From positions 1 to 64,000 of the forward strand of contig NZ_VCPE01000020.1 in assembly GCF_005938105.1 (NCBI RefSeq): 64,000 bases of DNA. The letters are read 5' to 3'. The notes below the pieces were generated by a model. The model searched no databases, was not told the origin of the DNA, and saw nothing but the letters and a program-made list of their open reading frames with translations. This document shows, one piece after another, positions 1 to 64,000 of this stretch. The translations under genes and the position numbers were made by a program. Each line of letters begins with the position of its first letter. The stretch's first letter is position 1. This DNA is from Brucella haematophila. Lineage in GTDB: Bacteria > Pseudomonadota > Alphaproteobacteria > Rhizobiales > Rhizobiaceae.

Positions 1-509
1 TTGTCGCGCGAGGAGCCGCAGGCGGGGAAATTTTTCAGGCTTCCGGCTTTGCGGCAACCGCGTCGACGTGCGAACGAGCGTCAAAAGCAACCGGATTAGA
101 GGTGTATTCTATGCGCCAATATGGCAACCCATCTCGTCGGCATAGACCGTTTATACGGTACCGATATTGCAATGCATGATAGACGGATAGAATGCTTTTT
201 CAACGGTCCTCGTGTAATCTTGGCAAATATGGATAACCGGAACGGTTCTCTGCGCCGGATCACTCGACAATGCCAATATGGCTATACAGGCCGGGCTTAT
301 CTGGAGGCATGGGGCCGTCGATAGAGATGCGGGCTCTCCACATCCATTGCCCAAATTCCAAGCAAACGTGCGCGTGCTTCGTTCTCGGCATACCCTTATT
401 CGGCAATGTCGATGCCGTGGTTTTGCGGCAAGTAGCGTGACATCGCTTCGGCCTGCCCTGCGCGCAACCAGGCCGTATGGCAACCGCGCGGCGAAAACGG
501 AGCGAAAGA
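1..509. other. Non-coding or unrecognised stretch downstream of repC
   Basis: No open frame here resembles a protein family I recognise, and those present look like shadows. The first nine bases, TTGTCGCGC, match a motif repeated at 4917, 4996, 5126 and 5147. The stretch lies downstream of the solo repC stop and may hold plasmid sequence or the edge of a neighbouring gene outside the window. Confidence 0.4.
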
Positions 510-1790
510 TCAATGTATCCCCTCCATTCCATGACGGGCAGCAAGCCCGAAAACCGAGCGGGCAAGATGCAGTTCGCCGGCGGCTGCGCGCGCTGTCATG
601 GCGCGCAAATAGCCGCCCGGCGACTTCACTTCCTGTTGGTCGAACTTCTGCAGTGTAATGGCGATGGCAATTGCGGCGGCCTGTTCCCCCATCTGATCCA
701 CCGCGCGACGGCGTGCATCTTCGGAAATACCCGCCAAGCGGCAGACTTGTGGGGCGAGCCGGGCTAATTCAGCCCAGTTGCGGGGGAGCGACATTCCATA
801 AGTGGTTAGCGCCGGTATTGCCCGTAACACATCCTGTAGGGCCACTAACGCTTGTGGCGGGTGGTGCGGTCGATTGTTTTTACCCGAATTGCGCCCCAGG
901 CTTTTTTCGAAAGCCCTCTTACCGGCGAAGCCGGTCATCAAAAAATTGAGTTGTTCGGCGCTAGCCGAACGCATTTCATCACTACTACTTTCAAGGGAAT
1001 AGGGGTTTGTAATCTGTTTGTGCATGTCGTTTTCGGCATACGGGCATGTCGAATCTTCGTTTCTATCGGACGGCTGCTCACGGTGAGGGAGCTGCATTAC
1101 CCGCTCGACGATCCATTCAATCAAGCCTGTTGCGCGACGCAGAACAGCACTTGATGCCTTGCTCGCGATGCCTACTGCATCGAGAACACGCTCGAAACGC
1201 TTCTCGATTATTGAGCGCAGCCGAGCGGGGATGTCCTCCATAGTGGCGAGCGCGTTACGTAGATTGCGAACGGCGCCGCGATAGCGACGCAGGTTCGCAT
1301 TGAGTGCTTTCTTTTCCGCCTTTGTCTGTCGGACCATCCCATCGAGTTCCGGGAAGCGGGCGATGAGAACGCGCAGATCGATGCCGCAAGCCTCGGCAAT
1401 ACTGCCGTCCCCGCTACGGACCGGATAGCGCTTATAATTACCACTGTCCTGCATGGTGATTAAACCGGCATCGAAGAGCTGTGACAACATACGGCTCACA
1501 CGTCCCTCGGATCGTCCAATCTCGAAGGCAAGCGCCGCATTGGATTTGAACACGATCGGTCGGCCGCCTTTGTCATAGCTCTCTGCTGGAGCCGTATTGA
1601 TCAGTGTAACAAGCAAGTGCGCCTCTGTGCCATTAATGAGGCCAAGGCAAGGGAGTGACTGCGCAAGTCCGATCAGCTGGCCGCGTGTAACAGTTCCCAT
1701 CTCTGCGAACCGAGCCATTCGACGAAACTCGGTTCGTTGTGGTGTCTGTTTACGGCCGACTCGCCGCACAGGTTGTAGGGCTTCCCCCAT
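510..1790 (-). CDS. repC: Plasmid replication initiator RepC (stand-alone copy)
   Basis: A RepC-family replication initiator of about 426 residues, not preceded by repA or repB. RepC proteins of alphaproteobacterial plasmids bind an origin within their own gene and start replication. The N-terminal part has the family's DNA-binding look (GQLIGLAQSLPCLGLIN, then a winged-helix segment FEIGRSEGRVSRMLSQLFDAG), followed by a charged central helix and the family C-terminal motif KSPGGYLRAMTARAAAGE. The open frame extends to 1859, but I place the start at 1790 because GAGGAG lies about 9 bases upstream and because this leaves a leader containing an antisense RNA at the same spacing as in the second repC of this window. 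The family call is strong; the exact start is inference. Confidence 0.88.
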   Translation of the reverse strand: MGEALQPVRRVGRKQTPQRTEFRRMARFAEMGTVTRGQLIGLAQSLPCLGLINGTEAHLLVTLINTAPAESYDKGGRPIVFKSNAALAFEIGRSEGRVSRMLSQLFDAGLITMQDSGNYKRYPVRSGDGSIAEACGIDLRVLIARFPELDGMVRQTKAEKKALNANLRRYRGAVRNLRNALATMEDIPARLRSIIEKRFERVLDAVGIASKASSAVLRRATGLIEWIVERVMQLPHREQPSDRNEDSTCPYAENDMHKQITNPYSLESSSDEMRSASAEQLNFLMTGFAGKRAFEKSLGRNSGKNNRPHHPPQALVALQDVLRAIPALTTYGMSLPRNWAELARLAPQVCRLAGISEDARRRAVDQMGEQAAAIAIAITLQKFDQQEVKSPGGYLRAMTARAAAGELHLARSVFGLAARHGMEGIH

Positions 1791-1852
1791 ACTCCTCATC
1801 TCCTCACTGAGGACCAGGCAAAGATTTCCCGTTCGCCGAAAAGCGTTTCTGT

Positions 1853-1881
1853 TTGACATTGGAAGATGGGAGTGCGATTCT
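1853..1881 (+). promoter_or_regulatory. Promoter of the antisense RNA of the solo repC
   Basis: TTGACA (1853-1858), a 17-base spacer and GATTCT (1876-1881) form a promoter reading against repC. The antisense promoter of the repABC operon has the same layout, TTGACA, 17 bases, GATTCG (8164-8192), at nearly the same distance from its repC start (59 against 63 bases). Confidence 0.65.
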
Positions 1882-1887
1882 ACTTTT

Positions 1888-1947
1888 ACTGAAGGTTTGA
1901 AATTTGCACCCCGCTTCCGGATTTATTCGGGAGCGGTTTTTCTTTTT
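1888..1947 (+). ncRNA. Counter-transcribed RNA controlling solo repC
   Basis: Predicted antisense RNA of about 58 bases, complementary to the repC leader. It ends in a factor-independent terminator: arms CCGCTTCCG (1911-1919) and CGGGAGCGG (1928-1936) with one wobble pair, loop 1920-1927, then a T-rich run. In the repABC family such RNAs reduce repC translation or transcription and determine incompatibility. Function is inferred from position and architecture. Confidence 0.7.
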
Positions 1948-2408
1948 TACCCGGTCACATTCTCCTCAAAGTTTGGTATTCGACGGCAATGAATGTTACC
2001 GATTTGGTTCATTCCGACAACCCATAAACAGACGTTCTGCCTGAAAAGTGCGCTTTAGATGCCATTATATTTAGAATTTAGGACCATAATTACCCTTATG
2101 AGTCATCCAACCGGTATTTCCGTATTACCTTTTCGGTAATCTGCATCAAACTTACCCATTCTATTAACCGAAGCCATCTCGCCTCTCTTAATGGGCCTCC
2201 GGCAACCCTACAGCGCGATATGGGAGCGCGGGTGCCTCCGGCCGGCGGCGTCCGCTACGCTCTCACCGCAAATGGCGCACTAAAATTGTTTGAAGATCCA
2301 AAACGGATTACCCCGAGATCAGGATTCTACTGAAGGGTCTTCGATGTTTTCATATAAGCGACGGGTGTAGAGCGGCAATCAACGTGGGAACGGCGTCAAT
2401 CTAGATGA
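1948..2408. other. repC leader/promoter region without genes
   Basis: No gene seen. On the minus strand a perfect TATAAT (2064-2069) could be the -10 of the repC promoter, but no good -35 is visible. A small palindrome ATTACC/GGTAAT (2124-2129 and 2135-2140) lies upstream of it. The IS21-type element begins at about 2409, so an insertion may have separated repC from its original upstream neighbours. Confidence 0.35.
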
Positions 2409-2412
2409 GTTT

Positions 2413-2470
2413 GTCGCGATGAGCGTCCCGTAGGGAGGGCTTGCCCGACCGCAGGGACGTTCATCGCGAC
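2413..2470. repeat. Long inverted repeat inside the IS21 left end
   Basis: Two 17-base arms, GTCGCGATGAGCGTCCC (2413-2429) and GGGACGTTCATCGCGAC (2454-2470), pair with a single G-T wobble around a 24-base loop, about 85 bases before istA. It could be a transposase-binding end structure or a hairpin that blocks read-through transcription into istA. Confidence 0.6.
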
Positions 2471-2553
2471 GGCGCAAACCCGGTTGGGTTCACGCCGTCT
2501 GGTGATCGCGATGTGTTGGGTGCATTTTTCTTTTTCTCACAAAGGAAGAATGC

Positions 2554-4062
2554 ATGCCCGGCAGACACATCACAGATCAACAATTGAGGCTTTACATGCA
2601 AAATCGCGAGAAGCACAGTGTTCCTGTTGCAGCCGCCAAGTCAGGGTTCAGCGCATCAACGGGTTATCGGATTGAAACAGATCCTCGCCTGCCGAGCGAG
2701 AAGAAGGTCAAACACGAACGCCGTCGACCTGATCCATTGGCCGGGATATTCATAGAAGAAGTTGTTCCTATGCTGCAAAGCGCACCAGGACTGCGGCCGG
2801 TTGGCATTCTTCGGGAACTTCGCAAACGCCACCCTGAACTCGGAGCTGGCATCCGCCGCACACTTGAACGACGGATCAGCGCATGGCGTGCGCTCCATGG
2901 AGAAGACCAGGAAGTCATCTTCCGGCAGGTTCATGAGCCGGGACATATGGGGCTTTCGGACTTTACCCATGCGCCGGGTCTTAAGGTTACAATCGCAGGG
3001 GTAGTTTTGGATTATCTACTCTACCACTTCCGTCTTGCATATAGTGGCTTTGAGCATGCCCAGATTGTTGAAGGCGGTGAAAGTTTTGCTGCGCTAACTA
3101 CTGGTTTGCAAAATGCTCTTTGGTCGCTGGGTGGCGCACCGCGTGACCACCGTACAGACAGTCTTTCGGCTGCATTCCGTAATATCAATGCTGATAGCGC
3201 TCGCGATATGACGGATCGCTACGAAGCCCTTTGTGCCCATTACGGTATGAAAGCCAGTCGCAACAATCGCGGCGTCGCTCATGAGAATGGAGCAGTTGAA
3301 GGTTCTCATGGCGATCTGAAGCGGGAACTGGAAGATGCGCTTTTGCTGCGCGGAACGCGCGACTTTCCCGACGTCACCAGTTTTGCTGCCTTTCTTGATG
3401 GCGTTGTCGGTCAGCGAAATGCCCGCCGGATCAAAGAGATTGCCGCTGAGCGCGAAAGCCTGCTACTGCTACCGCGCGACCGCCAGCCGGAGGGCGTAGA
3501 TGAGATTGTTCGCGTCACCAGCAGCGGAGGGTTTACCCTTCGCAGGGTGTTTTACACTGTTCCATCACGGCTGATCGGACACCGCTTGCGCGCACGGCTC
3601 TTCAAGCAGCACATCGAACTGTTTCTGGGTGGCACTCATGTGATGACGCTTCCGCGAGTGCGCGGCCAGCTTGGTCCTCTTCAGCATGTTGTAAACTACC
3701 GCCATGTCATTCATTCGCTTCGCCGAAAGCCGGGAGCTTTGCCGCGACTTATCTATCGCGATCAGCTCTTCCCAAGGGACGCTTATCGCAAACTCTATCA
3801 CGCCGCCATGGAAGCATTGCCCGAACGCGATGCCTGCCGTCTAACGGTAGAATTGCTCAGCCTCGCTCATGAGCGCAATGTCGAGGCTGCATTGGCGGAT
3901 GCCATTGAGACTACGCTTAATGCCGGGAGTTTGCCCACAATTGATGAAATGCGCGTCAGGTTCGCACCCAACCCGGCCAGCGTTCCCCAGGTTAATGTCG
4001 ATCTGGGCAAGCTGGTCGATTACGATCAGCTGATCAGCACGCATAGGCAGGTGATGGCATGA
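2554..4062 (+). CDS. istA: IS21-family transposase IstA
   Basis: A 502-residue DDE transposase. The N-terminal helix-turn-helix (MPGRHITDQQLRLYMQ) is followed by a retroviral-type integrase core (LSDFTH for the first acidic residue, HENGAVEGSHGDLKRELE around the glutamate) and the long C-terminal beta/helical domain usual for IstA. The length is typical for the family and the frame is intact. The start ATG follows AAAGGAAG closely. Its stop overlaps the istB start (ATGA), the usual translational coupling. IstA cuts and joins the ends and needs the IstB ATPase, which is damaged here. Confidence 0.9.
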   Translation: MPGRHITDQQLRLYMQNREKHSVPVAAAKSGFSASTGYRIETDPRLPSEKKVKHERRRPDPLAGIFIEEVVPMLQSAPGLRPVGILRELRKRHPELGAGIRRTLERRISAWRALHGEDQEVIFRQVHEPGHMGLSDFTHAPGLKVTIAGVVLDYLLYHFRLAYSGFEHAQIVEGGESFAALTTGLQNALWSLGGAPRDHRTDSLSAAFRNINADSARDMTDRYEALCAHYGMKASRNNRGVAHENGAVEGSHGDLKRELEDALLLRGTRDFPDVTSFAAFLDGVVGQRNARRIKEIAAERESLLLLPRDRQPEGVDEIVRVTSSGGFTLRRVFYTVPSRLIGHRLRARLFKQHIELFLGGTHVMTLPRVRGQLGPLQHVVNYRHVIHSLRRKPGALPRLIYRDQLFPRDAYRKLYHAAMEALPERDACRLTVELLSLAHERNVEAALADAIETTLNAGSLPTIDEMRVRFAPNPASVPQVNVDLGKLVDYDQLISTHRQVMA

Positions 4063-4886
4063 GGTCCAACGATCAAATCGATACTGCGCGCCTGTCTTTA
4101 ATGCTCACTGATCTGCGGCTCCCAGGGATATCATAGGCCTGGCATAGCTTCACTGAACGGGCTGACACCGAAGGCTGGCCTGCAGCCAGGTTGCTTGCGG
4201 CTCTTACCGAGTTCGAGATTGCCGAGCGCGAAACACGGCGCATGCAGCGCCATCTCACCGAAGCACGTCTTCCTCCGGGGAAAACCCTCGATGCATTCGA
4301 CTTCACAGCCGTCCCGATGGTCTCAAAAGCCCGTGTAATGGCATTGGTCGCAGGCGATGTCTGGCTGAAGAATGGGGCTAATCTGATGTTGTTTGGCGGA
4401 CCGGGCGGCGGCAAGTCGCATCTTGCGGCGGCTATCGGCGTAGGACTGATCGAGAATGGATGGCGGGTGCTGTTTACCCGCACCACCGATCTCGTTCAAA
4501 AGCTGCAGGCCGCGCGACGAAATCTCGATCTTGAAGGTGCAATAGCAAAGCTTGACAAGTATCATCTGCTCATACTCGATGACATGGCCTATGTGAGCAA
4601 GGATCAGGCTGAAACCAGTGTGCTCTTTGAACTCATCAGTGCACGATACGAGCGACGATCAATTCTCATCACTGCAAATCAGCCTTTTGGGGAATGGGAC
4701 AAGGTCTTCCCCGATAAAGCCATGACGCTGGCTGCCATCGACAGACTGGTTCATCACGCGACCATCTTCGAGATGAATGTGGAAAGCTACAGGCGCAAAA
4801 CCGCTATCACACGTCTAACACTGGGGGAGAATGAAGCATCCGACGTAGCCGATGCATTACCTCCGGCTCTCGTTCCAGCTCAGTGA
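4059..4886 (+). pseudogene. istB: IS21 helper ATPase IstB, interrupted by an in-frame stop
   Basis: The frame starts with ATG overlapping the istA stop and reads MRSNDQIDTARLSLMLTDL, as expected for IstB. It hits TAG at codon 26 (4134-4136) and then continues in the same frame with the normal IstB sequence. The rest is complete: the AAA+ Walker A is GGPGGGKSH, Walker B is LLILDD, and the C-terminal helical region is present. A shortened protein could start at TTG 4191, lacking the N-terminal region that contacts DNA and IstA. I treat it as a pseudogene; a sequencing error or suppression of the amber codon is possible. Confidence 0.8.
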
Positions 4887-4901
4887 CGCGCCGCGACAAA
4901 C

Positions 4902-5490
4902 AAACGCAAATGTAGATTGTCGCGCAATCAAAGTCGGCCTGATTAAAACGGGCCGACTTTTTGCGGACCTGAGCGACAAATATAAGTCATCCAGATTGTC
5001 GCGCAGCGTCAATCTCCAAATCAAACTTATGTCGCTCTGCGTCAAGTAACCAAAAATAGTCCTTGCAACACACAGATACTCGGTACATCTTCATTAAATC
5101 GCGAGCACCAAAATCTTCATCCGGTTTGTCGCGCTTCCTATCTAAATTGTCGCGCCACAGACGGGTTGGAATCTGAATTCAAGGCAATTATATTTTCGGC
5201 GTTCAAAGCGGAATGAACGTGACCAGATTGTGTTGAACGGCCCCGGTGTCTTTGGGAAGAGCACCGGGATTTAATTCCTTCGGTCAACTCCGGGTTTGGC
5301 GCGAAAAAACGATTGAGCGCTTAAAAGCCAACTGAAGCCATCAAAAAGCGTCAGGCCTCTTCGAAAGACGGGCACCCTATGGCGATGTAGAGAGTATTCA
5401 TGCTATCTCAGCCGCTACCGCACAGTTAAATTTTGTAAGCACAGCTTTCAATCAAAGGCTTGTTTACAATTTTATGCGCAGTATCGACTT
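4902..5490. other. Gene-free region with four TTGTCGCGC repeats
   Basis: No gene seen. TTGTCGCGC occurs in direct orientation at 4917, 4996, 5126 and 5147 (and at window position 1), resembling the IS21 end motif just upstream. A hairpin with arms CCCGGTG (5242-5248) and CACCGGG (5262-5268) is also present. The region may be built from successive IS ends or may hold plasmid iteron-like sites. Confidence 0.4.
4930..4962. terminator. Bidirectional factor-independent terminator after istB
   Basis: A perfect 10-base stem AAAGTCGGCC (4930-4939) / GGCCGACTTT (4951-4960) with an 11-base loop, T-rich on the plus strand and A-rich upstream. It lies just outside the proposed IS21 right end. Confidence 0.75.
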
Positions 5491-5700
5491 ATGAACGACA
5501 ATTACCCTTCGTCAATAATCGATTGGACTGGCCAATCATCTTTCAAACGCCGACAATGCATCCGGCTATTGGTCGCCGTTGTTGTCATGTTGATAGCTTT
5601 TGTCGGGGTCACGACGCTTGCTTACAGCCTCCTCGCATCAAGCACATCTGAGCGCGCCATCCTTTCAGAAGACGCGTCGTCGAATGAAATGTTTGGCTGA
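5491..5700 (+). CDS. Small single-pass membrane protein, unknown
   Basis: A 69-residue protein with a polar N terminus and one hydrophobic segment (IRLLVAVVVMLIAFVGVTT), then a short polar tail. No family recognised. No convincing ribosome binding site precedes the ATG, so expression is uncertain. It sits next to a small hypothetical gene (5729-5989, opposite strand) that has a homologue at 55.9 kb, where another small membrane protein (56301-56495) is also adjacent. That repeated neighbourhood is the main reason to keep it. Confidence 0.4.
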   Translation: MNDNYPSSIIDWTGQSSFKRRQCIRLLVAVVVMLIAFVGVTTLAYSLLASSTSERAILSEDASSNEMFG

Positions 5701-5728
5701 TCCCAACAAGGTCCCTTCGCTTAGCCTG

Positions 5729-5989
5729 TTACAGGACACTGAATGATATGCCGCCCTGCCGATCAGTATCTTCTACATCCAGAGATAAGAGATCATGAGC
5801 ATCGGAAGGTTTCAGTTCCACTTTCTGGGCATCCATCGCCACAGCAATAGCCTGCTTATTCCCCCAGAGTTTTCCACGCCTAGTCGTATCCGGACTGTCG
5901 GCAGGCTCCGCAATACTAAATTCAATCTGGCCAGCATCAATGCCGTCACAAATCAAACTGCCTGACCCGTTCAGGAATATAACACTCAA
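5729..5989 (-). CDS. Small hypothetical protein, paralogue of 55925-56200
   Basis: An 86-residue soluble protein of unknown function. It begins at a TTG with GGAGG seven bases upstream, which decides the start. It aligns along its whole length with the product of 55925-56200: both begin with a short beta segment, then LICDGID, then a PDxTRRGKxWGNK core, and end in a short acidic beta stretch. Two diverged copies in one window suggest a plasmid-borne gene family. I know of no function. Confidence 0.65.
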   Translation of the reverse strand: MSVIFLNGSGSLICDGIDAGQIEFSIAEPADSPDTTRRGKLWGNKQAIAVAMDAQKVELKPSDAHDLLSLDVEDTDRQGGISFSVL

Positions 5990-6153
5990 GTCTGCGCCTC
6001 CTCACAAGAACTCATACTGGTCATATGGCCAGCGGGGACTTGGTTCAATGATCAATCGATCGGGTAGCCGCGATAAGCGGCAGTTGCGCGTCCCCTGCGC
6101 ATTCAATAGTGTCCATCGGCAAAGCAAACGTCGCTCCATTTAAGAGGATCCAT

Positions 6154-6360
6154 ATGGCAACGGGCACGGTAAAATTTTTCAATTCTGACAAAGGTTTCGG
6201 TTTTATCACGCCAGAAAGTGGCGGCAGTGATGTTTTTGTGCATGTCTCCGGCTTAGCCCAAGCAGGCGGATCGCTCGGAGAGGGCCAGAAAGTCAGCTAC
6301 GAAATCGGCCAGGATCGTAAGACCGGCAAAGCCAAAGCGGAAAACGTTCGACCGATCTGA
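6154..6360 (+). CDS. cspA: Cold-shock protein of the CspA family
   Basis: A 68-residue single-domain OB-fold protein binding single-stranded nucleic acid. RNP1 (KGFGFI) and RNP2 (VFVHVS) are intact, and the sequence starts [17 protein letters not shown] as in alphaproteobacterial CspA. The ATG at 6154 has AAGAGGAT upstream; the longer open frame from 6109 is not supported. Proteins of this family act as RNA chaperones or transcription antiterminators. Whether it is cold-induced cannot be read from the sequence. A hairpin terminator follows at 6390. Confidence 0.93.
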
Positions 6361-6389
6361 ATCGGCATCCCGCAGACTTGTCGCCAGGT

Positions 6390-6415
6390 CCATCGCTGCA
6401 ATCTGGCGGCGATGG
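6390..6415 (+). terminator. Terminator-like hairpin after the cold-shock gene
   Basis: Arms CCATCGCTGC (6390-6399) and GCGGCGATGG (6406-6415) form a 10-base stem with one wobble and a six-base loop. The following tract is only weakly T-rich. Confidence 0.55.
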
Positions 6416-6459
6416 TCTTCGTACGAGCGGCCTACACTTATATTTCCGATCTCCCTTAA

Positions 6460-6843
6460 TCAGCGGTATTCCATGCGCGCTTTGCTGAAAACCGGAGCCG
6501 AGACGCCCATCTTCTTTGGTTGCCGTCCGCGATACCGGTTACCCCTAGGAAGCCCCTCGCCTAACGGTTCGAACGTCGGAAAAAGGGAAAACCAGTGCGA
6601 TAAGCAAATCAACGCCAGACCGGCCATGAGAATTAACCCGAGCGTGAAAAATCCACTGAGAGCCCAAAATATGATCGGGTTATCGCTCATATAAATGTCC
6701 GACCCTCGTCTGTTGACGATCCTCCCGTTCTGTATGACCCCAACGAGACCCTGCGCACCGGCCCAGACCAGCCAACAAAGCAATCCCGCGACTAGGCCCG
6801 AGCCCAGAATTTGGCTTATCCGCGATAGACGTTTCCAACTCAT
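6460..6843 (-). CDS. Small two-pass membrane protein, unknown
   Basis: A 127-residue protein with two clear hydrophobic segments: ILGSGLVAGLLCWLVWAG near the N terminus and WALSGFFTLGLILMAGLAL in the middle. They are separated by a short polar loop, and the C-terminal tail is basic. No family recognised. It lies just downstream of repC of the repABC operon on the same strand (33-base gap), so read-through is possible. The ribosome binding site is weak. Confidence 0.5.
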   Translation of the reverse strand: MSWKRLSRISQILGSGLVAGLLCWLVWAGAQGLVGVIQNGRIVNRRGSDIYMSDNPIIFWALSGFFTLGLILMAGLALICLSHWFSLFPTFEPLGEGLPRGNRYRGRQPKKMGVSAPVFSKARMEYR

Positions 6844-6875
6844 GGCTGTGCCTTAAGAAACGGGTCAAAGCAGTC

Positions 6876-8105
6876 TCATACTGAGACGAGACACCCACTT
6901 GCCTTCATTCCCGACAACAGGAGTTGGCGGATTGAGAAGGTCCCTCCCCTCGCCTTCTGTGTCAGAGACCGTAGATATCCGCCAGGCGAGTTGATGGCCG
7001 ACAGTTTCTGCAAAATCCACGCAATAGCGGTTGAAGCGGTTTCTGGCCCCATGAAACGGATAGCTTCCTGATAGGCTGATTGACTGATGCCGAGAAAGCC
7101 CGAGACGATACGCGAGGCATCAAGAAGCTCACGCCATGTGCCAATTCCGTTCACACCATACTCGCAGATATCCGGACAGGATCGAAGCACCTGGTCGAGA
7201 GATATGGATGGCGTTAACTCGGCAGAAGTTTCGCTTTCAGCTTTCACGGGAACTGGTATTTCTGCAGAAGGCGCTTTCAAATCAATCTTTTTGCTATTTT
7301 GAGATTCAAAAAGGGATTCTGACAGGGATTCATTATGCTGCCGCTCATAATGAGCGACGCTGCCGCTCATTTCCGGAACAATCTCTATTGGTTTCAACAC
7401 GATAGCCATTTCACCACGAATGGCTTCAAAATTGGCCCTGATCGCGGACAGTTCATCAAGAGATGCGCGGCGAGGAATAGCGTCGACAATGGCGCGGAAG
7501 CAAATGAACAACGCTTCGAGACGCGCGCCACGCTCACCTGTTTCTTCGGCCTTATCCGCAAAAGCTGCCGCCATATCTCGGCGCATGACGGACACTTCGT
7601 CGCGAAGACGCTTCAGTTCTTTCTGATCGGCGAGAATCTTATCTGCGATAGCAGCAATTTCAGACGCGCGATCGAGCAAGGGCGCAAAGGAAAAGCCGAA
7701 AGCAAGCTCGACGCCGCCTTCCCTATCCTTATGAGCATAGCGTTTGCGGGTCGGGCTATCGTTGCGCGCAATGATCCCAGCGTCAATCAGGGACGCCAGA
7801 TGACGGCGCAGTGTCGATTCCGGCATGCCATGGGCGCGCAGCGAAAGCTGTCGATTGGATGGGAAAACGACAAGACCGCTTTTCTCATGCAATTCATCAT
7901 CAGGCAAAAATGACAGAAGTGAGCTCAGCACGGCAAGACAACGATCGTTCAGACCGAATTCAGCCTTAGTGAGGCAAAGCTGTTTGTAGAGCGCCCATCT
8001 GTTTACGCCTCTCCCCTGCTCAGGCTTTTCCTGCGGGTCAGCATTTTGGGCAAAAGCCTTCATTCGTCCACGAAATGCGGACGTGTTAGTCTTCAGAATT
8101 TGCAT
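6876..8105 (-). CDS. repC: Replication initiator RepC of the repABC operon
   Basis: A 409-residue RepC, last gene of the repABC operon. It has the family's N-terminal winged-helix region (SLRAHGMPESTLRRHLASLIDAGII), a charged central helix, and the C-terminal motif NSPGGYLRSLTQKA. It is only distantly similar to the solo RepC at 510-1790. The ATG at 8105 is preceded by GAGAGGGA. The 150-base gap to repB holds the antisense RNA (8199-8251) that is expected to limit RepC production. RepC starts replication, normally at an origin within its own gene. Confidence 0.95.
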   Translation of the reverse strand: MQILKTNTSAFRGRMKAFAQNADPQEKPEQGRGVNRWALYKQLCLTKAEFGLNDRCLAVLSSLLSFLPDDELHEKSGLVVFPSNRQLSLRAHGMPESTLRRHLASLIDAGIIARNDSPTRKRYAHKDREGGVELAFGFSFAPLLDRASEIAAIADKILADQKELKRLRDEVSVMRRDMAAAFADKAEETGERGARLEALFICFRAIVDAIPRRASLDELSAIRANFEAIRGEMAIVLKPIEIVPEMSGSVAHYERQHNESLSESLFESQNSKKIDLKAPSAEIPVPVKAESETSAELTPSISLDQVLRSCPDICEYGVNGIGTWRELLDASRIVSGFLGISQSAYQEAIRFMGPETASTAIAWILQKLSAINSPGGYLRSLTQKARGGTFSIRQLLLSGMKASGCLVSV

Positions 8106-8163
8106 TCCCTCTCACCTTTCAAAAGGCAAAAGAAATCCACCCGCCAAAATGACGTTAAAAACA

Positions 8164-8192
8164 TTGACAAAGATTCTGAGAAATGCGATTCG
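8164..8192 (+). promoter_or_regulatory. Promoter of the repABC antisense RNA
   Basis: TTGACA (8164-8169), 17 bases, GATTCG (8187-8192), reading against repC. The spacing and -10 start match the promoter at 1853-1881. Confidence 0.65.
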
Positions 8193-8198
8193 TAATTT

Positions 8199-8251
8199 GC
8201 TAGGATTACAGATCGGCTCTCACAGACTTTGTTTGTGGGGGCTTTTCTTTT
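8199..8251 (+). ncRNA. Counter-transcribed RNA (inc-alpha type) between repB and repC
   Basis: Predicted antisense RNA of about 52 bases ending in a terminator: GCTCTCACA (8216-8224) pairs with TGTGGGGGC (8234-8242) with two wobbles and a nine-base loop, followed by TTTTCTTTT. In repABC plasmids this RNA is an incompatibility determinant that lowers RepC synthesis. Position, orientation and terminator fit the family; exact ends are inferred. Confidence 0.8.
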
Positions 8252-8256
8252 GCGGT

Positions 8257-9234
8257 TTAATCTCCAGTTTGTGTCTTTTTTGATTGCTCAAACTCATCAT
8301 AAAGAGAGTCTAACCGAGCAGATATCCAGTCACCAAAATCACCAGCATTAGCGTCAGTGAGTTCGATTGATGTCTTTTTAGGCATCCGATTTATTGAGAA
8401 CGTAACTGAGGAATCTTTGGATCTCCAGGACTTAACCGGCACCATTTTTTTATTTTTGGTAAGTGGCTTTAGAAGCTGGAAAACACGAACGAACCGTTCA
8501 TCCGATGAGAGTGCTTTAAGTTCACCGTCTAAGAGTTCACGTACGTAGGATATATTGCCTGCCTCTGCAAGATAAGCGGCGACCTTCACCCATCGATCTC
8601 TGCCTGCTTTTGGCGCGGATCCGATACCGCGAATGATGTCGTCTGGAATACGTTCAGCTGTAGAAATAAGGTGTGAAAGCGCGGCTTTATCGATCGCAAG
8701 CGCAGACATGATAACATCACGCTTGAAGCCCCTGCCCTCCAATTGGAGCGCATAGAGAGCCTTCTCAATATATGAAAGGTCTTGCCTGGCGTTGTTTTCC
8801 TGTCCCTGAGCAACTACGAGTTCGTTATCGGAAAGAGGCTTAACGGTCGCCTTTACGAGCTTTCCAGCTTCCTTCACTGCGCGAAGTCGTCTGCGACCGT
8901 AGGCTACCTGATAACGACCTTCTTTATCTGGATGGGGGCGAACGAGAATGGGGACCTGTTGTCCATGTTCCCTTATTTGAGCTGCAAACTCTGCGAAGCT
9001 CTCATCGCTCTCTTCAAGACGATCTGAGACAAATGGCTCATCAATAAGATCAGGTTCGATCTCAGAAACTGAGCTAGATTTCAGTTGCTGAATGGAACGG
9101 GAAACAGCGCCGATTGCGCCCTTGTGTGAGAACGCAGCAGATGCGCGTTCAGGAGTTTGAACTTCATCGGGAGCAGAGTTGTCGGACGACAACTTTTGAG
9201 GAAGCAAGCCTTCAAGCAGGTTTTTGCGAGCCAT
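8257..9234 (-). CDS. repB: Plasmid partitioning protein RepB (ParB family)
   Basis: A 325-residue ParB-type protein that binds centromere-like parS sites and works with RepA to segregate the plasmid and autoregulate the operon. The ParB/Srx-like domain shows IPILVRPHPDKEGRYQVAYG then RRRLRA. A central helix-turn-helix follows (MSALAIDKAALSHLISTAE). The start ATG at 9234 shares one base with the repA stop (TAATG) and has GGGGGAG upstream. A parS-like palindrome lies inside the gene near its 5' end (9178-9193). Confidence 0.95.
   Translation of the reverse strand: MARKNLLEGLLPQKLSSDNSAPDEVQTPERASAAFSHKGAIGAVSRSIQQLKSSSVSEIEPDLIDEPFVSDRLEESDESFAEFAAQIREHGQQVPILVRPHPDKEGRYQVAYGRRRLRAVKEAGKLVKATVKPLSDNELVVAQGQENNARQDLSYIEKALYALQLEGRGFKRDVIMSALAIDKAALSHLISTAERIPDDIIRGIGSAPKAGRDRWVKVAAYLAEAGNISYVRELLDGELKALSSDERFVRVFQLLKPLTKNKKMVPVKSWRSKDSSVTFSINRMPKKTSIELTDANAGDFGDWISARLDSLYDEFEQSKKTQTGD
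9178..9193. promoter_or_regulatory. parS-like palindrome within repB
   Basis: GTTGTCGGACGACAAC: 7-base arms around GA. It differs by one base from the repABC parS consensus GTTNNCNGCNGNNAAC. A sister site occurs upstream of repA. Confidence 0.7.
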
Positions 9235-10517
9235 TACGATCTCCCCCAAGCTGTGTGAATTAACTTTTCGATCTCCGAATTAACATTGTCCAGAGCCTCA
9301 TGGGCACGGTCATAAGTGGCTCTTGTGAACTGTTCTCTTGGGACTTCGTAAAGGGTTTGCTTAGTGATGCCAGCGTCAGAAATTGCAGTAGATTTCAACA
9401 TTGGGTGATTAAGAACGTGATCGCCGAACATGGTTCTCATGAAAGACATCATCTGGTTCTGCGGACCATCACCAGGTTCGTAGCGGGTGACTAGATATCG
9501 CATCCAATCGTAGTCCATCGAGCCACCAGCTTCAGCGACAACCGACAGCAGTTCCGATGTCATGAGCAGGAACTGACACATCGACATGACATCGAGCATC
9601 TGCGGATGGACAGTCACCAATACTGCAGTTGCTGCACAAAGAGCTGACATCGTCAGAAAGCCGAGCTGGGGTGGGCAGTCTACAACAACGACATCGTAGT
9701 TATCCGCAACGGATGAAATGGCTTCATCCATTCTCGTGAAAAACATGGATTGATGATCGTTGCGTGCAAGAACACGAGCGGTGTCATGCTCGAATTCGAC
9801 GAGTTCCAGATTACCCGGAACAAGATCGAGGTTCTGCATGTAAGTCTTCTTTATGATCTCCGAGAGAGGTCGTCTCTCGCCATCGTATCTGACAGCGCCA
9901 TACAGAGTTTCATTGTCGCCTACATCGAACTCTGGTTGAAAACCGTGAAGAGCGGATAGAGATGCCTGCGGGTCAAGATCGATAGCAAGAACGCGATGGC
10001 CATGGAGAGCCAGGTACTGTGCAAGATGTGCAGCGGTGGTTGTCTTGCCGGAGCCGCCCTTAAAATTTACGACAGCTATTACCTGGAGATGTTCGTGTTT
10101 CGACCGGATAGGAAGATATCTGCGGTCGTGCTTGCCGTTCTCATCGAGATATTTACGTAGCTCGTGGATTGCTTCAGCACTGTAAGATCGGCGACCATTC
10201 GCGCTAACTTCGGGCTGGACCCCTTTGCCTTCTAAAGAGAGGTGGCGTAGGTATCCGTCGTTCACGCCGATGAGTTTTGCAGCTTCAGTGGAACTAAATG
10301 AACGCAAACTTTTACGAGCTTCCGGGGGGTATAACTGAATGCGATGCTTCTGTAGCTGCGCAGACAAGTCTTTCGCATGAGTAGCGATTAGTTTGTGAAT
10401 AGCTTTGTTAAGTTTTGCGTTCGACTCCAAGTCACGCTCCAATGTAGACACGCTTTTTTGCGTAAACACAGATAATTTCCGTCTATGAATACCCCGATTC
10501 CCAGCGAGGCTCAACAT
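9234..10517 (-). CDS. repA: Plasmid partitioning ATPase RepA (ParA family)
   Basis: A ParA-type Walker ATPase of about 427 residues and first gene of repABC. The N-terminal DNA-binding region (SSTEAAKLIGVNDGYLRHLS) is typical of RepA. The deviant Walker A is NFKGGSGKTTTAAHLAQ and Walker B is VVVVDCPPQLG. RepA drives plasmid segregation with RepB and represses its own promoter. The open frame extends to a TTG at 10580 that lies inside a parS-like palindrome. I prefer the ATG at 10517, although no good ribosome binding site is visible and the protein is still somewhat longer at its N terminus than usual. Confidence 0.93.
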   Translation of the reverse strand: MLSLAGNRGIHRRKLSVFTQKSVSTLERDLESNAKLNKAIHKLIATHAKDLSAQLQKHRIQLYPPEARKSLRSFSSTEAAKLIGVNDGYLRHLSLEGKGVQPEVSANGRRSYSAEAIHELRKYLDENGKHDRRYLPIRSKHEHLQVIAVVNFKGGSGKTTTAAHLAQYLALHGHRVLAIDLDPQASLSALHGFQPEFDVGDNETLYGAVRYDGERRPLSEIIKKTYMQNLDLVPGNLELVEFEHDTARVLARNDHQSMFFTRMDEAISSVADNYDVVVVDCPPQLGFLTMSALCAATAVLVTVHPQMLDVMSMCQFLLMTSELLSVVAEAGGSMDYDWMRYLVTRYEPGDGPQNQMMSFMRTMFGDHVLNHPMLKSTAISDAGITKQTLYEVPREQFTRATYDRAHEALDNVNSEIEKLIHTAWGRS

Positions 10518-11046
10518 ATTTAAAGTTAATGATCGGTTAATGAGAGTTGGACGCAGATTAAAGGAGTTGTCGCCCGACAACTCCTAGCTATGAGGACGGA
10601 TTTAAGTTGAAAATTTAGCGGAGAGCGGAGGGGGCTTTTGTTTTTGGATTAAAATCGTAATGGAGAAATGGGCATAAATACACTACATGGCGCGTGTGAT
10701 GGCATAGCTGTTCGTATTGGCTATCAGAAACAAATTTATCTAAACAAAGTGCTTGTTTATCACGGCGATTATGGTGCCGATTATTCACTTGTTGATGCAA
10801 ACAGGAAGAATGTAAAGCAGGCAAGAGGATAAAGTTTTTGAAAACCAGCATTTTCGTGCGCAGGCTTCTTACTTTCATGAACTCTTTAAATTGTGATCGA
10901 GCTTTAGCAGGTCAACTTATCTTAGTCGGATAGTCAACGACAGCAGTCGCTTCGAAGCATGCTGGGGTCGATGTGGACGGGTAGACCAGGTGTGGCGGGC
11001 CTCAGTCATCCCGAGACATCTCAGATGACCTGCGGTGGTTTGCCGA
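10518..11046. other. repA upstream region without recognised genes
   Basis: Besides the parS-like site at 10566-10581 I see no gene. A short minus-strand frame at 10615-10878 has a composition unlike a real protein. The region is A/T-richer than its surroundings and should contain the repABC promoter, which I could not place with confidence. Confidence 0.35.
10566..10581. promoter_or_regulatory. parS-like palindrome upstream of repA
   Basis: GTTGTCGCCCGACAAC, extended by flanking GGA/TCC to 10-base arms around CC. It has one mismatch to the repABC parS consensus and the same arms as the site at 9178. Confidence 0.7.
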
Positions 11047-11703
11047 TCAATTCTGTTCCAACAATATTCGACTTAAGGCCTTCGGCTCCAGGCGTGCTAC
11101 GTTGTGTCCGCAATTGAGCGAAAAGGTTGTCCAGTCCGGCTGGTGGCTCAGGCGTCGATAAAGCTCAAGGAAAGGACTTCCTTCCCAGCCATGTGCGCCT
11201 ACGAATGTCTTGCGCGGAACATCTCGCCAGCGTCCAGTGAGTGTAATTGATTGGAGAAACGTTCCGATCGGATGTGGGCGGCATCTCGAGTCGAGACTGG
11301 GTGGTGGCGCGCAATTCAACCCGTCAGCCGCTGCACCTGCGACAAACATGTCCCGAAAACGGGGTGTTGTCAGCGACCACACAGAGTCTCCTGAATCGGG
11401 TACGTAGGCATCGACGTAGATCAGGGCCCGGATTGGCGTCGGATTGATGTCTGCGACGCCGCTCATGACCATCCCGCCATAGGATTGCCCGACAAGAACT
11501 AGGTCATCGCAGGTTTGCGACTGCACGAGTTCGGCGACTTCACCTATGTGGCTTTCAAGGTTGGTCATGGGAGCAGGAACATTGCCCAGTCCCGAAAGCG
11601 TTACCGGCACGACGTTGTGCCCGTGCCTTGTCAATATGTCTGCTAAGTTCCGGTAGACCCACCCGCCCTGCCATCCCCCGGGTATCAGAATAAAAGTGGC
11701 CAT
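11047..11703 (-). CDS. Alpha/beta hydrolase
   Basis: About 218 residues with the alpha/beta-hydrolase fold of small esterases (EstC/salicylate-esterase-like group). It begins MATFILIPGGWQGGWVYR (strand plus oxyanion HG-like motif) and carries the nucleophile elbow GQSYGG. The acid and the C-terminal catalytic histidine (CGHNVARLEP) are in the expected order. The ATG at 11703 gives the canonical N terminus; the frame open to 11889 adds 62 unrelated residues. Substrate unknown. It stands alone, so the context gives no hint of its role. Confidence 0.85.
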   Translation of the reverse strand: MATFILIPGGWQGGWVYRNLADILTRHGHNVVPVTLSGLGNVPAPMTNLESHIGEVAELVQSQTCDDLVLVGQSYGGMVMSGVADINPTPIRALIYVDAYVPDSGDSVWSLTTPRFRDMFVAGAAADGLNCAPPPSLDSRCRPHPIGTFLQSITLTGRWRDVPRKTFVGAHGWEGSPFLELYRRLSHQPDWTTFSLNCGHNVARLEPKALSRILLEQN

Positions 11704-12000
11704 AATATTTGTTCCATTCGTTGGTGTCGCAACGCGCTCTAGATGTAGCCTTATTTTTGTGCTTTGTTGCCGAAATGGTCGGCAGCTTTGCGCCAAATTC
11801 CTATCGCTCTCTTGTGCGTTCGACACTGTCGGCTTTTGGACCTCATTGCGACCCTTGTCGTTATGAATGACTTTCCTTGCAATGGACACTAGGATGGCTG
11901 GAGTTGGCGCAGTTTTTTAGGTTGACTCGTCAAGAGAGACAGGAAATTGACAGCAAAACCAAAAACTTTATACGGCCCTCAAGCACAGACGAAACGCGAA

Positions 12001-12417
12001 ATGATACGGAAGTTGGCGGTTATCCTCAGTGCCATTATCTTGGCGTATTCGATCCCCGCAAAGGCTGATCGACTAGTTTGTTCTCAATCAGAACATCTGC
12101 GCTACATGAAAATGGTCGGTGAGGTTGGCGAGATGGGGATCGACCGTGACCCTGTGGGGGAAGATGTTGCGGCTTTCGAGAGGTTAACAGCCGCATATGA
12201 AACCCTCAACCCGAAAGGACCGAAGACCTCGCTTTTCGTGGCGTATGTTCCCACCGGTCAGATTTATAGTAAGGTATGTGCGCAAGAGCGCTGCACGATG
12301 GAAGAAATGGCAACGCCGGAGCAAGCCTGTTTGATCGATCATATGAACCAATGCAGCTATGTTGCACTTCGCTTCCGGGGCGAAGAGTTCTGCCTCCTCC
12401 GTTCGCCGCAAAATTAG
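12001..12417 (+). CDS. Small secreted cysteine-containing protein, unknown
   Basis: A 138-residue protein starting at ATG 12001 with a clear Sec signal peptide (MIRKLAVILSAIILAYS, cleaved after the following IPAKA). The mature part contains six cysteines (for example VCSQSE, VCAQERC, ACLIDHMNQC), suggesting disulfides in the periplasm. No family recognised. The upstream frame from 11947 would place the signal peptide internally, so I reject it. Confidence 0.6.
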   Translation: MIRKLAVILSAIILAYSIPAKADRLVCSQSEHLRYMKMVGEVGEMGIDRDPVGEDVAAFERLTAAYETLNPKGPKTSLFVAYVPTGQIYSKVCAQERCTMEEMATPEQACLIDHMNQCSYVALRFRGEEFCLLRSPQN

Positions 12418-12549
12418 TTGTTTGATTCTGCCATCTGATGGATTTCTCACCGGCATGATCGCCGAACTCCGTGCGGTATGCGGCTAACTTGTCTCGGAAA
12501 TCCTGAACTTTGCATCGGGACGCGCTAACTTTGAATTCTCACGGGAACC

Positions 12550-12614
12550 TTTGTCGCGATAGTCGGACGTGAAAGTCCGACTTGCACGGCAGATTTTTGC
12601 GGCACTACTTGCCG
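12550..12614. repeat. TTTGTCGCGAT motif followed by two hairpins
   Basis: TTTGTCGCGAT (12550-12560) is the same 11-mer found at the IS21 left end (2410-2420). It is followed by a perfect 8-base hairpin AGTCGGAC/GTCCGACT (12561-12568, 12575-12582) and a second hairpin GCGGCA/TGCCGC just downstream. It may be a solitary IS end or a small palindromic repeat. Confidence 0.45.
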
Positions 12615-12709
12615 CTTCTACCCTCCCTACCTGCAAGCCGACTGACCGTTTCCCACCTCAACCCGGCCGTTTTAGTTCGTAATAGCTAAACTGGCTGGTT
12701 GTCTTTCGA

Positions 12710-13147
12710 TCAGACACTCTCCTTTCCGATGACAGGAAACTTGCAGAGAATGGCATCGCATGAACGGATAAGTCCGGGCAGGTAGGACTGGTCTCCCTCC
12801 ACGATGAAACGATGATATTGATTGATGTGATCAGCAGTAATTTCAATCACCGCTTCAACATGACCCAACTTCTGCATTCTCAGAACGACATTGATTTCCG
12901 GTTCCAAGCCCTTGAGTGTGGCTTCGCCTGCCAAAGAGGTCGCCAATACATCTAGTTGACCGCGGAATTTCCTGATGTCCGTAGTCATCAGGATTGGCCC
13001 TGCACATTCGACATGTGCGCCGTTAGCCTCCATGCGCGCGCGAACCATCAGCCAATTCCCATCCCAGAAGTCCAACACATCCGGGAACTGGCGTCCATCT
13101 ATCCAAAGCGAAAAGCCGCTAAAGTGCAAACTGGGTTCATCTGTCAT
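12710..13147 (-). CDS. WapI/DUF6228-like immunity protein
   Basis: A 145-residue soluble protein resembling the WapI-type immunity (DUF6228) family. Recognised features are FPDVLDFWDGNWLMVRARME near the N terminus, then GPILMTTDI, and a C-terminal RSCDAILCKFPVIG. Members protect against polymorphic-toxin nucleases. Its start overlaps the stop of the gene before it (ATGA), making it last in an apparent three-gene operon (13797 to 12710). No toxin with an RHS or WapI repeat domain is visible in the window, so it may be an orphan immunity gene. The family assignment is from memory of motifs. Confidence 0.6.
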   Translation of the reverse strand: MTDEPSLHFSGFSLWIDGRQFPDVLDFWDGNWLMVRARMEANGAHVECAGPILMTTDIRKFRGQLDVLATSLAGEATLKGLEPEINVVLRMQKLGHVEAVIEITADHINQYHRFIVEGDQSYLPGLIRSCDAILCKFPVIGKESV

Positions 13148-13395
13148 AGCCGCGACAATGCCATGGCGTCCGTCCGTTTTCTACTCGCCAACGAAAAGAC
13201 CACCGCTCCTCTTGCCATACTTTCCCTGTACCTGAAATTCTCAAGAAGGCTTTCTTCGATTATTGCTTCGAGAGCATAGGTAAGGGCCTGCGTTTTGGCC
13301 GCACCCTGATGAATGCCATCTCCGCGTTGGGGGTGTTTCAGAAACTCAACGGCTTTTCTTTTGTCAACAAGGGGAGGGGTCACTGTTGTGAGCAC
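13144..13395 (-). CDS. Small hypothetical protein in the WapI-like operon
   Basis: An 83-residue protein of unknown function, mostly helical (KTQALTYALEAIIEESLLEN). Its stop overlaps the start of the WapI-like gene by four bases, and it begins about 30 bases after the preceding gene, which supports co-transcription. It could be a truncated toxin end or an accessory subunit; nothing in it decides. Confidence 0.5.
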   Translation of the reverse strand: MLTTVTPPLVDKRKAVEFLKHPQRGDGIHQGAAKTQALTYALEAIIEESLLENFRYRESMARGAVVFSLASRKRTDAMALSRL

Positions 13396-13425
13396 CCTTC
13401 CGGTCTGGTCTTCCTGATCGTGTCT

Positions 13426-13797
13426 CTATCGATTGGGCTGTCCCTGCTCCGTTTTGACGGCCTGTTCATGCATGGCCAGTCGCGCAGCCTCGATTGCCGC
13501 AGTAAAGGATTTGGCCCTAAAGCATCGGATTTTCAGTACTCCGGTAGCAAATTTGACGGTTATGGCGTCTGTAATCAGTCTGCGGTGAACTGAAATCCCG
13601 ACGATGTCCTCCAAATGTATTTCAACACTCAATTCGTCAGGATGAGGATGCAATGCCCGGTTCATGTCGTTTAGGCGGAAACTCAGAGTGGCGGCTGTCA
13701 GTTCGCACTTGCCCCCTACCCACAATCCACCTTGCCTACGACGACGCTCATCAATCTGACCAGAGATTGTATCCGGCAAAAGATCGGTTTCCGACAA
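13426..13797 (-). CDS. GRAM/PH-like domain protein, first gene of the WapI-like operon
   Basis: A 123-residue protein with the beta-rich pattern of a bacterial PH/GRAM-like domain. It shows a GGKCELTAATLSFRLND strand pair, IHLEDIVGISVHRR, and a final amphipathic helix (KSFTAAIEAARLAMHEQ). Such domains often bind lipids or proteins, but none is characterised in this setting. It is followed on the same strand by two closely linked genes ending in a putative immunity protein. Confidence 0.5.
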   Translation of the reverse strand: MSETDLLPDTISGQIDERRRRQGGLWVGGKCELTAATLSFRLNDMNRALHPHPDELSVEIHLEDIVGISVHRRLITDAITVKFATGVLKIRCFRAKSFTAAIEAARLAMHEQAVKTEQGQPNR

Positions 13798-14221
13798 GCT
13801 TGCATTATCAAGGAAAGCGTTGACGAGACGGCTATCGATAACGTTTGGCGTGGCATCCTCCCGATAAAAGTCTGTTGCAACAGGTATCCAGATACTAGCG
13901 CATGGGAGAAGCTTTAGACAAATGCACCAGATTGCCTGACTTCAAAGCAGCCTTGAAAAACTGTGCCGACTGGCATTGTTGTATAGTCAAGATCGGCTGC
14001 CACTGCGCGGATCGGCACCACACTTGGTCGGCACGGCGGGGACGTAGGCTCCATCGGTGGAGCGACCATTCTCGATGTTGATCTCGGCCGTTCGTGGTCA
14101 TCTTCAGCACTCTGGAACGCGGACCTTGCTCATGACCGGTGCCGTGAGGAGTATTAGTCACATAAACCGATGCAGATTTGTCGCTTGATTGGAAATTCTT
14201 GCAGAACGTTTGGAGGAAGCT
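13798..14221. other. Intergenic region, no gene supported
   Basis: Several overlapping open frames exist on both strands, but none looks like a protein. On the minus strand around 13985-14095 one short frame reads protein-like (EINIENGRSTDGAYVPAVP) without a start, which may be a gene relic. Confidence 0.3.
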
Positions 14222-14764
14222 ATGACGGCAATATTGGAAGGAAGAAACCTTCGGCTCCGGCAAGCGTCCGTTGAGGATGTGGAAGCTCGCCTTTCCCTGG
14301 GTAATCACGCAGAAATAATAGAGATGTTTGGAGTGAGTCGGGGCCTCCAACTTCCGTTGACAAGAGACGGTGCGACGCGATGGGTCCAGAGGCTCATCGA
14401 TCATCCGCATGCCTGGGTGATCGAGATTCACGGCAGACTGATCGGCGAAATCAGGCTGGATAATGTTGATTTACACGACCGGCGTGCGTCGATGGCGGTT
14501 GGAATTCTCGATCCGCAATTGCTGGGCAAAGGCTTGGGCAGCGAAGCTATTTTATTGCTTCTGCGACACGCCTTTGCTGACTTGCAGCTTCATCGAATAG
14601 GAATCCGGGTGCTTGCTTACAATCAACGTGCAATCCCAGCTTATAAAAAATGCGGATTCGTCATTGAAGGCAGGGAACGAGAGGCGGCGTTTGTAAATGG
14701 TACCTGGCACGACGACGTAATGATGGGGCTGCTTGAACACGAGTTTTTTACGCGGAACTCCTGA
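14222..14764 (+). CDS. GNAT-family N-acetyltransferase (RimJ/RimL type)
   Basis: A 180-residue acetyltransferase. It starts MTAILEGRNLRLRQASVED, as is usual for RimJ/RimL-like proteins. The acetyl-CoA loop appears as LLGKGLGSEAILLLLRHAF (Q/R-x-x-G-x-G/A pattern), and the C-terminal IGIRVLAYNQRAIPAYKKCG helix-strand is canonical. The ATG at 14222 has GGAGG seven bases upstream, so I reject the longer frame from 14189. Members acetylate ribosomal proteins, aminoglycosides or small amines; substrate unknown. Confidence 0.88.
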   Translation: MTAILEGRNLRLRQASVEDVEARLSLGNHAEIIEMFGVSRGLQLPLTRDGATRWVQRLIDHPHAWVIEIHGRLIGEIRLDNVDLHDRRASMAVGILDPQLLGKGLGSEAILLLLRHAFADLQLHRIGIRVLAYNQRAIPAYKKCGFVIEGREREAAFVNGTWHDDVMMGLLEHEFFTRNS

Positions 14765-14858
14765 TATTCGCGACAAGCCAGCTGTCTTTTTGGAAACCAA
14801 TTCAAACGTTGCTCTTCCGCGTCCCTGCGTAGATGATCGTAGGCCGCGCATCTTGGGG

Positions 14859-15581
14859 CTATTTGAAGCCGAACTGGTCGATAACTTCCGTCAAATCGAC
14901 ATGGCCTCGGCAAGCTCCATTGCCTGGCGATATCTCACCGTTCTCCAGCGATGTCGCATAAACGACGGCCGGATCGGCTTCGATGCGTCCTCTAAGGGCA
15001 GCAAGTTTTGGCCAGCGCGCCATGTCGGCCACTTGATGGAAGTCGAGCCAACGGGCGACCCCGATCAGAATGCCGTCAGCTAGTGTCGGATTATCGGCGA
15101 TCAGAAATCGAGAGTCTGCAATCATCTCCTCAAGCCGGTCGTGGCGTTCGATGACGCCTTCGCTGCCCCATTCTTTCAAGGCCGATTGCATCGCCGGGTT
15201 GGGGGGCTGCATTTCCATCGCAGCCCAAAGGGGGCCAAACACTCCGGTGAATCCGGTGTTGATGAACGCCATCAACTGATGCATCCGGTCGGCTTCGTGC
15301 GACAGTGGATCGAAGCTAATGCGCCGCTCGGTGTCTCGGGCCTCCAGCCACGCAGCGATAGCCATGGTTTCGGTGAGTACGTCACCTTGATCTGCTACCA
15401 ACGCGGGTGTCTCAACGCGCGGATTGATCCGCTTGTAGGATGGATCACGCATCTCGCCGAGCATGTCGACGCGGCAGAGCTTATAGGGCCTGCCCATCCA
15501 TTCGAGAGCGGCGACGAGTCCCATAGAGCTTCCCGCCGGAAAGCCGTATAAGAGTATGGGTTCCATGTTCTTGTTCTCCAT
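14859..15581 (-). CDS. Glutathione S-transferase-like protein
   Basis: A 240-residue GST-fold protein. The thioredoxin-like N-terminal domain contains ILLYGFPAGSSMGLVAALEW and the cis-Pro/glutathione segment VETPALVADQGDVLTETMAI. The helical C-terminal domain contains LADGILIGVARWLDF, the GST N-capping box. It is divergent from an HxlR-type regulator (15675), a pairing usually seen with thiol- or electrophile-responsive control. An internal ATG at 15566 with GGAG upstream is an alternative start. Substrate unknown. Confidence 0.85.
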   Translation of the reverse strand: MENKNMEPILLYGFPAGSSMGLVAALEWMGRPYKLCRVDMLGEMRDPSYKRINPRVETPALVADQGDVLTETMAIAAWLEARDTERRISFDPLSHEADRMHQLMAFINTGFTGVFGPLWAAMEMQPPNPAMQSALKEWGSEGVIERHDRLEEMIADSRFLIADNPTLADGILIGVARWLDFHQVADMARWPKLAALRGRIEADPAVVYATSLENGEISPGNGACRGHVDLTEVIDQFGFK

Positions 15582-15674
15582 GATTTCTTCTGATCACGCT
15601 GCGCAGCGAAGCCGAACCTTAGCAGGCGGTTTCGCCAAGTAAATTACGCACTTTTTTGTTACCATGAGCTGCTG

Positions 15675-16046
15675 ATGAAAGACGTTATTTCCCGCTGCCC
15701 TATCGAAGAGGTCATGCTGATTCTCAGCGGTCGTTGGCCGACGTTGCTGATCTATTATCTGCAGGAAGGTACGAAGCGGTTCAGTGATCTTCGCCGGGAC
15801 AATCCGACAATCTCTCACAAGATGTTGACGCTCGAACTGCGGAAGCTCGAGGATGCTGGTATTGTACGCCGTACCGAATTCGGGGGCTATCCACTTCGCG
15901 TCGAGTACGACCTGACAACTGCCGGAGAGCGACTGGTGCCGCTCATCGATGCGTTAGGCGATTGGTGGGAAGCTACCGATGGCAATATTGGAGAGCAGGG
16001 CGCGGATAACTTGGACATTCCAGATTCACAGCCCGACCTCGTTTGA
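15675..16046 (+). CDS. HxlR-family winged-helix regulator
   Basis: A 123-residue MarR-like HxlR regulator. It begins with the family signature CPIEEVMLILSGRWPTLLIY (redox-sensitive N-terminal cysteine), then RFSDLRRDNPTISHKMLTLE as the recognition helix region and GGYPLRVEYDLTTAGERL as the wing. It is divergent from the GST gene across about 93 bases, so it probably controls that promoter. HxlR proteins often sense formaldehyde, quinones or disulfide stress through the conserved cysteine; the inducer here is unknown. Confidence 0.9.
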   Translation: MKDVISRCPIEEVMLILSGRWPTLLIYYLQEGTKRFSDLRRDNPTISHKMLTLELRKLEDAGIVRRTEFGGYPLRVEYDLTTAGERLVPLIDALGDWWEATDGNIGEQGADNLDIPDSQPDLV

Positions 16047-16237
16047 TCGCAAATTGAGCATCCGGCTGAGTGTTGCCACGTTCGTACGATTCTCCTTTTT
16101 CGATCGCAAAGCGGCCAGTCAGCTTTCCACCCCCGTTGCAGACATACGCAAATCAATCTTGCAATGACAGGTTGGGCCTTATTGCGGACCTTTTACAAGC
16201 CGGACGAAAATGACCTATGTCGCCCGAGGTACTCGCG

Positions 16238-16654
16238 CTAATCGTCTCTCCCGGGTTCGTTTGGATCGTTGGAAAACAGGGCGATCTTATTGCCCTGAGG
16301 GTCGCGTAGGTAACCGACATAAAATTTAGGACCGTATGAGTTACGGAAGCCCGGTTGGCCCTCGTCAACGCCCCCTGCGGCAAGCGCGGCGGCGTGAAGG
16401 TCACGAACCTGTTTTTGACTGCGAGCCTGGAATGCGATCATTGTACCGTTGCCAGCTGAAGCCAGGCGCCCGTTGAAGGGAGGCTTGACGTAGAAATCCG
16501 GCAGAGCGGCTGACGGGCCCGGCTGTTCGGGTAGCACGTAGCTCAGGCCTTCGGTCCCCTCAGTCAGCTCGTAATCAAGCGCTGGCAGGAACGCAGAGTA
16601 AAACCTTCTCGCGCGAGCGATATCGTCAGCGCCAACGGTTACGTAGCCTATCAT
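16238..16654 (-). CDS. VOC-superfamily (glyoxalase/bleomycin-resistance-like) protein
   Basis: A 138-residue vicinal-oxygen-chelate protein. It begins MIGYVTVGADDIARARRFYS and ends with YLRDPQGNKIALFSND, the two halves of the beta-alpha-beta-beta-beta fold. Family members include lyases, dioxygenases and drug-binding proteins. The ATG at 16654 is preceded by GAGGAG at suitable spacing and gives the canonical N terminus; the ATG at 16663 is too close to it. It stands alone, so function cannot be refined. Confidence 0.87.
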   Translation of the reverse strand: MIGYVTVGADDIARARRFYSAFLPALDYELTEGTEGLSYVLPEQPGPSAALPDFYVKPPFNGRLASAGNGTMIAFQARSQKQVRDLHAAALAAGGVDEGQPGFRNSYGPKFYVGYLRDPQGNKIALFSNDPNEPGRDD

Positions 16655-17259
16655 GCTGCCCATTCTCCTCAGAAGATTTGGTTATTGTAACGAAATCCCT
16701 GCGCGACCGTAGCACCAACTTACAGGTCCGTTCAACGTCCGCTTCGTCGGCAATGCAGCCCTTCTATGGTGACCATCGCAACGACCGCTTCCAACACTAT
16801 TCAGACATGCAGATCGTCCGCAATAATTGGAGGCAGGCGAAAGGAATGATTGTTGTTATAGCGTTGCTTTGAAGCCATTCGACCATACGATCAGCATAAC
16901 ATTGCTCAATATCGACGGAGTCTGCATGCGTAGGAATTGGAATCTGATAAGGAGCATGATGAATGCGGCAATTGATGTTTGCGAGTACGTCGACTTCTCC
17001 GGAAAATATTTGATATCAAATCATACGCGCGCGCCATGAAGCCGGGGAAGAATTGCATTACGTGCCGGAGACCGCCCGTTCTGTAGTTTCCATGGCTCAT
17101 ATCAGCGCTGAGTTGATTGTTGCAGATGCTTCCCACCCTGCAAATGAGAATATTGGTCACATGATCTCGTGGTATGATGAATTCCTGTCCAACGGTCTTA
17201 ACGCAGCAGTCGCTGGCCATCGCGCTCCTCAAGGTCGATCATTGATTAAGCATCGGACA
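16655..17259. other. Gene-free stretch next to the recombinase
   Basis: About 600 bases on which I see no convincing gene. Short open frames on both strands lack family features and ribosome binding sites. The position beside a tyrosine recombinase makes it a candidate for an attachment or target region, but no repeated site was found. Confidence 0.3.
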
Positions 17260-18486
17260 TCATAGCAGCCGTGACGCCCGTCCGCTGCGCCGTTTGGCAT
17301 TGTTGTAATAGTCGGATGCTTGTTGCACGGAGCGATGACGTGATTGTTCCATGGCTTCAGGCAGCGGAATGCCACGATTGGCGGCTTCGGTGAGATAGCC
17401 GGAGCGAAGACCGTGGGCGGAGAACTCTGTGGCATCCAGCCCTGCCATTTGCGCGCGCTGTTTGACGATCCGGTTGACGGCGCTGGGTTCGAGCGCTCGC
17501 GCGGACACATTGCCCCAGCGATCGACTTTTCGAAACACACAGCCCTTGTCGATCCTGGCTGCTTCCAGCCAGATGGTAAGAGCTTCAACGGGCCGACCGG
17601 TCAGATAGACGATTTCATCGTGATCGGCACCACTGGTTTTGGTGCGACCGAGATGAATGCCGAGTGAGGGTAGGGGAGAACCGTCCTCATCGGTGACGGG
17701 CGTATGTTTGACGAGCTGTTCTATACGCAAACCGGCGATTTCACTACGCCTTCGCCCGCCTGACGCAAAGGCCACCATCAGGATGGCCCGGTCACGCAAG
17801 GCGGTGAGATCCTCGCCGGAACAGGTTGCCAGCAGCTTGCCCAGAATATCGCCGGTAATCGCATTGGCACTCTTGCGGCTGCGTGGCCGGTTCACGGCAC
17901 GCACCGCAAGCCGGATGGCCGATTTGACGGACGGCGATGAAAACGCACCCTCCAGGCCGCGCCAACGGGTGAGTGTCGACCAGTTGGCCAGACGACGGCG
18001 GACGGTGGCAGGCGCATGCGGTCCAGATACCCGCAGAAAGCCACCTCGGCGCAGGTCTGTTTCCACGTTGGCCGGCATGCCATGATCGGGTTCGATCTCG
18101 CGTTGCTGCGGACGCCAAAGATGATGCGCGATGAATTTGAGCAACAGGGCTTCGGGTGCGGGGAAGGGGACGGGGCTGCCGGTTGCAGCGAGTGACCAGG
18201 CTTCAAGATAGGCCAGGTCTGAAGTCAGTGCGCGCAGGGTGTTTTCGCCCATGCCCTCATTGACGAGATGCCGGAGCGTTGCGACATCTTCATCGCTCAG
18301 AATACCTGCCAGCATATCGCGCCGGTGCATCGGCAACACGGCGGCAATCGTGTCGAGTGTTTCGGCGCGGCGTTCGACAGCTGAGTTGGATGTTGCGCTC
18401 AAAAACCTGTCCTCTAAAGGGTCGAAAGCGCTTGGTTCGTGCGCTGCTTTTGCTCCGATTCTCACTGATTTGCGGCCTGAAATCAA
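17260..18486 (-). CDS. Tyrosine recombinase/integrase
   Basis: A 408-residue site-specific recombinase. After a SAM-like N-terminal domain (ENTLRALTSDLAYLEAWSLA) the catalytic domain shows the conserved arginine in GGRRRSEIAGLR, HGLR with the second arginine, QSRHRSVQQASDYYNN with the histidine and the nucleophile tyrosine. It resembles the plasmid/phage integrase subgroup. The open frame starts at TTG 18486, close behind GGAGGTGA; a downstream start is possible. It may resolve plasmid multimers or mobilise nearby DNA. It lies next to the IS66-type element. Confidence 0.88.
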   Translation of the reverse strand: MISGRKSVRIGAKAAHEPSAFDPLEDRFLSATSNSAVERRAETLDTIAAVLPMHRRDMLAGILSDEDVATLRHLVNEGMGENTLRALTSDLAYLEAWSLAATGSPVPFPAPEALLLKFIAHHLWRPQQREIEPDHGMPANVETDLRRGGFLRVSGPHAPATVRRRLANWSTLTRWRGLEGAFSSPSVKSAIRLAVRAVNRPRSRKSANAITGDILGKLLATCSGEDLTALRDRAILMVAFASGGRRRSEIAGLRIEQLVKHTPVTDEDGSPLPSLGIHLGRTKTSGADHDEIVYLTGRPVEALTIWLEAARIDKGCVFRKVDRWGNVSARALEPSAVNRIVKQRAQMAGLDATEFSAHGLRSGYLTEAANRGIPLPEAMEQSRHRSVQQASDYYNNAKRRSGRASRLL

Positions 18487-18755
18487 TCACCTCCGATAAC
18501 CTATACTTATCGATGGTGAAAGGCAAAGAAAAACACCCTCGATGTAACGAAATCTAAGCGTCATTTAGGTTGACAAATCGATGTTAAGTCATTGTTTTTA
18601 TATGCTCTAAAAACCGCGATGAACGAGAATCTGCTCGTCAATTCGAAGGGTAAGCGGGGCATATCCGTTGGCGGTGCCATTTTGTTGTGCAGTTGCACGG
18701 TGAGTTGCAATCTACCATAATTCCTTTTGCCCAAGAAGGTCGTATAGATTGCACG

Positions 18756-19112
18756 ATGAAGAAGACTCCGATTACCGAGCTCGATATTGATAGTCTTGAT
18801 GAAGCCACGCTGATGGAATTGAACCGGCACATCGTTGAGCGATTGCAGTTTCTCCATCAACAAAAGACAGCCGCTGTGCTGCAGGAGATTAAGATCGGCA
18901 GTGGCGTGATGTTTGAAGGGCCAGATGGTACGATGGTTCGAGGCTTTGTTATTCGTCGCAATCGCAAGACGGTGACGGTGCACACGGATGACGACAATCA
19001 GTGGAATGTTTCACCGTCATTACTGAGCTTGACGGGTGGTCATATTATGGATGAAGCACCAACAAGAGCAGGTCGGGTGGTGCCATTCTCAAAGCCTGAC
19101 AGTCGGAAGTAA
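18756..19112 (+). CDS. Small hypothetical protein carried inside the IS66-type element
   Basis: A 118-residue protein of unknown function, convergent with the transposase and ending seven bases from its corrected stop. The N terminus is helical (LDEATLMELNRHIVERLQFL); the second half looks like a small beta-barrel (IGSGVMFEGP, RGFVIRRNRKTVTVHTDDD), as in SH3/KOW-like nucleic-acid-binding folds. I choose ATG 18756 because the upstream extension to 18687 overlaps the IS end region. It could be a transposition accessory factor; that is inference from position. Confidence 0.6.
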   Translation: MKKTPITELDIDSLDEATLMELNRHIVERLQFLHQQKTAAVLQEIKIGSGVMFEGPDGTMVRGFVIRRNRKTVTVHTDDDNQWNVSPSLLSLTGGHIMDEAPTRAGRVVPFSKPDSRK

Positions 19113-19118
19113 GTGGGA

Positions 19119-20796
19119 TCAGGCCTTGGCGATAATGAGGCCTGCAAGCTCCGGAATGGCTGTTTGTTGACTGGATATACCAAGCCGGTCGCCGAGATAA
19201 TGCCAGAAGGAAAGCCGAAGCTTTTTGCAGGTCTTCATAAGGCCCAGCATGGTATCGCGGGCAATGCGCCCCTCTTTGCTCATTGTGCCACCCGAGATCT
19301 TGCGTTTGGTGACGCAGCTGCGCAGATCGCTCGGACGCGTTGGTGTGCAACGGAATTTCCGGGCGTTCGAGAACCTTGAGCAGTTCTTCCTTGCGGCGTA
19401 GCAGGCGTGCCAACAGCTTGTCCAGCTCCACACAACCCGTCCGGATAGAGAAGATGCGGTCAAACCGTTGCCGGAAAGCGCTGATTGATCCTGGTGAGGG
19501 GCTCTTCTGCCTGAATGCCTTGAGCGCCCTGTAGAAGCTCCAAATGAGATCGCGTATATTTTCCACCCACCGGACGTGCTGTGGCGTCGCCGGCATCAGC
19601 TTTTGCAGCAGTCGCTCCGCATGCACCCAGCACAGCGCATGATTGCCAACCCGGAACTGGCCGGCATCGTCGGAGATAATGACGGCATTGCCCAGCAGGC
19701 CGTGGTGGCGAACAGAACCCCAGATGCCCGCTTCCGCGACGGCCCGAACCATGTCCTTATCGAAGATGTCGACACTTTTTTGCGCCAGGTGTTCCAGAAA
19801 GGGGACCTGGTTGCAAAAGCGTTGAGGTGTGCGTGTTTGCAGCCTGGCGATGACTGTCGGATCCACGCCATGTCGCGTCTTCAGATAATCAGAAGCAGCA
19901 TCGTTAAGCACATAATCCTGGTAATTGCCGCGCAAGAGCGACAGGAAGTTCAGGCGGGATTTTGTTCTCGTGGTGCGAAAGACGGTAAAATGCTCGCCGC
20001 CAATATGGGTGGTATAGAAGTTATCACGCGCATGACGGGCCCCGGTGTCATCGACCGTTACATAGGCTTCCGACACCAGGCCAGCATGCAGAACGGCAGC
20101 ATCCTCAGCAACAAAGCCATCCAGCCCCCTAGTGAGCAAACGCACAACCTGGCGTTTGGAGATGTCCATGCCGATGTCATTAAGCAGGGTCGACAACCGT
20201 TGCGCTGTGACCTGACCTTGCGCATGCAGCATCAGGCAGAGCCGCCTGAGGTTTGGGCCATAACCACCGACGATTCCGGCAGGTAGCGGCGCAAGAATAG
20301 TCTTACCGTTCGGAGCAACCCAGCATTCGCGCCGGTAGTGAATAACCTCAGCGCGCAAAACTATATCGCGCACGTAATAGCTCTTGTAGCCCTTGAAGCG
20401 TGAACCGTCCCGAACACGGGCATGAAAAACCACATCCCGATCAACGCGCTCGACATCCAGTTTCGGTCCACGCGGCTTCTTCTTGCCCGCCTGCTTGTCC
20501 TGAGCTTTCGCGTCCGTTGACTTATCCATGCCCGACGGTTTGAACGGCGGCCGTGGCGGCAGGTTTTTCAGCCGCGCAATTTCATCGCGAAGGAGTTGGT
20601 TCTCAACTTTAAGCCGGGTGTTTTCCAGACGGAGCTCGGCATTCTCCTTACGGAGTGCTGTATTCTCAGCTTCCAGTTTTTCAAGCCGAGCCTCTGCACG
20701 TTCGGTTTTCTCAACCAAACCCGTGACCAGACTGCGCAACGCGTTCAGTGAAAGCGTGTCAGCATGCTTGGGCGAGGGAAGCATTCTCTTCGGCAT
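19119..20796 (-). pseudogene. tnpC: IS66-family transposase (TnpC type), frameshifted near the C terminus
   Basis: The protein starts with a long leucine-zipper coiled coil (LEKLEAENTALRKENAEL), followed by a proline/lysine-rich linker, a DDE-type catalytic domain (for example YVTVDDTGARH, ISDDAGQF) and the family tail. At about 19330 the frame changes. The sequence after HTNASER leaves frame, while the proper IS66 ending (DLRSCVTKRKISGGTMSKEG to ELAGLIIAKA) continues in another frame to 19119. The expected sequence needs two more bases (GCGAGATC here reads GCGATC), so a GA pair seems lost. The frame that remains open runs to 19045 with an unrelated tail. Probably inactive unless this is a sequencing error. 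Confidence 0.85.
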
Positions 20797-20939
20797 CGCA
20801 AAAGAGAATCATGATTTGCCAAAATCAGGAATCCCATAGCCATGAAATATCGATGCGGAACTTACGATATGCACAGTGTTTAATATTTCTGACTTGGAAT
20901 CAGAAACAGGGTCTTGGCCACCAAATTTGCTCCGCTTAC

Positions 20940-21195
20940 GCATATCGGGTGAATCGAAGCTGACCACTGCGCGTCAATGCGCCCTTGTCGACCAGATCCT
21001 GCAAATCGCGGGTGGCGGTTGCGCGTGAGGTCTTTGTTATGGCCAGATAGTTGTCGGCACTGAGGCCACCGATAAAACCCTCCGGTCCTGCCTCGAACAG
21101 ACGCGCAATGACTTTCTCCTGACGGGGATTGAACGTTCCCCTGAACCGGTCGTAAAAATGCGCCTTGGCGATGTAGAAGGCGACGCGATCCAGCG
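20940..21195 (-). pseudogene. C-terminal fragment of a Fic-family protein
   Basis: About 85 residues matching the winged-helix C terminus of Fic/DOC proteins with an attached DNA-binding module: GTFNPRQEKVIARLFEAGPE, then ISADNY-like GLSADNYLAITKTSRATATR, and DLQDLVDKGALTRSGQLRFT. The catalytic HPFxxGNGR domain is missing. The fragment is exactly what lies between the IS66-type element (its tip supplies a stop) and the IS6-type element. Nothing resembling the missing part lies beyond the IS6 copy. Confidence 0.82.
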
Positions 21196-22011
21196 GGTTC
21201 TGTCGCGAAATCTTCACTTCTGCTCCGCTACTGTCCCTTCGGAGCGCATAATTGAGTGAGGTGACAGGGTATGGCAATCGATTTCAAAGGGGCTCATTTT
21301 CCTAAAAGTGTCATCCTTTACGCCGTTTACTTTTACGTGCGCTATCCCGGTTCCTATCGTGACTTGCAGGAAATTATGGCCGAACGTGGTGTGAACGTTG
21401 ACCATGCAACATTGAACCGTTGGGTTGTCCGTTACGCGCCACAGATCGCAGATCAGGCACAGAAGCGTAAACGTCGAACGCTTGCGTCATGGCGTGTTGA
21501 CGAGACCTATATCAAGGTTCGTGGTCAATGGACCTATCTGTACCGAGCCGTTGATCGTGACGGACAAACGCTTGATTTCATGCTCGCCGAACGCCGAAAT
21601 CTCGGTGCTGCACGGCGTTTCTTCAAGAAAGCCATCGCAGCCAACGGTGTTCCAGACAAAATTGTCATTGATAAAAGCGGAGCCAATCTGGCCGGAGCAC
21701 AAGCTGTAAACACAATCCTGAAAAAAACCGGTCACAGCAAGATGATTGAAATCCTGCAGGTTAAATATCTCAACAACATCCTTGAGCAGGATCACCGGTT
21801 TATCAAGCGAGTTACCAAATACATGTTGAGCTTCAAGGCATTTCATTCGGCTTCAGCGACAATCGCGGGCATCGAAGTAGCACATATGATCCGCAAGAAG
21901 CAGTTCGCAAATGACAACCGCTCGCCATTCGAGGTCTTTGCGGAGCTTGCAGCATAATTGCGTCTGAAGATCAGGCCGCTTTTAACCTGATGAAAAATTT
22001 GCGACATAACC
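21196..22011 (+). mobile_element. IS6-family insertion sequence (first copy)
   Basis: An 816-bp element, the usual size for IS6. Inverted tips are GGTTCTGTCGC at 21196-21206 and, inverted, GGTTATGTCGC ending at 22011 (one mismatch). The flanking octamers (ATCCAGCG and CTCAAGCG) match at only six of eight positions, so a target duplication is not established. This fits an IS6-mediated deletion or cointegrate event, since the fic gene is cut at its left side. Confidence 0.85.
21271..21957 (+). CDS. IS6-family DDE transposase
   Basis: A 228-residue transposase, intact. The N-terminal helix-turn-helix (SYRDLQEIMAERGVNVDHAT) and catalytic core are complete: WRVDETYIKVRGQWTYLYRA holds the first aspartate, IVIDKSGAN the second, and ILEQDHRFIKRVTK the glutamate region. 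Length is typical for IS6/IS26-like enzymes, which transpose replicatively and fuse replicons. It differs clearly from the second IS6-type transposase in the window (58378-59091). Confidence 0.93.
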   Translation: MAIDFKGAHFPKSVILYAVYFYVRYPGSYRDLQEIMAERGVNVDHATLNRWVVRYAPQIADQAQKRKRRTLASWRVDETYIKVRGQWTYLYRAVDRDGQTLDFMLAERRNLGAARRFFKKAIAANGVPDKIVIDKSGANLAGAQAVNTILKKTGHSKMIEILQVKYLNNILEQDHRFIKRVTKYMLSFKAFHSASATIAGIEVAHMIRKKQFANDNRSPFEVFAELAA

Positions 22012-22053
22012 CTCAAGCGTGCTGTTTTGCTGATAATGCTCTAGAATTGCGAC

Positions 22054-22971
22054 ATGTTGACAGATCTCAATCTCAATCTCCTCCGGTCGTTCTTCATGAT
22101 TGCTGAAGAGCGGAGCCTGACGCGGGCCGCGGCTCGTCTCAATATGAGCCAACCTTCCGTCAGCCAGGCGCTCCAACGCCTTGAAGAACAGCTCTCATGT
22201 CAACTGGTTCTGCGCGGAAGCAGAAAATTCGAGCTGACGGCGCGGGGGCAAAAAATTTATGAAGAATGCGGCGAGATTTTCCGCTCGGTGGAGCGCATCG
22301 GGCAGTTGACTCAGGAACGTACCATCGAAGAATTCGGCGAAGTTCGCATCCAGATCATCTCCAATCTGGAATCGCCGCTCATCAACGAGGCCCTGCGTCT
22401 CTATCACCAACGTTATCCGTCGGTGACATGGGTCATCGAGGTTCGCAACAGCCAGGATACCATCAAGCGTATTCAGACGGAAAAATGCGGGCTTGGCTTA
22501 TGTCTGTTGTCCCGCCCAGTTTTCAGTCTGAACTGTCAGTTGCTCTTCCGGGAAGAGTTCAGCGTCTATTGCGGTGCTGAACATCCGTTTTTCGGTCGCA
22601 AGGAGGTGGAAAAACGGGAGCTCAGACAGGAATCCTTCGTGTCTTTTACCTGCGCCACCGAAGGACTGGGGCTCGAACCCATGTCCGTTCTGAGCGAAAG
22701 CCTCGGCCTTGGCGAACGCATCAGTGGCCAGAGCTCCAATCTGGAGGAAGTGCGCCGCATGATCGTGGCAGGGCTGGGTATCGGCATTCTGCCGTTAACA
22801 GCGGTCCATGACGAGGTCACCAGCGGCCTGCTGTGGCCACTTGAGATCAAAGGTTATCCGCTCGGCGCCGATGTTTTTCTGGTAAGCCATCCGGACTGCG
22901 AATATTCCCGCGCCGAGCAGCATTTCATCGACATCGTGCTGGAACTGTGCGCTCTGCTGCCGGATATGTAG
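22054..22971 (+). CDS. LysR-family transcriptional regulator
   Basis: A 305-residue LysR regulator. The N-terminal winged helix reads LNLNLLRSFFMIAEERSLTR then AAARLNMSQPSVSQALQRLE; the rest is the two-lobed inducer-binding domain. It starts just after the IS6-type element, so the IS could affect its expression. It is convergent with the amidase/TRAP operon (ends 42 bases apart), which it may regulate; LysR genes are more often divergent from their targets, so this link is only suggested. Confidence 0.92.
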   Translation: MLTDLNLNLLRSFFMIAEERSLTRAAARLNMSQPSVSQALQRLEEQLSCQLVLRGSRKFELTARGQKIYEECGEIFRSVERIGQLTQERTIEEFGEVRIQIISNLESPLINEALRLYHQRYPSVTWVIEVRNSQDTIKRIQTEKCGLGLCLLSRPVFSLNCQLLFREEFSVYCGAEHPFFGRKEVEKRELRQESFVSFTCATEGLGLEPMSVLSESLGLGERISGQSSNLEEVRRMIVAGLGIGILPLTAVHDEVTSGLLWPLEIKGYPLGADVFLVSHPDCEYSRAEQHFIDIVLELCALLPDM

Positions 22972-23014
22972 TGAGGACGCTGTCGGCAAGCGACGGCGTC
23001 CCCAATCTTTTCAA

Positions 23015-24259
23015 TTAACGGTCAGCACGCGCCACAACGGCGTGCAGCAGAACGTTGAGACCCGGAGCGATATCGTCGCGGTCACAGTTCTCATCATTGT
23101 TATGGGTCACACCGCCCTTGCAGGGCGTGAAAATCATGGCCGTCGGGCAATGACGAGCCATGAAATAGGCATCGTGCCCGGCCTGAGACTGGATATCGCG
23201 CCAGTCATACTCCATCCGCGCCGCTTCGGTACGAATACCATCCACCATGCTGCGGTCGAAGATATCGCCACCCCAGAACCATTCGTCCTCAATAACCGCG
23301 TCACAGCCAGCGCGCGCCGCACTTTCAAACACCGCCCGGCGCATCTTTTCGCCCATGACCCGCGCCGTGGCAGGATCTGGATGGCGCACATCACAGATCG
23401 CTTGCGCGGTATCGGACAGGATACCGGGCTTGTTCGGCCATGCAGCCAATCGTGCACCCGTCGCCTTACCGTCGCCAATGGCAAAATCCCAACCGATATC
23501 GTCAACGGCAGTCAGCCAACGCGCACCGGCGATCAGGGCATTGCGACGCAGATCCATCGGTGTCGGACCGGTATGCGCGGTCTTGCCCGTAAAGCGCACC
23601 CGCATCCCATAGCTCGGATAGCCACCGGTCACCACGCCGACATCGCGCTGCTCAAGGTCGAGAATAGGGCCTTGCTCGATATGCAGTTCGTAATAGGCAT
23701 CAATGTCGCCAGCCCGGCACGGCTTGTTTCCATTGTAGCCGATGCGTTCCAGTTCGGCGCCAAAGCGGGCACCGTCATCCGAGATAAGCGCTTTGACCCA
23801 GTCAACATCATAGGCCCCAACAAAACAGCCTGATGCAACCATCGGCGGGGAAAAACGTGCGCCTTCTTCATTTGTCCAATCCACCACGATGATCGGTCGT
23901 CGCGTGACATGACCAACATCGTTGAGCGTGCGCATCACTTCCAGCCCGGCCAGAACACCGGCAATACCGTCGAAACGACCGCCATTGATCTGCGTATCGA
24001 GATGACTGCCGATCAGCACAGGTGGCAGTGATGGATCGGTTCCTTCGCGGCGACCGAAGATGTTGCCGAGCTCATCGATTTCGACGCTCAATCCGGCATC
24101 GCGGCACCAGTTGACGAAGAGATCCCGCATCCGCCGGTCGTCATCTGTCAACGTCAATCGAGCGAGGCCTCCAGGGCGGCCTTGTCCAATCTCGGCAGAG
24201 CTTTCAATCGTCGACCAGAAACGGTCGATATTGGCGCGGGTGGTCGATATGAACGACAT
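23015..24259 (-). CDS. M20-family Zn-dependent amidase (N-carbamoyl-amino-acid hydrolase/allantoate amidohydrolase type)
   Basis: A 414-residue metallohydrolase of the N-carbamoyl-L-amino-acid/allantoate amidohydrolase (HyuC/AllC) group. Metal ligands are visible in SHLDTQINGGRFDG (His, Asp), WTNEEGARF (Glu-Glu), YELHIEQGP (His) and the C-terminal GVTHNNDE histidine. The dimerisation domain segment GKTAHTGPTPMDLRRNALI is canonical. It would release ammonia and CO2, or an acyl group, from a ureido or N-carbamoyl substrate in the cytoplasm. It is the last gene of an operon with a TRAP transporter and RidA, so the transporter likely imports its substrate. Confidence 0.9.
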   Translation of the reverse strand: MSFISTTRANIDRFWSTIESSAEIGQGRPGGLARLTLTDDDRRMRDLFVNWCRDAGLSVEIDELGNIFGRREGTDPSLPPVLIGSHLDTQINGGRFDGIAGVLAGLEVMRTLNDVGHVTRRPIIVVDWTNEEGARFSPPMVASGCFVGAYDVDWVKALISDDGARFGAELERIGYNGNKPCRAGDIDAYYELHIEQGPILDLEQRDVGVVTGGYPSYGMRVRFTGKTAHTGPTPMDLRRNALIAGARWLTAVDDIGWDFAIGDGKATGARLAAWPNKPGILSDTAQAICDVRHPDPATARVMGEKMRRAVFESAARAGCDAVIEDEWFWGGDIFDRSMVDGIRTEAARMEYDWRDIQSQAGHDAYFMARHCPTAMIFTPCKGGVTHNNDENCDRDDIAPGLNVLLHAVVARADR

Positions 24260-24294
24260 GGTTCACCTTTCAAATGCAATTTTAAATAAGCGAC

Positions 24295-25575
24295 TCACAT
24301 GCCGAAAGACAGCACGGTCATCAGGCTCGGGAACAGCACGAGTAGGAACATGATGAGCGTCATGACGCCAATGAACGGCAGCAGATAGCGGAAAGAAGCC
24401 GACATCGGTATGCCACCCGTCCGGCACGCGGCCATCAGGTCGATGCCCAGCGGCGGTGTATTCGCACCGATGGCCAGATTGATGGTCAGCAGAACGCCGA
24501 AATAAACCGGATCGATCTCGTAGGCGCGCAGGACTGGCAGGAAAACTGGCGCCAGAATGAGGATGATGGCAATCGATTCCATGAACGTACCAAGCACGAG
24601 AACTGCCGCCATCATCAATATCAATGCGATCGTTGCACTTTCGGTGGCACCGGTAATGGAATTCACCACAAGCTGCGGCACCTGTTCGACCGTCAAAATC
24701 CAGCCGAAGACGGAAGCAGCGGCAATGACGATCAGGATCGAGCCGGTCATCTCCGTTGTGTCGCGCAGCAGGCTGAACACTTTGGAGAAAGTGAGGTTAC
24801 GATAGATCACGGTGCCAACGACCAAGGCATAGGCAACGCCAATGCCCGCCGCTTCTGTCGGCGTGAAGATGCCGAAACGAATGCCACCGACAATGATGAC
24901 CGGTGCCAGCAGTGCCAGCAAGGCTTCACGAAAAGCCGAGCCGAGCCGTAACCAGCTAAATGGCTCCCCGCCTTTCCAGCCGTTCTGGCGGGATATCCAC
25001 CATGCAACAACCATCAGGCCAAGCCCGAGCAAGAGCCCCGGACCAATGGAGTGGATGAATAACTGGCCAATGGAGGTGCCCGTTGCGGTTCCATAGACGA
25101 TCAACACGATGGATGGCGGGATGACTGTGCCAAGCGAGCCGGCGCAACCAAGACCTGCGGCAGAAAAGCCAGGATGATAACCGCGCTCCTTCATGGCTGG
25201 CAGCAGCATGGAGCCGATTGCCACAACATCCGCGACACCCGAGCCCGAGAGGGACCCGAACATCATGCAAGCCGCAATCATGACGATTGCAAGGCCGCCC
25301 GTCCGTTGCCCGACAACAGCAGCGCAGAGATTGACGATCCGGGGAGCGAGGCCGCCGTGGACCATCAAAAGACCAGCAAGCAGGAAGAGTGGAATTGCAA
25401 GCAGCGTGAAACTATCGACACCGGCGACCATACGCTGTGCCACAACCATGACCGGCAGGACATCGCCTACCAGCAAATAGGCTACAGACGAAAGTGTCAG
25501 TGCAACAACAATTGGCGCATCGATTAAAAGCAGAAGAACGAAAACGGCAAAAAGAACGAGAAGAGCAAGGCTCAT
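24295..25575 (-). CDS. dctM: TRAP transporter large permease (DctM family)
   Basis: A 426-residue integral membrane protein with about twelve hydrophobic segments, the ion-coupled translocation subunit of a tripartite ATP-independent periplasmic transporter. The DctM features TTEMTGSILIVIAAASVFGW and the conserved GANTPPLGID near the C terminus are present. Its start overlaps the dctQ stop by four bases (ATGA). With the binding protein and small permease encoded upstream, it probably imports an organic acid or ureido acid for the adjacent amidase. Confidence 0.93.
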   Translation of the reverse strand: MSLALLVLFAVFVLLLLIDAPIVVALTLSSVAYLLVGDVLPVMVVAQRMVAGVDSFTLLAIPLFLLAGLLMVHGGLAPRIVNLCAAVVGQRTGGLAIVMIAACMMFGSLSGSGVADVVAIGSMLLPAMKERGYHPGFSAAGLGCAGSLGTVIPPSIVLIVYGTATGTSIGQLFIHSIGPGLLLGLGLMVVAWWISRQNGWKGGEPFSWLRLGSAFREALLALLAPVIIVGGIRFGIFTPTEAAGIGVAYALVVGTVIYRNLTFSKVFSLLRDTTEMTGSILIVIAAASVFGWILTVEQVPQLVVNSITGATESATIALILMMAAVLVLGTFMESIAIILILAPVFLPVLRAYEIDPVYFGVLLTINLAIGANTPPLGIDLMAACRTGGIPMSASFRYLLPFIGVMTLIMFLLVLFPSLMTVLSFGM

Positions 25576-26048
25576 TTGCGCAGTCCCTGAGCAATGAGAG
25601 CAATCAACGCAGCGGTCGACGTAACGGGCAGTGCGAGGTAAGCAAGACCGGCTGGCCAGCTCAGCACCGTCGTTTCATGTGACCAGGTCAAACCGGTTAT
25701 CTTCCATCCAGACCAGAGAACAACGATCAGGAACAGGAGTGACGCGATCCGGGCAGCCAAAGCTAGAAGTGAACGGAACCGACCCGGCGAGATAAGCAGA
25801 TCCGTCAATCCCGCACAAAGATGCGTATTGCGGATAAGCGCAGAGATTGCCCCGATGAACGTCACCCAGACCAACAGAAGCCGAGGAATTTCCTCCGACC
25901 AGCGCGGGGTAAAGGAAAAGACATACCGGCACACGACGACATATACGATGATGCACGTGAATGCGGCAATGGCCAATCCGCCAATGGAACTGGCCAGCCG
26001 ATCTATGGTGTTGGAAATCTGCGACTGCGGCAAAGGCTTGTTTTGCAT
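25572..26048 (-). CDS. dctQ: TRAP transporter small permease (DctQ family)
   Basis: A 158-residue protein with four hydrophobic segments, and FSFTPRWSEEIPRLLLVWVT as the family signature. DctQ pairs with DctM in the inner membrane. It lies between dctP and dctM in the operon 27651-23015. Its product differs from fused QM forms in being a separate subunit. Confidence 0.9.
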   Translation of the reverse strand: MQNKPLPQSQISNTIDRLASSIGGLAIAAFTCIIVYVVVCRYVFSFTPRWSEEIPRLLLVWVTFIGAISALIRNTHLCAGLTDLLISPGRFRSLLALAARIASLLFLIVVLWSGWKITGLTWSHETTVLSWPAGLAYLALPVTSTAALIALIAQGLRK

Positions 26049-26126
26049 GGAAATCTCGCTAGTACGGATACGGACGCGAAGCGTTCAAAACGCTCCGCTT
26101 GCCGATGGCGAGCGGAGCGCGGGCTA

Positions 26127-27125
26127 TCACTTGCGATAGCTATCCATGATTTCGAGCAGCTCAGGACCGAAAACGTCCTTCTCGCTATCCCAAATCGGCT
26201 TGAGGGCTTCAACGAATGCAGCCTTATCAACCTCGTTGAACTTCATACCCTTGGACTTCAGCTTTTCGATAAGTGCGACCTCGTTGTCGGCCACCATCTG
26301 GCGCTGGGCTTTTCCCCAAGTGACGGCAGCAGCCTTTACAATGGCCTGATCCTCGGGAGAAATCTGTGCCCAGGTCATGCTCGATACGGTGAGGCAGGCC
26401 GCGCCCCAGATATGGCCCGTCATCGAAACATATTTCTGCACTTCGTAGAACGAAGAGGCGTCAATGATCGAAAGCGGGTTTTCCTGAGCGTCGAAAACGC
26501 CTTGCTGCAAGGCCGAATACAATTCCCCAAATGCCAGCGGCGCCGGTTGCGAACCTAGAAGTTCGAACGTCGCGAGACGAACCTTGTCCGGCGTCACGCG
26601 GATCTTGAGACCGGCAAGGTCTGCCGGCTTGACGATTGGATGCTTGTTGTTCGTGATATTGCGGAAGCCGTTTTCCCACCAGCCAAGCACCTCGATGCCC
26701 TTCGGACGCAGAAGATCGGCAAGTGTGGTGCCAAGCTTGCCATCCAATGCGGCGAAGGCCTGCTCACGGCTGGTCCATGCATAGGGCATCTCGATAATGC
26801 CGAATTTCGGCTCTACGAACTGGAAAGACCCGCTGCCGATCAGACCGCCCTGAATGGTGCCGATCTGCATGCCCTCGATGACTTCCTTTTCCGTGCCAAG
26901 CTGGCCAGACGGGAAGATGTCGATTTTGACACGGCCTTCGGTTTTTTCGGCGACTTCCTTGGCAAACTCAACAGATGCCTTGTGCCAGCTATGCGTATCG
27001 GCAAGCACATGGCCCAAACGGATGGTCGTCTCGGCCATTGCGACCGAAGGACCAGAAAGTCCCACGATCCCTGCCAGAACCGTCGCGGCGAGGCCACGAG
27101 AGAATTTGGAGATGCCCAGTTTCAT
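26127..27125 (-). CDS. dctP: TRAP transporter substrate-binding protein (DctP family)
   Basis: About 332 residues with a Sec signal peptide (GLAATVLAGIVGLSGPSVAMA). The mature protein follows the DctP pattern: IRLGHVLADTHSWHKASVEF, VKIDIFPSGQLGTEKE, and the ligand-binding arginine region LKIRVTPDK. The ATG at 27125 has GAGGGTG upstream; the 27-residue longer frame from 27206 would bury the signal peptide. It captures the substrate in the periplasm for the DctQM permease. Confidence 0.93.
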   Translation of the reverse strand: MKLGISKFSRGLAATVLAGIVGLSGPSVAMAETTIRLGHVLADTHSWHKASVEFAKEVAEKTEGRVKIDIFPSGQLGTEKEVIEGMQIGTIQGGLIGSGSFQFVEPKFGIIEMPYAWTSREQAFAALDGKLGTTLADLLRPKGIEVLGWWENGFRNITNNKHPIVKPADLAGLKIRVTPDKVRLATFELLGSQPAPLAFGELYSALQQGVFDAQENPLSIIDASSFYEVQKYVSMTGHIWGAACLTVSSMTWAQISPEDQAIVKAAAVTWGKAQRQMVADNEVALIEKLKSKGMKFNEVDKAAFVEALKPIWDSEKDVFGPELLEIMDSYRK

Positions 27126-27258
27126 ATCACCCTCATTTTTTGCATTTATTCTAGGCATCCATGGCAGCGGAGCAGCTTTTAAGCAAATAGACATACCCAA
27201 TGGCAAACATTGTGCTGGCCTATGACACGTTGTGCTTTTTTCTGTGGGATAAGACCTG

Positions 27259-27651
27259 TCATCGGACAGTAGCTATACATTCGATCTCGATATCGAAATG
27301 AGTCCACGGCTTGATTGTCACGCAGCTACGCGCCGGAAAAGCACCCGTAAAATACTCGCGGTAGACCGCATTCATGTCCGCGGAAAATTCGTTTTTTGTA
27401 ATAAAAACAAGCGATTTGAAGACATTCTCGAACGAAGACCCCGCATGGCGCAGTGTGAAAGCCAGTGCTTCCATGCATGCGCGCGTCTGGACCGATATAT
27501 CGCCCTTGACGATTTCGCCCGTCTTCAGATCGATCGGAGGCATGCCACAGGTATAGAGAAGATCGCCAACACGCGTCAAAGCGGAGGTTGGTGCGCCGAG
27601 TTTACGGATGGCGTCGGAAATGACAGGAATTTCAATGACTTCATGTTTCAT
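27259..27651 (-). CDS. RidA-family (YjgF/UK114) imine/enamine deaminase
   Basis: A 130-residue RidA-type protein that starts at ATG 27651 (GGAG upstream). It contains LLYTCGMPPIDLKTGEIVKG, VQTRACMEALAFTLRHAGSS and the terminal EIECIATVR, matching the family, including the carboxylate-binding arginine (AFPARSCV). RidA proteins hydrolyse reactive enamines and imines or aminoacrylates. As first gene of the TRAP-amidase operon it probably clears an unstable intermediate of the pathway. The promoter should lie within 27652-27720. Confidence 0.88.
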   Translation of the reverse strand: MKHEVIEIPVISDAIRKLGAPTSALTRVGDLLYTCGMPPIDLKTGEIVKGDISVQTRACMEALAFTLRHAGSSFENVFKSLVFITKNEFSADMNAVYREYFTGAFPARSCVTIKPWTHFDIEIECIATVR

Positions 27652-29108
27652 GATGTACTCCGTGAATATCGTCTGAAACATTTAGAATATTCTTCTGGCT
27701 GCTGAAAAGGGCAGGGGAGCGACTGGATACAGTGCACCGCCACTCGGTCTACCTTTTATGGGTAAATCGGCGGGTTGATTAAAGCAAAGCCTTCCTGTCT
27801 CGGAAAAGGCGCGACCACAGCACTGGCTGCATTCAGTGGAACATTCTGTTCCCGGGTAGGAACCCAGCTAACCGCGCTCAGATTGAGGGCATCACGTTGG
27901 TTTCCCGCCGAACAACGGTTGGCTTGAACACGCGGGTTGCTTGCGAGTGTTTTTCGCCGAGAAATAGCAAAGGTTGGAATTATTGCACAAATATCGATTC
28001 CACGTGAATAGAATTCGTAATTTAATTAAATAGCATCATATATACCATCTCTTCACCTACTTGGTAGGCTTCACAAAAAAACAACAGGTGGCCAATTTCA
28101 AGATGTTATTATTGTATAAAGTGCTCGTGCCGACGATGAAAGACGGCAATGGGATCGCGACTGCCGGGTAGGTGAGGAACGTCGACGCCGCGCAGAAAGC
28201 CAGATCGACGACCGGCCACAATTTGACCGGGACGGTAATCCGAACTTCGATACCCAAGGCAATTACATCGGCTGCCAAGGAGTGGGCTGCGAGGTTGATA
28301 CTCCCGAGGACTAGTCAGATACGGTTATCGCTGCCGCTTTTGGGTGATCGCCAAAAAGGTTGAGCACAACTATGATAGGGGTGGAAACGGAACGGTTTCA
28401 TCATTGATGTGCTCACGGATTCTGACTGGCAATCAGATGGCACGACCAGCAGCGGAGTGGGAACAGTTGTCTGAAAACTGGTTCCTGACGCTGCACCGCA
28501 ACTTAATAGGAGGGAAACGGCTTGTAGCCTTTAATATTAACGACTGCGCAGAAGATGGTCTTCAGACAGGGAAATCGCAACCAAGTCCATCACGGCGCAT
28601 ATTGCTGGGACTTTGCGCAGATCGTTATGAACTGTAAGTCAAGTCTGTTTTCGAACCAAATGTTCCAGGCTATGTCGACGCTGCAATCGTCAGCACATGG
28701 TTTGAAAAGCAGGGTGAAGAAGTAGGCGATCATAGGGGCCACACAACATGGGGGCGCAATCAGGCGCAAACTTCATCGAAAGCTTAGTGCTGATGCGATC
28801 ACAACCTAGATAGTTCTCTCCTTGTCGGGACGACTAAACGGTCGTGCTCTTACTGAGCACTCGACGGTCGTCGCTCAGTTTCAGGCTACGGCAGTAATTC
28901 GGACGCTGCGGTTCAATATGTGCCTTGCATGCTGAATAAACAAAACGAAGCTTTGAGGTTTTTTGCAATCCGAGCGCCGCCTTTGCTGTCAGTTCGGATT
29001 TTCCGAGACGACTCGAAGTTGCGCGCGCTATCTGGCGCGTCGTTTTCCATCGGATTGACACATGATGGAACTTTCTGGCAACTTCCCTGGAGATGCGGAG
29101 GGGGTTCT
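27652..29108. other. Long gene-poor stretch between two catabolic islands
   Basis: About 1.45 kb without a gene I can support. Short frames (for example 28057-28278 minus and 28344-28637 plus) have no family features, and the first has a hydrophobic patch that could be a decayed transporter piece. The area is A/T-richer around 27950-28110. The ridA operon promoter is expected at its left edge and the RpiR promoter at its right edge. Confidence 0.35.
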
Positions 29109-30050
29109 ATGGCTGAGGAGATCGGATTGAAAAACGCGACGAGGGTCGGCAAAACACAGCAAACATCACGTGATAGTCGCTACCCTCGAGATGTCATCGG
29201 TATCATTGTCGATATGCAATCGGGCTTTTCGAAATCCAATCAGCGGATTGCGGCGGGCATCCTTGGAGAACCGCATCGCTTTGTCGAGCTGCCAATCGAA
29301 GAGTTGACCAATTGGCTCGATGTTTCTGCGCCGACGATTACCAGATTTGCGCGTACCGTCGGTTGCGAAGGGCTGAAGGATCTCAAACTGAAAATCATGG
29401 GCTCCGTTCGCGTCGGTCGTCGATATATGGAGCCGGATACTCCGCCGAACTCGGTAGGGGAAATAGCCGAGCGTGTCAGCCAGCGGGCGCAAAAGACCAT
29501 TTCGGATATGCACCACGCGCTGGATCTCGATCGAGCCGAACAGATCATCAAAATCATCAGTCGATGCCATACGCTTTATGCTTTCGGCAGTGGCGGCGTG
29601 TCGTCATGGCTTATCGGTGAGTTACAAAACCGCTTTTTCAGGCTCGGTATCCGAGTTGTTCCGAGTGACGATCAGACGATGCAATTGATGCTGGCTTCCA
29701 CCGTGGAACGAGACGACGCATTGTTGTGTTGTTCGTTGACTGGCGACAACAGAGAGCTTGAGCGGGTGGTCACTGTTGCGCAAGGCTATGGCGCGAAAGC
29801 TATAGCCCTGTGTCCTTCGGATAGTCTTATAGCCAAGGCAGTCGATCTGCATCTCGCTGTCGATAATCCTCCCGACGAGGATATTCTGTCGCCAGCAACT
29901 ATGCGTTACGCCTACCTCATGTGTATCGATGTCATTGCTTATGGAGTTGCCATCGAGCGGAACGAGACTGGTCGTGAAAAGATGCGGCGCATCAAGCAGC
30001 AGCTCGCCAATGTTCGGGGGAGTGATCGGACGCAGCCTTTGTGCGATTGA
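29109..30050 (+). CDS. RpiR/MurR-family transcriptional regulator
   Basis: A 313-residue regulator with an N-terminal HTH_6 domain (NQRIAAGILGEPHRFVELPI, then LDVSAPTITRFARTVGCEGL) and a C-terminal SIS sugar-phosphate-binding domain (LYAFGSGGVSSWLIGELQNR, LLCCSLTGDNRELERVV). The ATG at 29109 follows GGAGGGGG, which decides the start over the upstream frame from 28920. RpiR proteins respond to sugar phosphates or related metabolites. It is in line with and just before the ABC/dehydrogenase operon, its likely target. Confidence 0.92.
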   Translation: MAEEIGLKNATRVGKTQQTSRDSRYPRDVIGIIVDMQSGFSKSNQRIAAGILGEPHRFVELPIEELTNWLDVSAPTITRFARTVGCEGLKDLKLKIMGSVRVGRRYMEPDTPPNSVGEIAERVSQRAQKTISDMHHALDLDRAEQIIKIISRCHTLYAFGSGGVSSWLIGELQNRFFRLGIRVVPSDDQTMQLMLASTVERDDALLCCSLTGDNRELERVVTVAQGYGAKAIALCPSDSLIAKAVDLHLAVDNPPDEDILSPATMRYAYLMCIDVIAYGVAIERNETGREKMRRIKQQLANVRGSDRTQPLCD

Positions 30051-30078
30051 TAGTCAATTGATTGATGAAATTTTACTT

Positions 30079-30106
30079 TTGGATCAAATTTTGCTTCTTT
30101 TATAAG
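30079..30106 (+). promoter_or_regulatory. Candidate promoter for the ABC/dehydrogenase operon
   Basis: TTGGAT (30079-30084), 16 bases, TATAAG (30101-30106). The A/T-rich surroundings contain two AAATTTT repeats overlapping the promoter, a possible RpiR binding region. Confidence 0.5.
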
Positions 30107-30217
30107 CAACTAAGCGATTTCAGTCAAAAAATGACATAAAAATGAAAAAAATATTGGACAGAGAATAATTTTCACGCATACTGGCACCATAAATAAGATT
30201 TGAAATGCCAAGATGAC

Positions 30218-30242
30218 AATCAACGCCTGAGGGGCGTTGATT
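30218..30242 (+). terminator. Hairpin in the leader before the solute-binding protein gene
   Basis: Perfect 10-base stem AATCAACGCC (30218-30227) / GGCGTTGATT (30233-30242), loop TGAGG, then ATAGTTTTCTCTTT. It may terminate the regulator transcript or attenuate the operon. Confidence 0.6.
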
Positions 30243-30312
30243 ATAGTTTTCTCTTTAGGGTTCGTATTGTTCGAATTCTTGCAATCAAAAATAAATAAAA
30301 TGGGGAACTGGC

Positions 30313-31617
30313 ATGAATAATGCGCTGGATCGATACTTGCTGTCTAGAAGACAGGTATTGGCGGGCATGGCTGGCTTTACGGCCACAGGAATGCTTGGCA
30401 AACGGGCGATGGCGGCACCGTCCACGGCCATGGCATTCATCGGTTGGCAGTACCAGCCGCAGATTGTCGCTGAAAATGTAGAGACCTTCAAAAAGCTCTA
30501 TGATGAAAATGTCGCGTATGAGCTGGTGACCGGCGATTATCATCCCGTCGTAGAGACCAAGCTGACCGGCGGACAGCATATGGATATGCTTTACTCAGAG
30601 GAAAACTATATCGCTCGCTGGCATGCTGCTGAATGGATCCGCGATCTAGATTCATTGCCGGGTGTGGCCGATATCAAGGCTGGCATGTTTCCTGTGAGTG
30701 TGCAGTCATTATCCTTGCCGAATGGTGGCCCATTGTGCGGTTTGCCCTATTATGCGGGATACAATACTTTTCTCTATAATGAGGAGCACTTATCCAAAGC
30801 AAAGGCGGATGTGCCCAAGACCTGGGATGAAGTGCTGGAGCTAAGCCGGAAGCTCAAAACCGATGGTATCAGCGATGCTCCCTTCCATGGCATGTGGCAG
30901 CAGCAATGGTCCGATCTGTCGTGGAACATCTTTGCGTGCTGGTATTCCGAAGGGGCCAAGATCTTTGATGAGAAGGGCGACTTCGTCGATGAGCCGGCAC
31001 TTCGAAAAGTGCTGGAATTTTTCCAGACGGTCTACAAGGAAAAGCTCGTTGTGGAAGACATCATGACACTGCCGGGTGAAGGTGTGCCGAGCTATGCTTC
31101 CGGCCGTCATACATTCATGGTGGTGCATGACTACAACCACAAGGTCGTCAACGATCCGGCCGTTTCCAAGATCGCAGGTAAAGTGCGCAATGCACTAATG
31201 CCAGGTGCTACCCAATCGACCATGGCATGGACCGCGGCCTATCTGATGGGCGCGCAGCCCGTTGACGACCAGCGCGTTTGGAATCTGTTGCAGTTTTTTG
31301 GTGGTAAGGCCTCGGATGGCCAGTACCATGTCATCAAGCGTTGGGCGCTCGAGTTCGGTCTGGGTTCTGCTTATCGCGAAGTGATGGCTGACCCGGATAT
31401 CGTCGCGAGCTTTTCCAAGTGGCGCGACCTCGACATCTCGGCCAAGCAACTCGGCATGGCAACCTCACGCGCCATCGGCAAGGCGATCTGGTTCCCGGAG
31501 TGGGATATGTTCATGATGCAGCAGCTCCAGGAATATATCCGTTCAGGCAGTTCGACTGATGCCTTTGTTTCCGCGCTTGCCGCGAAAGCTTCTGAGCTGA
31601 AGGCCCAGTATCAATAA
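30313..31617 (+). CDS. ABC transporter solute-binding protein (sugar type, family 1)
   Basis: A 434-residue MalE/UgpB-like periplasmic protein. The N terminus has a twin-arginine-like signal (SRRQVLAGMAGFTATGMLG, cleavage near RAMAAP). Typical segments include VPKTWDEVLELSRKLKTDGI and AWTAAYLMGAQ. It is the first structural gene of the operon and is followed by a fused permease and an ATPase. Family 1 proteins bind oligosaccharides, sugar acids, polyols or glycerophosphodiesters; ligand unknown. Confidence 0.9.
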   Translation: MNNALDRYLLSRRQVLAGMAGFTATGMLGKRAMAAPSTAMAFIGWQYQPQIVAENVETFKKLYDENVAYELVTGDYHPVVETKLTGGQHMDMLYSEENYIARWHAAEWIRDLDSLPGVADIKAGMFPVSVQSLSLPNGGPLCGLPYYAGYNTFLYNEEHLSKAKADVPKTWDEVLELSRKLKTDGISDAPFHGMWQQQWSDLSWNIFACWYSEGAKIFDEKGDFVDEPALRKVLEFFQTVYKEKLVVEDIMTLPGEGVPSYASGRHTFMVVHDYNHKVVNDPAVSKIAGKVRNALMPGATQSTMAWTAAYLMGAQPVDDQRVWNLLQFFGGKASDGQYHVIKRWALEFGLGSAYREVMADPDIVASFSKWRDLDISAKQLGMATSRAIGKAIWFPEWDMFMMQQLQEYIRSGSSTDAFVSALAAKASELKAQYQ

Positions 31618-31725
31618 GGCTGTTGGCTGGAAGCGCTCCGGCCACCGCCGTCTATCCCTTTCCGTTTCCCAGTCTGGTGGTGACTGCTTTTGGCTGTTTC
31701 GCCGGGCGAAGAGTGTGAGGTCGTG

Positions 31726-33621
31726 ATGACACTTACGATAGACAGTCGCTCAGCGCATATACCCACGAAAGACCGGCGCCAACTATTCCGGCTTCCGGCA
31801 TTTGCCTATGTTTCGGTGACACCAACACTTTTCCTGATGATCCTTATCGTCGGAATTCCGCTCCTCTACAGTTTCTATCTCTCATTTGTAAGTGTGAACC
31901 CCATTACCAAGAAGTGGGTGTTTGTCGGTTTAGGCAATTACACTCGCATCTTCTCCAACGATGACTTCTGGGCGGCATTGGGGCGAACGCTTTATTTCTC
32001 GGTTTTGTCCGTCGCGGGGACGACGGTTGTCGGAACTGCCATGGCATTGGTGCTGAACAGGCACTTTTCGGGCCGGGGATTTCTGCGCAGTGTCGTCCTC
32101 ATTCCCTGGGCAATGGCTCCGGTAACCATCGGTGTATTGTGGTCTTTCGTCTACGCAGGCAACTTCGGTCTGCTGAACGGTTTACTGAATGACATCGGTA
32201 TGGGGCATTTGGCACGTCCCTGGTTTGGCGACGGCTTTCGAGCGCTCAATCTCGTTACGTTGACCCAGATATGGAACCAAGCGCCACTGATGACGCTCAT
32301 GCTCCTCTCAAGCCTGCAATCCATGCCCTCCAACCTGCATCGCGCAGCTGAGCTTGATGGGGCCGGGCCGGTAACGCGCTTCATGGCGATCACCCTGCCA
32401 TGGCTGAAATCCACGTTGTTATTTGCGATGATCGTTGCCACCATCAATGCGCTGATGACTTTCGATATTATCTGGATCATGACCCGAGGCGGTCCGGGTG
32501 CGGCAACCACGACGCTATCCTGGCTTGGCTATCTTCAGTCGTTTCAATTCCTGAAATTCGGAGAAGGGGCAGCACTTCTATATTTGCTGATGATGCTTAG
32601 CCTTTTGCTTGCACTGGTCTATTTCGCTTTCCTGTCTCCCAAAAAACAGAAACAACCATCACAGGACGCCATGACCGAGGTCTTATCGTCAGCGCCGCGT
32701 ACCAGAGCATTCATGGTAATCTTGCCTGCTTTCTCAAGACGTCGCCTTGTCCAACCGCAGACGGCGAAGCGTTTGACCACGATCGGCTTTTATACTGCCG
32801 TTATCACAGTCTTCCTGTGGTCCTTCCTCCCGGTTGCCATGCTTGTTCTCATCAGTCTGTCACCAACAACGGATCTCATACGAACACCACCGTCCATGAT
32901 ACCTTCGGCATTGACGCTCGATAACTACCGGGCTGTTCTGATGCCAAGTGGTGGTACGACAAGTGTGCAGGCGGCACGCGTACCTTTATCGTTGCTCAAC
33001 AGCTTTGGTATCGGCGTCGTCGTCTCGGTTATCAATGTGGCTCTGGGAACTCTCGCCGGTTATGGATTTGCCCGTTATGCCTCGCATAGGTTCTTTTCGG
33101 TGAGTTTGTGGGCGCTTCTCATAACGCGCATGGTTCCGGCGCTCACTCTCGTCCTGCCGTTTTTTGTGCTGTTTCGCATATTGGGCCTCATTGATACACA
33201 TCTGGGGCTTGTGATCGCATATTCAACGATCCTGATGCCGCTTTCCGCTTGGATGATGAAGACCAGCTTCGAAAATGTACCGCTCAGTCTGGAGCGGGCG
33301 GCACTGATCGACGGATGCACACCGTTCGAGATGTTCCGCAAGGTGCTGATACCTGTCGTAAAGCCGGGAATTATCGCGGCACTGATATTCTGCTTTCTGG
33401 TTTCGTGGAATGAATTTCTCTTCGCAATGATCCTGACATCCACGCCGAAAACTCAGACTATCCCAGTGGTTATCGCCGGGTTTCTCAGCCAGGCTAGGTT
33501 CAATGAATATGGCCCGCTATTCGCGGCGAGCGTGCTGGCGATTATTCCTCCGGTGGCAATCGCCTTCTTCTTTCAAAAATACCTCGTTCAGGGTGCGCTT
33601 TCAGGCGCGGTCAAGGGCTGA
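31726..33621 (+). CDS. Fused ABC sugar permease (MalF-like plus MalG-like halves)
   Basis: About 631 residues containing two complete binding-protein-dependent permease domains in one chain. The first half is MalF-like with the EAA loop RAAELDGAGPVTRFMAITLP; the second is MalG-like with RAALIDGCTPFEMFRKVLIP. Both contact the ATPase. A basic linker (around residues 310-350) joins them. These are normally two genes. The ATG at 31726 has TGAGG five bases upstream, better than TTG 31690. A genuine fusion is supported by the continuous frame with no stop between the halves. Confidence 0.9.
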   Translation: MTLTIDSRSAHIPTKDRRQLFRLPAFAYVSVTPTLFLMILIVGIPLLYSFYLSFVSVNPITKKWVFVGLGNYTRIFSNDDFWAALGRTLYFSVLSVAGTTVVGTAMALVLNRHFSGRGFLRSVVLIPWAMAPVTIGVLWSFVYAGNFGLLNGLLNDIGMGHLARPWFGDGFRALNLVTLTQIWNQAPLMTLMLLSSLQSMPSNLHRAAELDGAGPVTRFMAITLPWLKSTLLFAMIVATINALMTFDIIWIMTRGGPGAATTTLSWLGYLQSFQFLKFGEGAALLYLLMMLSLLLALVYFAFLSPKKQKQPSQDAMTEVLSSAPRTRAFMVILPAFSRRRLVQPQTAKRLTTIGFYTAVITVFLWSFLPVAMLVLISLSPTTDLIRTPPSMIPSALTLDNYRAVLMPSGGTTSVQAARVPLSLLNSFGIGVVVSVINVALGTLAGYGFARYASHRFFSVSLWALLITRMVPALTLVLPFFVLFRILGLIDTHLGLVIAYSTILMPLSAWMMKTSFENVPLSLERAALIDGCTPFEMFRKVLIPVVKPGIIAALIFCFLVSWNEFLFAMILTSTPKTQTIPVVIAGFLSQARFNEYGPLFAASVLAIIPPVAIAFFFQKYLVQGALSGAVKG

Positions 33622-33633
33622 AAGGAAACTCTT

Positions 33634-34683
33634 ATGGCATCAATTCAGATCGCAGGCCTGAACAAACAATATGGTGCGTTAAACATCCTGAAAAACCTCG
33701 ATCTTTCGATCGATGATGGCGAATTCATCTCATTTCTCGGGCCGTCGGGTTGCGGAAAGTCAACGTTGCTTTTCTGTATAGCGGGGCTGGAGGAGATCAG
33801 CGAGGGATCGATCCGCTTTGACGGTCAGGAGATGTCGGATCTGTCGCCCAGAGATCGCAATATCGCGCTCGTCTTTCAGGATTATGCGCTCTATCCGCAT
33901 ATGAGTGTTCGCGACAATATTGCATTTCCGCTGCGCCGACAGAAAGTCGATGAAGCGACAATCAATCGGCAGATTGGCTGGGCCAGCGAAGTTTTGGGTA
34001 TTGAAGCTTTGCTTGACCGGCTCCCGGCTGCGCTTTCCGGCGGTCAGAGACAGCGCGTCGCTGTGGGGCGGGCCATTGTCCGCAATCCTTCCGTTCTCTT
34101 GATGGACGAACCCCTGTCCAACCTTGATGCCTCTCTGCGCGTGCGCATGCGGACGGAAATCCGGCGCTTGCAGAAGGAGCTTGGGATCACGGTCATTTTC
34201 GTAACCCACGATCAGGAGGAGGCGATGGTTCTGTCTGATCGTATTGCGGTGATGAAGGATGGTGTGCTGCAACAGTTTGCACGTCCCATGGAGGTTTATT
34301 CCAGTCCCGCCAACCAGTTTGTCGCCGGGTTCATCGGTAGTCCGCAGATGAATTTTCTTCCTGCGGAATTGTGTGGCGGGTCCAAGGGTGAAATCATCGG
34401 CGTTCGTCCCCACGATCTTAAGCCCGTACCAAGGGCGGCAGGCGGGCTGAATTTGTCCGGGGATCTGGTTCTCGTCGAACCAGCCGGGCCCTACCAATTT
34501 CTCGATGTCGCAATCGGGGACCACGCGGTGCGTGCCACCTGTACCGATGCCAGCGGTTTGTCTCCTGGATCGAGAATTATCCTCAACGCGAGCGCGGAAG
34601 CAGTGCGTTTCTTTTCGAGCGACAGCGGCGCGCGCATCAATCAGCAATTAAAGGAACCGGAAAGCAGAATTCATGTCGTATGA
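33634..34683 (+). CDS. ABC transporter ATPase (MalK/UgpC type)
   Basis: A 349-residue ATP-binding subunit. It has Walker A GPSGCGKST, Q-loop VFQDYALYPHMSV, signature LSGGQRQRVAVGRAI, Walker B LLMDEPLSNLD and switch histidine FVTHDQEEAM. The C-terminal TOBE domain (GEIIGVRPHDLKPV) marks the MalK/UgpC group. It powers the fused permease encoded just upstream (12-base gap). Its stop overlaps the start of the amidohydrolase gene by 11 bases, indicating tight coupling. Confidence 0.95.
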   Translation: MASIQIAGLNKQYGALNILKNLDLSIDDGEFISFLGPSGCGKSTLLFCIAGLEEISEGSIRFDGQEMSDLSPRDRNIALVFQDYALYPHMSVRDNIAFPLRRQKVDEATINRQIGWASEVLGIEALLDRLPAALSGGQRQRVAVGRAIVRNPSVLLMDEPLSNLDASLRVRMRTEIRRLQKELGITVIFVTHDQEEAMVLSDRIAVMKDGVLQQFARPMEVYSSPANQFVAGFIGSPQMNFLPAELCGGSKGEIIGVRPHDLKPVPRAAGGLNLSGDLVLVEPAGPYQFLDVAIGDHAVRATCTDASGLSPGSRIILNASAEAVRFFSSDSGARINQQLKEPESRIHVV

Positions 34684-35830
34684 TCTGGTATTGAAGAATG
34701 GCCGGGTAATCGATCCCTCGCAAGCCATTGACCGTGTGACGGATGTGGCCTTCAAGGATGGCAGGGTTGCCGCGGTTGGAGAGGGACTGACAGGCACAAA
34801 AATGCGCGATGTTTCGGGCCTGATCGTGACCCCGGGTCTGATCGATCTGCACACCCACGTGTATTGGGGTGGCACTTCGCTCGGGGTGGACCCCGATCTG
34901 TTCGCTCGCAAGAGCGCGGTGTCTACATGTGTCGATACCGGCAGCGCCGGACCCGGCAATTTCCCGGGCTTTCGCAAACATGTCATCGAACGCAGCACGG
35001 CGCGTGTATTGGTTTATCTGCATATATCCTTTGCGGGTATCTATGGTTTTGCCAAGAACATCATGCTGGGTGAAAGCCATGACATTCGCCTTCTGGCCGC
35101 GCGCGAGGCAGTCGAAGTCATCAATGAAAACCGTGATGTGATCGTCGGTGTGAAGGTTCGCATCGGACGTCATGCATCTGGTCCCGCCGGTATTCAGCCG
35201 CTTGATGTGGCGCTTCAGGTGGCCGATGAAACCGGCCTTCCGCTAATGGCGCATATCGACGAGCCACCGCCTTCCTATGAAGCGGTCGTATCGCGTCTTC
35301 GCAAGGGCGATGTACTCACGCATTGTTTCCGTCCGTTTCCCAATGCACCGATCGATGGCAAGGGCAATATCAAACCGGAAGTTCTGGCAGCGCGTGAACG
35401 AGGGGTTATCTTCGATATCGGTCACGGCATGGGTTCATTCGCCTGGAAAACCGCTCGGGCCATGATGGGGCAGGGCTTTATGCCCGATACGATTTCGTCC
35501 GACGTGCATGCGCTGTGCATCACCGGGCCGGCCTATGATCAGGTGACGACATTGTCCAAGTTTCTGGCGCTCGGCATGCCGATCAGCGACGTTATCGCAG
35601 CATCGACGATCAATCCGGCGCTTGCTGTCCAACGGCCTGAGCTCGGGACTTTGAAACCAGGTGCTGTAGGAGACGCCAGTGTTCTCGACCTGCGTGCCGG
35701 CACGTTCCCGCTTGAGGATGTGCGTGGTGAAGTGGTGACGGCATCACAGCGCTTGTTCGCTGCCGGTCTCGTCATTGGCGGGCGTGAAATGGATATGGAC
35801 AGCCAATCGTTCGCAAACGCAGCAGAATGA
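34673..35830 (+). CDS. Amidohydrolase/deacetylase-like metallohydrolase
   Basis: A 385-residue amidohydrolase-superfamily enzyme of the dihydroorotase-like 'amidohydrolase/deacetylase' group. Metal site residues are visible in GLIDLHTHVYWGG (HxH), a lysine in VGVKVRIGRH, MAHIDEPP and VLTHCFRP (histidines), and the catalytic aspartate in DTISSDVHA. The beta-sandwich ends contain KNGRVIDPSQAID. Characterised relatives remove acetyl groups from N-acetyl amino acids or related amides. In this operon it may deacylate the imported substrate or an oxidised product. Confidence 0.87.
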   Translation: MSYDLVLKNGRVIDPSQAIDRVTDVAFKDGRVAAVGEGLTGTKMRDVSGLIVTPGLIDLHTHVYWGGTSLGVDPDLFARKSAVSTCVDTGSAGPGNFPGFRKHVIERSTARVLVYLHISFAGIYGFAKNIMLGESHDIRLLAAREAVEVINENRDVIVGVKVRIGRHASGPAGIQPLDVALQVADETGLPLMAHIDEPPPSYEAVVSRLRKGDVLTHCFRPFPNAPIDGKGNIKPEVLAARERGVIFDIGHGMGSFAWKTARAMMGQGFMPDTISSDVHALCITGPAYDQVTTLSKFLALGMPISDVIAASTINPALAVQRPELGTLKPGAVGDASVLDLRAGTFPLEDVRGEVVTASQRLFAAGLVIGGREMDMDSQSFANAAE

Positions 35831-35845
35831 ATGGGAGGGAAGATC

Positions 35846-37303
35846 ATGGATGGTGGTTACACATCCGCTAAAATCGGAAATTATATCGCAGGCGGTTGGG
35901 AGACAGAGCCCGAAACCATGCCAGCGATCAATCCGGCGACTGGCAAGCAGATAGCGCTGTTGCCGAAATCGACGGTTGCGACTGTCGACAGGGCGGTGAT
36001 GGCAGCCAAGACGGCTTCTTCTTCCTGGGCATCGACGCCGATATTTGAAAGAGCGGCTCTTTGCGTGAAAATCGGATCGGCGATTGATGCGTCAAGGGAA
36101 AAGCTCGCACGTATCTTGTCCGGGGAACAGGGTAAACCGCTCTCTGAGGCGATGGGAGAAGTCGGCAAGGCTGCAGACGGTTTTCGTCTAGCATCCGAAC
36201 TTGTCAAACAGATGGGGGGAGAAACTCTGCCCACTGAGGACCCGACCAAGCTGGCAATGACAATTCGCCAGGCACGTGGCGTCTATGGTGTGATCACACC
36301 ATGGAATTTTCCCGTCAACATTCCGGTCGAGTATCTCGCGCCGGGTATAGCGACGGGCAATGTCATAGTCTGGGTTCCTGCACCTTCAACGTCCTTGATC
36401 GCCTGTGCTCTGATGGAAGTCATCGAACAGGCGGGGCTGCCTGACGGTGTTATCAATCTGGTGATCGGTGAGGGCGCTACCGTGGGTGATGCCGTTGTTG
36501 TGCATCCCGATGTCGCGGCAATCGGTTTCACGGGAAGTGCTGCGACGGGCAAGCGCATCGCCGAACGTGGAGCAGGCAAACCACTTCTCCTGGAACTCGG
36601 CGGAAACGGGCCGGTTATCGTCTTTGAGGATGCCGATATCGAGGCTGCTGCTTCTTCTGCCGCTGGTGGGGCTTTCTTTAACGCGGGGCAGGTTTGTGCC
36701 GCGACTGGGCGCGTACTCGTCCATGAAACCGTGGCCGATGCGCTCTGTGAAAAGCTTGTCCAGCATGCCGAGCGCCATGTGCTAGGCGATCCTTTTCAGC
36801 AAGGCACGACGATGGGGCCACTCAACAATGCCAAGGTTGCGGTCAAGGTGAAAGAACATGTCGATGATGCGGTGGCGAGTGGTGCAACATTGCTTTGTGG
36901 AGGCAAGGCGCGTCCCGATCTGGGGAGTGACCTGTATTTTGAGCCAACTGTCATTGCCGGTGTAACGCGCGATATGCGGATCAATCGAGAGGAAACATTC
37001 GGACCTGTCGTTCCAGTGCTGACGTTCCGAAATGACAGCGAGGCTCTCGAACTTGCTCTAGACAGCGAATATGGACTGTCGGTGGGCGTATTTACCAAGG
37101 ACATGCAACGCGGTCTGTCGGTTGCTAAAGCTATTCCGGCAGGCATTGTGAACATCAACTCCGGCAGCACCTATTGGGAAATCCATCTGCCTTTCGGCGG
37201 TGGTACGAACACCAAGAGCGGTATCGGGCGCCTTGGTGGGCTGCATACGATGGAGGCCATGACGGAACTCAAGATGATTACGATCACTCTGGATCGCAGG
37301 TAG
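35846..37303 (+). CDS. NAD(P)-dependent aldehyde dehydrogenase
   Basis: A 485-residue ALDH-superfamily enzyme. It has the Rossmann motif FTGSAATGKRIAERG, the catalytic glutamate in LLELGGNGPVIV, the catalytic cysteine in FFNAGQVCAATGRV, and the C-terminal PFGGGTNTKSGIGRLGG. One unusual detail is NGP where most relatives have NAP or KSP. The ATG at 35846 follows GGGAGGGAAG; the earlier ATG at 35831 lacks a site. It would oxidise an aldehyde to an acid, plausibly the aldehyde produced by the GMC dehydrogenase or by aldol cleavage. Confidence 0.93.
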   Translation: MDGGYTSAKIGNYIAGGWETEPETMPAINPATGKQIALLPKSTVATVDRAVMAAKTASSSWASTPIFERAALCVKIGSAIDASREKLARILSGEQGKPLSEAMGEVGKAADGFRLASELVKQMGGETLPTEDPTKLAMTIRQARGVYGVITPWNFPVNIPVEYLAPGIATGNVIVWVPAPSTSLIACALMEVIEQAGLPDGVINLVIGEGATVGDAVVVHPDVAAIGFTGSAATGKRIAERGAGKPLLLELGGNGPVIVFEDADIEAAASSAAGGAFFNAGQVCAATGRVLVHETVADALCEKLVQHAERHVLGDPFQQGTTMGPLNNAKVAVKVKEHVDDAVASGATLLCGGKARPDLGSDLYFEPTVIAGVTRDMRINREETFGPVVPVLTFRNDSEALELALDSEYGLSVGVFTKDMQRGLSVAKAIPAGIVNINSGSTYWEIHLPFGGGTNTKSGIGRLGGLHTMEAMTELKMITITLDRR

Positions 37304-37313
37304 GAGCGATAGG

Positions 37314-37871
37314 ATGGAATCTGTATCGAGAAAGGACGAACGGCTGGTCAATTTCGCGCTGTCTGCGGACGAAGAGGCGAGAATGATTGCGGCGCTTGTT
37401 GATGAACTCATACCGGGCGATGCAATCTGGCCGTCGGCTTCTGCGGCAGGCGTCCACGGGATTATTGCTCTGCGGTTGCTTTCATCATGGGACACTGCAG
37501 CTCTTGAAAAATTTGCCGATTTGATTGGCTGGCTCAATGGCAGCCTATCGAGCGACGAACCAATGCAGCGGACTGAAGCGGTTGCTGCGTTCGAAGTTCG
37601 TGATCCCGATCTTTTTGACAAAATTTACATCGCAACCGTGCTTGCCTATTACGAGACGCCGTTTGTCGTATCGGTTATCCAGCAAAGCGGCAGACCTTAT
37701 TCCATCCGTCCTCATCTATCTGGCTATCCGATGGAGCCGTTTGACTTCAGCAAGGATATCCCCACTCACAATCGCGGTCATTATCTCGCGACGGACGCTG
37801 TCGTGCCTGTCGATATTTCCGAACTGGCGCTTGAAACGCAGAAAACTGAAAACTGGGGAGTTGCACGATGA
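37314..37871 (+). CDS. Small subunit of a GMC-type membrane dehydrogenase (gluconate 2-dehydrogenase subunit 3-like)
   Basis: A 185-residue protein resembling the small (gamma, subunit 3) chains of gluconate, sorbitol and glucose dehydrogenase complexes. Features are MIAALVDELIPGDAIWPSAS near the N terminus and FDKIYIATVLAYYETPFVV later. AGGAGCGATAGG precedes its ATG. The stop overlaps the GMC oxidoreductase start (ATGA), as in known complexes. Small subunits help to fold or export the flavoprotein. No Tat signal or cytochrome c subunit is evident here, which is unusual. Confidence 0.82.
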   Translation: MESVSRKDERLVNFALSADEEARMIAALVDELIPGDAIWPSASAAGVHGIIALRLLSSWDTAALEKFADLIGWLNGSLSSDEPMQRTEAVAAFEVRDPDLFDKIYIATVLAYYETPFVVSVIQQSGRPYSIRPHLSGYPMEPFDFSKDIPTHNRGHYLATDAVVPVDISELALETQKTENWGVAR

Positions 37872-39496
37872 CTGCGGATCGGACTTGCGACGTTTTGATT
37901 ATCGGTGCCGGTGCAACCGGCTCTCTCGCGGCACTGGTACTGGCACACGCCGGACTTGATGTGGTTTGCCTTGAGCAGGGCTCCTGGGTTGAGGCTGAAG
38001 ATCACCCGCATCTTCATTCGGATTGGTCCTGGCAGCGGCGCACTAATTGGAGCCCGGATGTCAATAAGAGGTCCCATCCGGACGATTTTCCGGTCAACTC
38101 GGATTCCTCGCAAATACTGATGTGGAACGGAGTTGGTGGATCGACGAATGTGTATGGCGCCATCTGGCCGCGATACCGTCCATCCGATTTTCGAAAAGGG
38201 ACGGAACATGGGTTACAACCCGATTGGCCGATTTCCTATGAAGACCTGGCGCCCTTCTACGAAGCGGCGGATAAATTGGTTGGTGTCTCCGGGTTGGCGG
38301 GTGATCCGGCCATGCCTGATCGGGAGCCCTGCCCAACCCGTCCCATGCCGGTGTCGAAAGTGGCCAAACGACTCTCTTCCGGTTTCGACAACCTCGATTG
38401 GCATTGGTGGCCGGTAGAAGCAGGAGCCATCACCGAGGATTATGACGGGCGTCCAGCCTGTAACAATTGTGGTGTCTGCAACGGTTGTCCGCGCGGCTCA
38501 ATGAGCAAGTACTCCATGTCGATCTGGCCCAAGGCACTTGATGCCGGCTGCGAGTTGCGTATCCACGCGCGCGTGCTGCGTATCGAAAAGGATAGTGACG
38601 GACGGGCGACCGGCGCGCTTTATGTCGACCGCAATACCGGTTTGAAGCGATTCCAAAAGGCTCGCTTGGTTATCGTTGCCGCCAATGGAATCGGAACGCC
38701 GCGCCTTCTGCTTGCTTCCGACAATCTGGCGAACAGCAACGATCAGGTTGGCCGTTATCTCTTACACCATACGCTTGTCGCTTGTGAAATGTGGGTGAAT
38801 GAGCCGGTTGATGGCCAGACTGGCTATGTCGCGTCGCTGATTTCACGCCAGTTTGCGGAAACCGATCCGTCACGTGGTTTCGTTAATGGCTTCAATTTCA
38901 ACTGTATCACGTCTTCGCCATCCGCGGGAGAACTGGCCGCAGGCTGGTTTACTTCTGCGCGAGCTCCTTGGGGTAAAAACCATCACAGTTGGTTCCAGAA
39001 GCATTTTGGTCATTCGATCGGGGTTTTTGCCATCGGTGACGATCTGCCAAATCCCGAGAACCGGGTGACACTCGATCCGGAATTGACCGATTCCGATGGA
39101 GTGCCAGCCGCCCGCACCCATTATGCACCGGGCGAAAATGACAAGCGCATGATGAACTATATGCTTGATCGCCTGGAAGATCTGGCAAAGGCATGTGGTG
39201 CGTTTGAGTATCGCTTGCATGATTATCGTGACAAGAATGGCGTCTATCGGACACCTGCCTGGCATATGATCGGCACATGTCGCATGGGAAGCGATCCCGA
39301 AACGTCGGTTGTTAATAAATGGAACCAGACCTGGGAAGTCCCAAATCTGTTCATCGTTGACGGAAGCGTGCTAGCAACCGGTGGTGTCGTCAATCCCACG
39401 CCGACGATATCGGCCTTGGCGCTGCGGGCCGCTGAATATATCAGGGATAATTTCGCGACCCTTACCACGACGGAAAAAACATCCATCGCGGCATGA
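37868..39496 (+). CDS. GMC-family FAD oxidoreductase (dehydrogenase large subunit)
   Basis: A 542-residue flavoprotein. The FAD-binding GAGATGS motif is at the N terminus (VLIIGAGATGSLAALVLAHA). A cysteine cluster CNNCGVCNGCPRGS resembles the iron-sulfur-type motif of FAD glucose and fructose dehydrogenases. The C-terminal catalytic His region is GTCRMGSDP, followed by IVDGSVLATGGVVNPTPT. It would oxidise a hydroxyl of the substrate and pass electrons to the respiratory chain or another acceptor. It is coupled to its small subunit. The missing cytochrome subunit implies another electron acceptor. Confidence 0.92.
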   Translation: MTADRTCDVLIIGAGATGSLAALVLAHAGLDVVCLEQGSWVEAEDHPHLHSDWSWQRRTNWSPDVNKRSHPDDFPVNSDSSQILMWNGVGGSTNVYGAIWPRYRPSDFRKGTEHGLQPDWPISYEDLAPFYEAADKLVGVSGLAGDPAMPDREPCPTRPMPVSKVAKRLSSGFDNLDWHWWPVEAGAITEDYDGRPACNNCGVCNGCPRGSMSKYSMSIWPKALDAGCELRIHARVLRIEKDSDGRATGALYVDRNTGLKRFQKARLVIVAANGIGTPRLLLASDNLANSNDQVGRYLLHHTLVACEMWVNEPVDGQTGYVASLISRQFAETDPSRGFVNGFNFNCITSSPSAGELAAGWFTSARAPWGKNHHSWFQKHFGHSIGVFAIGDDLPNPENRVTLDPELTDSDGVPAARTHYAPGENDKRMMNYMLDRLEDLAKACGAFEYRLHDYRDKNGVYRTPAWHMIGTCRMGSDPETSVVNKWNQTWEVPNLFIVDGSVLATGGVVNPTPTISALALRAAEYIRDNFATLTTTEKTSIAA

Positions 39497-39502
39497 AACC
39501 CT

Positions 39503-39534
39503 TACCCTGCCGACAACGATCTGTCGGCAGGGTA
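39503..39534 (+). terminator. Strong intergenic hairpin after the GMC gene
   Basis: A perfect 13-base stem TACCCTGCCGACA (39503-39515) / TGTCGGCAGGGTA (39522-39534) with loop ACGATC. There is no T-run, so it is more likely a partial terminator, attenuator or 3' stabilising structure that sets lower expression of the two downstream PLP-enzyme genes. Confidence 0.7.
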
Positions 39535-39567
39535 GCAAACAGCCGATTTCTGCCAGAGGATTTGAGA

Positions 39568-40677
39568 ATGCTACAGGTTCCGCCGGCTCAGCCGGGAATG
39601 AGAGAGGCGGATATCGATACGCCCGCGCTGATCATCGATCTCGACAAAATGGAAGACAATCTGGATCGTATGGCAACCTATTGCGCGTCGTCAGGTATTC
39701 GATTGAGGGCGCATGCAAAAACACACAAGTCACCGGTCATTGCGCACTGGCAGATGGCGCGCGGCGCTGTCGGTCAATGCGTTCAGAAAACCGGTGAAGC
39801 GGAAGTGCTCGCATGGGGCGGTGTTTCCGACATTCTGGTGTCGAACGAGGTCGTAAGCGAACGTAAGCTTGCGCGCCTGCTGGCTTTATCTGGCATGAGC
39901 GATGTTGCGGTTTGCGCCGACAATGAATCAGTCGTCAATTTGGTCGAGAAAGTTGCGGCTGACAGCGGCAAACGTTTCAGGGTTCTGGTTGAGATCAATG
40001 TCGGCGGAATGCGCTGCGGAATTGCTCCGGGCGAACCGGCGGCGGAGCTTGCCGCAGCAATCGCGAACAGCAAACATCTCATATTCGGTGGACTGCAGTC
40101 CTATCATGGCGCAGCTCAGCATTTTCGCAGCGAAGAAGAGCGCTTTGAGGCCATAAGACAGGCGGTTGAGAAGACCGAAGCGACGATCACGGCAATACGA
40201 AAGCGCGGACTTTCATGCGACATCGTCGGGGGTGGCGGTACCGGCACCTTCCGATATGAGGCGGCAAGCCAAGTCTATACAGAATTACAGGCTGGCTCCT
40301 ATCTGTTCATGGATGCCGACTACAGCCGCAACGATCCCATGCCGCCTTTCAGCCAGTCGCTTTTTGTCTTGAGTACCGTCATGAGCGCTCCGCGTCCAGA
40401 TCTGGCTGTGCTGGATTGCGGCCATAAGGGCATTGCGGTCGATAGCGGCCTGCCGCTGGTTTACGGTCACCGCAACGTCACCTATGCCGGTGCATCCGAT
40501 GAACACGGTGCACTCATAGTTCATGCGGATGGAGAGCGACTGCAGATCGGCGAAAAGCTTCGTTTGGTGCCGGGACATTGCGATCCGACAGTGGATCGTT
40601 ACGATTGGTATGTCGGTGTACGAAAAGGGCGCGTCGAATGCGTGTTCCCAGTCGCCGCGCGGGGAATGATGCAATGA
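39568..40677 (+). CDS. D-threonine-aldolase-like PLP enzyme (DSD1/alanine racemase N-terminal fold type)
   Basis: A 369-residue type III PLP enzyme. The Schiff-base lysine lies in LRAHAKTHKSPVIA after IDTPALIIDLDKMEDN. The C-terminal metal-binding motif is PGHCDPTVDRYDWY (His and Asp ligands of D-threonine aldolase/D-serine dehydratase). It could cleave or dehydrate a D-beta-hydroxy-amino acid. The start at 39568 has AGAGGA seven bases upstream and skips the hairpin; the frame from 39493 would translate it. Its stop overlaps the next gene (ATGA). Confidence 0.9.
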   Translation: MLQVPPAQPGMREADIDTPALIIDLDKMEDNLDRMATYCASSGIRLRAHAKTHKSPVIAHWQMARGAVGQCVQKTGEAEVLAWGGVSDILVSNEVVSERKLARLLALSGMSDVAVCADNESVVNLVEKVAADSGKRFRVLVEINVGGMRCGIAPGEPAAELAAAIANSKHLIFGGLQSYHGAAQHFRSEEERFEAIRQAVEKTEATITAIRKRGLSCDIVGGGGTGTFRYEAASQVYTELQAGSYLFMDADYSRNDPMPPFSQSLFVLSTVMSAPRPDLAVLDCGHKGIAVDSGLPLVYGHRNVTYAGASDEHGALIVHADGERLQIGEKLRLVPGHCDPTVDRYDWYVGVRKGRVECVFPVAARGMMQ

Positions 40678-41816
40678 ATATTGAACGTAGCAGTCTGGCT
40701 AACCAAAACCGACTCGCATCGATCGCGTTGCAGTGCACGCAATGTGCAGCAAGAGTGGCGGCCTCGCTCGTTTATCGCTGCGATAAGTGCGAAGGCATTC
40801 TAGAAGTTCAGCACCTCGAAGAAAAAAGCGGTTATTGGGCAACAAGTGATTTCGTGGATGAGGAGGTAACGCTGGGTGAGGGAAACACGCCTCTGCGTCG
40901 TGTTCCGGAGACATTGCTGCACGAAGCCTTTTGTGGAAGGCTCTATATCAAGGATGAAACCGGCAATCCATCCGGCTCATTCAAAGATAGACTGGTCGCC
41001 GCAGCGATTAGCAAGGCGATGTCATTCGGTGCCCGCGGCATCGTTTGCGCATCCAGCGGCAATGCGGGTGCAGCGGCGGCCCGTTATGCCGCGCACCTGG
41101 GATTGCCCGCAGTCATTGTCTGTCCTGAACTGACACCGGAGGGAAAACTCACGCAGATAATGGCCTATGGTGCTCGTCTGGAAAAAATTCCCGGACACTA
41201 TGGCAATTCTTTTGCCCACGCTTTGGATATTTGTCGCAAGACGGGCTTTGTCAATGTCACAACCACTTATCTCAATCCCTATGGTGTTGATGCGCTGCGT
41301 CTGGTGGGACAGGAGATTTATAACGCACTGGGTGACGATGTACCGGATTGGGTCAGCGTACCAACCAGTTCCGGGCCGTTGGTGAAAGGAGTTTTTACCG
41401 GGTTTAAGGATGCAGCCGGATGCCTGCCCAGGCTTGTTGCTGCGCAGGCGTTGGGCTGTGCGCCTATTGCGCGTGCCTTTGCAGCGGGTGAAATGAATGT
41501 TGAGCCTTGGGAACAACCGAAAACTGTCGCGTCGGGGATATCCGATCCATTGCAATTCTACCCTCAGGAAGGAAGTCATACGCTTTCGCTTGTTCGCGCG
41601 ACTGGGGGGATGGCAATAGGTGTTGAGGACGAATTTATCCTTGAAGCGATGAAAGATCTCGCGCGAACAACCGGAATATTCTGCGAGCCAACTGGGGCAA
41701 CTTCGCTTGCTGCTGTGCGCAGACTATTTGCCCAAGGGCATATCGCGCGGGATGCGGTTGTCGTTTGCATCGTAACCGGTCATGGCTTCAAGGACTTTGC
41801 AGCATGGAATTTTTGA
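40674..41816 (+). CDS. Threonine-synthase-like PLP enzyme
   Basis: A 380-residue fold-type II PLP enzyme. A short N-terminal zinc-ribbon (CTQCAARVAASLVYRCDKC) precedes the catalytic domain with the PLP lysine in ETGNPSGSFKDR, the phosphate-binding SSGNAGAAAARYA loop and a conserved VTGHGFKDF end. It belongs to the threonine synthase/ammonia-lyase group. In a catabolic operon with an aldolase-like enzyme, a beta-elimination or replacement role is more likely than threonine biosynthesis. The start overlaps the preceding stop by four bases. Confidence 0.9.
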   Translation: MNIERSSLANQNRLASIALQCTQCAARVAASLVYRCDKCEGILEVQHLEEKSGYWATSDFVDEEVTLGEGNTPLRRVPETLLHEAFCGRLYIKDETGNPSGSFKDRLVAAAISKAMSFGARGIVCASSGNAGAAAARYAAHLGLPAVIVCPELTPEGKLTQIMAYGARLEKIPGHYGNSFAHALDICRKTGFVNVTTTYLNPYGVDALRLVGQEIYNALGDDVPDWVSVPTSSGPLVKGVFTGFKDAAGCLPRLVAAQALGCAPIARAFAAGEMNVEPWEQPKTVASGISDPLQFYPQEGSHTLSLVRATGGMAIGVEDEFILEAMKDLARTTGIFCEPTGATSLAAVRRLFAQGHIARDAVVVCIVTGHGFKDFAAWNF

Positions 41817-41887
41817 TAGAATTTTCAAGGTAACATCAAGTGCAACGTGACGTCACCCTATCATGTAATCGCGTGAGAATTAAGTGC

Positions 41888-41924
41888 AGCGCCGGCCCAG
41901 CTTCAACAGAGATGGACCGGCGCT
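41888..41924. terminator. Bidirectional terminator-like hairpin between islands 2 and 3
   Basis: Arms AGCGCCGG (41888-41895) and CCGGCGCT (41917-41924) with further partial pairing inside, located between two convergent genes that end at 41816 and 41934. There is no clear T-run. Confidence 0.5.
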
Positions 41925-41933
41925 CAGGGCTGC

Positions 41934-42935
41934 TTAGTAATCGGTGATCTTTTTCATGTAGCGGCGACCGTCCAGCATGACCTGTTCACGTTTCGCCGCC
42001 AACTTATAGGCAAATTTCCAAAGAGCATCGAAGAAAATCAACGGCACGAAATATCCCTTGAAAGTGTCATCTATGTCAGCGAGATCGAGTTTCGCTGCAT
42101 CCAGCACCAACATATTGTCCGGCTCGCCGAAACGGTACAGGAAATCCCGGCCACGCTCGGCCAGCGCACGCGTTTCATCGAGCCCAATCATGACGACGAA
42201 GCAGGCATTTTTATCGACGACTTCGAATGGGCCATGGAAGAACTCATTGGCGTGGATAGCTTGCGAGTTGATCCACAGCATTTCCATGAGCACGCAGATG
42301 GAGAATGAATAGGCTGCGCCATAAACCGGACCGCTAGCCATGGTGTACACGACTTTTTCGCGGCCATAGCGCTCTGCATATCTGGTAAAGGTTTCATCAA
42401 AATGCTGCTGACCGCGTTCAATGGCCGGTTGCAGTGCCGGCAGGCTTTCCAGCAGTTTGGGCAGCAGGCTGGTCTTGTCGCGTAAATCGACAATGCCCGC
42501 CAGCAACATGTAAAGCACGCTGTAATTGCTGTCGGCACCATCGATCGGAATGCCGGTGGTGTAGGACGCCTGGTATTGCAGCACGTGGTCGGCGGCGGCG
42601 GCGAGCGGCGATTGCGGATCCAGCGTCAGGGAGATCACGCAGGCGCCCCGGCGACGGGCATGTTCTGCCGCCCGCACCGTTTCCTTGGTGGTGCCCGTCT
42701 GGGAGCACAGAATGACAATGGCATCGCTGTTGAGGCGACGCGGGTCGCGTGTGACGAACTCGTCGCCATTATAGACATCAGAGGTCAGCAGTCCCGAATG
42801 GCGATCCAGAAAATACTTGCCCGGATGCATGATTGACAGCGATCCGCCGCAGGCAACCAGAAACACATGCGAAAAATCCCGCTGCGCAAGCGCATTCAAG
42901 GTTTCAGCAATATCGGTAGGAAGTTGTTTGGGCAT
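41934..42935 (-). CDS. frlB: Fructosamine-6-phosphate deglycase (FrlB-like SIS protein)
   Basis: A 333-residue SIS-domain protein of the FrlB/AgaS group. It has HVFLVACGGSLSIMHPGKYF, then IVILCSQTGTTKETVRAAEH for the first SIS domain, and a second SIS domain with the family's NEFFHGPFEVVD. FrlB converts fructosamine-6-phosphates to glucose-6-phosphate and a free amino acid or amine. AGAGGA precedes the ATG at 42935; the longer frame to 43007 is rejected. It is divergent from the kinase gene, with a LacI-type operator between them. Confidence 0.88.
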   Translation of the reverse strand: MPKQLPTDIAETLNALAQRDFSHVFLVACGGSLSIMHPGKYFLDRHSGLLTSDVYNGDEFVTRDPRRLNSDAIVILCSQTGTTKETVRAAEHARRRGACVISLTLDPQSPLAAAADHVLQYQASYTTGIPIDGADSNYSVLYMLLAGIVDLRDKTSLLPKLLESLPALQPAIERGQQHFDETFTRYAERYGREKVVYTMASGPVYGAAYSFSICVLMEMLWINSQAIHANEFFHGPFEVVDKNACFVVMIGLDETRALAERGRDFLYRFGEPDNMLVLDAAKLDLADIDDTFKGYFVPLIFFDALWKFAYKLAAKREQVMLDGRRYMKKITDY

Positions 42936-43032
42936 TCTATTCCTCTTTTCAGCGTCTTGAAGAGCCCGGCTGTGCCGATCGGCAGCCGTTCCGGTCCAGT
43001 GCAACATTTCCCGGTACCAACCCCGCGATACG

Positions 43033-43074
43033 TTGACAGTTCTACTTTAGTGTGCGAACGTTCTCACATCTTGT
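43033..43074. promoter_or_regulatory. Divergent promoters with LacI-type operator (site 1)
   Basis: TGCGAACGTTCTCACA (43053-43068) is identical to the inverse of 45184-45199. A TTGACA faces right at 43033-43038 (kinase side). Another faces left just beyond the operator (inverse of TGTCAA near 43072), so the operator falls between promoter elements. This is a typical repression site for the LacI protein at 43969-45066. Confidence 0.82.
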
Positions 43075-43091
43075 CAATTGGGAAAATAAGA

Positions 43092-43928
43092 ATGATCAAA
43101 ATCGCGGCGATGGGCGATAATGTCGTCGATTGTTACATTTCGCGTCGGGAAATGTTTCCGGGCGGTAACTGTGTCAATGTCGCTATCCATATGAGCCGTT
43201 TTGGGGCCGAGGCGGCCTATATCGGCGTGGTTGCCGCAGATGCGGCCGGAAGGGTCATTCAGGCCGCACTGCGCGACGAGGACGTCGATACTTCGCATCT
43301 GCGCATGGAGGCCACAGGCAAGACGGCCTATTGCATCATTGGTCATCGCGGTAACAATGATCGCTATTTCATCCGCTTTGATCTCGGAGTGTCTATGTTT
43401 GAGCCGAGCGCCGCCGATATTCAGTTTGCGCGCCGGTTCGATGCCGTCCATATCGGTCAGTCGAGCGGCCTTGACGGCTGGCTGGATGCCATTGCGCCGC
43501 AACGTCTGTCCTATGATTTCTCCACCCGTCGCGACGTGGAACACTATCGACGCATCGGCCCGAAATGCTTTCTAGCCGCTGTTTCGGGCGGTGAGCTTTC
43601 GCCGGACGAGGTTACGGCGACCATTGCCTGCCTGCGCGAGAGCGGCGCGGATTGGGTGCTGATCACCCGCGGCACCAAGGGCGCAGTTCTTGCCGGTGCG
43701 CAAGGGGTTTTCCATGCCGAAGCAACACCGATTGTGGCGGTTGACACGTTAGGCGCTGGTGACAGTTTCATCGCCCGCACCCTTTATGGCCTGGTGAAAG
43801 GCGAGGCGCCCGCAACATTGCTACAGGCGGCGTCACGCGTTGCTGCGGCGACATGTGGCCAATATGGTGGTACAGGTCATGCCGCGCCGATTGATCTCGG
43901 CGAGCCTATAGCCGAGTTGCAGGATTGA
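43092..43928 (+). CDS. frlD: PfkB-family sugar kinase (fructoselysine 6-kinase FrlD-like)
   Basis: A 278-residue ribokinase-family kinase beginning MIKIAAMGDNVVDCYI, with the di-glycine substrate motif FPGGNCVNVAIHMSRFG and the C-terminal ATP/anion-hole signature VDTLGAGDSFIARTLYG. FrlD phosphorylates fructosyl-amino acids at carbon 6 for the FrlB deglycase. The ATG at 43092 gives the canonical N terminus; the frame from 42867 adds 75 residues crossing the operator. It is paired with frlB across a shared control region. Confidence 0.9.
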   Translation: MIKIAAMGDNVVDCYISRREMFPGGNCVNVAIHMSRFGAEAAYIGVVAADAAGRVIQAALRDEDVDTSHLRMEATGKTAYCIIGHRGNNDRYFIRFDLGVSMFEPSAADIQFARRFDAVHIGQSSGLDGWLDAIAPQRLSYDFSTRRDVEHYRRIGPKCFLAAVSGGELSPDEVTATIACLRESGADWVLITRGTKGAVLAGAQGVFHAEATPIVAVDTLGAGDSFIARTLYGLVKGEAPATLLQAASRVAAATCGQYGGTGHAAPIDLGEPIAELQD

Positions 43929-43968
43929 GCTCGCTGCGCGTGTCTTTTTGAGGTTAAGACCGGCCAGA

Positions 43969-45066
43969 TCAACCGGGATGGCGGGCGAGCGAACAGCGCG
44001 GCTGCCATTCGGCATGCAGCACGATATCCTGCTGCGCCCGATCGGCGCTATCGAGCCGCTCCAGGACCAGACGAGCCGCGGCTTCGCCAACCTCGAGCAG
44101 CGGCTGCCGGATTGCCGTCAGTTTAGGGGTAAAGAACGACATCCAGTCCAGATCGTCGAAGCAGACCACGGACAGTTGCTGCGGAATGGAAATATCGAGT
44201 TCGCTGATTGCCAGCATGGCGCCGGCTGACATCAATCCATCGGTGGTAAACAGCGCTGAAGGCGGGGTTTCCCGGGTCAGCAACGCGATGGCGTGCTGGC
44301 GGGCAATATCGATCGAATAGCTGCCCACCTGGGCAACGAGGCTCGGATCAAAGGCGATCCCGGCTTCCTCATGCGCTTCGATATAGCCGAGCAGACGTTG
44401 CCAGCTCGGATAAAGCGATGAAATATCGATTTTCTTGTGCTGGCGGTCGTGAAGAAATGCGTTGAGATTCTTGTAGCGGCCATGCTCGAGTTCCGCCAGT
44501 ACGCCAATCCGACTATGGCCGTCGAGAATCATTTGGGTCACTGCGGCGTGGGCGGCCTGGCGGCCATTGACGGTCACCGAATCCGCCTTCAATCCCTTCA
44601 CGCGGCGATCGATCTGAACCACCGGACAGCCGCTGGCAACGACATCGTGCAAGTGCTGCGCCTTGAGAATATCACAGGGCGCAATGATGATGCCGTCGGC
44701 CTGCTTTTCGCGCAGAAGATCCACTGCCTCCAGCTCACGATCGATCGATTCATCGCTGTTGGTGACGATCAAGCCAAAGCCGCGCGCACGAACCACATCG
44801 GAAATACCGCGCAGAATACTGGCGTAAAACGGGCTTTGCATGTCGCCCGCGACAACGCCTATGGTCTTGCTGCGCCCGGTGATAAGACTGCGTGCCAGCA
44901 GATTGGGGCGATAGCCCAGCATATCAGCGGATTTCTTCACCTTGTCGCGGATTTCTTCGCTGGTATAGCCATAGCCGCCCAATACACGTCCGGCGGTCGC
45001 GGTGCTGACGCCGGCCAGGCGCGCCACATCGGCAATGGTCGTCTTGTCGGCGCGTCGTTCACTCAT
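43969..45066 (-). CDS. LacI-family repressor of the fructosamine regulon
   Basis: A 365-residue LacI/GalR regulator. The N-terminal HTH reads TIADVARLAGVSTATAGRVL, with a hinge helix LLARSL, then the periplasmic-binding-like sensor domain. The residue pattern in the recognition helix ends TAGRVLGG where most have SRVLN, which may relate to the unusual operator. Identical 16-base operators lie upstream of the kinase/deglycase pair and of the transporter next to this gene, so it probably controls both and possibly itself. Confidence 0.92.
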   Translation of the reverse strand: MSERRADKTTIADVARLAGVSTATAGRVLGGYGYTSEEIRDKVKKSADMLGYRPNLLARSLITGRSKTIGVVAGDMQSPFYASILRGISDVVRARGFGLIVTNSDESIDRELEAVDLLREKQADGIIIAPCDILKAQHLHDVVASGCPVVQIDRRVKGLKADSVTVNGRQAAHAAVTQMILDGHSRIGVLAELEHGRYKNLNAFLHDRQHKKIDISSLYPSWQRLLGYIEAHEEAGIAFDPSLVAQVGSYSIDIARQHAIALLTRETPPSALFTTDGLMSAGAMLAISELDISIPQQLSVVCFDDLDWMSFFTPKLTAIRQPLLEVGEAAARLVLERLDSADRAQQDIVLHAEWQPRCSLARHPG

Positions 45067-45153
45067 GTCTGCGCGTTCCTTCCAAGCAGTTTCACGCTGC
45101 TCAATACCTGTACCGTTTCATAGGCGATGATGGGCCTGATCTCAACTTTCAAC

Positions 45154-45199
45154 TTGACGGATGCGATCAATCAATGGCTATATTGTGAGAACGTTCGCA
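45154..45199. promoter_or_regulatory. Promoter and LacI-type operator (site 2) for the transporter
   Basis: TTGACG (45154-45159) and TATATT (45179-45184, 19-base spacing) face the solute-binding gene. The operator TGTGAGAACGTTCGCA (45184-45199) begins at the end of the -10, an ideal repression position. Confidence 0.82.
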
Positions 45200-45270
45200 T
45201 ATCATTTTCAGCAACGCAAGTAGAAGACGAGCCTCGCACGGGGATAAAGTTCCAATCAAAGGGGAGATAA

Positions 45271-46146
45271 ATGACCAATCGTCGCAAAACCGCATCCCGG
45301 CGCATGATGGTAGCGCTGGCGGCGCTGGCCACGGCCGCCAGCATCACCTCGGTGCATGCCGCACCGATCAAGGCACTACAGGACGCTGTGCCGGAGAATT
45401 ATAGGAAGGGCGTCAAGATTGCTGCCTTCAATGACTGGCCACCGGACGAGTTTGTCGAAGACGGCGTCCTGAAAGGCTGGAGCATCGACATGGCCAAAGC
45501 CATATCGGAACGCATTGGCGTACCATTCGAATTTACCGCAACCAGTTTCGACGCCATCATTCCGGGCCTGGCCAGCAAGCGTTTTGACGCCGGATTTTCT
45601 TCCTTCGGTGTGACGCCGGAACGGCTTGATTCGCTTGATTTCATTCCTCAGCGCAAGGAAGGCACCGCCTATGCCTTCTTGAAAGGCAAGGATTTTTCCA
45701 TCAAGTCGGAAAAAGATCTGTGCGGCCATAGCGTTGCAGTGATGACAGGTGCCTGGGACTACCAATATCTGAAGGAAAAGAGCGCGGAATTGTGCGAATC
45801 CGCCGGTGAGAAGCCGATTAACCTGCAGCAATTCACCACCCAGAACGCCGCCGAACTGGCTGTGTCCTCGGGGCGTGTTGAGATGGTGGCGGCCGGATCG
45901 GCAAAAATGCACTATATGGCCAAGATTACGGGGCGCTTCAGCGTATCTGAACTGGTCAGCAATCCGGTCTTCAACGGCATTGGCGTGCGCAAGGGTGATG
46001 CGCTTGGGCCAGTTTTCCGTGATGCCATCCAGTCCATGATCGATGACGGCTCCTACAAGGAAACCATGGCAAAGTGGGGCGTTGATGGCGCCGGCACCCT
46101 GGAAAAGGCGGTTCTGGTTACTAAGGACAATCCGGAGCCAAAATAG
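45271..46146 (+). CDS. ABC transporter substrate-binding protein, polar amino-acid family (family 3)
   Basis: A 291-residue periplasmic protein with a signal peptide (MVALAALATAASITSVHA) and the family 3 pattern: VKIAAFNDWPPDEFVEDGVL, GWSIDMAKAISERIGVPFEF and RFDAGFSSFGVTPERL. GGGGAG precedes its ATG. It is first in an operon with permease, ATPase and an OCD-family enzyme. The FrlB/FrlD neighbours suggest that it binds a fructosyl-amino acid (Amadori compound) rather than a plain amino acid. Confidence 0.92.
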   Translation: MTNRRKTASRRMMVALAALATAASITSVHAAPIKALQDAVPENYRKGVKIAAFNDWPPDEFVEDGVLKGWSIDMAKAISERIGVPFEFTATSFDAIIPGLASKRFDAGFSSFGVTPERLDSLDFIPQRKEGTAYAFLKGKDFSIKSEKDLCGHSVAVMTGAWDYQYLKEKSAELCESAGEKPINLQQFTTQNAAELAVSSGRVEMVAAGSAKMHYMAKITGRFSVSELVSNPVFNGIGVRKGDALGPVFRDAIQSMIDDGSYKETMAKWGVDGAGTLEKAVLVTKDNPEPK

Positions 46147-46218
46147 TCAGGGCCGATTGAAGGAGAACGCCCGTCAGCCGGCGGCGGTGCGAATACAGCC
46201 GCGGTCCATTACGCAAGG

Positions 46219-46241
46219 GCCGGCCCGGAACACGGGCCGGC
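46219..46241 (+). terminator. GC-only hairpin between binding protein and permease genes
   Basis: Stem GCCGGCCCG (46219-46227) / CGGGCCGGC (46233-46241), loop GAACA. It lies in the 155-base gap after the binding-protein gene. Such hairpins usually stabilise the upstream mRNA and lower permease expression. Confidence 0.65.
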
Positions 46242-46301
46242 GGGTTTGGTAAGTTCGAATACGAATTTCGCTAAACACGATACGGTAGTCTGGAGTAAAT
46301 C

Positions 46302-47228
46302 ATGGCAAGAACAGCAAAGACGGTCGCGCACCGGCCGGATATACATAGTGTCAAACCGATACCCGTGCGCCATCCGTCTCGATGGATCACCGGCGCCGTG
46401 CTCATTCTGATCGCATTGAGTTTTGTCAATATGCTGGCGACCAATGAGAACCTGCAATGGAACATTGTTGTGCGCTACATGTTTCATCCCGACATTCTCG
46501 CTGGCTTGGCGCGCACGCTGTTCCTGACTTTTGCCGCAATGATCTTCGGTTTTGCAATCGGCATCATACTGGCCGTGATGCGCCTTTCGGCCAATCCGGT
46601 GCTGCAATGGGCAAGCTGGCTGTGGATATGGTTCTTTCGCGGCGTTCCACCCCTGGTTCAGCTGATTTTCTGGTACAATCTGGCGCTTCTGGTTCCCAAT
46701 CTGACCATTGGCATTCCGTTCGGGCCGACATTGTGGTCCTGGGACATGAACACGCTGATCACGCCGATGAGTGCAGCACTGCTTGGCCTGTCCTTTACAG
46801 AAAGCGCCTATGCCGCCGAAACCATCCGCGCTGGCATCCAGGCGATCAATCCGGGCCAGACCGAGGCCGCCGCGACACTTGGCATGACGCGGTTTCAGAT
46901 CATGAAGCGCATCGTGCTGCCGCAGGCAATCCGTATTATCATTCCGCCGATCGGCAATGACACCATTTCAATGCTGAAATTCACGTCGCTGGTCAGCGTG
47001 CTTGCCTTGCCCGATCTGCTCTATTCGGCGCAGATGATTTATTCGCGCACATATCAGACCATTCCGCTGCTGATCGTGGCTACGATCTGGTATCTCATCC
47101 TGTCAACCGCCCTGACTATCATCGAACACCATATCGAGAACCACCTGAAATCCCGGCAGATCACCCGTTCCGCGTCATTCCTGTCCAGACTGCTGCCCTT
47201 CAAATTTGCGCTTGGATATCAAAAATGA
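46302..47228 (+). CDS. ABC transporter permease, polar amino-acid (HisM/GlnP) family
   Basis: A 308-residue membrane protein with five to six hydrophobic segments. It contains the HisMQ-type [18 protein letters not shown], the alpha-helix [18 protein letters not shown] and the EAA-like loop [21 protein letters not shown] single permease gene implies a homodimer. The N terminus is longer and more basic than usual. Its stop overlaps the ATPase start (ATGA). Confidence 0.92.
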
Positions 47229-48004
47229 ATGAAACGCCCGCGAGCTTGCCACTGCTGCAGGTGGAAAGACTGACCAAATCTTTTGGCAATCACCGGGTGC
47301 TCGACGGCATCGACATAACGGTGGAAAAGGGGGACGTGACCTGCATTGTCGGCCCATCCGGCTCCGGCAAAAGCACATTGCTGCGCTGTCTGAACTATCT
47401 CGAAGTGCCGGATTCGGGTGCCGTGTTGCTGGAAGGCGAGCCGATCGGCATGCGTTGGCAGGGTGAGCGGCTTTATACGATGTCCTTCAACGAACTGGCA
47501 CGCCAGCGCCAGAAAATGGGCATGGTGTTCCAGGGCTTCCATCTCTTCCCCCATAAGACCGTGGTGGAAAACATCATCGAGGCGCCTATGATCGTGCGTA
47601 AGATTAGCCGTCAGGCGGCCATTGCTGCGGCGATGAAGTTGCTGGAAAAAGTCGGCCTTACCGAGCGCGCGAATTATTATCCCGACCAGCTCTCCGGTGG
47701 GCAGCAGCAACGCGTGGCGATTGCCCGTTCATTGGCCATGCAGCCTCGGCTGATGCTTTTTGATGAACCCACATCAGCTCTTGATCCGGAACTGGTCGGT
47801 GAGGTTCTGGCGGTGATGCGCCAGTTGGCCGAAGACGGCGTGACCATGATTGTCGTCACGCATGAAATGAACTTCGCCCGCGAAGTCGCCGACCACCTGA
47901 TTTTCATGGATGGTGGCGTGATTGTTGAATCCGGCCCGCCTAAAAAGGTTATGGGCAATCCACAACATCCGCGTACTAAAAGTTTTTTGAAGCGCGTGGC
48001 GTGA
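47225..48004 (+). CDS. ABC transporter ATPase, polar amino-acid (GlnQ/HisP) family
   Basis: A 259-residue ATPase. Walker A is GPSGSGKST, the Q-loop [13 protein letters not shown], the signature [15 protein letters not shown], Walker [13 protein letters not shown] and the switch histidine [10 protein letters not shown]. It is translationally coupled to the permease and separated by nine bases from the OCD-family gene, so the whole set from 45271 to 48958 is likely one regulated unit. Confidence 0.95.
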
Positions 48005-48013
48005 CAGGAACGA

Positions 48014-48958
48014 ATGATGATAATTCTCAATGCACAGCAAACCGAAGCCGCGCTCGATTATCCGGGATTGATCGAAGCCTTGCGTCAAGCGCATGCGAGC
48101 GGCAAACGACCGCAAAGCGACACTACCGTGCTTCAGGATCGGAAAAGCGCAGACAACCAGTTTGTGTCCCTGGTAGCTTGGCTCGAAGGGGAGGCGGTTG
48201 CCGTCAAGCTGGTCGGTGTTTTCCCTGCGAATGTCAAACTTCCTGTGGCCCAACCTTCGATCCAAGGCACGGTAACGCTGTTCAGCGGTCAGACCGGCGA
48301 AGCACTCATGGTCTGTGATGGCGCCATTGAAACCTTCAAGAAGACGGCGGCAGATTCGGCACTTGGCGCCAGCCTGCTGGCGCGCAAGGACGCCCGTACC
48401 TTGCTGGTGGTTGGTGCCGGGGGGCTAGCGCCCCATGTGGTGCAGGCTCATTGCGCCAGCCGACCGTCGATCGATCAAGTCTTTATCTGGAACCGCAACT
48501 TCGACAGGGCGGAAAAACTTGCCAGCCGACTTGACATTGCTGGCGTCGACATCGTTGCCGTGGAGAATCTCGATAACACAGTATCGATGGCGGACATCAT
48601 ATCGTGTGTCACCATGTCGACCAATCCGCTGGTTAAGGGTAAACTCCTCAAAGAGGGCGCTCATGTCGATCTGATCGGTGCCTATATGCCGGACATGCGT
48701 GAAGCCGATGATGACGTGTTCCGTCGTGCCGGACGGGTATTTGTTGATACGCGCCATTGCTGTGATGGTTCGGGCGAACTCGGAATTCCGCTCGCCACTG
48801 GACTGATCAAGCTTGAGCAGATCGAAGCTGATTTGATTGAGCTATGTCAGTCAAAACATCCGGGCCGCAGCGATGATCGCCAGATCACGGTCTACAAGAA
48901 TGTCGGTGGCGGGCATCTCGATCTGTTTACTGCCCAATATCTGTACAGCACTTTTTAG
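48014..48958 (+). CDS. Ornithine cyclodeaminase/mu-crystallin family protein
   Basis: A 314-residue NAD(P)-binding protein of the OCD/ketimine-reductase/alanine-dehydrogenase family. The N-terminal substrate region reads AVAVKLVGVFPANVKLP, followed by IETFKKTAADSALGASLLAR, the Rossmann motif LLVVGAGGLAPHVV, and IISCVTMSTNPLV. The family includes ornithine cyclodeaminase and imine reductases. As last gene of the fructosamine regulon it may process the amino acid released by FrlB, for example a basic amino acid; that is inference. Confidence 0.9.
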   Translation: MMIILNAQQTEAALDYPGLIEALRQAHASGKRPQSDTTVLQDRKSADNQFVSLVAWLEGEAVAVKLVGVFPANVKLPVAQPSIQGTVTLFSGQTGEALMVCDGAIETFKKTAADSALGASLLARKDARTLLVVGAGGLAPHVVQAHCASRPSIDQVFIWNRNFDRAEKLASRLDIAGVDIVAVENLDNTVSMADIISCVTMSTNPLVKGKLLKEGAHVDLIGAYMPDMREADDDVFRRAGRVFVDTRHCCDGSGELGIPLATGLIKLEQIEADLIELCQSKHPGRSDDRQITVYKNVGGGHLDLFTAQYLYSTF

Positions 48959-49137
48959 AGCCGGCGGGGCCACGTTTAACACACACGATATTGAACACCG
49001 GATGGTTGCGAAGGCCCGTTGTTGACTGGCAATCATAATCAACGGTCTGGCCGAGAATGTTAAATGGACAGGTAGTGATAATAACATTGACAAACTTTGC
49101 CAATCTGCGATTTTAATTGCAGTGAAGGGAGAATTTG

Positions 49138-49392
49138 ATGGTAACGATGAACGTATCGCTCCCTCATCCTATGAAAGAATGGGTTGAGGCTCAGGCCAAA
49201 ACGGGACGCTATTCGAATGCGAGTGACTATGTACGCGATTTGATCCGTAAAGATCAAATGCGCAGCGATAAGATCGCAGCGATGCAGCGCTTTGTTGACG
49301 AGGGTTTACAAAGTGGCCCAGGAAGTCGTTCACAGGACGAACTCTTCGCAGTGGCACTCGCTAACACCGAAAAATCTCTGAAACGCAACTGA
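49138..49392 (+). CDS. parD: ParD-family antitoxin
   Basis: An 84-residue antitoxin. The ribbon-helix-helix N terminus (MNVSLPHPMKEWVEAQAKTG, then NASDYVRDLIRKDQ) is typical of ParD/RHH proteins, and the acidic C-terminal half binds the toxin. GGGAG precedes the ATG at 49138. Its TGA overlaps the parE start (TGATG), as in functional modules. The toxin gene is frameshifted, so the antitoxin may be an orphan that still autoregulates. Confidence 0.9.
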   Translation: MVTMNVSLPHPMKEWVEAQAKTGRYSNASDYVRDLIRKDQMRSDKIAAMQRFVDEGLQSGPGSRSQDELFAVALANTEKSLKRN

Positions 49393-49684
49393 TGGAATTT
49401 AACTCTCTGGTCTTGCGGAAGACGATATCATTGCTATCGCCGAGCAGGGTATAGCAATGTTTGGGCCTGTGCAGGCGAAACGCTATCATGCAGAGTTGTT
49501 TAACACTCTGGATTTAATTGCAAAGAACCCACAAATGGCACGTGCACGGGAAGAAATTTCTCCACCTGTGCGGGTGCACCCGTTTAAAGCCCACCTCATT
49601 ATTTATCAAATTGAAGTAGACGGAACAGTTTTTGTAATTCGGGTACGTCATGCATTTGAAGATTGGGTCGGGGATCTGTTTTAA
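49392..49684 (+). pseudogene. parE: ParE-family toxin, frameshifted at codon 4
   Basis: Starting at ATG 49392 the frame reads MEFN and then leaves the ParE frame. If one base is added near 49402 the expected sequence appears: LSGLAEDDIIAIAEQGIAMF, then GPVQAKRYHAELF and the terminal VIRVRHAFEDWVGD. All conserved parts of the RelE/ParE fold are therefore present but split. A truncated product could start at ATG 49457, lacking the first helix. Loss of the gyrase-poisoning toxin is likely unless the base was missed in sequencing. Confidence 0.83.
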
Positions 49685-49837
49685 TCTTTGCCTTGATCGT
49701 TAAATCTTGTTCCGCACCCAAATTGCTTTTTTGATACGATATTTTACCGGTGTCATACTCTTGAGCGTCGCAAGTTTTGGGACTTTTGCGACGGGAACGG
49801 TGATTATACAAATGCCGATGCAGATGGAGTGTGATTT

Positions 49838-50215
49838 ATGGCAAGCCTGCCCGACCTAATCCAAGCCTATATTAATGCCTACAACAACAAGGATGTCGAC
49901 GGGATGCTAGTCTGCCTCTCCGACAAAGTGTCTTTCCGGAACATTTCGGGTGGTCAGGTTACGGCCGAGACATCGGACAAGCAGAGCCTTGAAGAGATGG
50001 CGAAATTCGGAGCATCGGCGTTTGAAACGCGGCGGCAGACCGTCACAAACGCAATCACCGTCGCGGACACGACACTAGTTGAGATCGCATATTCCGCTGT
50101 GGTGGCGATTGACCTTCCGAACGGATGGAAAGCTGGGCAGGAACTGGCCTTCTCCGGTGCGTCGTCGTTCCGTATCGAGGATGGCAGGATCGTCAGCATC
50201 GTTGACGAGATCTGA
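49838..50215 (+). CDS. NTF2-like (SnoaL-type) protein
   Basis: A 125-residue protein with the cone-shaped NTF2 fold pattern: an N-terminal helix (LPDLIQAYINAYNNKDVDGM), then strands ending in SSFRIEDGRIVSIVDE. GGAG precedes its ATG. Members range from isomerases to hydrolases and ligand carriers; no catalytic set is obvious. It stands alone between TA genes and debris. Confidence 0.82.
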   Translation: MASLPDLIQAYINAYNNKDVDGMLVCLSDKVSFRNISGGQVTAETSDKQSLEEMAKFGASAFETRRQTVTNAITVADTTLVEIAYSAVVAIDLPNGWKAGQELAFSGASSFRIEDGRIVSIVDEI

Positions 50216-50228
50216 GGGCCGAGAAGGG

Positions 50229-50501
50229 CCAGTTTGCTATCGCACAATTCCAGAAATCTGCGAGAAGTGGGCATGGAAATGCGATAGTGAGTATCCAGGT
50301 GGCTCAACCTGGTTTCAGGATGTTTGGCGCAGCTTAGAACGGCCACCTTTGGATTCCGATGGTGAGATATTTACACAGCTTGATGGCAGCATAACCAGCG
50401 TTGCCATGTCCGTAAATATATCCCAACTTGCTGATCGACAGCAAATAATTGACTTTTCGTCTAAAACAAAAGAGTTGATGTTTAGTAAGCTGGATTTTTA
50501 G
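50229..50501 (+). other. Protein-like fragment without a start
   Basis: The frame following the NTF2-like gene reads PVCYRTIPEICEKWAWKCDS and continues (EYPGGSTWFQDVWRSLE) to a stop at 50501. Its composition is protein-like (tryptophans, cysteines), but no start codon or ribosome binding site precedes it, so it may be the 3' end of a truncated gene. Family unknown. Confidence 0.35.
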
Positions 50502-50529
50502 AATAGCCGTCGCTCTGGGGAAAACGATA

Positions 50530-50988
50530 TCAAAAGATTTTCCCTCGTTTTCTCAATCTAATATGTATATCCTTCATGTCTAATCGATATTCGTAAATAT
50601 ATTCATTAAGCGTGCGGTTGCTCTTCTTTTGATTAAAGCGTGCGCAGATGTAAGCCATGTTTTCTGCTACTGATAAGCCTCCGCGTGCGACCGGATATAT
50701 GTGATCAGGGACATCTGCTCCAGGGCCGAAAAGTTTTCCGCAATACGGACATTCTGCACCCTTTTTGAGTTTCCCTTTCCTAATCCCTGCACTCTGGTAG
50801 TTCGCTGTCCTATTGAGGGAATGTGAATAGAGTTTGGCGCGCCCATATACTTGTCCGCGTCGCCAGCATAATTGTCCAAACTCAATATATGTCGCAGCCT
50901 GTGGCACCCACTCGGTGGGAATGAGCAGCTTTCTGCAGTCCATAAGGTCATTTATCGCATGAAGCAGGCTACTGTCGGTGACACACAT
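50530..50988 (-). CDS. HNH-endonuclease-like protein with an altered zinc ligand
   Basis: A 152-residue protein with an HNH/HNHc domain in its second half: ECPYCGKLF as the first zinc pair, DHIYPVARGGLSVAENMAYI for the catalytic His and Asn, and CARFNQKKSNRTL at the end. In most relatives the last part reads CxxCN; here the second cysteine is phenylalanine. The zinc site is therefore incomplete and activity doubtful. HNH proteins of this kind act in restriction, phage defence or mobile-element functions. No neighbour clarifies the role. Confidence 0.72.
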   Translation of the reverse strand: MCVTDSSLLHAINDLMDCRKLLIPTEWVPQAATYIEFGQLCWRRGQVYGRAKLYSHSLNRTANYQSAGIRKGKLKKGAECPYCGKLFGPGADVPDHIYPVARGGLSVAENMAYICARFNQKKSNRTLNEYIYEYRLDMKDIHIRLRKRGKIF

Positions 50989-51128
50989 ACCAGAGCGTCT
51001 TGCCAGTCAAAGAGCTTTGGTTAGAATAGCGAATGCCGCCAATTATAATGTTCTGCGTTGAACGATGAGGAACTGCGCCCTTCAGTGAGCAACTGAAAAT
51101 AGTGAAGTCGAAAGTTAGAAGGATTGGA

Positions 51129-52184
51129 ATGTTTAATTTACTCGGATTCGAATTTTCTAGTTCCTTTATTACAACGCCTGTTTCGGTTATCATTGTCATA
51201 CTGGCGATATATCTGGGATTGCGTTGGCTTAAGAGCTTCTTTGTCATGACGCCTCAGCAGCACGTGAGAATTGTTGAAACGTTTGGGCGCTTCACTGGTT
51301 ATCGTAAAGCGGGTCTGTCGATCAAATTTCCCTGGCCATTTCAGCGCGCCCGCTCGCCGTTTTCCTTGCAGACGAAACAGATATCTCTTCAACTTGGCGT
51401 CAAATCCAAAGACAATGCTTTTGTCACCATGCCGATCAGCCTGCAATATCGGGTTATTCCTTCCGCGGTAGAGGCGGCCTTTTACGAATTGCATAATCCA
51501 GAAGAGCAAATCGAATCCTACGTCGCAACAGATGCGCGCGCCGTCGCGGCGGCGAGAACATTCGACCAACTTTATACCGATCGCGATGAGTTCACGCGTA
51601 CTGTCCGTGAATCTCTGGACGAAGCTATTAATGCATATGGTTATGAGATCCGTGCCGTGTTGATTGATGATCCACGGCCAACGCCGGAGATGATTTCAGC
51701 CTTCAACGAAGTGCTTGCGTCTCAGCGCAGATTGGAAGCGGCGCACAACGATGGGGAGGCTGAGAAGATAAAGCGGACAAAGAGTGCGGAGGCTTCTGCT
51801 GCTGCGATGTCAATTACGGCGCGGGGGATCGCAGCCAGTCGTAGCATTATCGCAGAAGGCAATGCGAGAGCCCTTGCGGCCTTTCGAGCAGATACGACAC
51901 TGACAGATGCCGACGCCATGGCATTTATGATGGAAATCAATCGGCTCGAGGCGCTAAGGGACGCTGCGTCTCACGGAGGAAAAACAGTGTTGGTTACAGG
52001 AGATGCGCATGCTGGAAATTATGAGACCAGAGCGCTCCTAAGTGCGTTGGCAATCGACGACGGACCGAAATCAGAAAAAGATGCGGGGCGAGAAACTGGT
52101 TTGATCGGCAATTTGAAACAGCACATTGCTCCGTTAAAGACAGATGAGGCTAACGACGAACGGATCAAAACGAAAAATGATTAG
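51129..52184 (+). CDS. SPFH/Band-7 (stomatin-like) membrane protein
   Basis: A 351-residue protein with one N-terminal membrane segment (ITTPVSVIIVILAIYLGL) followed by an SPFH domain (FFVMTPQQHVRIVETFGRFT, LQTKQISLQLGVKSKDNAFV) and a long alanine/glutamate-rich coiled coil (KIKRTKSAEASAAAMSITA). Such proteins form membrane scaffolds that organise lipids or proteases. AGAAGGA lies five bases before ATG 51129. The usual NfeD partner is absent. Its stop overlaps the next gene, a secreted protein, so they may work together. Confidence 0.85.
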   Translation: MFNLLGFEFSSSFITTPVSVIIVILAIYLGLRWLKSFFVMTPQQHVRIVETFGRFTGYRKAGLSIKFPWPFQRARSPFSLQTKQISLQLGVKSKDNAFVTMPISLQYRVIPSAVEAAFYELHNPEEQIESYVATDARAVAAARTFDQLYTDRDEFTRTVRESLDEAINAYGYEIRAVLIDDPRPTPEMISAFNEVLASQRRLEAAHNDGEAEKIKRTKSAEASAAAMSITARGIAASRSIIAEGNARALAAFRADTTLTDADAMAFMMEINRLEALRDAASHGGKTVLVTGDAHAGNYETRALLSALAIDDGPKSEKDAGRETGLIGNLKQHIAPLKTDEANDERIKTKND

Positions 52185-52632
52185 TGTTTCGGGTCAAATG
52201 CTTCCTGAAGCAGACGAGGTCATCAGGATTTCTGCACGGAGAAGAAGGTCCTTATTCAGATCATTCGTGGCTGTGTTCCTTTGCGCTATCTCCGCGGGAC
52301 AAGCAGCTTCCAGCGATGCCGTCGAAATTGATTTGCAGAACGGACTATCGGCCTGCGCCGATCTGAAGCCCGGGCAGGTGAAGAGGCAGGCAAACATTGT
52401 TTCCTTCGACGCGAGGTTGAATTTGCACCGGTCGATCGGAATGTGTGGATGCATGTCTGCATTGGTCAATTACACCGCCAGCGTGGACATCAACGGCATA
52501 CGCCAGAAACTGCAGCAAGGCATCATTTCGCTTGCACGAGAGGGCGACAGAACACTGATCCTCGCATCCGATCAGAATCTGATTGCAGGTAAAGATGTCC
52601 GCGTCGAGCTGTCCTGCGCCGGACCACTGTGA
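52177..52632 (+). CDS. DUF2195-like secreted or membrane-anchored protein
   Basis: About 151 residues with a basic N terminus and one hydrophobic segment (RSFVAVFLCAISAGQAASSD), likely a signal. The mature part matches what I recall of DUF2195: CADLKPGQVKRQANIVSFDA, then SIGMCGCMSALVNYTASVDI and a terminal VRVELSCAG. Four cysteines suggest periplasmic disulfides. It overlaps the SPFH gene stop by eight bases. Function unknown. ATG 52198 is an alternative start. Confidence 0.62.
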   Translation: MISVSGQMLPEADEVIRISARRRRSLFRSFVAVFLCAISAGQAASSDAVEIDLQNGLSACADLKPGQVKRQANIVSFDARLNLHRSIGMCGCMSALVNYTASVDINGIRQKLQQGIISLAREGDRTLILASDQNLIAGKDVRVELSCAGPL

Positions 52633-52746
52633 CTGAACTGATTTGGCTGCATGAACGCTATCATGACGCAAGTTTTGACTATTTTATCAAGCGTAGCGGT
52701 CCAGATTCACTGTGGTCGTGCTTAACTTAATGTAATGGTGCCCTGA

Positions 52747-53259
52747 ATGAAAAATAGATCTTTCATAGCGGTCGTCATCGCGATTGCACTTGCCGGAATT
52801 AATGTCCCCGTGCGGGCCGACGGTTTCAAAATCCACGAGTTCACGCCCATCAAGCAGGAGTTCTGGTCGATTTTCGATGCCTCTGCGTATCATGCGGAAG
52901 AACCGACTAACTTTCGGATGTCCTGCTGCGGAACAGATGACGATCAACATTTGATGATCGCTATCGATCGCCATGTCGACGAGCAAGGGCAAGAAAACAG
53001 AACGGACGAAGGTTATCTCACAGAGCTGGACGTCAATTCCGAAAAAATCGGGTTTAAAATCGAGAAAATCGATGTCTCCCCTGCAGTTGGACGACTTATC
53101 CGCCTCCCGAATGTCGGTGGCTTGAAGGGGGTGAATATTTTTGTCGTGGAGGGCGGAGACAGGCTCACAATCCAGTCTGTCGCGCCGACCGAGGAGACCG
53201 CTGAGAACAATGCGCGGAAGGCCTTGGAAATAGCAAAAAAGCACGTCATTGGACGATGA
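52747..53259 (+). CDS. Secreted hypothetical protein
   Basis: A 170-residue protein with a clear signal peptide (MKNRSFIAVVIAIALAGINV, cleaved near VRADG). The mature part has a CC pair (RMSCCGTDDD) and a helical C terminus (TAENNARKALEIAKKH). No family recognised. It follows the DUF2195-like gene on the same strand after about 115 bases and may belong to the same periplasmic set. Confidence 0.55.
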   Translation: MKNRSFIAVVIAIALAGINVPVRADGFKIHEFTPIKQEFWSIFDASAYHAEEPTNFRMSCCGTDDDQHLMIAIDRHVDEQGQENRTDEGYLTELDVNSEKIGFKIEKIDVSPAVGRLIRLPNVGGLKGVNIFVVEGGDRLTIQSVAPTEETAENNARKALEIAKKHVIGR

Positions 53260-53383
53260 CCCGGTCTATGGGTTAAGCGCATTATTCAATTGTCTTCTGT
53301 TAAGTTTCAGCCCAGCGGTCCGTACGAAGATTTCATAGATAAAAAACTGAAATCGAACGCAGTGTCATCCTTCGCTTGAGCAA

Positions 53384-53617
53384 TCACAGTGCTTGCAAAC
53401 GATAGGCAACTGCGAAAGCGGATAGGTCGTCGTGTATTTCAGTTACATTGTCGGCAGATCGCAGTTCGATGCGATCATCAGTGTGGGTGCAAACATCAAT
53501 GATTGCCTCACCGAGGACGAATGCGTCAAAGGAAGCGTTAAGTAGCTGGCCGCCCCCTTCATTCAGGGCTTGTATCGCTTTGTAGAGTGCCTCGGCCTGA
53601 GCGGGATCCAAAATCAT
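53384..53617 (-). CDS. Small hypothetical protein
   Basis: A 77-residue acidic protein: a helical start (PAQAEALYKAIQALNEGGGQ), then strands, then a helical end. GGAG lies seven bases before the ATG. No family recognised; isolated on the minus strand. Confidence 0.45.
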   Translation of the reverse strand: MILDPAQAEALYKAIQALNEGGGQLLNASFDAFVLGEAIIDVCTHTDDRIELRSADNVTEIHDDLSAFAVAYRLQAL

Positions 53618-53866
53618 GATGTGACTCCATCTTGGTATTGGCAGTCAGCATAATCCTGCCCGTGACGCTTGGTAGTCGTCATGCACTAATCCAGACCAGA
53701 AGTTGTGCGGAATGGTAATCCTCACTCTTGGCCTTATTAGAGAGCCTTTGGAAGGAGAGAACAAAGGCTTCGAATTTTCATCATCGAAAGGCCAACAGAT
53801 GACTTACACGTGGGAAGTCATCTGTTTTGTCAGCACCCTGGTGCAGATGCTGCGGAGCAATTCGCC

Positions 53867-54400
53867 TCAGGTTCGACCCAGACGTCTACGCAACTCTTCA
53901 TTCTCAGCACGCAGCTTTGCAGCAAGTTCCTGGCGTAGCTTGAGGTTCTCTGCTTCCAGTGCAACCAAGCTGGAAAGATCATCGCTGGACGACCCTGCCG
54001 ACGGCGCGGGCGCTTTCTTTGTAGCAGCGTTCTTCCAGTTATAGTAGGTCTGCTCACTCACTTTAGTCTGCTGCAATGCAGCCTTGAGAGTGGTCTTGCC
54101 GTCTTTTGTTGCTTTTTCGATCGAAGCAAGGATGGAGGCGCGCTGGGCCGGCGTGTACTTGTTGCGCTTGTTCTCTACCGGTGGTGTTGCAGCGGGTGCT
54201 GCTTTTGAAGCAGCTTTGGCCGCTTTCTCTGGTCTGGATGCGGCCCTCGTGGTTTTAGCGGCAGGTGCTGCAGCCGCCTTTGCGGGCCTAGGCTCAGCTT
54301 TTTTGCGTGGTGCACGGGTTTTCTTCGTGGCACCCACAGGCTCGGCGCTTCTCACCTCAACTGGTGTCTCGTTTACTGCTACAATGGTTTCGTCTGCCAT
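53867..54400 (-). CDS. SyrB-family-like regulator
   Basis: A 177-residue protein similar to the rhizobial SyrB group, small proteins linked to regulation of symbiosis genes and often found on rhizobial plasmids. A long alanine/lysine/proline-rich N-terminal tail (KKAEPRPAKAAAAPAAK) precedes a helix-turn-helix-like core (KYTPAQRASILASIEKATKD, VSEQTYYNWKNAA) and a heptad C terminus (LEAENLKLRQELAAKLRAEN). GGAG precedes its ATG. The C-terminal motif recurs in the two next genes. Family call moderate; role unproven. Confidence 0.7.
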   Translation of the reverse strand: MADETIVAVNETPVEVRSAEPVGATKKTRAPRKKAEPRPAKAAAAPAAKTTRAASRPEKAAKAASKAAPAATPPVENKRNKYTPAQRASILASIEKATKDGKTTLKAALQQTKVSEQTYYNWKNAATKKAPAPSAGSSSDDLSSLVALEAENLKLRQELAAKLRAENEELRRRLGRT

Positions 54401-54651
54401 GGTATGCTTCTCCAGATCGATGTTTGGAAATTCATTTAGGCGTCAAAAATACAGGTCAATGGTTGATGTAACAATAAGGCCGTGTACATCATGTGTTCAA
54501 GATGAGATGAACTTGCTTTCAGGACATATCGAGCAGGTCGGACATTCTGTTGAGTGTTGAAAATCCGCCGCGTAATATGTAGCTACTGGTAAAAGGCCCT
54601 TTGACGCGCGTGGAGCGTACCTTCAAATCTCCTCTGGAAAGCTACTCACGG

Positions 54652-55218
54652 ATGAAAAATCCAAACCGTAATATTGTCGTTGAATATAAGAACAAGCGTA
54701 CTCGCAAGGGCTCGTCATCTTTGTGGGGAAATCTGGATCTGAAGTCGATTGCCCGGCAAGTGGAGGCCGATGCGCCCCAATCTCCAGTGGAGGTTCGGGT
54801 CCAGCCTGATCTATCCAAGCCGATTGAACGCAAATCTGAGACCACGACCATAAATGCTGTGCCGCAAACTGAGCCGGTCATCAAGCAAGTTGAAGAGGCT
54901 CTGAGCGAGCCAGAACTTTCCAACATTGACGCCTCAGGGCCTGAAGAGGCGCTAATCGCAATGGAAGAGCTGCAAACAGCAAACATGGTGGCGGATGCTA
55001 TTGTCAGGAAGAAAAAGCCATCTGTTCGACGCAGTTTGAAAAAATCAGCTTCACAGAAACAAGAAGCGGCAAATCGGGTGGTTGCCGAGCCCGATATTCA
55101 GGCTGAATTGTCAGCTCTTGAAATAGAGAATGCCGATCTGAAACGTGAACTGGCCGCCAGATTGCGCATGGAGAACAGACAGTTGCTCAAAATGCTTCGA
55201 CGATTGGAACAGCAGTAG
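54652..55218 (+). CDS. Hypothetical protein sharing the C-terminal heptad motif
   Basis: About 188 residues. It has a basic N terminus (VEYKNKRTRKGSSSLWGNLD), a low-complexity acidic middle, a basic stretch (RKKKPSVRRSLKKSASQK) and a C terminus LEIENADLKRELAARLRMEN that closely matches the SyrB-like protein's end. It lacks the helix-turn-helix core of that protein. The start at 54652 is chosen from the basic N terminus; the ribosome binding site is weak. Function unknown, possibly a partner through the coiled coil. Confidence 0.6.
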   Translation: MKNPNRNIVVEYKNKRTRKGSSSLWGNLDLKSIARQVEADAPQSPVEVRVQPDLSKPIERKSETTTINAVPQTEPVIKQVEEALSEPELSNIDASGPEEALIAMEELQTANMVADAIVRKKKPSVRRSLKKSASQKQEAANRVVAEPDIQAELSALEIENADLKRELAARLRMENRQLLKMLRRLEQQ

Positions 55219-55372
55219 AGAAACGATCGCTAAGACTGCTCTGCCAGCCTCGATAACTGATCTGTTCAAGCGTTCTGGTGACATGTGTAAGGGCCCATGG
55301 TTGCCAAAACTATTGTGTTGTCAGGCTCAAGCTGACAGCATCTCGGCACACCAGATAGGGAGGTCGATCACG

Positions 55373-55876
55373 ATGAAGTCACTGGGGGAACGTCTCGTTG
55401 CGCGGTTGAAGAGTTGGCGATCGCGGAAGAGGTCGGCTTTGCCGAACGAAAAGCCAGATGCTGAACCCACAGCCGGCGAAAGCTCTGAGCAGCCTGAACC
55501 TATATTGCCAACGCGACTATCCATCAAAGTTACGACCACAGATCCCGATGAAATAAATGGCAAGGCAGCAGCCCCAAAGGTCGAGCCCGTCGCTTCTTCT
55601 GAGGTGTTATCGTCCGCTGAAGAGCCGAAGGTCCCTCAAGAAGGGCCAGTTGTTGTGGAGCCCGAGCGGAAAGAGGAGGGGATAGATGAAATTCTAGCCT
55701 CGCCTCCCGTTCTCAAATCACCGCAAAAGCGGCCTCGTGCGAAAAGGCCAAATCCCAAGCCTGAAGACGGACCGGTGACAGACGAAGAACTGGAAGAGCT
55801 GGAAGCGGAAAATGCGCGGCTCAAGCTCCTATTGAATGAGCGGTTAAAAGCGAAGCAGGATGGTTCTGAAAACTGA
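55373..55876 (+). CDS. Hypothetical protein, third member of the heptad-motif group
   Basis: A 167-residue protein. It starts with a basic helix (MKSLGERLVARLKSWRSRKR) and continues with a long disordered proline/glutamate-rich middle. It ends in a basic patch (KSPQKRPRAKRPNPKPED) and the helix LEAENARLKLLLNERLKAKQ, again like the SyrB-like C terminus. GGGAGG precedes ATG 55373. Charge and domain layout match the preceding gene, so these two look like diverged duplicates. Function unknown. Confidence 0.62.
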   Translation: MKSLGERLVARLKSWRSRKRSALPNEKPDAEPTAGESSEQPEPILPTRLSIKVTTTDPDEINGKAAAPKVEPVASSEVLSSAEEPKVPQEGPVVVEPERKEEGIDEILASPPVLKSPQKRPRAKRPNPKPEDGPVTDEELEELEAENARLKLLLNERLKAKQDGSEN

Positions 55877-55924
55877 CAAGCTGCTAAACTTTGGATGATT
55901 TTGATTAAGAAACAGGGAGTAGTG

Positions 55925-56200
55925 ATGGCTGTTACATTATTGCATGGAACCGGAAATCTCATCTGCGACGGCATTGATGTGGGCGGCGTTGAATTCAGCA
56001 TCGCTAGGCCTGAAGATGGTCCGGATGTGACCAGGCGTGGAAAAGCGTGGGGAAACAAAAAGGCCGTTGCAGCCGCAATGAACGCCACAAAGACGGAACT
56101 CGTGGTGCCCGAATCCGATGGCTTGCTTCTCCTGGATATTCAGGATCTGGACCGCGATGGTGGGGCGCTGTTCACGGTTTTACAGCCCGCTACCGTTTGA
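55925..56200 (+). CDS. Small hypothetical protein, paralogue of 5729-5989
   Basis: A 91-residue protein beginning MAVTLLHGTGNLICDGIDVG, with the core PDVTRRGKAWGNKKAVAAAM. It aligns with the product of 5729-5989 along its length. GGGAG lies upstream of ATG 55925. It follows the heptad-motif genes on the same strand. The tryptophan/glycine core is the most conserved part and may bind a ligand; function unknown. Confidence 0.68.
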   Translation: MAVTLLHGTGNLICDGIDVGGVEFSIARPEDGPDVTRRGKAWGNKKAVAAAMNATKTELVVPESDGLLLLDIQDLDRDGGALFTVLQPATV

Positions 56201-56300
56201 CGACGGTACGGTTGTAAACTTATGTCGATCAACGAAAGTCAAAGATGATCGAAATTTGACTTTATGATAAATACCACTCTCAATATGCAGGAGCGGGGTC

Positions 56301-56495
56301 ATGCATGGTCGTCTCGATTATCATAAATCAAAAGTGTTAAACGCGCTTTTCACCACTGAAGCCAACGAACAGGCGGAATCAGCACAGGATCATCGTTTCG
56401 ATGATTGGTTCAGCGAACTGTTTTCTGTACGATACGTCATTATGGTGTGCATGTGCTGTGTTGCGACAGTCATCGTAATTGCCCAAATCATTTAA
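56301..56495 (+). CDS. Small single-pass membrane protein
   Basis: A 64-residue protein with a soluble N terminus and a C-terminal hydrophobic helix rich in cysteine (VIMVCMCCVATVIVIAQII). GGAGCGGGG precedes its ATG. No family recognised. It is placed 100 bases after the paralogue of 5729-5989, like the small membrane protein at 5491-5700 near the other copy. Confidence 0.45.
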   Translation: MHGRLDYHKSKVLNALFTTEANEQAESAQDHRFDDWFSELFSVRYVIMVCMCCVATVIVIAQII

Positions 56496-56972
56496 ATCCC
56501 CGACGCTCTTCCCGGACCGCCGGGGATATGCAGACATCTCCGGTCACGTTATCGGTGATGTTTACACGCGGCGGATCCTATCAAGCACGATCTCAAATTT
56601 GAAGTGTGCAGGAAACAATATCCGAAAACACGCATCGGGAATTTGGTAGGCGTCCGGGGCAGCGTGTCCAGGAATCGGATAGTATTGCGGTTCATTCACC
56701 GTTAGAGCCTATATCGATTCACAAAATGCTCAAAACTACTTCGCATCATGCGGATATGAGTCATCGTGAAAGAAAAGGGTTCTGGTGCCGAAATGGTGTT
56801 ATTAGCAGGCGCGTTATTCTGGAACCGATGGGAAAATAATGCATCCTAGGCGCGCAACCAGCTTATTTCATTTGGTCGAGACAATACCGACGCTGCTTTC
56901 TCGAAGAAGTCATAGCGGTGAGAAACATTGCATCGCCGGTTAACCGGATATCGCATTGGCTGGAGTCAACCA
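56496..56972. other. Intergenic region, nothing recognised
   Basis: An open frame at 56606-56839 lacks a ribosome binding site and family features. I see no repeat or terminator of note. Confidence 0.3.
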
Positions 56973-57356
56973 TTATAGAACCGAGCGCAGGTCTGTTTGA
57001 ACGAAGTCGTCTCCTACATAGAGCAAGGGACAGCCATGCTCGTGAGCAACTTCATAGGAAAAGCAGTCACCATAGTTGAGCGAAGCTGGGTGAATGCCTT
57101 TGCCCCATCTGGCGTAAGCGTTAGCGACCCGGCGTGCGGAAGCGGCTGTCACGGATACGATTTCGAAGCCGAGCCCGGAAATCAATGCGTCAACCTCTTC
57201 ACCGACATTACGTCGCGCAGCAACAATGAGGGCTTCAGTAACTGTTCCTGCGGAAATCAATAGCTCATCAGACTGTTCGATTGCGGTCATGCAAGCTTCG
57301 CCTTTGGGCTCATTGAGGACGATCGCCATGAGCGCGGATGTATCGACGGCGATCAT
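56973..57356 (-). CDS. vapC: VapC-family PIN-domain toxin
   Basis: A 127-residue PIN ribonuclease. Catalytic acidic residues appear in MIAVDTSALMAIVLNEPKGE (first Asp), TEALIVAARR (Glu) and LNYGDCFSYEVA (Asp), and the terminal YVGDDFVQTDL is canonical. The start overlaps the antitoxin stop by four bases (ATGA). PIN toxins cleave tRNA or rRNA; the target is unknown. It appears intact. Confidence 0.93.
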   Translation of the reverse strand: MIAVDTSALMAIVLNEPKGEACMTAIEQSDELLISAGTVTEALIVAARRNVGEEVDALISGLGFEIVSVTAASARRVANAYARWGKGIHPASLNYGDCFSYEVAHEHGCPLLYVGDDFVQTDLRSVL

Positions 57357-57610
57357 ATGGGCATCCCATCGTCGTCATAAAGAAAGTCCTGACTACGCGC
57401 AGCATTAGCCCCGGGTAATGCTTTCGCCGCCGCCGTTGCCCTCACCCTTTCCATCAGTGCGCGTCGGCCCTTAGGGCCGGGCGCTGTCGCAACGGCTACA
57501 AGCCGTGCGATCTCATGGCCGCGACGGGTCAAAATGACTTCATCCCCGGCTTCAGCTCGCTTTACCAGTTCGGTGAGCTGGCCTTTCGCGTCACTGACAG
57601 ATACGCGCAT
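57353..57610 (-). CDS. vapB: VapB/Phd-type antitoxin
   Basis: An 85-residue Phd/YefM-like antitoxin. It starts MRVSVSDAKGQLTELVKRAE with GDEVILTRRGHEIARLV as the DNA-binding domain and a C-terminal toxin-binding tail (AARSQDFLYDDDGMPI). ATG 57610 has AAAGGAAC upstream; the longer frame to 57673 runs through the control repeats. Three copies of ATGGTCCATGT lie at and before its start and are its likely operators. Confidence 0.92.
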   Translation of the reverse strand: MRVSVSDAKGQLTELVKRAEAGDEVILTRRGHEIARLVAVATAPGPKGRRALMERVRATAAAKALPGANAARSQDFLYDDDGMPI

Positions 57611-57675
57611 GGTCCATGTTCCTTTGTGTTTCGCACATACTTTGCATAATAAATGGTCCATGTTATGGTCCATGT
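57609..57675. promoter_or_regulatory. ATGGTCCATGT repeats in front of vapB
   Basis: ATGGTCCATGTT occurs at 57609-57620 and 57653-57664, and ATGGTCCATGT again in direct tandem at 57665-57675. They overlap the vapB start region and the 5' end of the divergent nuclease fragment, as expected of autoregulatory TA operators. Confidence 0.65.
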
Positions 57676-58012
57676 CAATATTGACCCGGCAACTGATATT
57701 GAATCTGATGGGTTGGTCCCGAACATTACAGCCTATGAGGACGCATCATTTCCAGCGCATCGATTACGTATGCTTGGCGCAAAAACAACATGCAAGGACA
57801 GATGGCGGCAGATTATAAATGAAGTCGAACGCATTCGAACGAAACATCGTCTGACCCTTCAGGAAGATGTTTCAGAAGCGCAATTCCGTGAAATGACCGA
57901 AGTAGGCGTGCGTCTTGTCGTCCCGGCTGGAATCCATGACGCCTATCTACAAGCGGTGCGCCCACATCTGATCACACTCGAGGAATTCATCGGAGATGTT
58001 CGCACGGCGTGA
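57653..58012 (+). pseudogene. C-terminal fragment of an EcoRII-like restriction endonuclease
   Basis: A 119-residue frame matching the catalytic C-terminal part of EcoRII-type type II endonucleases: ITAYEDASFPAHRLRMLGAK, TTCKDRWRQIINEVERI, TLQEDVSEAQFREMTEVGV and LVVPAGIHDAYLQAVRPHLI. The N-terminal effector/DNA-binding domain and the beginning of the nuclease domain are missing. The start codon is supplied by the ATGGTCCATG repeats. No cognate methylase is nearby. The family assignment is from memory of motifs. Confidence 0.72.
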
Positions 58013-58324
58013 CAGCGGCAGTCACTATGCTACGTCCGCTGCTAGGAAGTATGACAGTCATTTGTCCTCCTTACTGGTCGCAAGACCCGTTACCGTAAGA
58101 CCATAAACGAAATGAGCCGCGGGAATGCAAATGGATTGCCCGATCTGGCATGATGCGTTCAAGCTAATTGCATTGTTGCGCCATGGCATCTCGGCATCTT
58201 TATTGATGATGCCGGAACATAGGCCTGCTTGGGTGGATTATGTTTTGGGTGCGGAATAAAGCAGAAGCCAGATGTGATCCGCTTTTCTCTGATGTAACGG
58301 ATATGTCCGTGAGAATATGGGGCG
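58013..58324. other. Intergenic region before the second IS6-type element
   Basis: No gene or clear repeat seen. It may contain more of the decayed restriction locus. Confidence 0.3.
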
Positions 58325-59140
58325 GGCACCGTTACCTTAATCGGAGCGCGAGCGTAACTCGGCCTATATTGTTGTTCCTACTTGGCTTTCAGGCATGCGA
58401 TTTCACGCCACATGCTGGTGGCGGTTTGTCGTAGTTCGCGATGATCAGTGGCGTTGAATTGATTGCGGGGAAAGTGACGAAGGTTGTAAATCGGGTCGTG
58501 GACTGATGCGAAGCGTTGCAAATGTCGTGCTGATTTGAATCGCTTCATCACCCGCTCGCGCCGCCGTATGGGCTGGTGGGAATTCTCAGCCCGATTGTTC
58601 AGCCTCTTATGCTGACGATGATCACATAGAGTGAGACCGATCTCCCGCTTGGCCGTTCCATAAGAGCCAAGCTTATCTGTGACCATGATACGAGGAGAAG
58701 CACCCTGACTGGATAGCAGTTTACGCATGAAACGCTTGGAAGCCTTGGTATCACGGCGTTTTTGAACCAAAACTTCCAACACAAAGCCATCCTGATCAAC
58801 AGCGCGCCACAGAAAATGGCGTTTGCCTTTTATCGTAATAACGACTTCATCCAAGTGCCATTTATCACCAAGGCGTGGGGTACGGCGACGGATTTTGTTG
58901 GTATAGTCTCGCCCGAACTTCTCAGCCCATTCGCGGACCGTTTTGCGGGTAACAATAATCCCCCGGTAGGCCAGCATGTCTTCAACCATGCGAAAGCTCA
59001 AGGGAAAGCGGAAATACAGCCACACAGCTTCGGCGATGATTTCGGCTGGAAAACGATGGCGGTGATAAAGTGAGGCGCGAGGTTCCGTCATACCCTGTTA
59101 TCGCCGCTGATGTTTACGCTCTGATTAAGGTAACGGTGCC
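58325..59140 (-). mobile_element. IS6-family insertion sequence (second copy, different type)
   Basis: An 816-bp element with perfect 18-base inverted repeats GGCACCGTTACCTTAATC (58325-58342 and inverted at 59123-59140), extended with partial similarity inward. The flanking octamers ATGGGGCG and ACCCGTTG do not match, so no target duplication remains. The repeats differ from those of the element at 21196. Confidence 0.92.
58378..59091 (-). CDS. IS6-family DDE transposase
   Basis: A 237-residue transposase, intact. The helix-turn-helix is SFRMVEDMLAYRGIIVTRKT; DDE residues lie in WHLDEVVITIKGKRHFLWRA, IMVTDKLGSYGTAK and NNRAENSHQPIRRRERVMKR. The C-terminal region (HLQRFASVHDPIYNLRHFPR) is typical of the IS6 subgroup common in alphaproteobacteria. 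Replicative transposition by this family can fuse plasmids. Confidence 0.95.
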   Translation of the reverse strand: MTEPRASLYHRHRFPAEIIAEAVWLYFRFPLSFRMVEDMLAYRGIIVTRKTVREWAEKFGRDYTNKIRRRTPRLGDKWHLDEVVITIKGKRHFLWRAVDQDGFVLEVLVQKRRDTKASKRFMRKLLSSQGASPRIMVTDKLGSYGTAKREIGLTLCDHRQHKRLNNRAENSHQPIRRRERVMKRFKSARHLQRFASVHDPIYNLRHFPRNQFNATDHRELRQTATSMWREIACLKAK

Positions 59141-59206
59141 ACCCGTTGCGGGGCTCCGGGCAAAGACTAGAGCCTGACCGCTCGCGGGCGCGCAAGACTT
59201 TTAGTT

Positions 59207-59305
59207 TGTACAAAATTCTGGGCACGAACAACTCTTATGATCAATCAAATGAACAAAGCTTGACTAGACGTCAGCCCTATGGCATAATGTGCAAAATTCC
59301 GGACA
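59207..59305. promoter_or_regulatory. hipBA promoter with two repeated operator-like boxes
   Basis: TGTACAAAATTCTGGGCA (59207-59224) and TGTGCAAAATTCCGGACA (59288-59305) share 15 of 18 bases. A promoter TTGACT (59260-59265), 17 bases, CATAAT (59283-59288) lies between them, with the second box starting at the -10. This fits repression by HipB bound at two sites. Confidence 0.75.
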
Positions 59306-59350
59306 TGAGAAGGCATCACGTCCACTCAAATGAACAAATCAGGTATAACC

Positions 59351-59683
59351 GTGCCCCGTCAGAGAAGCTACTCCAGAGTCACACACCAGGCGCTCGCCAT
59401 GCTCGGCAAGCTGATCCGCGTCGGCCGTGCCGAGCGCGGCCTGACCGCGCAAGAACTGGCCGACCGCGCCGGCATCAGCCGCACGACCCTTTCCAGCATC
59501 GAAAAAGGCGCGCCGGGCCCCGAGATCGGCATCGCCTTTGAGGTCGCCTCCATCGTCGGCGTACGCCTGTTCGACTATGACGAGCGCACCCTCCAGATGC
59601 ACAATGCCCGCCTTGACGAAAAACTGACCCTTCTGCCTAAGAGCGTCCGCCACAGTGTGAAGGAAATCGATGATGACTTCTAA
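59351..59683 (+). CDS. hipB: HipB-like antitoxin/repressor
   Basis: A 110-residue XRE-type helix-turn-helix protein: LGKLIRVGRAERGLTAQELA, DRAGISRTTLSSIEKGAPGP, with a C-terminal tail KLTLLPKSVRHSVKEIDDDF typical of HipB partners. I choose the GTG at 59351 because relatives begin with MPRxRxYSR. The ATG at 59330 is an alternative, and neither has a strong ribosome binding site. It overlaps hipA by about ten bases, so expression is coupled. It neutralises HipA and represses the operon. Confidence 0.85.
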   Translation: MPRQRSYSRVTHQALAMLGKLIRVGRAERGLTAQELADRAGISRTTLSSIEKGAPGPEIGIAFEVASIVGVRLFDYDERTLQMHNARLDEKLTLLPKSVRHSVKEIDDDF

Positions 59684-61001
59684 GGCGGACGCTACCGAAG
59701 CTTTTGTCTGGATGTGGCTGCCGGGGGCGACGGAACCGGTCGTCGCGGGCCGCCTGGACCAGGATGGCGAACGCCTGCTCTTTACCTACGGTACGAGCTA
59801 CCGGCGCCGTAGGAGCGCCATTTCCCTCTATGAACCTGAACTCCCCCTCCAGGAAGGAGTCATCGCGCCCATCAACGGCTTACAAATGGCAAGCTGCATT
59901 CGCGACGCCTCGCCGGACGCTTGGGGTCGCCGCGTCATCATCAATAGGCTGACGGGCAAAAAGCCCGACGCTGCTGGCGTGCCGGAGATCAGCGAGCTGA
60001 CCTTTCTGCTCCAATCGGGCTCTGACCGCATTGGCGCCCTCGATTTCCAGGCATCGGCCACAGAGTATGTCCCCCGCCTTGCCGCACAAGCATCGCTCGC
60101 CGAACTCATGGAAGCGGCCGCCCTTATCGAAAAAGGCGTGCCTCTGACCCCGGCACTCGATCAGGCCCTCAATCACGGCACGTCGATTGGTGGTGCACGC
60201 CCCAAGGCTCTCATCGACGACGGCGCAAAGAAATTCATCGCTAAATTCTCGGCCGCCAACGACACTTACAGCGTCGTGAAGGCCGAATTCATCGCGATGA
60301 AGCTGGCAGCGGCCTGCGAACTGAGCGCAGCGCCCGTGTCGATGACCCGCGCCGCCCATAAGGACGTGCTGCTTATCGAGCGCTTTGACCGCACGCATAC
60401 AAAAGATGGCTGGACGCGGCACGCCATGGTTTCTGCCCTGACCATGCTGGGCCTCGATGAGATGATGGCCCGCTATGCCTCCTACGAAGACTTGGCCGAA
60501 CTCATCCGCCACCGCTTCACTGACCCTAAGGACACTCTTAAGGAGCTCTACGGACGGATCTGCTTCAATGTGCTGTGCGGTAACACCGACGACCATGCCC
60601 GCAATCATGCCGCCTTCTGGGATGGCAGGATGCTGACGCTGACGCCTGCCTATGACATCTGCCCGCAAGGCCGTACCGGCAACGAAGCCACGCAGGCCAT
60701 GCTCATCAAGGGCGATAGCCGCGCCAGCACGCTCGCCACTCTGCTCGCCGCCGCGCCGGATTATCACCTGAAAGAAACCGAAGCCGCCGCGCTGATCGAA
60801 CATCAGATCACAACCATCGCCGAGCACTGGCAAGGCGTCTGCGACGAAGCAGACCTGAACCCCGTCGACCGCAAGCTGTTCGCCGGGCGCCAGTTCCTCA
60901 ACAGCTATGCTCTCGAAGGTCTCGATAACCACAAGTCGCTGCAAGACGCATTTCGCGCTACCCAGGACATTCTGATAGCAAGCGGAGGCGCCGAAAAATG
61001 A
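59670..61001 (+). CDS. hipA: HipA-like serine/threonine kinase toxin
   Basis: A 443-residue HipA-family kinase. It has the N-terminal Couple_hipA domain (LPLQEGVIAPINGLQMASCI) and the nucleotide-binding loop SIGGARPKALIDDG. Then come KFSAANDTYSVVKAEFIAMK, LLIERFDRT, the catalytic-loop CGNTDDHARNHAAFW and the metal-binding PAYDICPQG. Relatives phosphorylate a tRNA synthetase or similar target, leading to growth arrest. All active-site parts are present, so it seems functional. The downstream truncated helicase gene starts with a four-base overlap. Confidence 0.93.
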   Translation: MMTSKADATEAFVWMWLPGATEPVVAGRLDQDGERLLFTYGTSYRRRRSAISLYEPELPLQEGVIAPINGLQMASCIRDASPDAWGRRVIINRLTGKKPDAAGVPEISELTFLLQSGSDRIGALDFQASATEYVPRLAAQASLAELMEAAALIEKGVPLTPALDQALNHGTSIGGARPKALIDDGAKKFIAKFSAANDTYSVVKAEFIAMKLAAACELSAAPVSMTRAAHKDVLLIERFDRTHTKDGWTRHAMVSALTMLGLDEMMARYASYEDLAELIRHRFTDPKDTLKELYGRICFNVLCGNTDDHARNHAAFWDGRMLTLTPAYDICPQGRTGNEATQAMLIKGDSRASTLATLLAAAPDYHLKETEAAALIEHQITTIAEHWQGVCDEADLNPVDRKLFAGRQFLNSYALEGLDNHKSLQDAFRATQDILIASGGAEK

Positions 61002-61282
61002 CAGCGCCAAAGCAGCTCAAAAGACGCGCATGGAAGGGAGTATTCCTTCGTTCCCTCGGTCACGCGTCATGGGCCGCGGAGCTGACTGCCACAGGAATCA
61101 ACTTCCTTGGTAGCCACCATCAGGCGCCCTTTTCTTCCTGGGCTGGCCCGGCAAAGATTACCAGCACGCTGGGTTTCACCACGATAGAAGTCCCCCTTGC
61201 AGGCGGGCAGGTCGCAAGGCTCGCCGGCGTCACGACACATGATGCTGCCAGCTTTATTTCCGCAGCCAACAAAGCATTCAGC
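60998..61282 (+). pseudogene. N-terminal fragment of a helicase-like gene
   Basis: A frame overlapping the hipA stop (ATGA), with about 95 residues resembling the N-terminal accessory domain of DNA helicase IV/UvrD-like proteins (TSTLGFTTIEVPLAGGQVAR, THDAASFISAANKAF). It runs into IS66-derived sequence at about 61283, so the ATPase domain is lost. A matching helicase C-terminal piece lies at 61620-61775. The link to hipBA suggests that the intact locus had a third gene. The family call is tentative. Confidence 0.55.
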
Positions 61283-61451
61283 GTCATCCGACCAGTCACG
61301 CGGCGGCCGTCGGCTCCGCACAGGTTCCGCCGTCAAAACCTCGAATGTCCGGGCCTGATTCACAGTGTCGCTCATAGGATTCTCCGCATGATTCACGCAG
61401 AAAATCGCCCATCATACCGACGAAAGATACGTGGGTAGCCTACCCGCTTAC
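61283..61451 (-). mobile_element. IS66-family remnant (terminal repeat and start of tnpA)
   Basis: Reading leftward, GTAAGCGGGTAG (tip at 61451) is an IS66-type end. The frame from ATG 61375 gives MSDTVNQARTFEVLTAEPVR then SRRPPRDWSDD, as in IS66 TnpA accessory proteins, before similarity stops at about 61283. The rest of the element is gone. It differs from the element at 18650, which has no tnpA. Confidence 0.72.
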
Positions 61452-61619
61452 GAAAGTTTGTGAGTTAGTGCCTTGCATGGTCAACATCGTTGCGAACCCA
61501 GCCGTACCCGCACTATTGACAGTGCGCGTCCCTTACGGCGCCTGCCTGGCACCCTTCGAATTCGCGGTGTAGCTACACTGAGCTTTGATAGGTGTGTCCC
61601 CGAAGAAGCGGTCTCTCAT

Positions 61620-61775
61620 AAAGTGTTGCACTGAAACCGATGAACTCTCGGATTGGCTGAAGGTCGGTGCCGGAACGGTTCACACCTTCCAAGGCAAGGA
61701 AGAATAGGCCGTCGATATGGCGTTGTTGTTAGGAGCAGATATCGATCATACTGGCGCGGCGCTCTTGGCGGTCGT
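61620..61775 (+). pseudogene. C-terminal helicase fragment with internal stop
   Basis: The frame reads ETDELSDWLKVGAGTVHTFQ GKEE, then TAG (61705-61707), then AVDMALLLGADIDHTGAALL in the same frame. GTVHTFQGKE and the following hydrophobic strand match motif V of superfamily 1 helicases. It is a short decayed piece, probably from the gene whose start lies at 60998. Confidence 0.6.
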
Positions 61776-61778
61776 TGA

Positions 61779-62120
61779 TTATTTCGAACGAGCGGTCAGG
61801 AGCTCCGGCAATTCTACCTGGATTGATTTCCATACTGTGCTGAGGTTCAGGTCAAAATATCCGTGCGCCACGCGATTGCGCATGCCGCGCATTTGGATCC
61901 ATGGGATATCCGAGCGGCTGGCAATAAACTCGGGGTACTCTTTTGCTATGCGGGACGAAGCCTCTCCGATCATGATGAAATCCATCATGACAGCCCGCTG
62001 GCTCTTGATATCAAGTGTAAAGTCTTCGAATTTCATGCCATCTGTAAAGTTGATGGCTTCCTGGCAGGCTTCTCTGATGTGAGCCAGGTAGTCGGACAGA
62101 CGCAATTCCGGTTGGCTCAT
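61779..62120 (-). CDS. hepT: HepT-like (DUF86) HEPN toxin
   Basis: A 113-residue HEPN-domain ribonuclease of the HepT group. The active-site motif is RNRVAHGYFD (R-x4-H-x-Y pattern), preceded by MMDFIMIGEASSRIAKEYPE. Its start overlaps the nucleotidyltransferase stop by four bases. HepT is inactivated by its MntA partner through AMP addition at the HEPN tyrosine in characterised systems. Both genes are intact. Confidence 0.92.
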   Translation of the reverse strand: MSQPELRLSDYLAHIREACQEAINFTDGMKFEDFTLDIKSQRAVMMDFIMIGEASSRIAKEYPEFIASRSDIPWIQMRGMRNRVAHGYFDLNLSTVWKSIQVELPELLTARSK

Positions 62121-62416
62121 ATGGCGATGGCCCTGTTGATCACATCCTGGCGGAACTTCTCAGGTAAATCTCCCGGTGTACATACATCAACCTTGACGCC
62201 AAGCCTTTCTTCAAGTTCGATTTGAAGGCCACCGAGCTTGAAGAATGTGGTTTCTGGAGTTTCATCGACCAAAATATCGATATCGCTTTCTTCCGTATCT
62301 GTACCAGCCGCGATCGATCCGAATACACGCGGATTGCGAACGCGATATTTTTCGGCAAGTTGGTGAATGAACTTGCGATTTCTCTTCAGCAAAGTTGACG
62401 GTCTTGGCATTTTCAT
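62117..62416 (-). CDS. mntA: MntA-like nucleotidyltransferase antitoxin
   Basis: A 99-residue minimal nucleotidyltransferase. The signature GSIAAGTDTEESDIDILVDE carries the GSx10DxD motif, and VKVDVCTPGDLPEKF follows with the third aspartate. It is the first gene of a HEPN/MNT pair, widespread on plasmids. The start ATG at 62416 is 6 bases before an alternative internal ATG. Confidence 0.92.
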   Translation of the reverse strand: MKMPRPSTLLKRNRKFIHQLAEKYRVRNPRVFGSIAAGTDTEESDIDILVDETPETTFFKLGGLQIELEERLGVKVDVCTPGDLPEKFRQDVINRAIAI

Positions 62417-62687
62417 CGTCCTCGATTTATTTGAGGCTTATACCACGAAATTTACGGTATCCGAATGACATAATGATCTGCATCACACTGTGGAGTTCTG
62501 TCGCAAATTTTCTGCGGTCAGATTGCGGGGTAGGGACTTGTCCATGGGTTGAAACGTGTCGGTATCGAACTGGCCGGGGTCACGTGTTCACAAACATGAT
62601 CTGAAAGATATTCTCAGTGCGGGCTGCCATGTCAGGTTATTCGACCGCGGGCAAACGGCATGGTTTTCTCGATTCAAGCTCAGCTAG
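62417..62687. other. Intergenic region before the IS630-type element
   Basis: No gene seen. The promoter of the HEPN/MNT pair is expected at its left edge. Confidence 0.3.
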
Positions 62688-63734
62688 AGCGTCGGGTTGA
62701 TTTTGTGAATCTGCCGATTCCATCGGCTGCAGATTTGTGATTCAACATGGCAGGAGGATTTGCCATGTCTCACGCCTACTCTTTGGACCTTCGTCAACGA
62801 ATTGTCGATGCGATATCAGAGGGCCAGTCGCGGCGGGCTGCTGCGGCTACTTTCAAGGTTTCCCCCGCCACAGCGGTTCGGCTCAAGCAGCGGCTGGATC
62901 GAACGGGCTCGGTCGATCCTTCCCGCCGTGGACGGCCCGGTGGTAGCGGTAAACTGGGTCTTTGCCGGGATGTCATCATTGCCAAGGTGGAAGTGCAGCC
63001 GGATATCACCATGCCTGACCTGGCGATGTGGCTGGAGGAGCATCACGCACTAAAGGCCGACACCTCGAACCTGTCGAAGCTGCTCTGCCGAGCGGGCTTT
63101 ACCTATAAAAAAACGCTGATGGCAGCCGAACGCGCACGCGCCGACGTGCGCAAGGAGTGTGATGAGTGGCGTGAGCATCGCCAGCCCGCCATGCAAAAGA
63201 ACCCCGGTCGTCTCGTCTTTGTCGATGAAACGTCCATCAAGACCAACATGACACCGATACGCGGCAGGAGCAGAAAAGGCCAACGCCTTCAAGCTGATGC
63301 ACCATTTGGTAAATGGAATACCCAGACCTTTATCGCCGGTCTGCGATGCGATGCCATCACCGCGCCCTTCGTCGTTGATGGTACCATGGACGGCGAGAAG
63401 TTCGACATCTACGTACGCACCCAACTTGCACCGACGCTCACGCCGGGCGATGTGGTGATCTGGGACAATCTCAACGTCCACAAAAGCCCCAGAGCGGCTG
63501 CGGCCATCGCTGAAAAGGGCGCTTGGATCCTGTTCCTCCCGCAATATTTACCGGACAAAAATCCAATTGAGATGGCTTTTTCAAAGCTCAAGTCCTTGTT
63601 GCGCAAGGCGAAGGCAAGGACCTACGACGATCTCTGGAAAGCCGTCGGAAAAGTCTGCGGACTATTCTCACCGCAGGAATGCTGGAACTATTTCAAGGCT
63701 GCAGGTTGCGTTGCACATTAATCGCCCGACGCTC
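62688..63734 (+). mobile_element. IS630-family insertion sequence
   Basis: A 1,047-bp element with terminal repeats GAGCGTCGGG (62688-62697) and CCCGACGCTC (63725-63734), flanked by a TA on both sides (62686-62687 and 63735-63736), the expected target duplication of this family. It carries one intact transposase and looks recent. Confidence 0.92.
62765..63721 (+). CDS. IS630-family transposase
   Basis: A 318-residue Tc1/mariner-like transposase in one intact frame. The N-terminal paired HTH region reads YSLDLRQRIVDAISEGQSRR, followed by DDE residues in LVFVDETSIKTNMTPIRGRS, VIWDNLNVHKSPRAAAAI and FLPQYLPDKNPIEMAFSKLK. ATG 62765 is preceded by AGGAGGA at good spacing; the upstream ATG at 62747 lacks a site. 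Confidence 0.95.
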   Translation: MSHAYSLDLRQRIVDAISEGQSRRAAAATFKVSPATAVRLKQRLDRTGSVDPSRRGRPGGSGKLGLCRDVIIAKVEVQPDITMPDLAMWLEEHHALKADTSNLSKLLCRAGFTYKKTLMAAERARADVRKECDEWREHRQPAMQKNPGRLVFVDETSIKTNMTPIRGRSRKGQRLQADAPFGKWNTQTFIAGLRCDAITAPFVVDGTMDGEKFDIYVRTQLAPTLTPGDVVIWDNLNVHKSPRAAAAIAEKGAWILFLPQYLPDKNPIEMAFSKLKSLLRKAKARTYDDLWKAVGKVCGLFSPQECWNYFKAAGCVAH

Positions 63735-63857
63735 TAACGCGCAATCGTGACTATCATGGAGAAGATCATCATTATCTTCAACGTAAGACGACTGCAAACG
63801 CAACGGTGTTTTACACCTCACACCGCTGCTTTTTGACTGGTCCTGCTTTCGTGGAAA

Positions 63858-63998
63858 TCAGCGAGAAGAAGCGAAGCGTCGGGCTTCGGGGTCGATTGAT
63901 TTTGCGCCTCGCTTTTCGGCTTGCACAATCTTCCTGGCAACATACTTCTTGGCACGCTCTGTCATAGTACGAGGGACGGGAATGCCGTGTTCTCTCAT
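63858..63998 (-). CDS. Partial or short gene at the window edge, unknown
   Basis: A frame of 46 residues running from an ATG two bases inside the right edge to a stop at 63858, rich in lysine and arginine (TERAKKYVARKIVQAEKRGA). It could be a short basic protein or the 3' end of a longer gene outside the window. No family recognised. Confidence 0.35.
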   Translation of the reverse strand: MREHGIPVPRTMTERAKKYVARKIVQAEKRGAKSIDPEARRFASSR

Positions 63999-64000
63999 TT

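Follow-up and report, generated by a model that had tools for sequence, protein, structure and literature searches.

The closest described relatives of the locus analysed here include catabolic systems with a pyridoxal-phosphate (PLP) enzyme. Chloramphenicol catabolism in Nocardia testacea CS1 is attributed to chdABCDER, of which chdABCD are described as encoding an aldehyde dehydrogenase, a GMC-family enzyme, an L-threonine aldolase and a hippurate-hydrolase-type amide hydrolase (PMC13400229). The oxidative chitin pathway of Pseudoalteromonas (Ong), described as belonging to Gammaproteobacteria in nearly all cases, involves the fold-III enzyme OngC, which deaminates the GlcN aldonate and also acts on D-Ser and D-Thr (PMC9537276), together with OngB, described as a subtype V D-aminoacylase-like protein with a Cys/His/His metal site (PMC12017989). 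The beta-hydroxyaspartate (BHA) pathway, bhcABCD, has a D-threonine-aldolase (DTA)-family aldolase next to a PALP-fold enzyme. The 64,000-nt stretch of Brucella haematophila DNA considered here (the window) carries ten co-directional + strand genes at 29109-41816 (Table 1), which are supported as a single coherent, plasmid-type catabolic operon by prediction from the sequence. With a probability of roughly one half, we propose that the operon degrades an N-acylated amino sugar by oxidation, deacylation and retro-aldol cleavage to glycine and an aldehyde.

Table 1. Predicted features of the operon and its flanks (positions in the window).
Feature	Position	Strand	Basis and remarks
Divergent block: DctP, DctQ-size ORF, DctM, M20 hydrolase	23015-27206
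RidA-family gene, first of divergent block	27259..27681	-	TIGR00004 76 bits, cut-off 106
RpiR-family regulator	29109..30050	+	HTH_6 PF01418 48 bits, SIS PF01380 25 bits
Perfect 10-bp inverted repeat, RpiR-SBP gap	30218..30242	.	operator- or terminator-like
Sugar-type ABC substrate-binding protein (SBP)	30313..31617	+	SBP_bac_1 62 bits
Fused double ABC permease	31690..33621	+	two BPD_transp_1 stretches
ABC ATPase, UgpC/MalK type	33634..34683	+	PF00005 118 bits; NF008653 392 bits, cut-off 432
AH, amidohydrolase/deacetylase-family metallohydrolase	34673..35830	+	NF006689 (PRK09237-type) 429 bits, cut-off 371
Aldehyde dehydrogenase (ALDH), specificity undecided	35831..37303	+	PF00171 509 bits
Gluconate_2-dh3-type small subunit	37314..37871	+	PF13618 25 bits, cut-off 23.4
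GMC-family FAD dehydrogenase, fructose/glucose-dehydrogenase type	37868..39496	+	CNNCGVCNGC motif
DTA-like fold-III PLP enzyme	39493..40677	+	PF01168 + PF14031; true start possibly downstream
Threonine-synthase-like PALP enzyme	40674..41816	+	PF00291 246 bits; two CxxC
SIS-domain sugar isomerase/deglycase-like gene, convergent	41934..43007	-	NF008481 128 bits, cut-off 430

Genes, spacing, conservation, motifs and co-occurrence were established from sequence. All enzymes named in the original prediction are present on the + strand; its inventory had missed the small subunit of the dehydrogenase. Successive gaps from the ATPase to the PALP gene are -11, 0, 10, -4, -4 and -4, so that the DTA and PALP genes each overlap their upstream gene by 4 bp. 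Promoter-like matches (8 in the region against 8.3 in shuffles) and terminator-like matches (16 against 13.0) are about as frequent as in shuffled sequence. We claim no operator, because no inverted repeat like the one between regulator and SBP gene was found in the corresponding gaps of the related loci L037 and L094. The convergent SIS-domain gene is possibly related to the operon, as are the RidA gene, ~7 kb from AH, and the divergent block that it heads.

The operon core recurs with its gene order kept in two further families of the order. In genome G138 (L037) the operon proteins are 39-78% identical and PALP is absent; in G836 (L094) they are 39-72% identical, PALP is divergent and DTA is absent, an HxD-bearing DTA lying outside the operon at L117. 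Identities in G138 and G836, respectively, are 47% and 44% for the regulator, 69% and 63% for the SBP, and 78% and 72% for the GMC enzyme, which also reaches 79% in two rhizobial plasmids; near a 79% GMC (L046) there is a mutarotase-like gene. Among 397 genomes of the order, just three have the SBP at E<=1e-60, namely its own, G138 and G836, and always inside the operon. Sinorhizobium sp. RAC02 has a reshuffled version comprising AH (44%), ALDH (49%), GMC (79%), a fold-III enzyme (36%) and a sugar ABC transporter, and G788 (L109) has a similar gene set. A scan of the named genomes (by contig, with a two-sequence GMC alignment and two short patterns) did not find the whole operon; its single hit, in Amaricoccus macauensis (L043), was a fragmented GMC next to a small-subunit gene. 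The one DNA-level match to the operon among plasmids is a 49-base stretch. At E<=1e-150 the GMC enzyme is confined to its own genome among 398 in a phylum-wide draw and to 2 of 385, own included, in a class-wide draw; the other, G437 (L045), has the GMC (56%), small subunit and ABC genes, with AH and DTA absent. At E<=1e-80 it is found in 13 of 150 relatives, own included; AH and DTA are absent around the more distant GMCs in the four neighbourhoods inspected (L038-L040, L042). The window resembles a plasmid of the repABC type and carries genes for integrase and transposase. That context, and the difference of DTA and PALP between relatives, might suit a chance neighbourhood of unrelated plasmid genes, yet core order is conserved in G138 and G836, so the gene set is more than chance; with order kept in three families and the genes re-associated in shuffled form, this explanation is largely refuted and very improbable.

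The DTA-like enzyme shows the features of the D-threonine aldolase family: fold-III domains and an HxD metal motif, here GHCDPT, aligned with SHVDPT/GHCDPT of aldolases in the PDB. It scores 345 bits with PDB DTA, 320 bits with BhcC and 104 bits with D-THA dehydratase; in the tree, a split with 100/100 support divides HxD from HxC enzymes, and the window enzyme falls among the aldolases, away from BhcC. By its metal motif the window enzyme is thus predicted to be aldolase-type rather than dehydratase-type. Of the aldol cleavage or elimination envisaged initially, the motif points to the former for DTA. Alternatively, the same substrate class could meet a PLP step of dehydration, by the fold-III enzyme or PALP, to yield ammonia and a 2-keto-3-deoxy acid; as in Ong, RidA would then remove the imine, and ALDH would serve another step. 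Of the 15 fold-III enzymes linked to AH, 12 carry the HxC motif, 13 of the 34 AH loci have RidA nearby, and the window has its own RidA gene 7 kb from AH. These findings are in line with the idea, as is the description of OngB, OngC and KdgK as performing such chemistry and of the RidA protein OngD as required for growth (PMC9537276). For the window it is nonetheless unlikely, since not only its own enzyme but also the orthologues at L037 and L081 carry HxD, on the aldolase side of the tree, and the ten genes include no sugar-acid kinase.

The candidate deacylase AH passes the cut-off of the PRK09237-family model, and all 38 aligned sequences retain its presumed metal ligands (H60, H62, K161, H194, H217, D277). 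Its closest PDB entries are 2ogj, 8je0, 8wzy and 2ics, a relative of 2ogj reportedly being an ester hydrolase; D-aminoacylases align to its N-terminus only. Of 397 genomes of the order, 85 (its own among them) have a homologue at E<=1e-80. Of 34 AH neighbourhoods, 15 hold a fold-III PLP gene (14 of 33 when L037, chosen via GMC, is left out), whereas the 49 PF14031 copies present in 61 genomes would lead one to expect 0.13; this co-occurrence spans seven families, and an AH-DTA pair stands with the rest of the operon absent in G556 (L081). These data support a link of the hydrolase family to PLP enzymes for beta-hydroxy-amino acids. The link is weakened by 14 of the 34 neighbourhoods, which have neither a fold-III nor a PALP nor a RidA gene; AH thus does not have to act on amino acids in every case. 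In principle, AH could hydrolyse sugar lactones or esters, the core then being an oxidative route for nitrogen-free sugars with DTA and PALP as passengers. Consistent with that are the ester-hydrolase relative and five loci (L082-L085, L089) in which AH homologues at 73-75% stand beside SDR and mutarotase genes and no fold-III or PALP gene is found (a weak RidA match is present in two of them and a hydantoinase-like gene in one; L082 has a galactarate-dehydratase-like gene upstream). We consider it improbable in view of the co-occurrence across seven families, the 4-bp overlaps of DTA and PALP with their upstream genes, the combination of AH with a D-hydantoinase-type gene and RidA at L086, and the amino-sugar context of the importer described below. 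According to PMC12524618, which cites Ornelas 2013, 2OGJ itself may not be a true dihydroorotase.

For the importer, the sequence profile of the SBP has MalE3 as its sole match at E<=1e-8, and a model from three sequences reached a pLDDT of 35, too poor to suggest a ligand. The SBP N-terminus has an RR-type signal, judged by eye. The permease consists of a UgpA-like half followed by a GlcU/MalG-like half and starts perhaps at 31723. In L137, an importer orthologue (61-67% identical) has NagB-II-like and NagK-like genes close by, both scoring under their respective cut-offs; this agrees with the original prediction in making a nitrogenous sugar a plausible ligand, and an N-acyl amino sugar, oxidised or not, is the favoured candidate substrate. 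The nearest PDB relatives of the GMC enzyme are the FDH large subunit (194 bits) and FAD-GDH (179 bits). ALDH falls under the cut-off of every NCBIfam model among the 25 listed. A different N-acyl 2-amino-1,3-diol, aromatic or lipid, might be taken to an acid by GMC and ALDH, deacylated by AH and split by the aldolase to glycine and an aldehyde, and chdABCD of Nocardia testacea is described as encoding matching enzyme classes, with intermediates proposed (PMC13400229). The sugar-type importer and its amino-sugar context, the RpiR regulator, the FDH/GDH-type GMC with small subunit and the D-type window aldolase all argue against such a substrate, which we regard as improbable. Oxidised chloramphenicol is an L-type phenylserine and so fits ChdC as an L-threonine aldolase.

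PALP scores narrowly under the cut-off of the ThrC equivalog TIGR00260 (164.8 against 167.1 bits), and a separate gene on contig C6 is above it (282 bits); assignment as threonine synthase was rejected on both counts. Among 6 genomes, homologues (E<=1e-30) occur only in its own and in G836, where the copy adjoins the operon. It is in DTA and PALP that the related operons vary, G138 having DTA but not PALP and G836 PALP but not DTA. The two are thus not both required, which weakens, for PALP, the idea that one substrate would serve every enzyme. The G836 core, without DTA in the operon and with only PALP nearby, indicates that retro-aldol cleavage is not the universal end of the core.

In the route proposed, for which we infer substrate, step order, reaction direction, cell compartment and the whole part of PALP, the ABC importer would take up an N-acylated amino sugar, either as such or already oxidised, and the GMC/small-subunit dehydrogenase would oxidise it, most simply at C1 to the N-acyl aldonate. 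AH would strip the acyl group, leaving a beta-hydroxy-alpha-amino acid of D configuration. Retro-aldol cleavage of its C2-C3 bond by the DTA-type enzyme would release glycine together with an aldehyde that is shorter by two carbons, and ALDH would oxidise that aldehyde. PALP may supplement or replace DTA as a PLP enzyme, with the deacylated amino acid or its epimer as substrate. Starting from GlcNAc, the products would be glycine and D-erythrose, then D-erythronate; use of the single PF07005 kinase of the genome, on contig C1, for the tetronate would be feasible. More tentatively, and with the odds somewhat against it, this could represent an undescribed amino-sugar route in Hyphomicrobiales, in which oxidation at C1 is followed by removal of the acyl group through a carboxy-lysine-type amidohydrolase and by PLP-dependent retro-aldol cleavage of the 2-amino aldonate to glycine and a tetrose, hence a tetronate, with the PLP slot exchangeable by lineage between an aldolase, a fold-III dehydratase and a threonine-synthase-like enzyme. 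Titles and abstract starts among the listed literature matches on glucosaminate/glucosaminic acid reveal no D-threonine-aldolase or retro-aldol route, its absence being unproven. If correct, the proposal would assign a D-threonine-aldolase-type enzyme a function in the cell, suggest an activity for the common amidohydrolase family of AH, and establish plasmid-borne oxidative amino-sugar breakdown in rhizobial bacteria that ends in C-C cleavage, not deamination.

Lastly, the statement that no named pathway has this gene set was too strong, considering that chd has the same functional set as described (PMC13400229) and Ong the logic of deacylation followed by a fold-III enzyme (PMC9537276). The likeness to chd is one of function class (GMC, ALDH, amide hydrolase, threonine aldolase, transporter) and of sequence of events, that is, to oxidise, deacylate and split into glycine and an aldehyde. 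According to its description, chd differs in a hippurate-hydrolase-type rather than PRK09237-type hydrolase, an L-threonine aldolase rather than a fold-III D-type enzyme, an IclR regulator, an oligopeptide transporter, an aromatic substrate and a gene list without the small subunit. Ong shares the N-acyl amino aldonate proposed here, an amidohydrolase-superfamily deacetylase, a fold-III PLP enzyme and a RidA gene. As described, it has an SSS transporter, deamination by OngC to KDG and no GMC or ALDH step; a KDG kinase accompanies its RidA. The ten window genes include no kinase, and the RidA gene of the window is divergent. The presumed AH metal site (HxH, Lys, His, His, Asp) differs from the Cys/His/His described for OngB, and thus from subtype V, and motif and tree group the window fold-III enzyme with aldolases among the sequences compared. 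Despite the DTA-PALP adjacency shared with bhcABCD, DTA was rejected as BhcC (419 bits, cut-off 690; separate clade), PALP as BhcB (68 bits, cut-off 550) and 48014-48958 as BhcD (107.5 bits, cut-off 500). The oxidative module resembles FDH/FAD-GDH in large-subunit sequence and in having a small subunit; it differs in that the ten genes encode no cytochrome subunit and that no twin-arginine signal was seen, by eye, at the small-subunit N-terminus. By analogy with these systems, the route proposed for the operon is best described as a variant of a known oxidise, deacylate and PLP-cleave logic, not one without precedent.

The operon (see table) has a core that is rare but real, with the D-threonine-aldolase-like fold-III enzyme (DTA) and the threonine-synthase-like enzyme (PALP) as its variable end, as follows from the gene content of relatives, the distribution of PALP and the occurrence of the substrate-binding protein (SBP). 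Conserved co-occurrence, the check proposed with the original prediction, was confirmed: the core recurs in the genomes G138 and G836, and the SBP, present in 3 of 397 genomes of the order, lies inside the operon every time. G138, from another family of the same order, retains RpiR, SBP, fused permease, ATPase, amidohydrolase (AH), aldehyde dehydrogenase (ALDH), small subunit, GMC dehydrogenase and DTA in the same order at 39–78% identity, and PALP is absent from its operon. G836, from a third family, has the operon set at 39–72% identity without DTA; its closest DTA match (36%) is on a different contig from the operon, and its PALP homologue (41%), divergently oriented, adjoins the RpiR gene. 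PALP homologues (E ≤ 1e-30) occurred in two of six genomes searched, the window's own and G836. Pfam and NCBIfam assignments recovered every enzyme that had been named for the operon and added the Gluconate_2-dh3 small subunit missing from that list; the AH exceeds the cut-off of NF006689 (429 against 371 bits), and the intergenic gaps from the ATPase gene onward are -11, 0, 10, -4, -4 and -4. The replication genes suggest that the contig is a repABC plasmid, and the second RepC gene that it may be a cointegrate.

Coordinates of the operon, its flanking genes and the replication genes in the window
Feature	Coordinates	Strand	Content
Second RepC	510-1859		
repABC-type replication genes	6876-10580		RepA, RepB, RepC
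Block divergent from operon	22054-27681	- (block)	LysR-like gene (by sequence); M20 carbamoylase-like hydrolase, TRAP transporter, RidA
Operon	29109-41816	+ throughout	Ten genes: RpiR, SBP, fused permease, ATPase, AH, ALDH, Gluconate_2-dh3, GMC, fold-III PLP enzyme, PALP enzyme
Region beyond operon	43969-48958		LacI-type regulator, polar-amino-acid ABC transporter, ornithine-cyclodeaminase-family reductase (321.7 bits to NF004793, cut-off 322)

Related genes also cluster in other arrangements. Sinorhizobium sp. RAC02 (locus L047) groups GMC (79%), small subunit (46%), fold-III enzyme (36%), AH (44%) and ALDH (49%) with sugar ABC genes in a different order, and locus L109 of G788 has a similar set. 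We surveyed the surroundings of AH at 33 loci, roughly 19.5 kb in each case, chosen by AH identity from 94 AH places (own included) with the high end over-represented, and a 34th, that of G138, taken in because of its GMC. Fold-III homologues (E ≤ 1e-12) were present in 15 of the 34 (14 of 33 without G138), from seven families; RidA was found in 13, PALP in 4, ALDH of at least 40% identity in 5 and GMC of at least 50% in 3. The 15 stand against 0.13 expected from 49 PF14031 (fold-III domain) copies in 61 genomes of the order, with the AH loci being related, hence not 34 independent draws, and AH genomes possibly carrying above-average fold-III gene numbers. Counting against the proposed pathway are the 14 of 34 loci without fold-III, PALP or RidA match (L084, L085, L089, L095-L100, L103, L105, L106, L111, L113), together with L082-L085 and L089, where AH accompanies SDR and mutarotase genes and neither fold-III nor PALP gene is present. 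The fold-III gene of L104 is of the type of BhcC, the beta-hydroxyaspartate pathway aldolase (71% identity), and probably lies near AH for some other reason.

Six AH loci (L087, L088, L090-L093) combine AH with RidA, a TRAP transporter and an HxC fold-III enzyme, with PALP (38–39%) in three and a creatininase-like gene in L088; they likely represent a sister pathway whose substrate would be an acidic N-acyl compound. Parts resembling the divergent block beside the operon occur near AH in some relatives. In L047 and L110, AH, ALDH and an HxC enzyme are accompanied by a CnbZ-like 2-aminomuconate deaminase (384 bits in L047, cut-off 220), an FAH-family hydrolase and a choline-dehydrogenase-like GMC, a set that may handle a diketo intermediate.

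Regarding the choice between aldolase and dehydratase, GHCDPT of the window DTA aligned to SHVDPT or GHCDPT of D-threonine aldolases and BhcC among PDB enzymes. Residues of this site bind the metal in this fold-III family, and the dehydratases typically use HxC; the PDB dehydratase 3wqg has NHAAAT at the motif position, not HxC. HxD is common to the window DTA, L037 (G138) and L081 (G556), and HxC is found in the RAC02 enzyme and in 12 of the 15 AH-linked fold-III enzymes. In a tree of 49 rows, several of whose long branches were flagged and whose row L049 is especially uncertain, the two motif groups split with support 100/100, and the window enzyme, L037 and L081 form one clade (100/99) separate from the BhcC clade; the DTA relatives in G836 (L117) and G788 (L116) are HxD on a long branch.

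Genes, gene order, conservation and motifs were observed directly; the substrate, the reactions, the order of steps and the role of PALP are what we infer for the operon. R. leguminosarum CB782 (L137) has relatives of the importer (SBP 63%, fused permease 61%, ATPase 67%) amid NagB-II-like (277 bits, cut-off 430), NagK-like (167, cut-off 370), SDR and inositol-dehydrogenase-like genes, and AH, GMC and DTA matches were not found in that region. An Agrobacterium plasmid (L139) places an HxD enzyme (48% identity) near annotated sugar ABC importer, sugar kinase and phosphosugar isomerase genes. Both favour an amino-sugar substrate without proving one. A Burkholderia cenocepacia plasmid record (L138) holds a distant SBP, fused permease and ATPase set (30–42%). 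The GMC is closest to the large subunits of fructose dehydrogenase (194 bits) and FAD-glucose dehydrogenase (179 bits); in Rhizobium sp. L51/94 (L046), a neighbourhood where AH and DTA matches were not found, GMC (79%) and small subunit accompany ABC genes and a mutarotase-like gene. Because of this similarity and the mutarotase-like gene, the GMC would oxidise its substrate at C1. Motifs CNNCGVCNGC and HMIGTCRMG were read in the GMC, relatives also being examined. No twin-arginine signal was obvious by eye at the N-terminus of the small subunit in the window or in seven relatives. In Amaricoccus macauensis (L043), a fragmented GMC homologue adjoining a small-subunit homologue is likely a remnant.

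Two described pathways offer comparison. In the oxidative chitin pathway of Pseudoalteromonas, OngB deacetylates the GlcNAc aldonate and OngC deaminates the product to KDG (PMC9537276). OngB is of subtype V with Cys/His/His (PMC12017989), in contrast to HxH, Lys, His, His and Asp of the window AH, conserved in 38 of 38 aligned sequences. The chd cluster of Nocardia testacea degrades chloramphenicol by GMC, ALDH, amide hydrolase and L-threonine aldolase (PMC13400229), and oxidation of the chloramphenicol C3-OH by the GMC enzyme CapO is demonstrated (PMC9590159). The logic proposed for the window operon is also that of chd, with different hydrolase and aldolase families. The stereochemistry of chd is presumably opposite. 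Because of the comparison with the Ong and chd pathways, the operon is regarded as a variant of already known pathway logic.
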